NCBI GenBank assembly: GCA_902510815.1
Contig: CABXDI010000013.1
Span: 1-37,097, forward strand
Direction: 5' to 3'
Length of the DNA stretch: 37,097 nt
DNA from: an uncultured Verrucomicrobiota bacterium
Lineage (GTDB): Bacteria; Verrucomicrobiota; Verrucomicrobiia; Verrucomicrobiales; DEV007
This document shows positions 1 through 37,097 of the stretch, piece after piece (the stretch's first letter is position 1; each line of letters begins with the position of its first letter). The notes under the pieces were generated by a model. That model saw nothing but the letters and a program-made list of their open reading frames with translations. It was not told where the DNA came from and searched no databases. Both the position numbers and the translations under genes were made by a program.

Positions 1-3000
1 GATTGAGCTGTTAAAGTGCGTGTTGGGTAACTGCTGTTATTCGCAGGGTCTGTTGAGTAAGTGATTAACTCATCGTAGTTAGAGAACCCGTCACCATCTG
101 TGTCAGCGATGTCCTTAGTGAATGTGGCACCGATGGTCTTGTCAGTAGTCATACTCACAGATAGTGGGTTATTTGATCCACTGGCATCTCCAGTCCATTC
201 TGTGAAAACATATCCTGTTGCAGGTGTCGCTGTGACTGTTGCATTAGCGTTAAGCTTTTGCTGTTCTGTGCCGTTAAGCGAACCGTTAGTAACTGAATTT
301 AAAGTGAGGTCGACCGTAGGGTAACTTCCTTCGTCATTGGGGTCAGTTGAGTAGGTCACTAATTCTTGGAAGTTGCTAAAACCATCACTATCACTATCAG
401 CAGTGTCCTCTACAAAAGTGGCTCCAACTGTTTTATTTGAGTCCATTGTGAGAGATAATGGGTTATTTGATCCGCTCGCATCTCCAGACCACGCAGAGAA
501 AGCGTATCCAGAACTTGGAGTTGCACTAATAGAGGCAGTACTATTTTTCTTGTATGAGCTATCCGCTGTGATTGAACCATTAGTGACACTGCTTTTAGTC
601 AGGGTAACCGATGAGTACTCAGAGACAGGAGCGCCTGGGTCCTTGATATACCCTAGTCTTGTGTCTTCATCATACAAACCATTATCACGGATGTATACAG
701 CGAGAACATCGTTAAGACTTTGAGTTGGATCAGAGCTTTCAATTCTGGCGCCTTCCTTGGTTATGGGATCATACTTGAAGTCGAAAAATTTACCCGTTTT
801 TTGATCCAGCTTCATATACTTCACATCAGTGGATCCCTCAGGAATAACGAAAGACATTTTGTGAATCTTTCCGTATTTGTCGGGGTCGGTAATTGTAACA
901 GTAAAGTCTAGTAAGTCTGTCAGAGGTGTAATTGTTGAGGTTGAACCTGAGTCCGCAGCCATCTTTGAAACCTGACCATCCGTCAAGACTTTGGATACTT
1001 TCATCGCAACCTCAAAAGATGATTTTGAAGTGTTTTGTTCTCCTTCACTAAAGAAACTAATATTTTTGCCATCATCGGCTTTAGATTTAATTGAAATGAT
1101 GTCAGACTGGGCAGTGTTACCAAATTTGGCCAAGACTTCGGCGTCAGTGGTTCCTGTGTTCACTAGAGATGCTAGTGAACTCGTTTCCTCAGAAACACCA
1201 GAGCTTTGAGAACCGTCACCATTGAGGTCTTGGTTAAATGCTTTTTCATCAAGTTCTGATTCAATCTTAAATGAAGCGTTCCAATTAAGAACACCTGTCT
1301 CGGATATTGTGTATATAACCCAGTTCGTATTAGTTTCATTATTGAAGACATCCTCTTCTCTGATGGCTAGTAAATATGTATTGTCTGATTGCTGCTCAAC
1401 GGCAACGGGGGTGCTTGTGAATGATCCTGACCCGAAAGTTTCTGTTTCAGAAAATGTTGGCGTTCCTCCATTGCTATCAGTGATAGTTATTCTGCTAGCG
1501 GAATTTTTAATGTATAAGACATTATTGTCATCAATTTGAAGGCGGGCACCGGTTGAGTCAGTGTTGACGTCGGCTACATTTGAGTTGCTTCCTATTGAAT
1601 CAATGGATCCATTACCATCGATATCTTGATTGAATACTTTTTCCCAAGCTGTTGATTTTTCAGAATAAGCAAAAGTTGTCCAGTCCAGTTCTCCAGAAGA
1701 GTTAAGGGTGAATGTTTCGTAGGCCGTTGTAGTCGAATTGTTGAAAGTTTCTTTGATTCGAATGATAAGTTTATAATAAGTTGCGTCATCTTTCGTGAAT
1801 GATTCAACGGCGTAAGTTTCTACAGAAACCGAGGTTCCGTCTTCAAGGGTTTCGGTCTTATCAAAAGCAGGTTGAAAGCCGGAAGTGTCCTGGATAGGAA
1901 TATTGTTTCCATTTTGGAGTATTATGAAAAGCTCTCCTCCAGAGTTTTTCTTTAGTGTTTCACCTGTTGTGTCTGTTGCAATTGAAGCTAGTCCAGTTGT
2001 GCTAATCCCAACGCTTCCATCTCCATCAAGGTCCTGGGCAAAGTCAGGTTCTGATTTCTGAATTGTTGCGCTCCATGTTCCAGAGGACCAATCCAAAATC
2101 CCTGCATTACTTATGATGAATGTTTGCCAGTTAGTATAAGTGGTTTCGTTATCGCCCTCTTTACTTACTTCGATACCTTTGACGGCCATTTTATAAGTGC
2201 CGTTATCCTGTTTTTCAATAGCATGAGAAACTGATTTAAATGACCCTTCTGCCCATGTATCAGTGAAATCAAAAAGCACTGGAGCACCGGAGTCATCAAT
2301 AATAGGAATAACATTAGCGACTTTTGGATCAGAAATATAGAGTCCGTTTTCTGAGTCTTTCTTGAGTTTTTCTCCGACTGTATCGTGAATTGATGTTTGC
2401 AATACGGAAACCTTTATACCAGTGGTTCCGTCGTTGTTGAGGTCCTGGTTAAAACTTTCCTCAGTCTTGGCGATTCCTGATCCGAATGTTCCAGAATCCC
2501 AGTCAAGAATTCCAGTCGAACTTATCTGGAAAGTTTCCCAGAATGTTTCAGAATCATCTCCATTGGTCTCTACGATTTTGATTGCAAGTAGGTACTTGCC
2601 ATTAGCTTGTTTGGCGACCGCGTAGGCTGAACTTGTTCTTGAAAAACTGCCCCAGGTTTCTGAGTAATCAAAGTTCGGAGTTCCTCCATCTTGATCCCTT
2701 ATTACAATATTATTAGATCCATCAACAACCCAAAGTCCATTATCTGAGTCCTTTGCAAGTGTTTCCCCAGTGGAGTCAGTATTAATTGCAGTCCTTACTG
2801 CGCCTATACCTCCATCACCATTTAAGTCTTGGTTGAATTGTTCCTCGTATCCTGAAATTGAGCGAGTCCAGATATTTTTTTCCCAGTCCAAGACGCCTTT
2901 ACTTGAAACTGTTTGAAGTTCCCATTGTGTATTCGTTTCTCCATCCCATACACTAGTAACTTTGACGGCGATGAGATAATCAGTTGAGTTTTTTACATTG

Positions 3001-6000
3001 GTGAGAGCATAGGGATCTGATTGGTACGAGTATTGAGTATTTCCTTCGGTCCCACTCTCTGCATATTTTAATCTTATTGGGCCACCACCTGAATCAATAA
3101 TTTGAATAGTTGATTCAGTGTTTGTGATAATAAAAAGATTGTTTGAGTCGTCATTTTTTAATGAGTCACTGGAAGGGGATACATCAATAAGGGTGAGGCT
3201 CGAACTGTCAAACCCAATGGCTCCGTCCCCATTAAGGTCTTGATTGAAATTTGGTTCATAATTACTAATTTCAGAAATCCAAGTCGAAGTTTCCCATGAG
3301 ATGACGCCTTTGGAATCTAGGGAGAATATTTCCCAATTAGTTTGTTCATTCCCGTTGAAAGTTTCTTCTCTCTTAATCGCTAATTTGAAGGTACCGTCAC
3401 CTTGAAGTTCTACAGCGTAGGATTGAGACTTGAATGAGTCTTTACCAAAAGACTGAGAAAAATCAAAGGTTGGGGAACCTCCTTCTGGATCACTGATTCT
3501 AATGGGATTGTCTTGTCCTTTTAGTATGATGTAAAGCGCGTTGTCAGAGTCCTTCTTGAGGAATGAGTTCGATTCATTGTTTTGGTCTGACGAAGAATCT
3601 GTTGCGACCTCTTTCAAAATATCCGCAGTCAGTCCGATTCCTCCGTCACCATTAAGGTCCTGTTTGAATTGTGATTCAAAGGCAAGAATTGAGGATGACC
3701 AAGAGGCATTCTCCCAGTCGAACTGTCCCTGATTATTCAGGGTAAGGATTTCCCAGTCTGTGAAAGTTTCTCCACTCGCATTCTTATGGATGTGTTTTAC
3801 TGCTAGTAAATAACCAGTCAGAATATTGGCATCATTGAGAATGGCCTCTGCTGCATATGCGCTTGAAGTGTGTTCTTCAGTTCCTCTTTGAGTGGTCCAG
3901 GAATCATTGTTGAAGAAGTTAGCAGCGTATCCAGATTGGTCTGTGACTTTGACTGGGTCCGTTCCATCCATAATAATATAGAGTGCATTTTCTGCGCTTT
4001 TCTTAAGGTATGTTGTGCTTTGATTGGTGTCACCTTTTGAGTCAGTGGTCACATTGGATAAAGAGTAAACATTGAAACCAATTCCATCGTCTCCGTTAAG
4101 GTCTTGGCCGAAGTCAGATTCTGAGTCAACGATCGATTCTAGCCATGAAGATTGTTCCCAATTAAAGGTTCCCGTGCTGCTTATAGTGTGGATATTCCAA
4201 AACGTTCTGATTTCAGAATTGCCACTTGGGTTGGTGAATGTTTCAATTTGTTTTACTGCTAATTTATATGTGCCGTTTTCCTGTTTTTCGAGAGCATAAG
4301 CGGAAGAGACAAAAGAACTGTCTCCCCAATTGTCTGAATAATTGAAGGCAGGGGTTGATCCATTTTCATCAATGATAGCTATGTATTTATCATCGTCCTT
4401 AATGAATAAGGCGCCACTTTGTTCTAGGTAAATTTTTATTCCATTAGTGTCAGTGCTAACTTCAGTAAAATTGGATGTATTGAATCCTATTGCTCCATCT
4501 CCGTTCATGTCCTGATTGAAGCTGGCTTCTTGCGAGGCTATTGATGAGCTGATGCTTGCAGTTTCCCAGTCTAGGATGAGTTTGCTGTCTACGAGTTGAA
4601 GTGTAAAAACCTCCCAAGATATATTAGATTTTACATTATCTCCATTCTTACGAGACTCTTCTTGTCTTACCGCTAATTTATAAGTTCCATTTTCTTGTTT
4701 TTCTACAGCGTAGGTTTTTGAAGAGAATGATCCGTCTTCCCAAGTTGCTTGATGATCAAATGAAGGAGTGCCTCCCCATTGGTCTTGAACGGTATAGTAA
4801 TCAGTGCTTTCTATAGAATCAAAAATGTAAACGCCATTGTCTTGATCTATTTTAACGATTGCTCCTTGAGAGTCTGTATTGAGTAATGTTAAAGAGCTTA
4901 AATTGAAGCCTGTACTACCATCTCCGTTCATATCTTGACCGAATCGTTCTTCCCAAGGAGATATGGATCCCCAACTTGACTGTTCAAAATTAATGACACC
5001 CTCTTCTGATGCAGTTAGAACCTCCCACATTGAGTTCTCCGTAACTTCACCGTTCAGGCTGGTTTTCATTGTGTATTTAACCGCGATTTTGTAGACGCTT
5101 TTATCATTTTCAGTAACTTTAGCTACGGCGAAGGCTTTGGCTGATTCTCCATAATTTTCTTCTTCATCCATGGAACTGAAGTCAAATGATTCAGTGCCGC
5201 CCCACTCATTAGTTATAGATAAAAATTTATCGTCTTCCTTTTTGATATATAGCGCACCGTCAGAGTCCTTATATAATTTGAGTCCAGCGGTATCGGTCTC
5301 AGCTGCTATTAATTTTGAGGTATCAAATCCTATGCTTCCATCTTCGTTAAGGTCTTGGTTGAAGATCTCCTCAAAAGCCATCACTGACTGAGTCCATACT
5401 TCTTGCTCCCAGTCTAATATAGCTTCTTCATTTTGAATTGTAAGAGTGTGAATTTGCCACTGAGTTTCAGTCCTTTGGTTTGAAGATCCGTTATTATTAT
5501 CGTCCTGATCAGAGTCGCCATTAGGATCGCCATTAGGATCGCCATTAGGATCGCCATTAGGATTACCATTAGGATTACCATTAGGATTACCATTAGGATC
5601 GCCGCCTTGAGTAAAGTTATCAGAATTTCCATTCTGTCCGGTCGCCAGGGAGCCTCCTCCGCCTGGAGAGGAGCTATAAGAATCAGTAATTCTTACAGCT
5701 AAACGATAACTACCATCCCCTTGTTTTTCGACTGCGATTGCATCTGAAATATGTTTTCCTCCTGGAAAAGTCTCAGAATATGTAAGTCTGGGAATACCCC
5801 CGTAACTATCTTTGACTTGATAAGTGGCAACTCCGTCTATTAACCATAGGTTACCATCACTATCTTTCTTGAGGGTTGCACCTGAGGTGTCAGTATCAAT
5901 TGACTCGAGTGACGCGACATTGAATCCAATGACTGAATCATTATTGAAGTCCTGATTAAATTCAGTCTCAAGTGAAATTAAAGATTCAATAAAGCGAACG

Positions 6001-9000
6001 TTTTCGAAGGATAAGATACCAGATGAGTTAAGAGAAAAGACTTCATAGCTTTCATTAGTCTCTTGTTGGTTGGTTCCTTGAATTGTGTAGGTGTCATTCA
6101 TCTTTTTGACGAGTTGATAACCTGTATTAGTTGACTCAACTGCAAAAACAACGTGAGTGCTTGAACCTCCTGGGTATGAGCTAGAGTGTTCTAGCTTTGC
6201 AGGATTTTCCCCTTCATCTAAAACAAGAATATTTGTTTCTCCATCAATGATCCAGATGTTACCTTCTGAATCTTTCTTGAGTAGAGCGCCTGATGTGTCT
6301 GTGCTAACTGAAGTGAGGCTTGCTGTATTAAACCCAATTACACCATCACCGTTCAGGTCCTGTTTGAATATAGCTTCGGAGGTGACTATTGATGATAGGT
6401 ATTGTCCTTCCCAGTCAAAAACACCAGTGCTGCTTATGTTGTGAAGAACCCAGTCAGTGAAATTTTCCTTATTCCCTTGCTCTCCTCTGAGGCCTTCCTT
6501 TTTGATAACTAATTTATATGAACCATTGTCCAATTGCTCGATGGCAATGAGTGACTGGTTCACAGATTCGCTAAAATTGCCATCTGACCAACTATAATTT
6601 TCATCAAGATTGCTAACTGGATTTCCTCCGTCGTCGACAATTCTGATAAGTTTTTCATTGTTTACAACGAAATGGTTGCTAGTTGTTCCAAAATCATCAT
6701 TCAGGCCATCAATGGGGGCTCCCTTAACAAAGTAAATTGAACCGTTATTGCTATCTTTCTTTAAGGTAGAGTTAGTTGTGTCAGTGTCGACATTGACCAG
6801 TGAACTGGAGTCAGGAGCTCCTTGGCCGTCATCCTCTACTACGACCCGAATTTGAATTGGGGTTGTGTTGCCCAGGTCATCTTTAAAAGTAACTTCAAAA
6901 AATTCCTCGCCTGCAAACCCCTCATTAGGTTTATATGACCATTCTCCTGAGTCGACATCTATACTTGCTTCGCCTGAAGTAGGAGGTGAGGAAATACTAA
7001 AATTGTTTCCCGTGCGTCCGTCATCATCCTGAACTTCAAGGAAGATATTTATGAAGTTGCCATTTTTTGAAGTGAAAGCATCAATACCACCCAAGATCTG
7101 AGTAGGAGACCCGCTATCATTTTGAGGTTGATCTCCCGCAATCCTAACTACTAAGGAATTAATTTCCCAGTTGGGTGAATTTGGGCTTTTAACGACTTCA
7201 TCCCAAGCTGCAATGAAACGAATCTTTATTGTGCTATTTTCATTTAGTCCATTAAGTCTGGCTATACTTGCAATGAAGTTGTTATCTAGGTATCTATCTG
7301 AGTCACCGGTGAATGCCGATTTTTGAAATAAAGCGTGCTGGCCTTGAATGGAATCAGAGTTATAACCATTTTCAAACAAATCTTCTTTTTCGATTCTTTG
7401 GAAATCTCCCTCATTAATTGAGAATTCAATGCCTGCCCCGTCCCAATCAGATTCGATGCTGTATCTATGATTTAAAAGAATTTCAATATCACAATTCTGA
7501 GTAATGGTGATTTCTGGGCTTGTTAAATAATTCGTTGATGGTCCCGCATCATTACCTGGTAATTGCCAAGTTTTTCTTTCTGAATTGTAGTTGGCGTCAA
7601 CAGGATTTGTTCCTTCGGTACTTTGGATGAAGTCGCCATCACCTTCTTCAAAATTTTGAGAGTAAAGTATTTCTTGGTTATTACCCTCACCATTATTTGG
7701 ATTGCCTCCGCCACCATTAGGATTTTTTATATCTATCATGAGCGGGCTCGCAAAACTCCCGACTGCTCCTCCTGTCGTGATGACAGCGCTTGTATCGCTG
7801 TTCTCATACGTCACTCCTGTGCTCACATCGTACACCTTGAAACTAATCGTCTCGTCTCCTCCTGCTGCATTCACCTGGGCATTCACCCATGCAACACCTC
7901 CATTAATAATCACCTCTTGCTTGCCTCTCAACTCACTCCCCACATAAATCGCCACCACATCCCCGGTCTCTGCAACTTCTCCCTCGATTGTCACCTGGCC
8001 AATTAATGTCGCAGAATTGTTTGCGTAGACTACAACATTCCCAAAACTTTCTGGGTTAGGACCACCGTTAGGATCACCGCCGCCATCTCCTGATTCATCG
8101 AGCTCTCCATTCACTAATATCCAACCATTGGGTAGAGATTGAGGTGTTCCCGATATAGATCCTGAATTAACACCACTTAAATTGGCTCCTGAGAAGTTTG
8201 CTGCATCGATGTTAGCTCCAGCAAGGTTTGCTCCCTCTAGGTTGGCTCCTCCGAGGTTTGTGTCAATGAAAACGGCTCCAACAAGGTTGGCACCTCTTAA
8301 GTTAGCTCCTCCGAGATCGGCTCTAGTAAGATCGGCTCCCTCTAGGTTGGCTCCTTCTAAGTTGGCTTCAACGAGAATAGCTTCAGCGAGGTTAGCTCCT
8401 TTCAGGTTGGCCATTTGTAGAGAGCCTTCAACCATAATAGCTCCTGAGAGGGCGGCATTAGGTTTAATTTGATGGCTAACTAAATCTCCTTGAGGTTGGT
8501 TTGGATAGTTATTACTAATTTCAAATTTTCCTGTTCTAAGTCCCGTTTCAGTATCAAGGCTCTCTTCGACCCATTGTCCCTTGCCTTCGCCACCGTTTGG
8601 GTCACCGCCTCCACCATTGGGATCACTATTAGGATTCTTGATTTCTATCATGAGCGGGCTCGCAAAACTCCCGACTGACCCCCCGGTCGTGATTACAGCG
8701 CTTGTATCGCTATTTTCATATGTCGCTCCTTTGCTCGCATCGTATAACCTGAAACTAATCGTCTCGTCTCCTCCTGCTGCGTTCACTTGGGCATTCACCC
8801 ATGCAACACCTCCATTAATAATCACTTCTTGCTTGCCTCTCAATTCACTCCCCACATAAATCGCCACCACATCCCCGGTCTCTGCAACTTCTCCCTCGAT
8901 TGTCACTTGACCAATTAATGTCGCAGAATTGTTTGCGTAAACTACAACATTCCCAAAACTTTCTGGATTAGGATCGCCATTAGGATCGCCATTAGGATCG

Positions 9001-12000
9001 CCATTAGGCGTACTATTAGCAGTTCCAGCAACTGTGATAGGCAAAAACTGGAATGGCTTGCCACCGTGTACATTAAACTCGATTGTGTAAGACCCGGCAA
9101 CTTCCACAGGAACAGTTCCAAAAAGTCTAGCCGGCCTTGAAGTTCCATCATAATTAATCCATTCGGGCTTGGAATCAGCAAATCGCAGGTTGCCGTATTG
9201 ATCACTCATGTATGTGTCATCATCGTCTAGGTCTTCTAAGACAATCGGAATATCAAAATTTTCGCTAGGTGAAAAGTTGTAAGCCGAACTCAGATTTAAT
9301 ACTTTTAAATTACCGTCAAAGCTTACCTCAATAGAAAAGGGGCCAAATACGGCGGACTGATTGCCGTTGGAAGCTGCGATTGTAATGCCACTGTAAGTTC
9401 CTCCATCATTAGTAAGTGGGGTCCCAAAAATTCGACCGGTTGAGGTATCCAATCTCAGCCAGTCAGGGAGATTCGATGCGGAAAATGAGACGATGCCTTC
9501 AACCTGCGAACCTTTTAGTAAGGAGGGCTTAAAATCATATGGTCTCATTGCCATCAATCTAGTTCGAGGACTTCCGACTAAACGAAGAGAATTATCATTG
9601 GGAACGACAATAATCGAAAATAAAACCGAACGAATATGAACGTGCGGAGTTTCAAATTTAATGAACAGATCCTTGTATTCGCCAATATCATCATTAGATG
9701 GAGTCAGCGTAATCCCTAGGGAATCCTTCTGTAACCATGACGGATTGAACTCATTGTTCGGTTGTTTCAAAGAGCGTACCGAAAAATTAAAATCACCTTC
9801 AATTGAACCTTGTATATTAAAAGAATGGGTTTGCGTTTGTCCGGCAGTTACCTGCAGATCAACTAAATTAGTAATGGTGAAACCAGGTTTATTCGGTTCC
9901 CGAAAGAAAAGCTGGAAAGGGTCTGTAAAGACCTCGGTTGTGCCGTCAAAAACGCTAATCTTTATTGGGGAACTCTCAGCTTCATGGCCTATATCGGTTT
10001 GCCCATAAAGTTCCCCAGTCTTGGAATTAAAGGAGAGACCTTCAATTTCGTTTGGTCGGCTGGGATCGGCAAAATGAAGACTGAAGCTAAGATGATCCTG
10101 CGGAGTATCAGGATCTGTAACCACCATAGGGATACTGAAAGCTGTTCCGTTCGAAATTGTTTGCGAAATTGGACCACTTACTATTACCGGGGGTTGATTC
10201 GCTGTGTTTCCCTGCGGGAAATAAACAGAGAGCAGATAATCTATCTGATCACTCATCCCCTTGGCACGGGCTTCATCATATACCTGCTCTAATCCTTTAT
10301 AGCGGAAGACCTGAAATCCATTTCTATCATCACTCCAATAACCCTTGGTCCAATCTCCAGTTTGTAAGCCTGCAAAATAACCTCTAAAGTCGCTATTGTT
10401 TGCGGGGATAATACTCTGATAATGTTCTAGCCTAGCTTTGAAATCTATGGCTTTTGGAAGGTGATCCAGTTCAATAGCCAATTTTGCTGAGGGAATGATT
10501 CCCCAAAAATGAAAGATAGGTGCTAAATTCTTATTGTTCGCAAATGAAGCTTTGCGGATAAAGTCGTCGTCCGCTATTCCGTAATTAATTACGCGATTGC
10601 CTTGGGCTCCCACATTCATAAATACAGCATGAGTATTACCAACAGACTCCCAACCGTATAGATTAGCTAATTCCACAAACTTGCCATGACCGCGTGACTG
10701 ATAACGAATTTCGTTCCAGACATAGTTCAATTCGGTTGTCTCCTCATTCCAGGCCTGGTCCCATTGCTCAAAATCGTAGCTCATACGTTTGTTTGCAGAG
10801 AAATTAGGCGAAATCATCCAATCAATAGCTGCCTGATCAAGACTCAAGCCCTGATCAATTGATTGCGCCATGGCGTCAGTAGTAAGATCAAGCCCGTAGG
10901 TGAGATTGTAGGCGGCTACTGCAGGAAGGTTAACATTCGATTCCTGTTCTTGATAACCCAAAGTCGGATAGTTGTGAGCATGACTCATTTCATGCAAAAC
11001 AATAAACTCAGCAGATATTCCACCTGAATTTGAATTAGGGCGAGGGTCGAGAAAGTTCTCCCATGAATCAAGATCATTTGCGGGAACTAGTGGCAATGGA
11101 TTTGCTGCAGGCGCCGCAGTGCCTCCCGCCACATTCTGCCGATCCGCCATAAAAAAATAAGGACGAGCACGCTCTAGAGAGCGACCGCCAACAACGGAAA
11201 AGGCATCAAGTATTGAGTCCCACTCAGCAAGGATTTCTTGAGGAGACAACGTTCCCTTATCAAAAAGTGCTCTAGGAGCTGATAATTGGACCTTGTCCGA
11301 TTCAAACTCTACCCAAGGAACGTTGGCCGTCGCTTTTGCGGCTTCCCATTCCTGTTGCGTTGTTTCAGATCCAGTCCGTGTGGAGAAATATGGCGTCTTT
11401 ACCGCACCTACGACCGCAACTGATAGGTCAGCCAGATTTGACCCGTCAGGTACTCGAACAAGAATCGAACCACCCATCGGATTCATCACCTGAACGGTTG
11501 TGGTGTTTATACCGTAGGAAAGGCTGATGCGATTCAGACGGTTATAAGGGCGCACGTAATATGTGTTCCAAAAGTGAACCCCAACCAATACTCGAAAATT
11601 TTTACCGAGGACCTCCTCTGGAAAAGTTAACGAAACAATTTCACCTGGCGCCGAATAATAGCCAGTCATTCTATAGGCATGCTCACTACCATTTTCTTGA
11701 ACCCCAGGAGTTTTATTATATGTCCCATTAATTGTAATGTTGGCTGGGTTTGAATTTGTTGTCCGAAGAGCATCTACCTTGGGGACTCCAGGCCAAACTG
11801 CTGCTTCTTCAAACACAAAACCCTCAAGTGACTGTAAATCCCCACCAACATACAAATCATCAAGCATCCATTGCTTCACGAAAAAGACAGTCTGTGCCAC
11901 TAAATCAAGATCGCTCAACGGCACTCTGTCCTCGCTTTTAAAAAGCGCATCGTACTTGTCTTCATATGTTTTTAGGAAAATCTTGAGTTCAGAAAGCGCA

Positions 12001-12887
12001 TTCTGCGCTGCCGCCACATCTAATTCTAAGTAAAGGGCTGACTTTGCTTCCTTTAATTGCTCAGGCGTCATGATAATAGAACCATTTACGTGTGCCGTGA
12101 GATCAATTAATGTTTGTTTTACGAGCTGCAAATCCCCAGGAATAACTGTTGGCTCAACTATAAAATCATCCACCAACAATTTTGCTCCAGTATCAGCTTC
12201 CGCATCACTAGTATCTCCCAAAGGATAATAGGCCGTTCCCCCAATCTGCAGAGGATTGACAGAACTCAGATGGTTTCGAAAATTGGCAAGGCTGAAACCT
12301 TCCTCTACAAAAAGCTCATGAAACTGTTGTTGGTCGTCGAAAATATATACAACTCGTGGTGATTCACGGTCCAATTCCAAAGTGGCTACGACATCATACC
12401 ACTTATTAGGAAGCACGACACCTAACTCACCTTGACGATCATCAGAGCCAAGTCCATCGCCGACTGATTGTGACAGATACATTGATTCTCCATCACTGCG
12501 GATATCCATTCTGAAACCAGGCAGATGGCTATGATGCGGCGCATTCCCGAACAAAAAGATGCGTCCTACTCCAATATTCCCCTGGCTGTCAGGTAAAATC
12601 TTGAATCGAATCCTAAAACGCAATCGCTGGGTATCTAGAGAATTACTAAGGCCCATCGGAAACCGGACATGCTCCAAACTAGAGAACGAAACCGCAGTAC
12701 GATTGCTTTCAGTGACGTAACTTAGGTTAGAGTCCGAGACGCTATTAAACTGACCGGAGGTATTGGTTAAATTTCCGTTGAAATCAACCCGTGTCGGCTC
12801 TGCTGATCTTGTCATTTCAGTTCCCAAGCCTTGCAGCAAGAGGAACAGAATAATTACTAGAGTTGATGGCTTTAGGAATTTTTTCAT
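1..12887 (-). CDS. Giant secreted M60-type metallopeptidase/adhesin, 3' end outside window
   Basis: I read this frame from ATG at 12887-12885 to the left edge: no stop in 4295 codons, so the C-terminus is missing. Residues 1 to about 29 are a signal peptide (KK, then hydrophobic LVIILFLLL). Then: LamG-like domain (about 33-240); helical linker (253-380); peptidase M60 domain (about 385-835) with HEMSH at 632-636 and E649, fitting the family's HExxH-E zinc site, preceded by the typical 'YSAPGE' and 'PWVEFESDKVQL' segments. Next come putative Ig-like domains (about 897-1290), two 'ELRG' modules around a pentapeptide block (1290-1720), a beta-rich MAM-like domain (about 1737-1926), a cadherin/VCBS-like domain (about 1937-2020), thirteen Trp-rich repeats (about 2025-3896), an anchor-U-like domain (about 3959-4085) and two InlB-B-like repeats alternating with TSP3-like 'DTDGDGFSNYDEL' segments. 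M60 enzymes cleave glycoproteins such as mucins; the target here is unknown. It probably shares a transcript with the calpain gene 51 bp upstream. No good Shine-Dalgarno site. Confidence 0.9.
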   Translation of the reverse strand, partial: MKKFLKPSTLVIILFLLLQGLGTEMTRSAEPTRVDFNGNLTNTSGQFNSVSDSNLSYVTESNRTAVSFSSLEHVRFPMGLSNSLDTQRLRFRIRFKILPDSQGNIGVGRIFLFGNAPHHSHLPGFRMDIRSDGESMYLSQSVGDGLGSDDRQGELGVVLPNKWYDVVATLELDRESPRVVYIFDDQQQFHELFVEEGFSLANFRNHLSSVNPLQIGGTAYYPLGDTSDAEADTGAKLLVDDFIVEPTVIPGDLQLVKQTLIDLTAHVNGSIIMTPEQLKEAKSALYLELDVAAAQNALSELKIFLKTYEDKYDALFKSEDRVPLSDLDLVAQTVFFVKQWMLDDLYVGGDLQSLEGFVFEEAAVWPGVPKVDALRTTNSNPANITINGTYNKTPGVQENGSEHAYRMTGYYSAPGEIVSLTFPEEVLGKNFRVLVGVHFWNTYYVRPYNRLNRISLSYGINTTTVQVMNPMGGSILVRVPDGSNLADLSVAVVGAVKTPYFSTRTGSETTQQEWEAAKATANVPWVEFESDKVQLSAPRALFDKGTLSPQEILAEWDSILDAFSVVGGRSLERARPYFFMADRQNVAGGTAAPAANPLPLVPANDLDSWENFLDPRPNSNSGGISAEFIVLHEMSHAHNYPTLGYQEQESNVNLPAVAAYNLTYGLDLTTDAMAQSIDQGLSLDQAAIDWMISPNFSANKRMSYDFEQWDQAWNEETTELNYVWNEIRYQSRGHGKFVELANLYGWESVGNTHAVFMNVGAQGNRVINYGIADDDFIRKASFANNKNLAPIFHFWGIIPSAKLAIELDHLPKAIDFKARLEHYQSIIPANNSDFRGYFAGLQTGDWTKGYWSDDRNGFQVFRYKGLEQVYDEARAKGMSDQIDYLLSVYFPQGNTANQPPVIVSGPISQTISNGTAFSIPMVVTDPDTPQDHLSFSLHFADPSRPNEIEGLSFNSKTGELYGQTDIGHEAESSPIKISVFDGTTEVFTDPFQLFFREPNKPGFTITNLVDLQVTAGQTQTHSFNIQGSIEGDFNFSVRSLKQPNNEFNPSWLQKDSLGITLTPSNDDIGEYKDLFIKFETPHVHIRSVLFSIIVVPNDNSLRLVGSPRTRLMAMRPYDFKPSLLKGSQVEGIVSFSASNLPDWLRLDTSTGRIFGTPLTNDGGTYSGITIAASNGNQSAVFGPFSIEVSFDGNLKVLNLSSAYNFSPSENFDIPIVLEDLDDDDTYMSDQYGNLRFADSKPEWINYDGTSRPARLFGTVPVEVAGSYTIEFNVHGGKPFQFLPITVAGTANSTPNGDPNGDPNGDPNPESFGNVVVYANNSATLIGQVTIEGEVAETGDVVAIYVGSELRGKQEVIINGGVAWVNAQVNAAGGDETISFRLYDASKGATYENSDTSAVITTGGSVGSFASPLMIEIKNPNSDPNGGGGDPNGGEGKGQWVEESLDTETGLRTGKFEISNNYPNQPQGDLVSHQIKPNAALSGAIMVEGSLQMANLKGANLAEAILVEANLEGANLEGADLTRADLGGANLRGANLVGAVFIDTNLGGANLEGANLAGANIDAANFSGANLSGVNSGSISGTPQSLPNGWILVNGELDESGDGGGDPNGGPNPESFGNVVVYANNSATLIGQVTIEGEVAETGDVVAIYVGSELRGKQEVIINGGVAWVNAQVNAAGGDETISFKVYDVSTGVTYENSDTSAVITTGGAVGSFASPLMIDIKNPNGGGGNPNNGEGNNQEILYSQNFEEGDGDFIQSTEGTNPVDANYNSERKTWQLPGNDAGPSTNYLTSPEITITQNCDIEILLNHRYSIESDWDGAGIEFSINEGDFQRIEKEDLFENGYNSDSIQGQHALFQKSAFTGDSDRYLDNNFIASIARLNGLNENSTIKIRFIAAWDEVVKSPNSPNWEINSLVVRIAGDQPQNDSGSPTQILGGIDAFTSKNGNFINIFLEVQDDDGRTGNNFSISSPPTSGEASIDVDSGEWSYKPNEGFAGEEFFEVTFKDDLGNTTPIQIRVVVEDDGQGAPDSSSLVNVDTDTTNSTLKKDSNNGSIYFVKGAPIDGLNDDFGTTSNHFVVNNEKLIRIVDDGGNPVSNLDENYSWSDGNFSESVNQSLIAIEQLDNGSYKLVIKKEGLRGEQGNKENFTDWVLHNISSTGVFDWEGQYLSSIVTSEAIFKQDLNGDGVIGFNTASLTSVSTDTSGALLKKDSEGNIWIIDGETNILVLDEGENPAKLEHSSSYPGGSSTHVVFAVESTNTGYQLVKKMNDTYTIQGTNQQETNESYEVFSLNSSGILSFENVRFIESLISLETEFNQDFNNDSVIGFNVASLESIDTDTSGATLKKDSDGNLWLIDGVATYQVKDSYGGIPRLTYSETFPGGKHISDAIAVEKQGDGSYRLAVRITDSYSSSPGGGGSLATGQNGNSDNFTQGGDPNGNPNGNPNGNPNGDPNGDPNGDPNGDSDQDDNNNGSSNQRTETQWQIHTLTIQNEEAILDWEQEVWTQSVMAFEEIFNQDLNEDGSIGFDTSKLIAAETDTAGLKLYKDSDGALYIKKEDDKFLSITNEWGGTESFDFSSMDEEENYGESAKAFAVAKVTENDKSVYKIAVKYTMKTSLNGEVTENSMWEVLTASEEGVINFEQSSWGSISPWEERFGQDMNGDGSTGFNLSSLTLLNTDSQGAIVKIDQDNGVYIFDSIESTDYYTVQDQWGGTPSFDHQATWEDGSFSSKTYAVEKQENGTYKLAVRQEESRKNGDNVKSNISWEVFTLQLVDSKLILDWETASISSSIASQEASFNQDMNGDGAIGFNTSNFTEVSTDTNGIKIYLEQSGALFIKDDDKYIAIIDENGSTPAFNYSDNWGDSSFVSSAYALEKQENGTYKLAVKQIETFTNPSGNSEIRTFWNIHTISSTGTFNWEQSSWLESIVDSESDFGQDLNGDDGIGFNVYSLSNVTTDSKGDTNQSTTYLKKSAENALYIIMDGTDPVKVTDQSGYAANFFNNDSWTTQRGTEEHTSSAYAAEAILNDANILTGYLLAVKHIHKNASGETFTDWEILTLNNQGQFDWENASWSSSILAFESQFKQDLNGDGGIGLTADILKEVATDSSSDQNNESNSFLKKDSDNALYIILKGQDNPIRISDPEGGSPTFDFSQSFGKDSFKSQSYAVELQGDGTFKLAIKREETFNGNEQTNWEIFSLDSKGVISWETSTWISEISNYEPNFNQDLNGDGAIGFDSSSLTLIDVSPSSDSLKNDDSNNLFIITNTESTIQIIDSGGGPIRLKYAESGTEGNTQYSYQSDPYALTNVKNSTDYLIAVKVTSVWDGETNTQWELQTVSSKGVLDWEKNIWTRSISGYEEQFNQDLNGDGGIGAVRTAINTDSTGETLAKDSDNGLWVVDGSNNIVIRDQDGGTPNFDYSETWGSFSRTSSAYAVAKQANGKYLLAIKIVETNGDDSETFWETFQISSTGILDWDSGTFGSGIAKTEESFNQDLNNDGTTGIKVSVLQTSIHDTVGEKLKKDSENGLYISDPKVANVIPIIDDSGAPVLFDFTDTWAEGSFKSVSHAIEKQDNGTYKMAVKGIEVSKEGDNETTYTNWQTFIISNAGILDWSSGTWSATIQKSEPDFAQDLDGDGSVGISTTGLASIATDTTGETLKKNSGGELFIILQNGNNIPIQDTSGFQPAFDKTETLEDGTSVSVETYAVESFTKDDATYYKLIIRIKETFNNSTTTAYETFTLNSSGELDWTTFAYSEKSTAWEKVFNQDIDGNGSIDSIGSNSNVADVNTDSTGARLQIDDNNVLYIKNSASRITITDSNGGTPTFSETETFGSGSFTSTPVAVEQQSDNTYLLAIREEDVFNNETNTNWVIYTISETGVLNWNASFKIESELDEKAFNQDLNGDGSQSSGVSEETSSLASLVNTGTTDAEVLAKFGNTAQSDIISIKSKADDGKNISFFSEGEQNTSKSSFEVAMKVSKVLTDGQVSKMAADSGSTSTITPLTDLLDFTVTITDPDKYGKIHKMSFVIPEGSTDVKYMKLDQKTGKFFDFKYDPITKEGARIESSDPTQSLNDVLAVYIRDNGLYDEDTRLGYIKDPGAPVSEYSSVTLTKSSVTNGSITADSSYKKNSTASISATPSSGYAFSAWSGDASGSNNPLSLTMDSNKTVGATFVEDTADSDSDGFSNFQELVTYSTDPNDEGSYPTVDLTLNSVTNGSLNGTEQQKLNANATVTATPATGYVFTEWTGDASGSNNPLSVSMTTDKTIGATFTKDIADTDGDGFSNYDELITYSTDPANNSSYPTRTLTAQ
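1200..6815 (-). repeat. Thirteen tryptophan-rich ~140-aa repeats ending in NQDLNGDG
   Basis: Each unit is 390-435 bp (one is about 600 bp because of a low-complexity insertion). The pattern is 'TDT.G..LKKDS...LYI', then 'D.GG.P.FDYSE.W...F.S..YAVEKQ.NGTYKLA', then 'W...T...STG.LDWE...W', ending in a calcium-loop-like 'FNQDLNGDG.IGF'. The loop motif falls near 6355, 5945, 5350, 4925, 4510, 4090, 3655, 3235, 2825, 2440, 2030, 1620 and 1230. The units resemble the tryptophan-rich Synechocystis C-terminal domain (W_rich_C). Copies are well diverged in DNA but keep length and the loop; copy 12 reads NQDIDGNG and copy 2 NQDFNNDS. They probably form a calcium-stabilised stalk. Confidence 0.75.
5515..5604 (-). 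repeat. 12-bp in-frame minisatellite encoding (GDPN/GNPN)n
   Basis: Seven full copies plus a degenerate one of a 12-bp unit (plus-strand sense cgccattaggat, with a gattac variant) encode GDPN/GNPN tetrapeptides. They sit inside the third Trp-rich repeat, which is about 60 residues longer than its neighbours because of this insertion and flanking Gly/Asn/Asp-rich residues. A 12-bp unit keeps the frame whatever the copy number. Confidence 0.9.
7732..8060 (-). repeat. Duplicated 'ELRG' module, copy 2
   Basis: Second copy of the module described at 8644-8972, lying C-terminal to the pentapeptide block. Differences are mostly silent third positions, with changes such as R/K, L/V and A/V. It is followed by a Gly/Asn-rich linker and the MAM-like domain. 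Confidence 0.9.
8170..8460 (-). repeat. Pentapeptide-repeat block (about 19 pentapeptides)
   Basis: Residues about 1476-1573 of the M60 giant read as consecutive A(N/D)LxG pentapeptides, for example ANLKG, ANLAE, ANLEG, ADLTR and ADLGG. Such repeats form a right-handed quadrilateral beta-helix. The block sits exactly between the two ELRG modules and probably acts as a rigid spacer. A pentapeptide block in the middle of a secreted protease is unusual. Confidence 0.92.
8644..8972 (-). repeat. Duplicated 'ELRG' module, copy 1
   Basis: This 329-bp segment matches 7732-8060 at a constant offset of 912 bp with no indels. I count 22 mismatches by hand, about 93% identity. It encodes about 105 residues containing GDVVAIYVGSELRGKQ and ENSDTSAVITTGG; only seven residues differ between copies. 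A diverged relative (VVAAFVGNELRGFQDVV) is near the C-terminus of the calpain-like giant protein. Its function is unknown; a beta-sandwich is likely. Confidence 0.9.
8972..9010 (-). repeat. Second tract of the 12-bp GDPN repeat (three copies)
   Basis: Three copies of the same 12-bp unit as at 5515-5604 encode GDPN three times, immediately before the first ELRG module of the giant M60 protein. Shorter DPNGG variants flank the second module. The motif acts as a linker between modules. Confidence 0.85.
10370..11740 (-). other. Peptidase M60 (enhancin/SslE-like) catalytic region inside the giant CDS
   Basis: This part encodes roughly residues 385-835. The zinc site is H632, H636 and E649, with E633 as catalytic base, in HEMSHAHN...QEQESN. 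The twelve-residue gap between the second His and the Glu fits the M60 pattern HExxH(8,28)E. The N-terminal half has other hallmarks: RMTGYYSAPGE, LVGVHFW, a GGSILVRVP strand, and PWVEFESDKVQLSAP. All key residues are present, so activity is expected. The assignment rests on motif recognition, not a search. Confidence 0.85.
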
Positions 12888-12938
12888 TTCGTTAACAGTG
12901 TCTTGAATTGAACTTCGTAATACTTGGCCAAGCGAGGG
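12888..12938 (-). other. 51-bp spacer between the two giant genes
   Basis: It lies between the TAG stop of the calpain-like gene (12941-12939) and the ATG of the M60 gene. I see no terminator hairpin and no strong promoter or ribosome binding site, so the two genes are probably one transcription unit. Confidence 0.5.
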
Positions 12939-15900
12939 CTATTCCACCAAAATCCTGAAAAACTGCGGTTTCTCACCTGATATCGGTTTTGCTGTGAAGC
13001 GGATCTCGCCACCACTGCCTCGGAAAAGTTCAACTGCTTTCCATCTTTGGAGATCACCTGAAGCCTGTACGGTGTAACTTCGGCCGACTGTGGAGTTAAA
13101 ACTAAACCCGAAAGGCTTGCTAGTGACGTTGAAAACATGTGGTAGGTTGCCAGCAATGGATACGGCATCCAGCTCCAACAGTTCCGGTTTGCCATAGAGG
13201 CTTCCGGGTTCTAGGATCATAGTCTCGTTCACGAGGTACTCGTTATTGTCATCCTGGTTCCACACCCGATAGCTGACCATTTCGGCGCCATTGAGGTTTA
13301 CATTTAAGGTCACGTAACTCATTCCTTCGTTCAAAACCACATCTTGAAATCCTCTGAGTTCATTTCCAACAAACGCCGCAACAACACTGCCTTCGGTCAC
13401 GGGCTTGCCTCCGATGGATACTTTCGCCTGGACTGTTGATCCTAGGTTTGGATAGACGATCGCTTTCCCCCAAGCCGGGCCTACTTTCTCTTCCGGTGAA
13501 TTATTTGTCCTAGGATTAAAAGCTCCAAAGAGTCGAAGTCGAGGTTCTATCACAGTTCCAACTTTCCACGTCCCATCTGCATCCACATTTAACCAGTAAC
13601 CCGAACCAGGTGTCATCGTCGACAACGTGTTTAGGAAAGAGGGGTTATTTGGGTCGTACGAACTTTCTAGGTCTTTGATTTGTACAACCGTATCTCCAAG
13701 ACTTGTCAACTCATTAGCAACAGCCTCTCCGTTCAACCTTGGGTAGCCAACCAAGTTCCAGCCGCTATTAACATTGATCGATGCTCCCAACGGCACTTGC
13801 CCCTGCACATCCAAGCTGACGTCTTCGCTGACCTTTAGCCAGTACCCATCCGTCACATTTAGGTTTAATAATGTATTTAAGAATGTAGGATTACCCGGGT
13901 CGAACGACTGTGTTAGGTTTTTAACTTGTAAGAGCTTTTCCTGTATTGGAGCAAATACAGTGGCCGTGGTCATGTCACTGGCCTCTACATAGAAAGATAC
14001 CAAATTCCAACCCTCTTTTAGGTTCAAGGTCTGTGTCTCTCCAACACTAGAACCCACAACGGTAACCGTTCTTACAGCACTTCCAGTATTTCCTGAAGCA
14101 TCTGTAGCGGTGTAGGTAATTGTATAATTACCTAACGTATTAACATCTACCGTTCCTGAAGAAGTAACTGATTCTCCGCCGTCTGATGAAGCTCCTGCAT
14201 CCGTCCAAATGGACCCCTTTTCTACTGTATCCGTGCCACTAGTAATAGTGATCACTGGTGCAGTTGTATCCACTAAAGGCAGCCCTCCGTAAGTATCGCC
14301 AAAACCCTGTGAGGTTGCGGAAACGGTAATTTTTGCATTGTTATTAACATTGGTAAAAGTATCATTACCAATTTCTGGAGCGTTACCCGAAAAGATGATA
14401 CTAGTTAGGTTTGAGCAATTAAAGAACGCACCATCTCCGATGCTTGTGATGCTATCAGGAATGGTAATGTTTGTTAGGCTGGTACACTTATAAAAAACCC
14501 AATCTCCGATGCTTGTAACGCTATCAGGAATGGTGATACTTGTCAGGCTGGTGCACTCAAAGAAAGTATCTTTCTTTATAATTGTAACCCCATCAGGAAT
14601 CGAGATGCTTGTTAGCGAGGTGCTATTGTAAAAGGCTCTTTCACTAATATCTGTGACACTGCTAGGAATAGAAATGCTAGTTAAGGAGCTTTCTTTAAAT
14701 GCCTCAAAACCAATTTTTGTAACCGGCTTACCCTCTATAGTTGCAGGAATTACCAATTCACCTGTTGCTGAAGTGTCACAGTTAGTAATTGTAACTGAGT
14801 CTCCGTTAACAGTGTATTGAAGGAAGTTAGGGACTTCATTGTCGCCAGGGTCTTGTCCGTTATTACCCTGAGAAGCTGCGTTGATTGGGCTTTGGCCCGC
14901 AGCGAGTTCCGCAATTTGGCTGCTATCAAGGACCTCATTCCATACAGCAACATCGTCCACCATTCCGAGGTAAGTTGCGCCACCACCGTCACGTGCACCG
15001 ATTACGAGAGATCCGCTGCCATTAGGAGCAGGCTTGTCGCCGGACCAGTCAACCACACCGTTGAGGTAAATTGTTCCAACGTCTGTGGCTCCATTATAAA
15101 CCCACGCTGCGTGTATCCATTCGCCATTTAATGTGCTGAGATCAGTAACACCGTCTGTGTCAGCTCCCCAGTGAGCCTGGTGTAAAAATCCACCATTACG
15201 AATACCATTGTGGATACCTTCTTCAGTTTGTCCGAAGAGGAATCTTTCTCCACTGAGATCACTAGGTTTGATCCATGCGGACATAGTATAACTGTTCTGA
15301 CCGTCAACATCATTGATGATTCCGGAAAGATCTGCTCCTGTGACGTTTAGGAATCCACCTTGGAAGTCTGCTCCTGTTGTCGGGGTTGAACCATTAGGTG
15401 CACCTGATCCCCCGATTGTGATTTCATTTGGATTAATTATACTGGCGTTTAGTCCATTATTTCCTTTATCGGCAATATTATTACCTGAATGATCCTCAAA
15501 GTCGAAGAAAGCCGTAACAGCTGGTAGTTGTGGCTTATCAGTAAATAAGGCGGTGATCGTCTTATTACTATTCATTGTTATAGTGATAGGATTATCAGAT
15601 CCTGAGGCATCTCCATCCCAGCCTGTGAAAGTGTAACCGGCAGCTGGGGTTGCAGTAATTGTGGTTGTGGCACCTTCCAAGTGACTCGCCGAGTAATCTA
15701 CTGTACCGTTCGACGCATTGACAGTCAAAGTGACAGTAGGTATCGCAGAAAATATCGCGGTAATTGTCTTGTCACTGTTCATTGTTACGGTGAGAGGGTT
15801 GTCAGATCCTGAGGCATCTCCTGACCAACCACTGAATAAGTAACCGTCTTGAGGAATTGCTGTGACTGTTGTAGTTGCGCCTTGACCGTGGCTTGCTATG

Positions 15901-18900
15901 AAATTAGCAGCCCCGTTAGCGGCATTAACAGTCAGAGTGACGATGTTATTCTGGTCGCCTGTATCAAAAGACTGTTGAGTGGTTAGATAATCATTTGAAT
16001 TTTCGGTAATTTCGTTCCCAGAGGAAACGAATTGCCAGGCTGAGTTGAAACTCATGACCTGAATAGCTTTTGTAGTTGTTTTTTTCCAGAGGAGCTTGTT
16101 GGTGCCGTTAATATTCGCAACCGAGGTGGCGCTTCTTCCTGAAGTTTCCAATTGGATTGACTCACCATTGATACTTAGCTTTTGAGCATTATTGGCATTA
16201 GAACCTGCGTATAATCTTTGCTGATTATCGTAATAAAGGCTTGTACTACCAATTGTTTCGACAGCTGTAAGTCCAGAATCATCATCGTTTCCACCTTGCC
16301 CTGAGGCTGCATCTGAGGCAGAGAATGCGCTGTTAGTTGGGTCAATGCGTGTCATCTTAGTTCTGCTTCCATCCAGATAGGCAACGTTACTACCAAGTTC
16401 TTTGAGGTCTTCCCAGGTCACGTTTGCGTGGGTGTTACCCCATGGGTTTCTGAGGAAGAATCTTCCTGCTTGGCTTTCAGTATTGCCGTCGACGACGCCA
16501 TAACTTTCATAAGTATAGGTGTGTTTTCTTTTGACTCCCTTACTGGAAGCGAGAGGACATGGTGCAGATGTGCTAAAGACGAGTGGAAGTTTTGCCTCAA
16601 TTTGAGCGACTAACCATGCTTTACCGAATTCACCATTATCATCAGTCTTTTCACTGATATATTTATAACTCGCTTCCTGGCCAGTGATGTGAGATAGGGC
16701 CATTACTGCGGAGCCTCCTGCGATTCCGAAGTGATTTCCTATTCCGTATCGGTTGGTTCCATCTTGTCCAATGTTGTCAGATTCGTTGAGTTGAACGTAT
16801 GCTTTCTCTGCCATCATTGCCCAAGTTTCACCGTCAACGGTACTAACGTTTCTTAAGTCTGTGGATCTGTATCCTGGGACATACTTATCGACAGTGACCC
16901 ACCTTTCAGCGCCATAGTTGTCATACATACGTACACCATAAGTGTTGTCTCCATTATCAATGAACATATCGCCTGGGTAGACTGAAGGATGGCGACCATC
17001 AATCGAAGCAATAGTCGATTCAGCGACGGCACTTAACGATGATAACAAATAACAGTCCCCTAGGCTTCCTTGTCTGATGTCTTTTGCTCGGGCTTCGTTG
17101 AAGAATAGAGGTAGGTCTAAGTAGACATATAGCTTTGGTGTTGCCGGACTATCCAAGCCTCTGAACCATTTATTGATAAGTCTTTGAACTCTCTGTTCTG
17201 AACTGCCTGGATAAAGATTCCCAATGTTTTCTCTGGCTGTGTTTCCAAGATTCGATTCTTTTCTACCAGTGTAGTACTGGTTAGCTGGATCGCCATTTGC
17301 AATATTGTCCAGAATTGTAACAAGGTAGTTATTGAGTCCAAGTTCCTTATAGTTTGCTACCAGAATTCTGAGGTCAGTCAATTCAGTTTGTGTTATGCCG
17401 TCCACTTTGACTTTGTCCAAGATGGCAATTAATTCTGCACGGTCTAATAATCCATCTGAGTTTCCAGAAATAACTGCGTCCGCAACTTCACTTGAAATAA
17501 CGCTAAGTTCTGATAGCCAGCTGGCGGAAGGTAAAGTTTTTGGGGCTCGTTTCTGAATGAGTTTCAGGTCATACCCATATGGCACGCCGTTAGGTCTAAA
17601 GTTTGTACCTGTTACTTGTCCGGTCGTCGCTCCAACGGCGATGTAGTAAGTACCGGATGAAGTTGCTTTGTAGTCCAGATCCGCATCTGTCATCGTATGA
17701 AGTAGTTCACCACTTGTGTCGTGTAGAAAGAGCCTGGATTTGACTCCTCTATCGACATCACCATTAACGAGTGCTCCAGATATTCTAAACCTGTATGTGG
17801 CGCCTTCTGTTAATGATGCACTGTAGAGATCTCTGAAGGTTGCATATTCTATCTGGCCTGAAGTGTCCTGTGCACCTATGATGATGTTAGTTGGTGTAGC
17901 CTTATCAAAGGTGTCATCATCGTTAAGTACTCCATCTATATTAGTGTCCCATGATAATGCTCTCTCTGTTGCTTCGCCTAAATCATAGGATTTGATTGTA
18001 AAAGTACCAATAGGGACTCCAGAAATTCTTCCTGAATCATTGAGCTGATAACCGTCGGACCATAATCCGCCAGCATCAAGATAGTAGACTCCAGTGCTTG
18101 GAGCATCATAGTTCAACACTAACTTTTCTCCAGTTGATCTTGCTTTATCCTTTTTCGGTCGAGGGAATACAGGAACTCCATTTTTATCTCTAATAAACAT
18201 AGATGGAGCCTGCATTGAGTCTCCGTATTGCTCAAAGCGATAGGCTCGAGTTTGTTGGAGATTCATTTTGTACCACTTCCTGTTGTTCTCCAACTTGATT
18301 TCGTCTTGAATGAAATTTCCAACCGTGTGCTCAGTAGCATTATTCAGAAATTCAGAAGCTTGGCCCGAAGGCACTTCAACCTCAGATCCAACAAACTTGA
18401 TAGGATCATTTGAATCAAGTGGTTCAGGTGGAGTCCAAGTATTCGTCCATTTAACTCTGTATGAACCAGCATCAATTCCAGCGACATCGACGTAGTAGAC
18501 ACCCGTTTCGTTGGCGGTGTAAGTAATTTTTGGATTCCACCACCCGTTGATGTGGTCGTTGTAAAATAATTGCTTGCCGTGACTGTCTCTTATCCTTAAT
18601 TCAGGATCCTTGAGTGAGTTTCCTATTAAGTTAAATTCATATACTGAGCCCTCATCTAATTTAACTTTGAACCAATCTCTATCATTTTTTCTTTCAAGGG
18701 TGGCTTGGTTTTCACTGAACCCTTTTTCATCATCAGCAATGTTACCGGTTAATGACCCATTAAGCGTTGTATGACCATTTAAAGCTTTCTGCGACAAGGT
18801 AAAGGTGCCGCCTCCAGCAAAGTTTACAACACTTCCAACATCTAGCATGGCATTACTGTTTGTTGCTCCTGTAGAGTCGTTGGTTTGAAAAACCAATGCA

Positions 18901-21900
18901 TCAATGTTGATTGACGTAGCTCCGTTTGTGGCTTCACCGTCCGACTTGATACTTAATAATGTTTGGGTGGTGTCCATTGATGACAAAACATCATCAGTAA
19001 TGTGAACCAGGCTTAAGTCGTAAATTATGTTGCCAGTTCCACCATCTTCAATGCCCCATGACTTTGTGTTCCATGCGTCTATAAAGAAGACGCCTGTTCT
19101 GTTCGCTGTAAATGTCATCTGGGCATGTCCGTCCTTAATTGTTTCAATCCAAACGCTAGCGTCGTGATTTCCATGAATATACTTTTGGTTGTCTCTAAAA
19201 TAGACACCGGACTCTGTGAATAGTTTTATGCTAGGCCTGTGGAAGTGGTGAGTCATGATATCAATCTTGTAGGTATTACCCGCCACTAAATTAGTTTTAA
19301 ACCAATCTCCATCACCACCGTGAGTACCCCAAAGTAGGTCCTCATTAGCACCATCCTCTACATGTTTTTCCCATGTGCCTGATGCGGTACCACCAACCTC
19401 TATGACTCCGCTCGTGGACATGTTTTCTTTTTGGTCATCCAGAACATGGGTGACAGTGAAGTCAACATTTCCAGTAATGTTTGATGAAGCCTCAAGATAA
19501 AAATCTCGAGGTTCGTTATCGTTTTCAAAGCGGTTTTGAGGTACCGAATAAACATAAGTTGAGCTTTTTGATTCATCATCATAACCGCCTCCTGGTTTTC
19601 CCCATTTTCTGTCATATTTCCACTTCCAGAGATCACCCTTTGGTTTACCATATTCGTCGTAAACTCTTATGAGAGGTGATTGACGGCTATAGGAAAGGTT
19701 AGCATCTCCTTCGAGTTCAATTTTATAACTCTCTCCTGGGATCATTTGAACTGAATACCAGTCTTTGTCCCCGCCATAATCCATGACTGAAGTTATTTTT
19801 TCTCCGAATGTGTAAGGTGTGGCAGTTTCTTTTGTTTCACCAATAGTGTCATTAGCAGCAAGGCTATCTAATTCAGCCATTGAGATGTTGTAACCTCCCT
19901 TGGCTCCCCAATGAGTTCCAATTTCAACGAAGTATGGTGCTGTGTATTTTGGAGTCCAGTCGATTACTATTTCCTGCTCGTTCTCACTAACACCGTGGTA
20001 ATGCTGAGAGATGATGCCTGTAGGTAATTCAACCATTCCAAATCTATATCTTCCAGTAATGAAAGTGTATCCGGACTCGGTAGCTGAAATGTCTCCAGAA
20101 AGTTTTCCTGAAAGTGTGGTCGCTTCTTTTTGAGCTTCTTCAGATACTTCAAATGTTGAACCATTGGTAAAAATGATAGTTGTTCCTTTATCTACTATAG
20201 TCGAGAGAGGGTTTATTTGTATCGTAGAGTCTCCATCTGAAGCGTCTGCTGTCGCCATATATACACTGTAATAAGCACCTTCATCATCAGCAATGTTGCC
20301 GCTCAGTGTACCTGTTAGTGTTGTGTGGGTGACTAAGGCTTCTTGTGATAAAGTGAACGTGGATCCACTTTCAAAGTTGATGATCGTTCCGACTCTTAAA
20401 TAATTGCCCATAGGATCCACATTAATAGTGGTGGCTCCATCTGTTTTTGCGCCGTCTGCAATGATGCTCGCTTGTGGAGTGGTAGTTTCTGCTTCTACTT
20501 GGAAATAGAAAGTTCCAGTTTCTGTTGCTGTGAATAGCATTTCAGCATCTTTAAACTTAGTTCCTTGATGTGATGAACTTACGCCAGCGTTGTTGTTGGC
20601 ATTCTTGATAAATTGACCATCTGGTCCATAAATAGAAAACTTTGGATCGGGTAGTGCCCTATTGAGATTACTTGGACGTCCAACGACATTAATTTGATAG
20701 ACTCGTCCCTCCTTAAGATCAGCTGCGATCCAATCCTTATCTCCATAAGTGATGATAGCTCCAATGCTATTTACTCCATCCCCATCTAATGCTGGGAACT
20801 TATAGGATTTCGCAGGATTATCACCGATTTCACGAGTGTAAGCATTCTCCTGACTGCCGATACCAGAAAGGGATCGTTGCAGCCAATAATTTGATGGTAC
20901 TTGTGGTCCGTTAAGTTTGAGCCAGCTACCTAAAGGGGCGCTGTAATCCGAGTTATTCACATCAGTTAAGTCGATCCTGAATTGATATCTTTTGCCTGCT
21001 TCGACATCGACTCTAATCCAATCAGTGTCTCCTTTGGCGTCAAGGTTTCCAGAAGTTGGTGAGGAGGTAGTGAGGATTCCAAGAGTATTTCTATTGTCTG
21101 AAAAATCATCATTGAAAAAATTTGAGTAGATTGTATACCCCATTAAATCATTAAAATCGTTTGCACTTGAGGCTCTTAAATAATAATAGCCGTCGGCTAC
21201 AGGGGTGATATTTTCCAAGCCTAAAGACCCATTTCCTACATCACCTTCAACGAGAACACCGTCACTATCGAAAAGCACTAACCTTGCATAGTCGTCTCCG
21301 AGTGAATGTTCTGAGGTTCCAAAAATATTAAAGGAATAATTATTTTGAGCTAACATATCAATCCCAAAGAAATCGAAATCCCTATTGTCTTTTGCTCCTG
21401 TTCCTTCGCCCGGGCCTGCGTAAAAAGTTCCACTGACCCTCTTTCCAGCTTGTAGGTATCCAGCATCTGTAAAATCATAGGATGCGGGTATCCATGGACT
21501 TCTACCATCTGATCTCGTGCGTCCCGGCCAGCCATCATCATCTGGGTAGATAACGTCTCCACCAAAATCATCTGACAATTCTTTAGCACTTAGATTAAAG
21601 CTTCCCGTAGCAACGTTAGCCTGATTTTCATCAATGTCCTCGTTGCTATATGCCTCAAGGAAGAAATCACCTGTATAAGGTGCTATAAAAACAATTGTAG
21701 ATTCGTCTGTAGACCCAGCACCTGAATAATTAGTAATGCTGGATTCTTCAAGAATTTCACCAGTATCATCTCTGAGAGTGAGAGAGGGTTTAGGTGCATC
21801 AATTTTTGATAATACCCATCTATAGATTTTACCCTTCTCAAGGCTGTACTTGTACCAGTCTTTATCACCATCAACTTCGATTTTCCCACTAAATTTGTCG

Positions 21901-24362
21901 GAGATGCTTTTTGTAACAGTTGTATCAATACCGCTGGGTACATCATTTGATGAAATATCACTAAAAGCGACTGGCACTCCTCTTTCAGTTAACCAAGGTC
22001 CCCAATTTGCTACAGGTCCGCCACCGCCAGTCACAACGTACTGACCAGTTCCTATACCTTCATAGTTAGGCCAGTAGGTTGGCGAGCCTGATGAAATTAC
22101 TAGGTAATAATAGCCAGCCTCTGAAGGTTTGTATTTTAATGTTCCATTTAATCCCTTACCGTTGTCATTTTCGTCTCCCATTGCCCAGTTTTGACCGTCC
22201 TTCTGCAATCCTATTTGTGTGTCGGGGAATTCACCGCCAACCTCAAACTCATACCACCTCTCTACGTTTAAATAAATTTTGATGTAGTCGACATCACCAT
22301 CAAAATCTAACTTACCAGTAAAGTTTTTGAACTTATAGTTTTCGTCAATAATCCCGTAATCAACAGTTGACGCATCCACTTGTCCTTCGGTTGGAGCATC
22401 GCCGCCAGAGCTTTGAGGTTTCACTGTATCCCCGTTAGGTTCAACATCTATAAGAGTGCCTGCATCTGTAATAAAAGTGTCAGCTGGGACATGCTCAGCA
22501 ATAATGTTAAAAGTACCAAATAGAAAATCGAGGTTATAAGCAGTGCCGGTTCCTCTTCCAAAGAAATCTAACAAGTAGTATCCAGTTGCTTTTGGTGTAA
22601 AAAATATTTCAGCGTCATCACCCATAAAGTCTCCATTATCGTTTCCTGCGAGCGAGTCATATAAAAGGCCGCCGGCTTTTGTTCTGTTCATTCTATTATT
22701 GGTGAGATTAATGCCGCTTATCTCTATAATTTCTTGAGCTGAAGCATCAAAAAACACATTGACCGTATTGCCATCTGAATCCTGTGATATAGGAATTAAA
22801 TTTCCATCACCATTTAATTTTTTTGCGTTATTAATGGCGGTGGCTATTTGGGCGGTGGTGCTAGTACCATCGTTTGCAACGTGAATATTAAGTTTGGTAT
22901 TATCTATGTCATAATTTGCGTAGGGAGTTTGTCCATCATTAATGTCGGGGAGGATCTCAAATGACATTTCCCAATCCAAACCAATTTCAGATGAAATTCC
23001 GTTCCCTGTGGGAGTACCGTCATCACTTACCTTGAATGGAATGCTGTCACCATTGATTTTCAGTAAGTACTCAACAGCAGTGTTCTCGGTTCCTACTTTT
23101 GTGCGTGACCTGTTCAAATTTGTGTTAGTAGGTACTAGGGTAGGAACATTAGATTCGACACCAATTTTAAAAGTTGAATTGTCATCTTGAGCGGGTTCTG
23201 CATCATTTGCGCTGTAGAGCCAAGATCCGGTGTGCTTATTAATGGTGACCGTTCCGAGGTCGGGTTGTTTAATTACTGAATACCTTCTTTTATCAATGTC
23301 TAAAGGCCCTAGAATCTGCATTTCGGAATCAGATAATGTGATGCCTTCCATTACAAATCTGTAGCGCTGATCCTTTTCCAACTTAAAGATTTGTTGATTT
23401 GTGGCACCGTTTTGTGTCCATCCATTGAAGGGTGAAAAGTATGGTCCACTTTCAGTGATTTCTTCTCTGAGAATTAACTTACCTTGGCTAGGCACTTCAT
23501 AGAAACTGATGGTGTCGCCGTAGCCGTCGTCCGCGGTCACAGGGTTAGGATTTTTAGAGCCGGCTATCGTAATGCTTATGTTTCGCTCGGTTCCATCAAA
23601 AGATTTAATAGTAAATTCATCCTTCACGCTCTCGGAGCCAACCGCCATTAGGTGATGGTTGCTCAGAGTAGATTCGTAATTCCAAGCACCTTCTGCAGTG
23701 AGAGTAAATTTTCCGTGGGTACCCTGTGTTTCTTGGGCTATTAATTTTGCCTCATTGGTATCTTTGTCCTTCACCCTGATGAAGCCACTTCCTTTCTCGA
23801 TTTGAGATGTTTTAGATGCTTCAATGATGTAGTCTAATTTGGACATTACTGCCGCGTCATTAGTACCTTTTATTGAAACGAGTATTTGAAATACGAATCC
23901 ATTTTCAGCAGTGAAAGAAAATAACTCCTCCCTTATTGCGCCGGCAGGCAAATCATCATGTGTTGCGGCATAATCTATTCCCGAAACCTTGTTGGCTTTG
24001 GAATTATATTTATAGGTTCCATCAGTCAATACCTCGAGGTCACCATAGAGGGATTGATTTCCAGATGAGTACGATGCCGTTACCTGTTTCTTTGTGTAGG
24101 GTAGAACAAGATTTTCATAAGCTCCTTTATTATAGGAGCCTTCTTTTTTTAAAGCGTTTCCATTTGCATTAAGGTCAGCCGTCTCATCCAGATTTATAAC
24201 CATTCCACTGGGAACATCAGGCTGTGTGTCAAGAGCATCTGCAATGCCGTCACCGTCAGTATCTTGTCCATGAAGGTGACCAGGTAAAATTACCAATAAT
24301 AATAATGTCAGTAATTGGGTCCAAAAATTTGGACGTAAATTTGTATAGGTGTTGTTTATCAT
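12939..24362 (-). CDS. Giant secreted calpain-like (C2) cysteine protease, 3807 aa
   Basis: Signal peptide at about 1-32 (QLLTLLLLVILPGHLHG), then a TSP3-like DTDGDGIADALD, VCBS-like domains (about 58-278), and about ten PPC-like domains (about 670-2270) recognisable by 'GDKDWY...L..G..Y.' segments. The calpain-type core is at about 2411-2672: QGSLGDCYLLSSL with C2437, H2614 in KHTYTYESYG, and N2639 in LRNPWG. The Cys-His and His-Asn spacings (177 and 25) are close to those of classical calpains, so the triad looks intact. Then: a Trp-rich-like domain (2697-2802), two InlB-B-like repeats (2808-2944), LamG (2950-3160), BspA-type LRRs (3182-3358), DUF5011-like Ig (3365-3440), two 'GWNLV' domains (3443-3606), an ELRG module (3618-3732) and a C-terminal SYTVQASGDLQRW domain common in Verrucomicrobia. 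Calpains are usually intracellular; this one should be exported. No RTX nonapeptides or sortase motif were seen, so the export and anchoring route is unknown. Confidence 0.93.
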   Translation of the reverse strand: MINNTYTNLRPNFWTQLLTLLLLVILPGHLHGQDTDGDGIADALDTQPDVPSGMVINLDETADLNANGNALKKEGSYNKGAYENLVLPYTKKQVTASYSSGNQSLYGDLEVLTDGTYKYNSKANKVSGIDYAATHDDLPAGAIREELFSFTAENGFVFQILVSIKGTNDAAVMSKLDYIIEASKTSQIEKGSGFIRVKDKDTNEAKLIAQETQGTHGKFTLTAEGAWNYESTLSNHHLMAVGSESVKDEFTIKSFDGTERNISITIAGSKNPNPVTADDGYGDTISFYEVPSQGKLILREEITESGPYFSPFNGWTQNGATNQQIFKLEKDQRYRFVMEGITLSDSEMQILGPLDIDKRRYSVIKQPDLGTVTINKHTGSWLYSANDAEPAQDDNSTFKIGVESNVPTLVPTNTNLNRSRTKVGTENTAVEYLLKINGDSIPFKVSDDGTPTGNGISSEIGLDWEMSFEILPDINDGQTPYANYDIDNTKLNIHVANDGTSTTAQIATAINNAKKLNGDGNLIPISQDSDGNTVNVFFDASAQEIIEISGINLTNNRMNRTKAGGLLYDSLAGNDNGDFMGDDAEIFFTPKATGYYLLDFFGRGTGTAYNLDFLFGTFNIIAEHVPADTFITDAGTLIDVEPNGDTVKPQSSGGDAPTEGQVDASTVDYGIIDENYKFKNFTGKLDFDGDVDYIKIYLNVERWYEFEVGGEFPDTQIGLQKDGQNWAMGDENDNGKGLNGTLKYKPSEAGYYYLVISSGSPTYWPNYEGIGTGQYVVTGGGGPVANWGPWLTERGVPVAFSDISSNDVPSGIDTTVTKSISDKFSGKIEVDGDKDWYKYSLEKGKIYRWVLSKIDAPKPSLTLRDDTGEILEESSITNYSGAGSTDESTIVFIAPYTGDFFLEAYSNEDIDENQANVATGSFNLSAKELSDDFGGDVIYPDDDGWPGRTRSDGRSPWIPASYDFTDAGYLQAGKRVSGTFYAGPGEGTGAKDNRDFDFFGIDMLAQNNYSFNIFGTSEHSLGDDYARLVLFDSDGVLVEGDVGNGSLGLENITPVADGYYYLRASSANDFNDLMGYTIYSNFFNDDFSDNRNTLGILTTSSPTSGNLDAKGDTDWIRVDVEAGKRYQFRIDLTDVNNSDYSAPLGSWLKLNGPQVPSNYWLQRSLSGIGSQENAYTREIGDNPAKSYKFPALDGDGVNSIGAIITYGDKDWIAADLKEGRVYQINVVGRPSNLNRALPDPKFSIYGPDGQFIKNANNNAGVSSSHQGTKFKDAEMLFTATETGTFYFQVEAETTTPQASIIADGAKTDGATTINVDPMGNYLRVGTIINFESGSTFTLSQEALVTHTTLTGTLSGNIADDEGAYYSVYMATADASDGDSTIQINPLSTIVDKGTTIIFTNGSTFEVSEEAQKEATTLSGKLSGDISATESGYTFITGRYRFGMVELPTGIISQHYHGVSENEQEIVIDWTPKYTAPYFVEIGTHWGAKGGYNISMAELDSLAANDTIGETKETATPYTFGEKITSVMDYGGDKDWYSVQMIPGESYKIELEGDANLSYSRQSPLIRVYDEYGKPKGDLWKWKYDRKWGKPGGGYDDESKSSTYVYSVPQNRFENDNEPRDFYLEASSNITGNVDFTVTHVLDDQKENMSTSGVIEVGGTASGTWEKHVEDGANEDLLWGTHGGDGDWFKTNLVAGNTYKIDIMTHHFHRPSIKLFTESGVYFRDNQKYIHGNHDASVWIETIKDGHAQMTFTANRTGVFFIDAWNTKSWGIEDGGTGNIIYDLSLVHITDDVLSSMDTTQTLLSIKSDGEATNGATSINIDALVFQTNDSTGATNSNAMLDVGSVVNFAGGGTFTLSQKALNGHTTLNGSLTGNIADDEKGFSENQATLERKNDRDWFKVKLDEGSVYEFNLIGNSLKDPELRIRDSHGKQLFYNDHINGWWNPKITYTANETGVYYVDVAGIDAGSYRVKWTNTWTPPEPLDSNDPIKFVGSEVEVPSGQASEFLNNATEHTVGNFIQDEIKLENNRKWYKMNLQQTRAYRFEQYGDSMQAPSMFIRDKNGVPVFPRPKKDKARSTGEKLVLNYDAPSTGVYYLDAGGLWSDGYQLNDSGRISGVPIGTFTIKSYDLGEATERALSWDTNIDGVLNDDDTFDKATPTNIIIGAQDTSGQIEYATFRDLYSASLTEGATYRFRISGALVNGDVDRGVKSRLFLHDTSGELLHTMTDADLDYKATSSGTYYIAVGATTGQVTGTNFRPNGVPYGYDLKLIQKRAPKTLPSASWLSELSVISSEVADAVISGNSDGLLDRAELIAILDKVKVDGITQTELTDLRILVANYKELGLNNYLVTILDNIANGDPANQYYTGRKESNLGNTARENIGNLYPGSSEQRVQRLINKWFRGLDSPATPKLYVYLDLPLFFNEARAKDIRQGSLGDCYLLSSLSAVAESTIASIDGRHPSVYPGDMFIDNGDNTYGVRMYDNYGAERWVTVDKYVPGYRSTDLRNVSTVDGETWAMMAEKAYVQLNESDNIGQDGTNRYGIGNHFGIAGGSAVMALSHITGQEASYKYISEKTDDNGEFGKAWLVAQIEAKLPLVFSTSAPCPLASSKGVKRKHTYTYESYGVVDGNTESQAGRFFLRNPWGNTHANVTWEDLKELGSNVAYLDGSRTKMTRIDPTNSAFSASDAASGQGGNDDDSGLTAVETIGSTSLYYDNQQRLYAGSNANNAQKLSINGESIQLETSGRSATSVANINGTNKLLWKKTTTKAIQVMSFNSAWQFVSSGNEITENSNDYLTTQQSFDTGDQNNIVTLTVNAANGAANFIASHGQGATTTVTAIPQDGYLFSGWSGDASGSDNPLTVTMNSDKTITAIFSAIPTVTLTVNASNGTVDYSASHLEGATTTITATPAAGYTFTGWDGDASGSDNPITITMNSNKTITALFTDKPQLPAVTAFFDFEDHSGNNIADKGNNGLNASIINPNEITIGGSGAPNGSTPTTGADFQGGFLNVTGADLSGIINDVDGQNSYTMSAWIKPSDLSGERFLFGQTEEGIHNGIRNGGFLHQAHWGADTDGVTDLSTLNGEWIHAAWVYNGATDVGTIYLNGVVDWSGDKPAPNGSGSLVIGARDGGGATYLGMVDDVAVWNEVLDSSQIAELAAGQSPINAASQGNNGQDPGDNEVPNFLQYTVNGDSVTITNCDTSATGELVIPATIEGKPVTKIGFEAFKESSLTSISIPSSVTDISERAFYNSTSLTSISIPDGVTIIKKDTFFECTSLTSITIPDSVTSIGDWVFYKCTSLTNITIPDSITSIGDGAFFNCSNLTSIIFSGNAPEIGNDTFTNVNNNAKITVSATSQGFGDTYGGLPLVDTTAPVITITSGTDTVEKGSIWTDAGASSDGGESVTSSGTVDVNTLGNYTITYTATDASGNTGSAVRTVTVVGSSVGETQTLNLKEGWNLVSFYVEASDMTTATVFAPIQEKLLQVKNLTQSFDPGNPTFLNTLLNLNVTDGYWLKVSEDVSLDVQGQVPLGASINVNSGWNLVGYPRLNGEAVANELTSLGDTVVQIKDLESSYDPNNPSFLNTLSTMTPGSGYWLNVDADGTWKVGTVIEPRLRLFGAFNPRTNNSPEEKVGPAWGKAIVYPNLGSTVQAKVSIGGKPVTEGSVVAAFVGNELRGFQDVVLNEGMSYVTLNVNLNGAEMVSYRVWNQDDNNEYLVNETMILEPGSLYGKPELLELDAVSIAGNLPHVFNVTSKPFGFSFNSTVGRSYTVQASGDLQRWKAVELFRGSGGEIRFTAKPISGEKPQFFRILVE
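14395..14700 (-). repeat. 69-bp repeats encoding BspA-type (LRR_5) leucine-rich repeats
   Basis: Repeats with a 69-bp (23-residue) period; for instance tctccgatgcttgt recurs at 14434 and 14503. They encode TSLTSITIPDSVTSIG-type units, typical of BspA-like surface LRRs that bind host or matrix proteins. Adjacent copies are similar at DNA level, suggesting recent expansion. Confidence 0.88.
16350..17130 (-). other. Calpain-like (peptidase C2) catalytic core inside the giant CDS
   Basis: It encodes residues about 2411-2672 of the 3807-aa protein. QGSLGDCYLL matches the calpain QGxxGDCW(F/Y)L motif around the nucleophile C2437. GETWAMMAEKAYVQLN matches the calpain 'LWPALLEKAYAKL' helix. HTYTYESYGV and LRNPWG supply H2614 and N2639. 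No EF-hand-rich calpain tail is present; a helical segment (LLDRAELIAILDKVKVDG) lies just before the core. Confidence 0.88.
18710..18960 (-). repeat. Third copy of the 'SLTGNIADDE' repeat
   Basis: Residues about 1802-1885 contain GATSINID, VGSVVNFAGGGTFTLSQKAL and NGSLTGNIADDEKG. This is a distant copy of the module at 20040-20470, with a Ser/Asn-rich insertion after its first strand, again between two PPC-like domains. Confidence 0.7.
20040..20470 (-). repeat. Two tandem ~65-aa 'GTLSGNIADDEG' repeats in the calpain-like giant
   Basis: Residues about 1299-1440 contain two copies of a module: 'DG.TTINVD....VGTIINF..GSTFTLSQEAL..HTTL', then 'TGTLSGNIADDEG'. The second is more diverged (GTTIIFTNGSTFEVSEEAQ, SGKLSGDISATESG). 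They interrupt the run of PPC-like domains. I do not recognise the family; the style resembles repeats in phage and surface structural proteins. Confidence 0.7.
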
Positions 24363-24398
24363 TGTGATTAATGAATGTTTAGTAGGTAATTTTTATGT

Positions 24399-24420
24399 GC
24401 ATTATTTTCATAAATAATGC
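24399..24420. promoter_or_regulatory. Perfect 8-bp inverted repeat upstream of the giant calpain gene
   Basis: gcattatt (24399-24406) and aataatgc (24413-24420) are perfect reverse complements with a 6-nt spacer. They end about 36 bp upstream of the start codon at 24362, so this could be an operator or a 5' leader hairpin. The position supports regulation; the factor is unknown. Confidence 0.4.
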
Positions 24421-24486
24421 AGACTGGATTTACAGAGATTTTGGAAATATTGCTTAAAATATTGGAATAAGTCGACACTTTGGTTG

Positions 24487-24550
24487 CGAAATAGCTTAAA
24501 AATTTAAGCCTTTTTAGTGATCGGTTTCCGAGAATTTTGTATAAAAAATA
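24487..24550. repeat. Diverged direct repeat, unit 1, with hairpin
   Basis: It is similar to 24585-24650: both run from (g/a)cgaaa(t/c)agct, through an aaaaaatttaagc hairpin and a ttccga core, to ataaaaaat. This copy contains gcttaaa-aa-tttaagc (24494-24509), a perfect 7-bp inverted repeat followed by T's. Confidence 0.6.
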
Positions 24551-24592
24551 AGATGCTATGCATTAATCTTATTACCAACGGGTTACGAAACA
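24543..24592. repeat. 50-bp intergenic direct repeat, copy A
   Basis: It matches 24708-24757 at 45 of 50 positions by hand count, with an exact 17-mer caacgggttacgaaaca at the 3' end. It overlaps the end of unit 1 and the start of unit 2, so the region looks like a decayed tandem array. Confidence 0.85.
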
Positions 24593-24650
24593 GCTAAAAA
24601 ATTTAAGCTGATTTTTGGTTATCTTCTTCCGAAGATTTTGCATAAAAAAT
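24585..24650. repeat. Diverged direct repeat, unit 2, with hairpins
   Basis: Second copy of 24487-24550. It contains cagct/agctg (24591-24610), and overlaps an agatttt/aaaatct inverted repeat (24633-24652). Confidence 0.6.
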
Positions 24651-24707
24651 CTCTAGGTCTAATCAATTGAGAAGATCTTAATGATGCGTCTTTTTGAAAG
24701 AAGTTAC

Positions 24708-24757
24708 AAAAAATAAAACGCTACGCATTAATATTATTATCAACGGGTTACGAAACA
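24708..24757. repeat. 50-bp intergenic direct repeat, copy B
   Basis: Second copy of 24543-24592, shifted by exactly 165 bp and ending 46 bp before the ATG of the GGT-family gene. It may carry a regulator site or be a remnant of a dispersed genomic repeat. Confidence 0.85.
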
Positions 24758-24803
24758 AAATAGAAGCTTTGCCTTTTTGGTTTTTTAATTAAATAATTTG
24801 AAG

Positions 24804-26459
24804 ATGAAATATTTAATTTATCTCTTGGGATTATTAATTTTTACGAAATGTTTTTCTTTTGCTGATTCCAAGCTCACATATCATGCTGAGGGTAAAGGAG
24901 GAGCTATTGCCGCTGAGGACCCAAGAGCAGTTAGTGCAGGAATGACCATTCTTAGGTTGGGTGGTAATGCAGCAGATTCTTCAGTTGCTGTGATGCTCGC
25001 TGCTAGTGTTGTCGATTATGGTATGTTCTCAATTGGTTCAGAGGTTCCGTTCATGATTTTTGATTCAGCCTCTGGTAAAGTAAAAACACTTTCAGGTTTG
25101 GGAAGCGCTCCATTAGACAAGGAATCGATTCCTAAGTATTTCAAGGAAGGTATTCCTGCTGGAGGAGGAATGAGAGCGGTGCCTGTCCCAGGAGCCGTCC
25201 ATCTTTTTTTTACTGTTTTAATCGAGTATGGGACAATGTCTTTTTCTGAAGTTGCAGCACCTACTTTGAAAATTTTAGATCAAGGCGGTGAAGATTGGTA
25301 TGACGAATTAGCAATAACCATAAGAAAATTAATAGCAACCGAGTCGAAAGCAAACGGTAATCGAAAAGAAAAATTAAAAGCTGCACGGGACCGTTTCTAT
25401 AAGGGAGATATTGCTGAACAATTGGTTAATTACTATAAAGAGAATGGAGGTTATCTAACGTTACAAGATTTAAAAGAACATCAGACTCTCATCGAGGATC
25501 CAGTTAGCGTTAACTATAAAGGTTATACAATTTTAAAATGTGGCCCTTGGACTCAAGGTCCTTACCTATGCCAGACACTTAGGATTCTTGAGGGTTTTAA
25601 TTTAAAAGCGATGGGGCATTTGTCTGGTAACTATATTCATGCTTTGACCGAGTCTTTGAAGTTAGGTTTAGCTGATCGTGATTATTATTATGGTGACCCT
25701 AGATTTACTAAGGTTCCTATGGATGAGCTCTTGTCAGATGAGTATACGAAGATTCGTCAAGGCCTTGTTAATATGGAATCGGCTTCTCTAAAAGTTAGAC
25801 CTGGTGATCCAATTAATATGAAAGCATTGGTTGATAAGCCTTCGAAGTACCGCCCTGGTCCTGGAGGAACAACAACGTGTGTTGTTGCTGATAAGTGGGG
25901 TAATTTTGTGGCGGCAACTCCGAGCGGTAATCCACCTTACAATATATGTGAGACCTTAGGAATTGCTCATGGCAATAGGTTACGAAGTTTAAATACGGCT
26001 AAAGGGCATCCTAACCGAATTGAACCAGGAAAAAGACCAAGGATTACTTTGACTCCAACTCTAGTAATGAAAGAGGGGATGCCAATTATGGGAATCAGTG
26101 TTGCAGGTGGAGATCTTCAAGACCAAACGACATTAAATTGTTTGCTAAACTTTATTGAGTTTGGAATGAAACCACAAAAGGCGGTCACTGCCTCACGGTT
26201 TTCGACTAGGCATCACGAAAACTCTTTTGATCCTACTGCTCTTCGTACGGTTGGTGTTTTAGGTGGACTCACTCTTAATACTGAGATCAAAGAGAATGTG
26301 GTAAAGGATCTCCTTAATAGGGGGCACAAGGTTTCAAAGGCTAGTGGAGCAATCGCTGCTCCGGTGATGGTTTTTTATGAAAAAGAAACTGATCTTTTCT
26401 ATGCTGCGGGGGATCCTAAAGCTAACAGACATGCTGCGGTGATAGAGTCAGTCAAATAA
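24804..26459 (+). CDS. Exported gamma-glutamyltransferase-family protein
   Basis: 551 aa from ATG 24804; an in-frame TTG lies two codons upstream but the ATG gives a cleaner signal peptide (MKYLIYLLGLLIFTKCFSFA). This is an N-terminal nucleophile hydrolase precursor that normally self-cleaves before a Thr. The pre-cleavage part has GKGGAIAAEDPRAVSAGM and LRLGGNAADSSVA; the likely nucleophile is T356 in GGTTTCVVADKWGN. The His after the usual TT pair is Thr here. The usual GSPGGS oxyanion segment is SVAGGDLQDQ (G435, G436, D437), as in YwrD-like members, so the substrate may not be glutathione. The length is normal for the family. It starts the plus-strand pair with the propeller gene 63 bp downstream and diverges from the giant operon. 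Confidence 0.9.
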   Translation: MKYLIYLLGLLIFTKCFSFADSKLTYHAEGKGGAIAAEDPRAVSAGMTILRLGGNAADSSVAVMLAASVVDYGMFSIGSEVPFMIFDSASGKVKTLSGLGSAPLDKESIPKYFKEGIPAGGGMRAVPVPGAVHLFFTVLIEYGTMSFSEVAAPTLKILDQGGEDWYDELAITIRKLIATESKANGNRKEKLKAARDRFYKGDIAEQLVNYYKENGGYLTLQDLKEHQTLIEDPVSVNYKGYTILKCGPWTQGPYLCQTLRILEGFNLKAMGHLSGNYIHALTESLKLGLADRDYYYGDPRFTKVPMDELLSDEYTKIRQGLVNMESASLKVRPGDPINMKALVDKPSKYRPGPGGTTTCVVADKWGNFVAATPSGNPPYNICETLGIAHGNRLRSLNTAKGHPNRIEPGKRPRITLTPTLVMKEGMPIMGISVAGGDLQDQTTLNCLLNFIEFGMKPQKAVTASRFSTRHHENSFDPTALRTVGVLGGLTLNTEIKENVVKDLLNRGHKVSKASGAIAAPVMVFYEKETDLFYAAGDPKANRHAAVIESVK

Positions 26460-26522
26460 TTGTTGTAAATTTTAGAATAATTACAATGGACAGGAGAGTT
26501 GTAAAATTGAATAGTAATTCTA

Positions 26523-29500
26523 ATGAGATTAATACCCGCTACCTTAATTTTTTCTCTTTTAGTTTTTAATTTTGTTTCGGCTGAAATTCCGAAGCCTGAT
26601 GATGCTCCGCTTCCTCTTTCTCCTGAGGAGAGTAAAAAACATTTTAAGCTTACGGAGGGCTTTAGGATAGATCTCATTGCTTCAGAGCCTCTCATTAAAG
26701 ATCCGAGTTGTATTGCTTGGGACTCTAAAGGACAATTGTTTGTGACCGAAATTTACGGTTATAATTTGGAGGGTCATTTGGATGTGACCGAGCTTAACAA
26801 GACTGGTAAATTGGACAAATCCATTCGTCGTATTCGCGTTGGACCCGAACTAAAGGCTGAAGCTCAAAAAGGTCAGACTGGAAGCCTGAAGCTACTAATA
26901 GATAATGATAAAGATGGTAGAATGGATGAGGCTATTGTATGGGCAGATGATATTCCTGCGGCTTACGGTGTCATTGTAGTTGAAAACGGAATTATTATCA
27001 CAGCTGCTCCGCACATTATCTTTTTTGCTGATACTAATGGAGATAATAAACCGGATATAAGAAAAACTCTTTTTACGGGTTTTACTACCGGAGAAATGGA
27101 GAGAGCTATTAATAATCCCGTTATGGGGCCAGACGGTTGGATATATGCTGGGCAAGGATGGGGAGGGGGAGATGTTACCGGACCAGGTCTAAAAGGATCA
27201 GTTAAAATGGGGCGTACAGATTTTAGATTTAAGGTTGATGGTTCTGCTATCGAACCAGTGAGTGGTTCAAATCATACTTTTGGGATGGCTTTTGATGATG
27301 TTGGGAATCGATTTCTAATTACAACAAGTGTACCATCTTTATACGCGGTTCCGTTACCTTATCATTATCTAAAAAGGAATCCTCATGTTCCTACTCCTAG
27401 CTTGACTGAGACGGCCAGTAATTATCATAACACGTTTCCAACGAGTACGCCTCATCCTTGGAGGAGTAAAAGGGGAGCTGATCCGAGGTGGGTTAAGTTT
27501 TACGGTGAAGGAGAAACTAAGCCTAATGGTAATTTCACCTCTGCCTGTGGCCAGCAAATTTACAGGGCAACTCTTTTCCCAGAGGCATATCGTGGTAATT
27601 ATTTCTGTTGTGAACCCCAACAGAGCATGGTTCACAGAGCCGTCGTTGAACGTGATGGTCCTGGCGTGCGCGTTCGCCGTCATCCTAAGAACAGAGAATC
27701 AGAATTTTTGACTTCAACGGACGGGTGGTTTCGTCCAAATAATTTAAGAGTTGGTCCTGATGGGGCGTTGTACGTCATAGATATGTACCGTGAAATTATA
27801 GAGGATTATTCTGCAATACCTCGCTACATGCAGCAGCAATACGGATTACTTAATGGTAGTGATAGGGGAAGAATTTGGAGGGTTGCACCAGTGAGTAGTA
27901 AGCCACAACCTATTAAGGGTAATGGTCAGAAGTTTGCTAAATCTGTATCAGAAAGAATCAAAAAATTATATAAACCAGGGGCAAATTTATCTAATGCCCT
28001 AAGTGATGATAATTATGCTATTAGGCTGCATGGGTTGAGGGCTGCTGATAAATTATTTAATAAGAATAATGCTCTATTTTTAAAAGCGTTAGCGCTACTT
28101 GAAAATGAATCCGATTCGAGTGTGCTTTTGCAGCTTGCATTAAGTTTGGGTGAAAGTGATTCACCTGAAGCAGTTAAAGGACTTCTTAATTTAGCAACTA
28201 ATTATTCTAAAATTCGTTGGATGGACAATGCTGTGTTGAGCTCTTTAGGTCGTACCGCAGGCCATTTTTTTAAGTTGGCCATTAAAGAAAAATCAAAAGT
28301 GAATTCCTCGTTACTTGAAAGGGTTGCTGAAACAGCGGCAAGGTCTGGTCAAGCCAGTTCACTGTTGGTTGCCGTGAATCATCCTGATTCTGCTTTCAGA
28401 CTCCGAATTCTTGGGCTTGCGGATAAGCATGGCGTTGATGTGTCTGGTTCACTACGTGACGCGGCAGATCGAGCCCTTTTAGATAAAACAGCTAGTAAAA
28501 AAGAGCAACTAGCAGCGCTTGAATTAATTCATCACGCGAGCCCTTTGGTCGTTGAGTTAGCAGTAAAAAGATTAATGGAACCTGCCTCGAGTTCAGACTT
28601 TAGAGTAAAAGTCATTAATGCTGTTCTTTCCAAAGAGAGCCCGGTAGCGGCCAAGGTTCTGATAGATCATTTGCCAAGAACGACTCCGCGCCTTGGTTCG
28701 ATTATTGTTGAAGAGCTCTTGGCTTATAATAAAACCACTAAGGAGCTCTTGAAAACTATTCCTAATATAAGTCTTTCCGAATTGCAGGTGTACCGTTTGC
28801 TGAATCATGATGATAGTGAAATTCGTGCGCTTGCGAACTCACTCTCCAATGCAAGTCATGTTGATCCAGAAGGTAAGGAAAAGTATAAAGCATTTTATTC
28901 AGCATTATCTAATAAAGCAGACATACAAAAAGGTGGCGTTTTGTTTGGCGCGCATTGCGGTACGTGTCATCAATTTAAAGGCCAAGGAATTAGTGTGGGT
29001 CCTCCACTTGATGGAGAAGCTGGACGTCCTGCCGAGTCACTCTTAGCAGATGTATTAAATCCCTCAGGAGAAATTACTGCGGGTTATAGAACCTACATTG
29101 CTAAGATAAATGGGGGCATTGAGCATACCGGGGTATTATCCTCGGAATCAGCGACCAGTATTTCACTTATCAAGGCGGCTGGTTCAGAGACTCAAATCCT
29201 ACGTTCTGACCTTGCCTCGTTATCACCAGTCGACCTTTCACTAATGCCTTCAACTTTCGATAAAATATTAAAACCTAAGGATTTGTCGGATATCATATGG
29301 TTTATTAAAAACAAAAAAACTGACAATTCTCTGGTTCTCTTTGACGATGAGCCTCGCTTTGCTGAGTCTCTTGATGCAGGCAAGGGGGAGGCTGCAATTG
29401 ATGAAGACGATTGTTTATCTGGTAAAGCTTGTTTAACGGTTTCAGGTTTTCAGAGGTACTCTAGCCAATTGCCTGGCTGGGATTTTAATGTTCGAAAGAA

Positions 29501-29813
29501 TCCTAAAAACAAGGATGAATTTCGATATATAAGAATAGCGATGAAGGGGGTTGATGCTAAAGGCATGATGGTTGAATTTGCCGACAAAGGAAAGTTTCCA
29601 CCTGAAAACAAAGCCGTCAGGACTTACTACGTGGGTGATAATTCAACTGGATGGCAATCCAATCAGCTTTCTAAAGAAATTCCAACAAAGTGGAAAAGTT
29701 ATACCATTGACCTTTGGAAGGATAATGGAGACTTCACCATCACAGGAATGGCGTTTACGACAATGGGAGGGAAGGGAAGCTATGATAAAATAGAACTTCT
29801 CAGAGAGCTATAA
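26523..29813 (+). CDS. PVC-type membrane-bound dehydrogenase-like protein with cytochrome c domain
   Basis: 1096 aa with a signal peptide (MRLIPATLIFSLLVFNFVSA). Residues about 40-460 form a beta-propeller of the Pirellula/Verrucomicrobium N-terminal type (GFRIDLIASEP, IAWDSKGQLFVTE, DNLRVGPDGALYV-like repeats). A HEAT-like helical part covers about 480-780. The haem-binding domain typical of this group is at about 795-930, with CGTCH at 812-816 and GQGISVGPPLDG after it. The C-terminal 150 residues look like a beta-sandwich, perhaps carbohydrate-binding. Such proteins are abundant in PVC bacteria and are thought to be periplasmic oxidoreductases acting on sugars or alcohols; the substrate is unknown. 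Its stop is 9 bp from the stop of the convergent oxidoreductase gene. Confidence 0.88.
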   Translation: MRLIPATLIFSLLVFNFVSAEIPKPDDAPLPLSPEESKKHFKLTEGFRIDLIASEPLIKDPSCIAWDSKGQLFVTEIYGYNLEGHLDVTELNKTGKLDKSIRRIRVGPELKAEAQKGQTGSLKLLIDNDKDGRMDEAIVWADDIPAAYGVIVVENGIIITAAPHIIFFADTNGDNKPDIRKTLFTGFTTGEMERAINNPVMGPDGWIYAGQGWGGGDVTGPGLKGSVKMGRTDFRFKVDGSAIEPVSGSNHTFGMAFDDVGNRFLITTSVPSLYAVPLPYHYLKRNPHVPTPSLTETASNYHNTFPTSTPHPWRSKRGADPRWVKFYGEGETKPNGNFTSACGQQIYRATLFPEAYRGNYFCCEPQQSMVHRAVVERDGPGVRVRRHPKNRESEFLTSTDGWFRPNNLRVGPDGALYVIDMYREIIEDYSAIPRYMQQQYGLLNGSDRGRIWRVAPVSSKPQPIKGNGQKFAKSVSERIKKLYKPGANLSNALSDDNYAIRLHGLRAADKLFNKNNALFLKALALLENESDSSVLLQLALSLGESDSPEAVKGLLNLATNYSKIRWMDNAVLSSLGRTAGHFFKLAIKEKSKVNSSLLERVAETAARSGQASSLLVAVNHPDSAFRLRILGLADKHGVDVSGSLRDAADRALLDKTASKKEQLAALELIHHASPLVVELAVKRLMEPASSSDFRVKVINAVLSKESPVAAKVLIDHLPRTTPRLGSIIVEELLAYNKTTKELLKTIPNISLSELQVYRLLNHDDSEIRALANSLSNASHVDPEGKEKYKAFYSALSNKADIQKGGVLFGAHCGTCHQFKGQGISVGPPLDGEAGRPAESLLADVLNPSGEITAGYRTYIAKINGGIEHTGVLSSESATSISLIKAAGSETQILRSDLASLSPVDLSLMPSTFDKILKPKDLSDIIWFIKNKKTDNSLVLFDDEPRFAESLDAGKGEAAIDEDDCLSGKACLTVSGFQRYSSQLPGWDFNVRKNPKNKDEFRYIRIAMKGVDAKGMMVEFADKGKFPPENKAVRTYYVGDNSTGWQSNQLSKEIPTKWKSYTIDLWKDNGDFTITGMAFTTMGGKGSYDKIELLREL

Positions 29814-29822
29814 TAAAAAAAA

Positions 29823-31187
29823 TTAGGCGCTGAAGCCCTCGACTTCCCAGCCTTCTCTGTAATTTCTTTTAATTAGTTTATTTGCAGATGCACTATTCTT
29901 TATGGTCAGATTTTGTGCGTCCCACGTCAATTTTTGATCCGGATTTCTTATAGCAACCGTGCCAAGGAGAATGGCTTCGGTCATTGGTCCGGTTTGTTCA
30001 AAGTAAGATTCGTTCTTAGTCTTTCCAAGGATAGCATCTAAAAAGTGATGATAGTGATTTCTTGGATCAAGATCTGGCTTAATCGTGCCCTTATATTTAT
30101 CCCTAGGAAGCAACATAGCTCCTCCACCATTAGGAATTAAGACGGCTCCTTCAGTGCCAACAATAAGTGCTGACTCTGGTGGGTATTTATCTCCATGGTA
30201 CCACTTTTGTGCCTCTTCTGGTGGATAGAATAGTCCATCAAACCACTCAATTGTTATCTCGTCTTTTTCGGTTAGGGAGTTGCCTGGAAATGTCCAAGTG
30301 ATGTGATCACTCTGGGGCCACGTATCACCTCTTCGTGGTTTTGAAATTTTCCATGAATCTTGAACTCTTGCATGAATGGTTTTTGGTGCCGTTAAATCAA
30401 GTGCCTTCCAAGTAGCGTCAAAGACGTGGCAACCGATGTCACCGGACCATCCTGTTCCAAAGTCTTGCCAAGCTCGCCATTTACTTGGGTGGTAAATTTC
30501 AGGAGCGTATGGCCTGGTGGGTGCCGTTCCTAGCCAAAGGTCCCAATTTAATTGATCAGGTTTAGTATGCTTTTTCTCGGGCCTAGGGCCAACGAGTCGG
30601 TAGCTCTGAATTGCTCCTGGTCTGTTAGAACAAAGATAGACATGTTTCACTTTTCCAATCAGTCCCTTCTTTATGTAATGGACACCCATTCTGTCACCGA
30701 AGCCAGAAGCGGCTTGAGTTCCTAATTGTGTTTTTACTCCAGCATCACGAGTCGCTTCAGCTAATGCTCTGACTTCTGCTACGTCGTGGCAAAGGGGTTT
30801 TTGGCAGTACACATGTTTCTTTGCTTTGACAGCATTGTAAGCAATGGGGAAGTGCATGTGATCTGGAACCGTAACGTTAATGGAATCAATTTTGTCGCCC
30901 TCCTTTTCCATGAGTTCTCTCCAGTCAGAATAGGTTCTGGCCTCAGGAATTTCTTTGGAGACTTTGTCCAAGTAGTTTTTATCAACGTCACAAATGGCAA
31001 CAACCTTAGTTTTTGAATGCGAACTGAAATTTTTATAGTCGTTATAACCCATCATTCCTCCAACACCAATGCAGGCATGTTGAATATTACCGTTAGGGCT
31101 TTTCCCAGATGAAATAGATGGAGCAAAAACAGTGCTTGCTAAGGTTGTCTTCAGGAATTTACGACGATTAGAGGTCAGTTTTTTCAT
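29823..31187 (-). CDS. Tat-exported Gfo/Idh/MocA-family oxidoreductase
   Basis: 454 aa from ATG 31187; a TTG three codons upstream is in frame but less likely. A twin-arginine signal is at the start: SNRRKFLKTTLAST with R8-R9. The Rossmann part has IGVGGMMG (40-47), the acidic DVD (67-69) and QKPLCHD (K130, P131; the family's EKP). GTGWSGDIGCHVFD near 244-257 is the usual C-terminal-domain motif with H254. The family uses NAD(P) on sugars or related compounds. Secreted PVC members probably bind their cofactor tightly before export. It is the last gene of a minus-strand set; the 183-aa gene ends 23 bp upstream. Confidence 0.9.
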   Translation of the reverse strand: MKKLTSNRRKFLKTTLASTVFAPSISSGKSPNGNIQHACIGVGGMMGYNDYKNFSSHSKTKVVAICDVDKNYLDKVSKEIPEARTYSDWRELMEKEGDKIDSINVTVPDHMHFPIAYNAVKAKKHVYCQKPLCHDVAEVRALAEATRDAGVKTQLGTQAASGFGDRMGVHYIKKGLIGKVKHVYLCSNRPGAIQSYRLVGPRPEKKHTKPDQLNWDLWLGTAPTRPYAPEIYHPSKWRAWQDFGTGWSGDIGCHVFDATWKALDLTAPKTIHARVQDSWKISKPRRGDTWPQSDHITWTFPGNSLTEKDEITIEWFDGLFYPPEEAQKWYHGDKYPPESALIVGTEGAVLIPNGGGAMLLPRDKYKGTIKPDLDPRNHYHHFLDAILGKTKNESYFEQTGPMTEAILLGTVAIRNPDQKLTWDAQNLTIKNSASANKLIKRNYREGWEVEGFSA

Positions 31188-31210
31188 TTTTTTCAATGTT
31201 AGCTAAATAA

Positions 31211-31762
31211 TTAAGTCTTAATTTTGTTTAACTTTTTTATCAGTTTACCATTCTCTATGAACTTTACTGATTTGTAATCTATTTTCGGAATGGAAATGAT
31301 CAGTGGGCAAGAAAATTTTGCTGTTTGTGACTTTTTTTTCTTCGTATTATATCTCAATTCAAGTTCACCTTCATTGTTAGTTAGCGAAATAACATCAAAT
31401 TCGTAAAAGAATGATCCTCGCCTGATTGCAGAAATAACAATCTTTGATTGTAATGATCCCTCTTTTAAACGGTTTGATTTGTCTCCCTGAACAAAGGCAA
31501 TTCCGAAAGCAGAATTAAAACTTTTTTGCTCACTAGTGACAACAAATGATTGAGGTTTTTTAGGTTCGAATTTGCTAGAAACGAAGTAACCCGAGTGAAC
31601 ATCAAAATTAATTTTATTGGGCTTGTCTATTTTTTCCTCAGAAGAAGAGAAAGTGATCATCAATGTGAATAATAACCCAATTAATGTAGGGGGTTTCCCA
31701 GGTTGATGACTTTTAGGCATAGTTAGAAATATTTTTATTCTTTTAAGGTAGATGTATTTCAT
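31211..31762 (-). CDS. Exported protein of unknown function, 183 aa
   Basis: I do not recognise a named family. The ATG at 31762 gives an N-terminus with a basic stretch; starting instead at Met15 (31720) leaves a short region followed by the hydrophobic segment PTLIGLLFTLMITFSSS, a better signal peptide. The mature part is beta-rich with INFDVHSGYFVSSKFEP, FGIAFVQGDKSNRL and ELRYNTKKKKSQTAKFSCPLIISIPK; the style recalls small conserved exported proteins of planctomycetes and verrucomicrobia. It sits between the CBM9-like and Gfo/Idh/MocA genes on the same strand, with short gaps. Confidence 0.75.
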   Translation of the reverse strand: MKYIYLKRIKIFLTMPKSHQPGKPPTLIGLLFTLMITFSSSEEKIDKPNKINFDVHSGYFVSSKFEPKKPQSFVVTSEQKSFNSAFGIAFVQGDKSNRLKEGSLQSKIVISAIRRGSFFYEFDVISLTNNEGELELRYNTKKKKSQTAKFSCPLIISIPKIDYKSVKFIENGKLIKKLNKIKT

Positions 31763-31834
31763 TTGTTAAGGAAACGAAATAGACATCCATTTCCTTAGAA
31801 ATTAATTAAAACAATCTCCAAAATTATTTTAATA

Positions 31835-32866
31835 CTACTCAAGTAGTCTCACGCGATAAAATCCCTTTTTGCCTTTGGGAGCATCTTCGTGAGTGAATGA
31901 TGTTTTCTCATCTTCACCTTCAATTCCATCATCAAGTTCTTCCCACTCGATCATGTCCGTAGAGAAATCAACTCCATAGATCTTGCCTGCAACGGAGTTC
32001 CAAGTGATGTCAGTGGAATTTGCATTGTCACCGTTGGGTCCGAACTCAGTAATAATGAATGGGACTCGAGCACCGGTAAAAGTGATTTCTCCATGAGGTC
32101 TTACAGCAAAAAATTGTCCAGATGTCCAATTCCATGTAGGTAAAGCGCCTGAGCTGGCAATTTTAGCAATATTAAAATACCAGACGTCATCAAATTCTGG
32201 GGCTTTTGGATGGTACAATCCATTGGTTCCAAATTCATCTGCATTGAAATCTGTCCAAGGGATAAATAATTCAACAACTCCTCCAAAGTCGCCATGATTA
32301 GATACCCAATTTAGTTCCCTAGGAGCAGCCCATCCTGCGTTGTTTCCAAAATTAGCGTTGTATCTAGCTTCTAAAAAAGTTGTTCTTTCCTGATCATCGA
32401 GTTCATCCGCGAATCTAGTGATAAGACCATTGGTCTGCCAAATGCCAATATGGTAACCGTCGAAGCTTCCTTCGTTAGGCTCATCATCATCATTGGGGTC
32501 TATAAAAATATTATAATCATCAAATCCAAAGTCAACGTTTCCTCCCCAATCTCCCCAGGAAGTGTTATTAGTTTGGGCTATCATATAGAGACCTTCATCA
32601 TTCCATAGTAATTGAAATTCAATTTTCTCACTAGATTCTGTTCCGCCAGTTCTCAGAAGTTTAAAATCGGTTGCCGCTTCGCTGGCTTTATCCCATTCTC
32701 CGGGACTACGAACACCATCTAATACGGGTGCTGATGCGTTAAAAACTACTTCATATGTTTTTATTTGGGCTTCTGAATTTAAAGCGAGTAGAAAAAATGT
32801 TCCTACTAGCATATTCAAAATGGATTTTGTGGTAAAAGGCCTAGATTTTTGCTCCTGATTTGTCAT
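31835..32866 (-). CDS. Exported CBM9-like carbohydrate-binding protein
   Basis: 343 aa. A signal peptide lies at about 18-34 (MLVGTFFLLALNSEAQ); Met19 (32812) is a possible alternative start. Residues about 40-255 resemble the CBM9-like fold, with APVLDGVRSPGEWDKA near the start, LLWNDEGLYMIAQTNN, and DFGFDDYNIFIDPNDDDEP. The last 70 residues (TDITWNSVAGKIYGVDFSTDMIEW...GFYRVRLLE) form the C-terminal module seen in many verrucomicrobial secreted proteins and resemble the end of the 3807-aa giant. It probably binds a glycan at the cell surface. It is first of the three-gene minus-strand set and diverges from the FHA/GTPase gene across about 136 bp. Confidence 0.8.
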   Translation of the reverse strand: MTNQEQKSRPFTTKSILNMLVGTFFLLALNSEAQIKTYEVVFNASAPVLDGVRSPGEWDKASEAATDFKLLRTGGTESSEKIEFQLLWNDEGLYMIAQTNNTSWGDWGGNVDFGFDDYNIFIDPNDDDEPNEGSFDGYHIGIWQTNGLITRFADELDDQERTTFLEARYNANFGNNAGWAAPRELNWVSNHGDFGGVVELFIPWTDFNADEFGTNGLYHPKAPEFDDVWYFNIAKIASSGALPTWNWTSGQFFAVRPHGEITFTGARVPFIITEFGPNGDNANSTDITWNSVAGKIYGVDFSTDMIEWEELDDGIEGEDEKTSFTHEDAPKGKKGFYRVRLLE

Positions 32867-33002
32867 TTGAAAACTTTTACTACGAAATGAGCATTTAAAG
32901 CAAGCTAAATACCTTGATAGCCAGTGGCTTATTAATAGGGATTTCTATTTTCAGAACTAGCATTTAGTGTTATTCAGAGTATATATTTTAAGTTCGATTC
33001 AA

Positions 33003-34844
33003 ATGGCATTTGCACACAAATTAAGTCTTGGGGTTGTTAATTGTTTAAGTGGTGAATTTAAGCAGGGTATCAGTTCGCCCTTTGTGATTGGCTCGGGGTC
33101 AGAATCAGATATGGTTTTGTATGATGATTTAGTGCTGGATCAGCATTGTCTTATAGAAAAGACAAAAAAAGGAATTCAAATTAGATCCACTCAGCCAGAT
33201 CACCCTGATGGTAATATCATTCTTGATGGTAGTCCCACCACTCTGGCTCAGCTCAAAGCTAGGACTGAGCACTCTATACAAATTGGAAAAAGTTTTCTAG
33301 TTATCGTTACAACGATGTCTTCTAAAAAAGAAAACATTCAGATGTGGGGAAAAAATATTAAGAACGGAGGATGGATAATTAATAAGTCCAATAAGGCGGC
33401 AGCCACCAGACCGTTACAAATAAACGAAGTCTTTGATGCACGTGACACAATGGGGTTGGATCCTGATTCAACACCCGTATTTAAGGGCTCTAGTGAGGTC
33501 GGTTTTTATCTTTGGCAACTCATGTCCATTGAACCAGAACGTGAACAAAGTCATAACGCTGAACTGGCTGAATCTGAAAATGAGCCGGTCGCCGATAGAG
33601 TTGAAGATCATGAAGTAGAAAACGCATCAATGTCCAGATATGTTGATTCTGATAATGGGGAGTTTACTTGCCCAACTTGCTGGTTGAAATTTGATCGAGG
33701 TGATGTGATGCATGTGGCTGTTCATGATTCTTTATTTGGGGATCCGTTACTTGGAGAAGAACAAATGAAGAGGTTTCATGCTGATAGGTTTAATGATAAG
33801 GGTCAGGCTCTTGATGAATACGGAATACCCTGTACGGAAATCGCATGTCCTCATTGTAGGAGAACTTTGCCTCCTGGTTTTTTCGATGAGCCACACAAAA
33901 TATTTTCTATTGTCGGGGCGCCTCAGTCAGGAAAGTCCTATTACCTCACTGTTCTAATTAAGCTCTTGCAGACGACTCTTTTTAAAGAATTTGGTGTGGT
34001 CTTTCGCGATGCTGATCCTGCTGGGAATGCTCCTATAAATGAGATGAAATCTCATTTATTTAGTGCTCAAAATTCTGCTCAGGCCTTTTTGACGAAGACT
34101 CAGTTAGAAGGTTCGATGTATGAAAGGTTGCCTAGATATGATAGGATGGTTACTCTGCCAAAGCCGTTTATTTTTTCTTTGTCTGGCGCTGACTCTGATG
34201 ATGAAAATTGTTCATTGGTTTTTTACGATAATGCCGGAGAGCATTTCCAACCGGGACAGGATTCAACGAATTCACCAGGGGCTCAACACATCGCTTCATC
34301 AGATACTATCTTTTTTCTCTTCGACCCTACAATTAATCCTGACTTCAGAAGAAGTATTAGTGATTCTGAGGATCCTCAATTTAAATCACAAGTTTCCGAT
34401 CAGCAGGATATTATATTGGCCGAAACTGAGGTTCGAATTAAAAAACTCCTTGGCTTAGGGCGGCGGGAAAAAGTTGATACTCCATTGGCGATAATTGTAG
34501 GAAAGTGTGACTCTTGGATAGACAAAATAGGGGTAGAAAATTTAAAAGATCCCGTCAGTGATGGAACTCTTGATATAGGAGCTGTCGAATCGAATTCCCA
34601 ATTAGTAAGAGCTATGATGGAAGAGCATTGCCCATACGTCGTTGCAAATGCTGAAAGGATATCATCAGACGTATGCTATTTTGCAGCGAGTGCATTTGGG
34701 CATACCCCAGTAACCTTCGAAGATGAAAAAGGGGTTTCCCGTATCGGACCGGATCCTCAGAAGATAAATCCAATGTATGTTGAAATACCAACTCTCTGGG
34801 CGCTTTCAAGGGTTAGGCCCGGGTTAGTTCCATTTTTCCAATAA
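33003..34844 (+). CDS. FHA-like / zinc-ribbon / P-loop GTPase protein of a GAP1-type system
   Basis: 613 aa from ATG 33003; a GTG at 32967 would add 12 residues, but the ATG sits just before the FHA-like strand. Residues about 5-100 look like an FHA domain (FVIGSGSESDMVLYDDLVLDQHCLIE). A GYF-like segment follows (WGKNIKNGGWIINK...). Cysteine pairs CPTC (223-226) and CPHC (282-285) make a split zinc ribbon around a 55-residue insert. The GTPase part has Walker A GAPQSGKS (305-312), a switch-II-like FYDNAGE (D409-E413) and GKCD (500-503) in the NKxD position. Only one P-loop is visible. The family looks like the double-GTPase/TRAFAC-clade GTPases that pair with GAP1 proteins; the next gene, 28 bp on, is such a partner. 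A phosphothreonine-responsive switch is plausible but inferred. Confidence 0.8.
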   Translation: MAFAHKLSLGVVNCLSGEFKQGISSPFVIGSGSESDMVLYDDLVLDQHCLIEKTKKGIQIRSTQPDHPDGNIILDGSPTTLAQLKARTEHSIQIGKSFLVIVTTMSSKKENIQMWGKNIKNGGWIINKSNKAAATRPLQINEVFDARDTMGLDPDSTPVFKGSSEVGFYLWQLMSIEPEREQSHNAELAESENEPVADRVEDHEVENASMSRYVDSDNGEFTCPTCWLKFDRGDVMHVAVHDSLFGDPLLGEEQMKRFHADRFNDKGQALDEYGIPCTEIACPHCRRTLPPGFFDEPHKIFSIVGAPQSGKSYYLTVLIKLLQTTLFKEFGVVFRDADPAGNAPINEMKSHLFSAQNSAQAFLTKTQLEGSMYERLPRYDRMVTLPKPFIFSLSGADSDDENCSLVFYDNAGEHFQPGQDSTNSPGAQHIASSDTIFFLFDPTINPDFRRSISDSEDPQFKSQVSDQQDIILAETEVRIKKLLGLGRREKVDTPLAIIVGKCDSWIDKIGVENLKDPVSDGTLDIGAVESNSQLVRAMMEEHCPYVVANAERISSDVCYFAASAFGHTPVTFEDEKGVSRIGPDPQKINPMYVEIPTLWALSRVRPGLVPFFQ

Positions 34845-34872
34845 TTTAACTTAAGAACAAAGGCCGTTTTAA

Positions 34873-37097
34873 ATGGCTTACCAACTCATATATACTAGCG
34901 TTCCTCGGGGATTAGTTCCCGGGCGTAGCGGATATACTGTAGCTGCGAGGCATCGTCAGATTCGAGACAGGCTAGTTTCTGAGATAGAAAGAGTCAGCCG
35001 CTATTCATATTCCAAGGGAGGAGAATCTCCTGTAGTATATGCGCATCGCATTTTTGATATTTCAGGAAGTAAATTTCATGTCCTAACGAGAATTGTTGAT
35101 GCTGGGTCTGATTACACTGGAAGAACGAATTATCTTGCTCATCACCTCATTTGTGATTCTAAAGAATTATCAAGTAGTGGAACTCATCCGGCAGAAATTT
35201 TATTGAATTTTGACTGGCTTGATTCATTTGAGGGTGAACCTAAATATCTAGAAGATTCTGATATTGTTGATCTTTCCAGTTATAAAGGAAATATAAAATT
35301 GCCAGCAGCTAATTGGAAAATTCTGCGTGGAGAAGCCGCAGACGCAGCTTTGCTCGTTGATACAAAATCAAAGGCTAAGAATTCAATTCTTGTTTTTGAG
35401 GAAAGTGATAAGTCCATAGAAAAAAGATTGATACTTTTAGTTGGCGAGTCGGCTAAATTATTAAGCTCACCTAATGAGATAACGTTCACTACTTTTTTTC
35501 AAGAGGGAGATACGATGTCTGATTTTCAATGGATCGGATGCGAATCGGGAAGTTCAATGGTTCAGAAACCAACGAATAGGGATATTGTTAACTTGAATAA
35601 TATTGATCAAAAATCTCCAGACACAGAGCTTGCTCAGCTTGCAGTTAAGGGAGTCCTAGCGCCTAAGCCCACGGTGAACTCTCGTCCCAAAGAACAGTCT
35701 GGCTCCGCCGAATTCGCTTCTCAGAATCTTCGATCTGAACAGAAGGAGGCAAGTGCTAAAATTAATACTGGTTCTCTTCCTGCTCGAACTAATGTGCCTG
35801 CTCCCTCTTTTATTAAAACTGGTATTGGTGCTTCGCCGGTTTCAAGTATTGCTAGATCAGGTATAGATAATGCAGATGAGGTTCCATTTTATATAAAGAA
35901 TTTAAAACTTATCGTTATTTCATCGGTTGTTGGAGTAGGTATTATTTCTGGCTTGTTTTTTTATCTCACGAGTTTTCAACCTAAACAGCGAATGCGAATT
36001 AATATTGAAAGGTTTGCAAACGAGCAAAAATACTTAGAGGCGAATGATTATCTAGATAGGGTTCTTAAGGAGCGTCCAAATTGGAGAGAAAGAATTGAGG
36101 ATACTAGAATAGAAAAGGTTTTTAAACCAATGCGGGAAATAACAGAACTTAAAATCAACCAGTTTATAGGTTCTGATACTGAAAATAAAAAGGTAAGATA
36201 TGATATTGCTAGAAATCAATTAGATGAGTTTCAGGTGTTTACTAATTATTTTAGTAGTGGATCACCTGAAGCTGCAAAAATATATAAGCTAATAGAAGAC
36301 TATAATAATGCAGAGAAGCGTTATATGGATTCTTTGCAATCTGAAACTGCTAAGAATAATACGGAAAAAGAAATAATACCTAAGCCCAATGAAATTTCTC
36401 CACGGGATGATTCTGAATTAGCGTCTAATACAAACAAAAATGAACCAGAGAAAATTAAGTACTCTCCAGTATCATTATATATTTTTCTAAATACAGGAAA
36501 CTTTGAGCAGTTAGTATTGCCTGAATCTTTGAGGCGACTATCTGAAGGTGACCAGGGTCAGTTAATGGTTAATTTAAAAGCCTATGGGTTATCGAATAAT
36601 GATTTCCCTCTGTCGAGGATTATCAAAAGCGAAAAGATAAAATATAAATTTCCTGAAACAGCAGAAGAGGAAAACAATGAGATGGTTCCAATCTCAGGAT
36701 CAATAAATCTTGAACTAAAGTTTCAGGGAGCTGGCTCTCTTTATTTGCTAAAACATCAATTTAAAGAATTAGATATTAAATCTAATCTATGGGGAGTTGA
36801 GAATAGTAATCTTATATCATTTTCTGAGGGAAGAAGTTCACTTGATGTATTATTATGGAATGGTGCTCCATTTGAACCATTAGATACGCATTTTAAATAT
36901 ACTGAGGGAAGAATCAGCTTAGATGAATCCTTGAATAGGGTGATTAATGCCCTAGGTAAGGCTGAGCCAGAGCAGTATTCCCCAAATAAGGTAATTCTAA
37001 AATATACTCCTAGGGGGACAGGTGCTGACAATGCTGAACCATTGACATCAGTAATTGATTTAGGGGTAGGGCGTAGAGAGGCGATGTTTATTAATGT
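34873..37097 (+). CDS. Membrane-anchored GAP1-N2-like protein, 3' end outside window
   Basis: At least 741 codons, still open at the right edge. The start ATG has a weak AAAGG (34859-34863) upstream. Residues 1 to about 125 match the GTPase-associated protein 1 N-terminal domain type 2: YTSVPRGLVPGRSGYT (7-22), PVVYAHRIFDI, and DAGSDYTGRTNYLAHHL (76-92). A Ser/Pro-rich linker (about 235-330) leads to one transmembrane helix (about 346-366, LIVISSVVGVGIISGLFFYLT). After it come helical, TPR-like residues (EQKYLEANDYLDRVLKERP), an Asn/Glu/Lys-rich part and beta-rich sequence. Canonical GAP1 has M and C domains and no such helix as far as I know, so this looks like a different architecture. It is co-directional with the GTPase gene 28 bp upstream, so the two likely work together. 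Confidence 0.8.
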   Translation, partial: MAYQLIYTSVPRGLVPGRSGYTVAARHRQIRDRLVSEIERVSRYSYSKGGESPVVYAHRIFDISGSKFHVLTRIVDAGSDYTGRTNYLAHHLICDSKELSSSGTHPAEILLNFDWLDSFEGEPKYLEDSDIVDLSSYKGNIKLPAANWKILRGEAADAALLVDTKSKAKNSILVFEESDKSIEKRLILLVGESAKLLSSPNEITFTTFFQEGDTMSDFQWIGCESGSSMVQKPTNRDIVNLNNIDQKSPDTELAQLAVKGVLAPKPTVNSRPKEQSGSAEFASQNLRSEQKEASAKINTGSLPARTNVPAPSFIKTGIGASPVSSIARSGIDNADEVPFYIKNLKLIVISSVVGVGIISGLFFYLTSFQPKQRMRINIERFANEQKYLEANDYLDRVLKERPNWRERIEDTRIEKVFKPMREITELKINQFIGSDTENKKVRYDIARNQLDEFQVFTNYFSSGSPEAAKIYKLIEDYNNAEKRYMDSLQSETAKNNTEKEIIPKPNEISPRDDSELASNTNKNEPEKIKYSPVSLYIFLNTGNFEQLVLPESLRRLSEGDQGQLMVNLKAYGLSNNDFPLSRIIKSEKIKYKFPETAEEENNEMVPISGSINLELKFQGAGSLYLLKHQFKELDIKSNLWGVENSNLISFSEGRSSLDVLLWNGAPFEPLDTHFKYTEGRISLDESLNRVINALGKAEPEQYSPNKVILKYTPRGTGADNAEPLTSVIDLGVGRREAMFIN

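What the first reader, a model, noticed from the sequence alone, without database searches (positions are those of the whole stretch)
33003..37097. FHA-GTPase / membrane GAP1 pair, possible new variant of a conflict system
GAP1-N2 proteins and their GTPases are known parts of predicted NTP-dependent conflict systems. Here the GTPase carries FHA-like and split zinc-ribbon domains, and the GAP1-N2 protein has a transmembrane helix and an unfamiliar C-terminal half instead of the usual M and C domains. That suggests phosphorylation-gated signalling at the membrane. Effector genes may lie just beyond the right edge.
Basis: partly seen in the sequence, partly recalled or inferred. Interest (0 to 1): 0.7.

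Follow-up and report, generated by a model that had tools for sequence, protein, structure and literature searches.

The report
Membrane GTPase switch, motor-linked in relatives
The two genes at the contig end are the first two of a three-gene switch (a GTPase, its membrane-anchored partner and a second membrane protein) that many related bacteria encode together with a MotA/TolQ-type proton-motor gene set, which suggests control of an envelope machine rather than an antiviral toxin; none of this has been tested in cells.

Summary
33003-34844 encodes an FHA-like/split-zinc-ribbon DO-GTPase2, and 34873 to the edge a GAP1-N2 protein with one TM helix and no GAP1-M or GAP1-C match. The window is the whole contig, so I read the missing part in relatives. 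In the genus, and in a second genus of the family, the operon has three genes: GTPase, GAP1-N2-TM (~1020 aa) and a third TM protein (~1010 aa, no Pfam match). No effector genes follow; the neighbours are constant. The third gene tracks GAP1-N2 across Verrucomicrobiota (50 of 54 genomes; Fisher p 1e-40). In 33 relatives the module lies with a MotA/TolQ/ExbB gene (mostly followed by two one-TM B-like genes, usually preceded by a GYF gene), which co-evolves with it (distance r 0.94-0.96). The window's genus lacks that motor. The FHA domain is genuine, but its phosphothreonine-binding Arg and Ser are lost in the window's clade, so phosphorylation gating is not supported. Best reading: a GTPase-switched trans-envelope complex, functionally like Myxococcus MglA/Agl-Glt but not homologous to it; here only its switch core remains. 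It is a new variant of the DO-GTPase/GAP1-N2 kind.

The parts
33003..34844 (+). Gene 1: FHA-like / split zinc-ribbon / DO-GTPase2 protein, 613 aa
   Evidence: Pfam DO-GTPase2 31.8 bits; orthologues 82-92% identical in the genus, 72% in the next genus
33060..33332 (+). FHA-fold domain with lost phosphothreonine pocket (IGSGSESD...LDQH instead of IGRxxxxD...SxxH)
   Evidence: FHA by profile; pocket residues absent in the window clade, present in nine distant homologues
33669..33680 (+). First zinc-binding pair CPTC (C223, C226)
   Evidence: invariant in 70 homologues
33846..33857 (+). Second zinc-binding pair CPHC (C282, C285), 55 residues after the first: split ribbon
   Evidence: invariant in 70 homologues
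33915..33938 (+). P-loop GAPQSGKS (G1)
   Evidence: G, G, K and S at the core invariant
34227..34241 (+). Walker B/G3 motif DNAGE with the conserved Glu typical of DO-GTPases
   Evidence: D, A, G, E 100% conserved; conserved Glu is a stated family trait (PMC7159879)
34500..34511 (+). G4 motif GKCD
   Evidence: K and D 100% conserved
34873..37097 (+). Gene 2: GAP1-N2 protein with one TM, cut by the contig end (741 of about 1016 aa)
   Evidence: Pfam GAP1-N2 2.2e-23; full-length orthologue 1016 aa at 80% identity
34873..35244 (+). GAP1-N2 domain
35263..35622 (+). Second ordered cytosolic segment (residues 131-250), no Pfam match
   Evidence: model of a genus orthologue ordered to about residue 265; 49-52% identical between distant genus members
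35893..35949 (+). Predicted transmembrane helix (residues 341-359)
   Evidence: hydropathy
35950..37095 (+). Fast-evolving C-terminal region, probably periplasmic
   Evidence: 20-23% identity to the next genus against 65-70% for GAP1-N2 and 80% for the GTPase domain

Best explanation
The pair is the start of a three-gene core: a soluble GTPase switch (gene 1), a bitopic inner-membrane partner whose cytosolic GAP1-N2 domain engages the GTPase and whose C-terminal part lies in the periplasm (gene 2), and a second bitopic protein with a helical cytosolic half and a helical plus alpha/beta periplasmic half (gene 3, missing beyond the contig end). Most likely the GTP/GDP state controls assembly or activity of an envelope-spanning complex built from genes 2 and 3. 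In many Verrucomicrobiota this complex includes a proton-driven MotA/TolQ-type motor (one A gene, two B-like genes) and a GYF protein; in the window's genus the motor is gone, and the core presumably acts as a sensor/scaffold switch or works on another envelope machine. Shown: gene content, domains, conservation, co-inheritance, loss of the FHA pocket, absence of motor and effectors in the genus. Inferred: membrane topology, direct GTPase-GAP1 contact, control of the motor, function.
For: Three-gene core with overlapping or abutting genes in genus and sister-genus relatives. Gene 3 co-occurs with GAP1-N2 in 50 of 54 genomes. A MotA/TolQ/ExbB gene (PF01618 1.9e-10) lies with the module in 33 loci from Verrucomicrobiales, Opitutales and Chthoniobacteraceae-type relatives, usually followed by two one-TM genes with an invariant Asp at the TM start (downstream genes cut off in several). 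MotA distances track GTPase (r 0.94) and gene 3 (r 0.96), 0 of 2000 permutations reaching this. Core GTPase motif residues are intact in all 70 homologues. Gene 3 model: helical cytosolic part, a predicted TM at 369-387, helical bundle, alpha/beta end (mean pLDDT 82; TM). In two distant relatives the core is followed instead by PilM (7.5e-11, 6e-16) and, in one, a weak T2SSM/PilO-like gene, again an envelope machine. In Myxococcus a GTPase (MglA) acts on the AglR motor protein and GltJ (PMC12288465).
Against: The window's genus has no motor at the locus or elsewhere, so for this organism the motor link is indirect. The two B-like proteins have no detectable homology to TolR/ExbD/MotB by sequence. 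No fold match for gene 3 or GAP1 was convincing. Topology is predicted by hydropathy only, and the charge pattern around the GAP1 TM is not decisive. The motor state changes at least five times on a GTPase tree with unresolved deep nodes, so whether the motor is ancestral is not proven.
Confidence: 0.55

Rival explanations
1. A conflict (anti-invader) system as proposed for DO-GTPase/GAP1-N2 loci: the fast-evolving periplasmic part of GAP1 senses an invader, the GTPase sets a threshold, and the membrane proteins (or in relatives the proton channel, Zorya-like) depolarise or disable the cell.
For: Family precedent (PMC7159879); the C-terminal part of GAP1 evolves much faster than the rest; patchy distribution (2 of 26 family genomes outside the genus; 72 of 388 in the phylum); MotA weakly resembles ZorA (2.3e-6).
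Against: No variable effector genes; constant neighbours within the genus and the same MotA-B1-B2 output set across orders; no PADLOC match for the pair or its orthologues; no plasmid or phage homologues; present in all five other genus genomes that are at least 80% complete. The MotA-ZorA similarity is no more than general channel-family likeness.
Confidence: 0.2
2. A phosphorylation-gated signalling module: a kinase phosphorylates a partner, the FHA domain binds it and so controls the GTPase at the membrane.
For: Genuine FHA domain in the family; nine distant homologues keep the G-R...S-x-x-H pocket.
Against: The Arg and Ser that hold the phosphate are replaced in the window, and none of the 61 members of its clade keeps the pocket; no kinase seen next to the locus in the window or genus relatives.
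Confidence: 0.06
3. A motor-independent housekeeping envelope function (for example positioning or stabilising a peptidoglycan, pilus or secretion assembly) taken over from a motor-bearing ancestor, with no moving part left.
For: Motor absent from the seven genus genomes that were searched; core genes nevertheless intact and conserved; PilM follows the core in two distant relatives.
Against: Patchy presence in the wider family argues against a general essential role; no partner assembly identified in the genus.
Confidence: 0.19

Closest known systems
DO-GTPase / GAP1-N2 systems (Kaur, Burroughs, Iyer and Aravind 2020, PMC7159879)
   Same: DO-GTPase2 with N-terminal zinc ribbon and conserved Walker B Glu, GAP1-N2 gene immediately downstream, TM in GAP1, presence in Verrucomicrobia; GYF-trypsin or GYF-TM partners (reported there in planctomycetes) occur in relatives
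   Different: FHA domain on the GTPase, no GAP1-M/C match, no FNIII protein found, a ~1000-aa third TM protein as constant partner, MotA plus two B-like genes in many relatives, no variable effectors. The paper's main text does not mention MotA, TolQ, ExbB or an FHA on the GTPase; its supplements could not be read
Myxococcus MglA / Agl-Glt gliding and Nfs sporulation machinery
   Same: GTPase switch acting on one MotA/TolQ-type A protein with two different B proteins; FHA-bearing membrane protein GltG; envelope-spanning partners (PMC3169522; PMC12288465)
   Different: MglA is a small Ras-like GTPase with a roadblock GAP; the B-like proteins here do not match ExbD/TolR; the window's genus lacks the motor. 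Analogy of parts list, not homology
Zorya defence (ZorAB)
   Same: MotA-family A subunit (weak ZorA match)
   Different: No match to other Zorya components; the core pair has no PADLOC match
T3SS YscD cytoplasmic domain
   Same: the window's N-terminal domain scores best against this FHA-fold family (3.4e-5, below cut-off)
   Different: no T3SS genes seen next to it; fused to a GTPase

Membership tests
DO-GTPase / GAP1-N2 system | DO-GTPase domain | tested here: met
   PF19993 31.8 bits, cut-off 27; 20 of 22 homologues
DO-GTPase / GAP1-N2 system | Conserved Glu in the Walker B motif | tested here: met
   DNAGE, Glu 100% conserved
DO-GTPase / GAP1-N2 system | One or two N-terminal zinc ribbons on the GTPase (usually two) | tested here: met
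   one split ribbon of four invariant Cys
DO-GTPase / GAP1-N2 system | GAP1-N2 gene downstream of the GTPase | tested here: met
   PF20013 2.2e-23, 28 bases between GTPase stop codon and GAP1 start
DO-GTPase / GAP1-N2 system | GAP1-M and GAP1-C domains | tested here: not met
   no match in window protein at E<=10, none in 20 relatives at 0.01, none in own genome (the GAP1-C control did not ring)
DO-GTPase / GAP1-N2 system | FNIII-repeat partner protein | tested here: not met
   third protein has no FNIII or other consistent Pfam match in 21 members; the contig ends before it in the window
DO-GTPase / GAP1-N2 system | Variable effector genes | tested here: not met
   constant neighbours in genus relatives
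DO-GTPase / GAP1-N2 system | Second DO-GTPase (38% of systems) | not tested
   only the pair's own GTPase was examined
Phosphothreonine-binding FHA | FHA fold | tested here: met
   10 of 22 homologues match PF00498, profile finds solved FHA domains
Phosphothreonine-binding FHA | Pocket Arg and Ser (G-R...S-x-x-H) | tested here: not met
   IGSGSESD...LDQH in the window; full pattern kept by no member of the 61-sequence clade
Agl-Glt machinery | MotA/TolQ-type A gene with two B genes | tested here: not met
   absent in the window's genus, although an A gene, usually with two B-like genes, is present in 33 relatives
Agl-Glt machinery | B subunits of the ExbD/TolR family | tested here: not met
   no PF02472 match for B1 or B2, no solved B-subunit match
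Agl-Glt machinery | Ras-like MglA GTPase with roadblock GAP | tested here: not met
   GTPase is DO-GTPase2, partner is GAP1-N2
Zorya and other catalogued defence systems | PADLOC model match of core proteins | tested here: not met
   no match for the pair or for its GTPase/GAP1 orthologues at E<=1
T6SS IcmF/TssM NTPase relatives | Profile similarity over the whole GTPase domain | tested here: not met
   only the P-loop aligns, 16 columns, with a shallow TssM profile of four sequences

The most novel reading that the evidence does not exclude
Verrucomicrobiota carry a widespread, undescribed class of GTPase-gated proton-motor machine (FHA-DO-GTPase, GAP1-N2, third TM protein, GYF protein, MotA-type channel and two B-like axle proteins), a counterpart to the Myxococcus gliding motor evolved from unrelated switch parts, and the window's family keeps the switch after losing the motor.
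Probability: 0.35. Interest if true: 0.78.

Novelty: new variant of a known kind. Interest (0 to 1): 0.55.

Why it matters
DO-GTPase/GAP1-N2 loci are known only as predicted conflict systems with variable effectors. Here the same core sits in a fixed gene set, in many relatives together with a proton channel and two candidate axle proteins. If the GTPase gates that channel, it gives a testable second example, unrelated in sequence to MglA/Agl, of a GTPase switching an ion-driven envelope machine, and it asks whether GAP1-N2 systems in general are regulators of envelope complexes. The motor-less form in the window's family is a natural deletion that separates switch from motor.

Tried and rejected
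Effector genes past the edge: the contig ends there, and relatives show a third core gene and then constant genes. Phospho-gating: rejected for this clade. Catalogued defence system: no PADLOC match. Mobile carriage: no plasmid or phage match. Relationship of the GTPase to TssM/IcmF: only the P-loop aligns (the first attempt, used wrong frames and is void). A TagF/longin/DENN-like fold for GAP1-N2 was suggested by non-significant Foldseek hits (FLCN-FNIP2 0.058, DENND10 0.21, TagF 0.23); a TagF profile search rang nowhere, controls included, so it stays a lead only. EF-P (0.0056) on GAP1 is seen in one of 20 relatives and is treated as chance. The best solved-structure and fold matches to gene 3, B1 and B2 are generic helical repeats and coiled coils. 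The A-subunit profile found no solved chain.
Full report
What is in the window. The window is the entire contig C13 of a 2.2 Mb, 54% complete genome in 138 contigs. At its right end lie two same-strand genes. The first, 33003-34844 (613 aa from the ATG shared with relatives), has an N-terminal FHA-fold domain, four cysteines arranged as a split zinc ribbon, and a DO-GTPase2 domain. The second starts 28 bases after the first one's stop codon and runs off the contig; it has GAP1-N2 at 2.2e-23 and one predicted TM helix.

What lies beyond the edge. Full-length relatives were taken from the same genus (L014-L019), a second genus of the family (L020, L021) and another family of the same order (L022, L023). 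In the genus and sister genus the operon is GTPase, GAP1-N2-TM of about 1020-1070 aa, and a third protein of about 1010 aa whose start usually overlaps the GAP1 stop; after it come constant genes, the first resembling an M32 carboxypeptidase in the genus (named from its sequence, not tested). The divergent CBM9-like gene, the small protein and the Gfo/Idh/MocA gene on the left are also conserved within the genus. There is no effector cassette.

Distribution. GAP1 orthologues are in 7 of 10 genus genomes, including all five others that are at least 80% complete, in 2 of 26 other genomes of the family, and in 2 of 21 genomes of other families of the order. GAP1-N2 occurs in 72 of 388 genomes of the phylum sample and the third protein in 54; 50 have both (Fisher p 1.3e-40). 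So the third protein is a core member, not a neighbour by chance. A scan of genome contigs with the GTPase alignment returned 57 loci, all titled Verrucomicrobia/Opitutia or their sub-groups; that scan uses motifs of the query alignment and reaches close relatives only. Plasmid and phage collections have no match.

The motor link. In 33 of the surveyed loci the core lies with a MotA/TolQ/ExbB gene (PF01618), in most cases followed by two genes for one-TM proteins (B1, B2) and preceded by a GYF-domain protein, fused to what reads as a trypsin-like domain in some Prosthecobacter (sequence). In several Opitutales loci the stored sequence ends in or before B1, so B2 was not seen there. B1 and B2 carry an invariant Asp at the start of their TM, where TolR/MotB have the proton-carrying Asp; that functional reading is inference, since neither matches PF02472 or a solved B subunit. 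MotA distances follow those of the GTPase (r 0.94) and third protein (r 0.96) over 29 loci, as expected for joint inheritance. Eighteen loci with enough sequence lack the motor, among them every testable locus of the window's family. The genus genomes have no match to the A or B1 profile anywhere. On the GTPase tree the window's clade of 11 is firmly supported and its neighbour group is mostly motor-bearing; at least five changes of motor state are needed (the window itself, though cut, was coded as motor-less there). Deep nodes are unresolved, so loss in the family is likely but not proven.

The FHA domain. The profile of the family finds mycobacterial FHA domains of known structure, and 10 of 22 homologues match Pfam FHA. 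Nine distant homologues keep the pattern IGR...SxxH. The window reads IGSGSESDMVLYDDLVLDQH, and no member of its 61-sequence clade keeps the full pocket. Loss of the Arg and Ser that hold phosphothreonine argues against phosphorylation gating here; the domain may still bind a protein partner.

Structure and evolution of the partners. The third protein is modelled with a helical cytosolic half, a low-confidence TM stretch, a helical bundle and an alpha/beta end (mean pLDDT 82.4); no convincing fold relative was found. The GAP1 model is ordered mainly for the N-terminal 265 residues. Among its best fold hits are longin/DENN-type GTPase regulators and T6SS TagF, none significant; I keep this as a lead. 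Between the window and the sister genus the GTPase domain is 80% identical, GAP1-N2 65-70%, and the C-terminal part of GAP1 20-23%, so the probable periplasmic part and the linker before it change fastest.

How it most likely works. From these facts I infer a cytosolic GTPase that acts through GAP1-N2 on two inner-membrane proteins with large periplasmic parts, and so switches an envelope-spanning assembly. In many relatives the assembly includes a proton channel with two axle-like proteins, a parts list close to the Myxococcus Agl-Glt system, where MglA acts on AglR and GltJ (PMC12288465), AglQ and AglS are two TolR-type proteins and GltG has an FHA domain (PMC3169522). The resemblance is functional: GTPase, GAP and B proteins are of other families. 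In two distant relatives PilM follows the core instead, which again points to envelope machines.

Against the known. Kaur and colleagues described DO-GTPase/GAP1-N2 systems, including Verrucomicrobia, TM-bearing GAP1 and GYF partners (PMC7159879). The pair is a member of that kind by its GTPase, Walker B Glu, zinc ribbon and GAP1-N2. It departs from it by the FHA domain, absence of M and C domains and FNIII protein, the third protein, and constant rather than variable neighbours. The main text does not mention a MotA/TolQ/ExbB link or an FHA on the GTPase; supplements could not be read, and no later paper in the held library treats these systems beyond a passing mention. I therefore class it as a new variant of a known kind.

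Noticed in passing
12939-24362 (-): A 3807-aa surface-type protein with a calpain-family protease domain (PF00648 1e-13), LRR_5, Laminin_G_3 and InlB B-repeats.
   Followed up: partly
3-12887 (-): A giant protein (over 4295 aa, cut by the contig end) with an M60/enhancin-like peptidase (PF13402 1.8e-10), its M60-like N-terminal domain, pentapeptide repeats and many repeats containing D-x-N-x-D-G motifs.
   Followed up: partly
L121 13258-16023; L128 13368-15224: In two distant relatives the GTPase/GAP1-N/third-protein core is followed by PilM, and in L121 also by a weak T2SSM/PilO-like gene and an AAA ATPase; GAP1 there is only the short N part.
   Followed up: partly
L175 7819-11061; L176 5535-9476: A stand-alone MotA-type gene with an N-terminal zinc-finger-like motif plus two one-TM B-like genes, a separate branch of the same A+B+B trio, not linked to the GTPase.
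   Followed up: partly
L038 11820-16576; L041 11814-16546: Two GAP1-like genes in tandem (about 920 and 661 aa) between the GTPase and the third gene.
   Followed up: no
alignment A7: GYF_2 domains are matched within 5 of 22 of the FHA-DO-GTPases, so the GYF partner is sometimes part of the GTPase itself.
   Followed up: no
L118 10569-12170; L127 10778-12388: A 533-536-aa gene with no Pfam match sits between GAP1 and the third gene in two motor-bearing distant relatives.
   Followed up: partly
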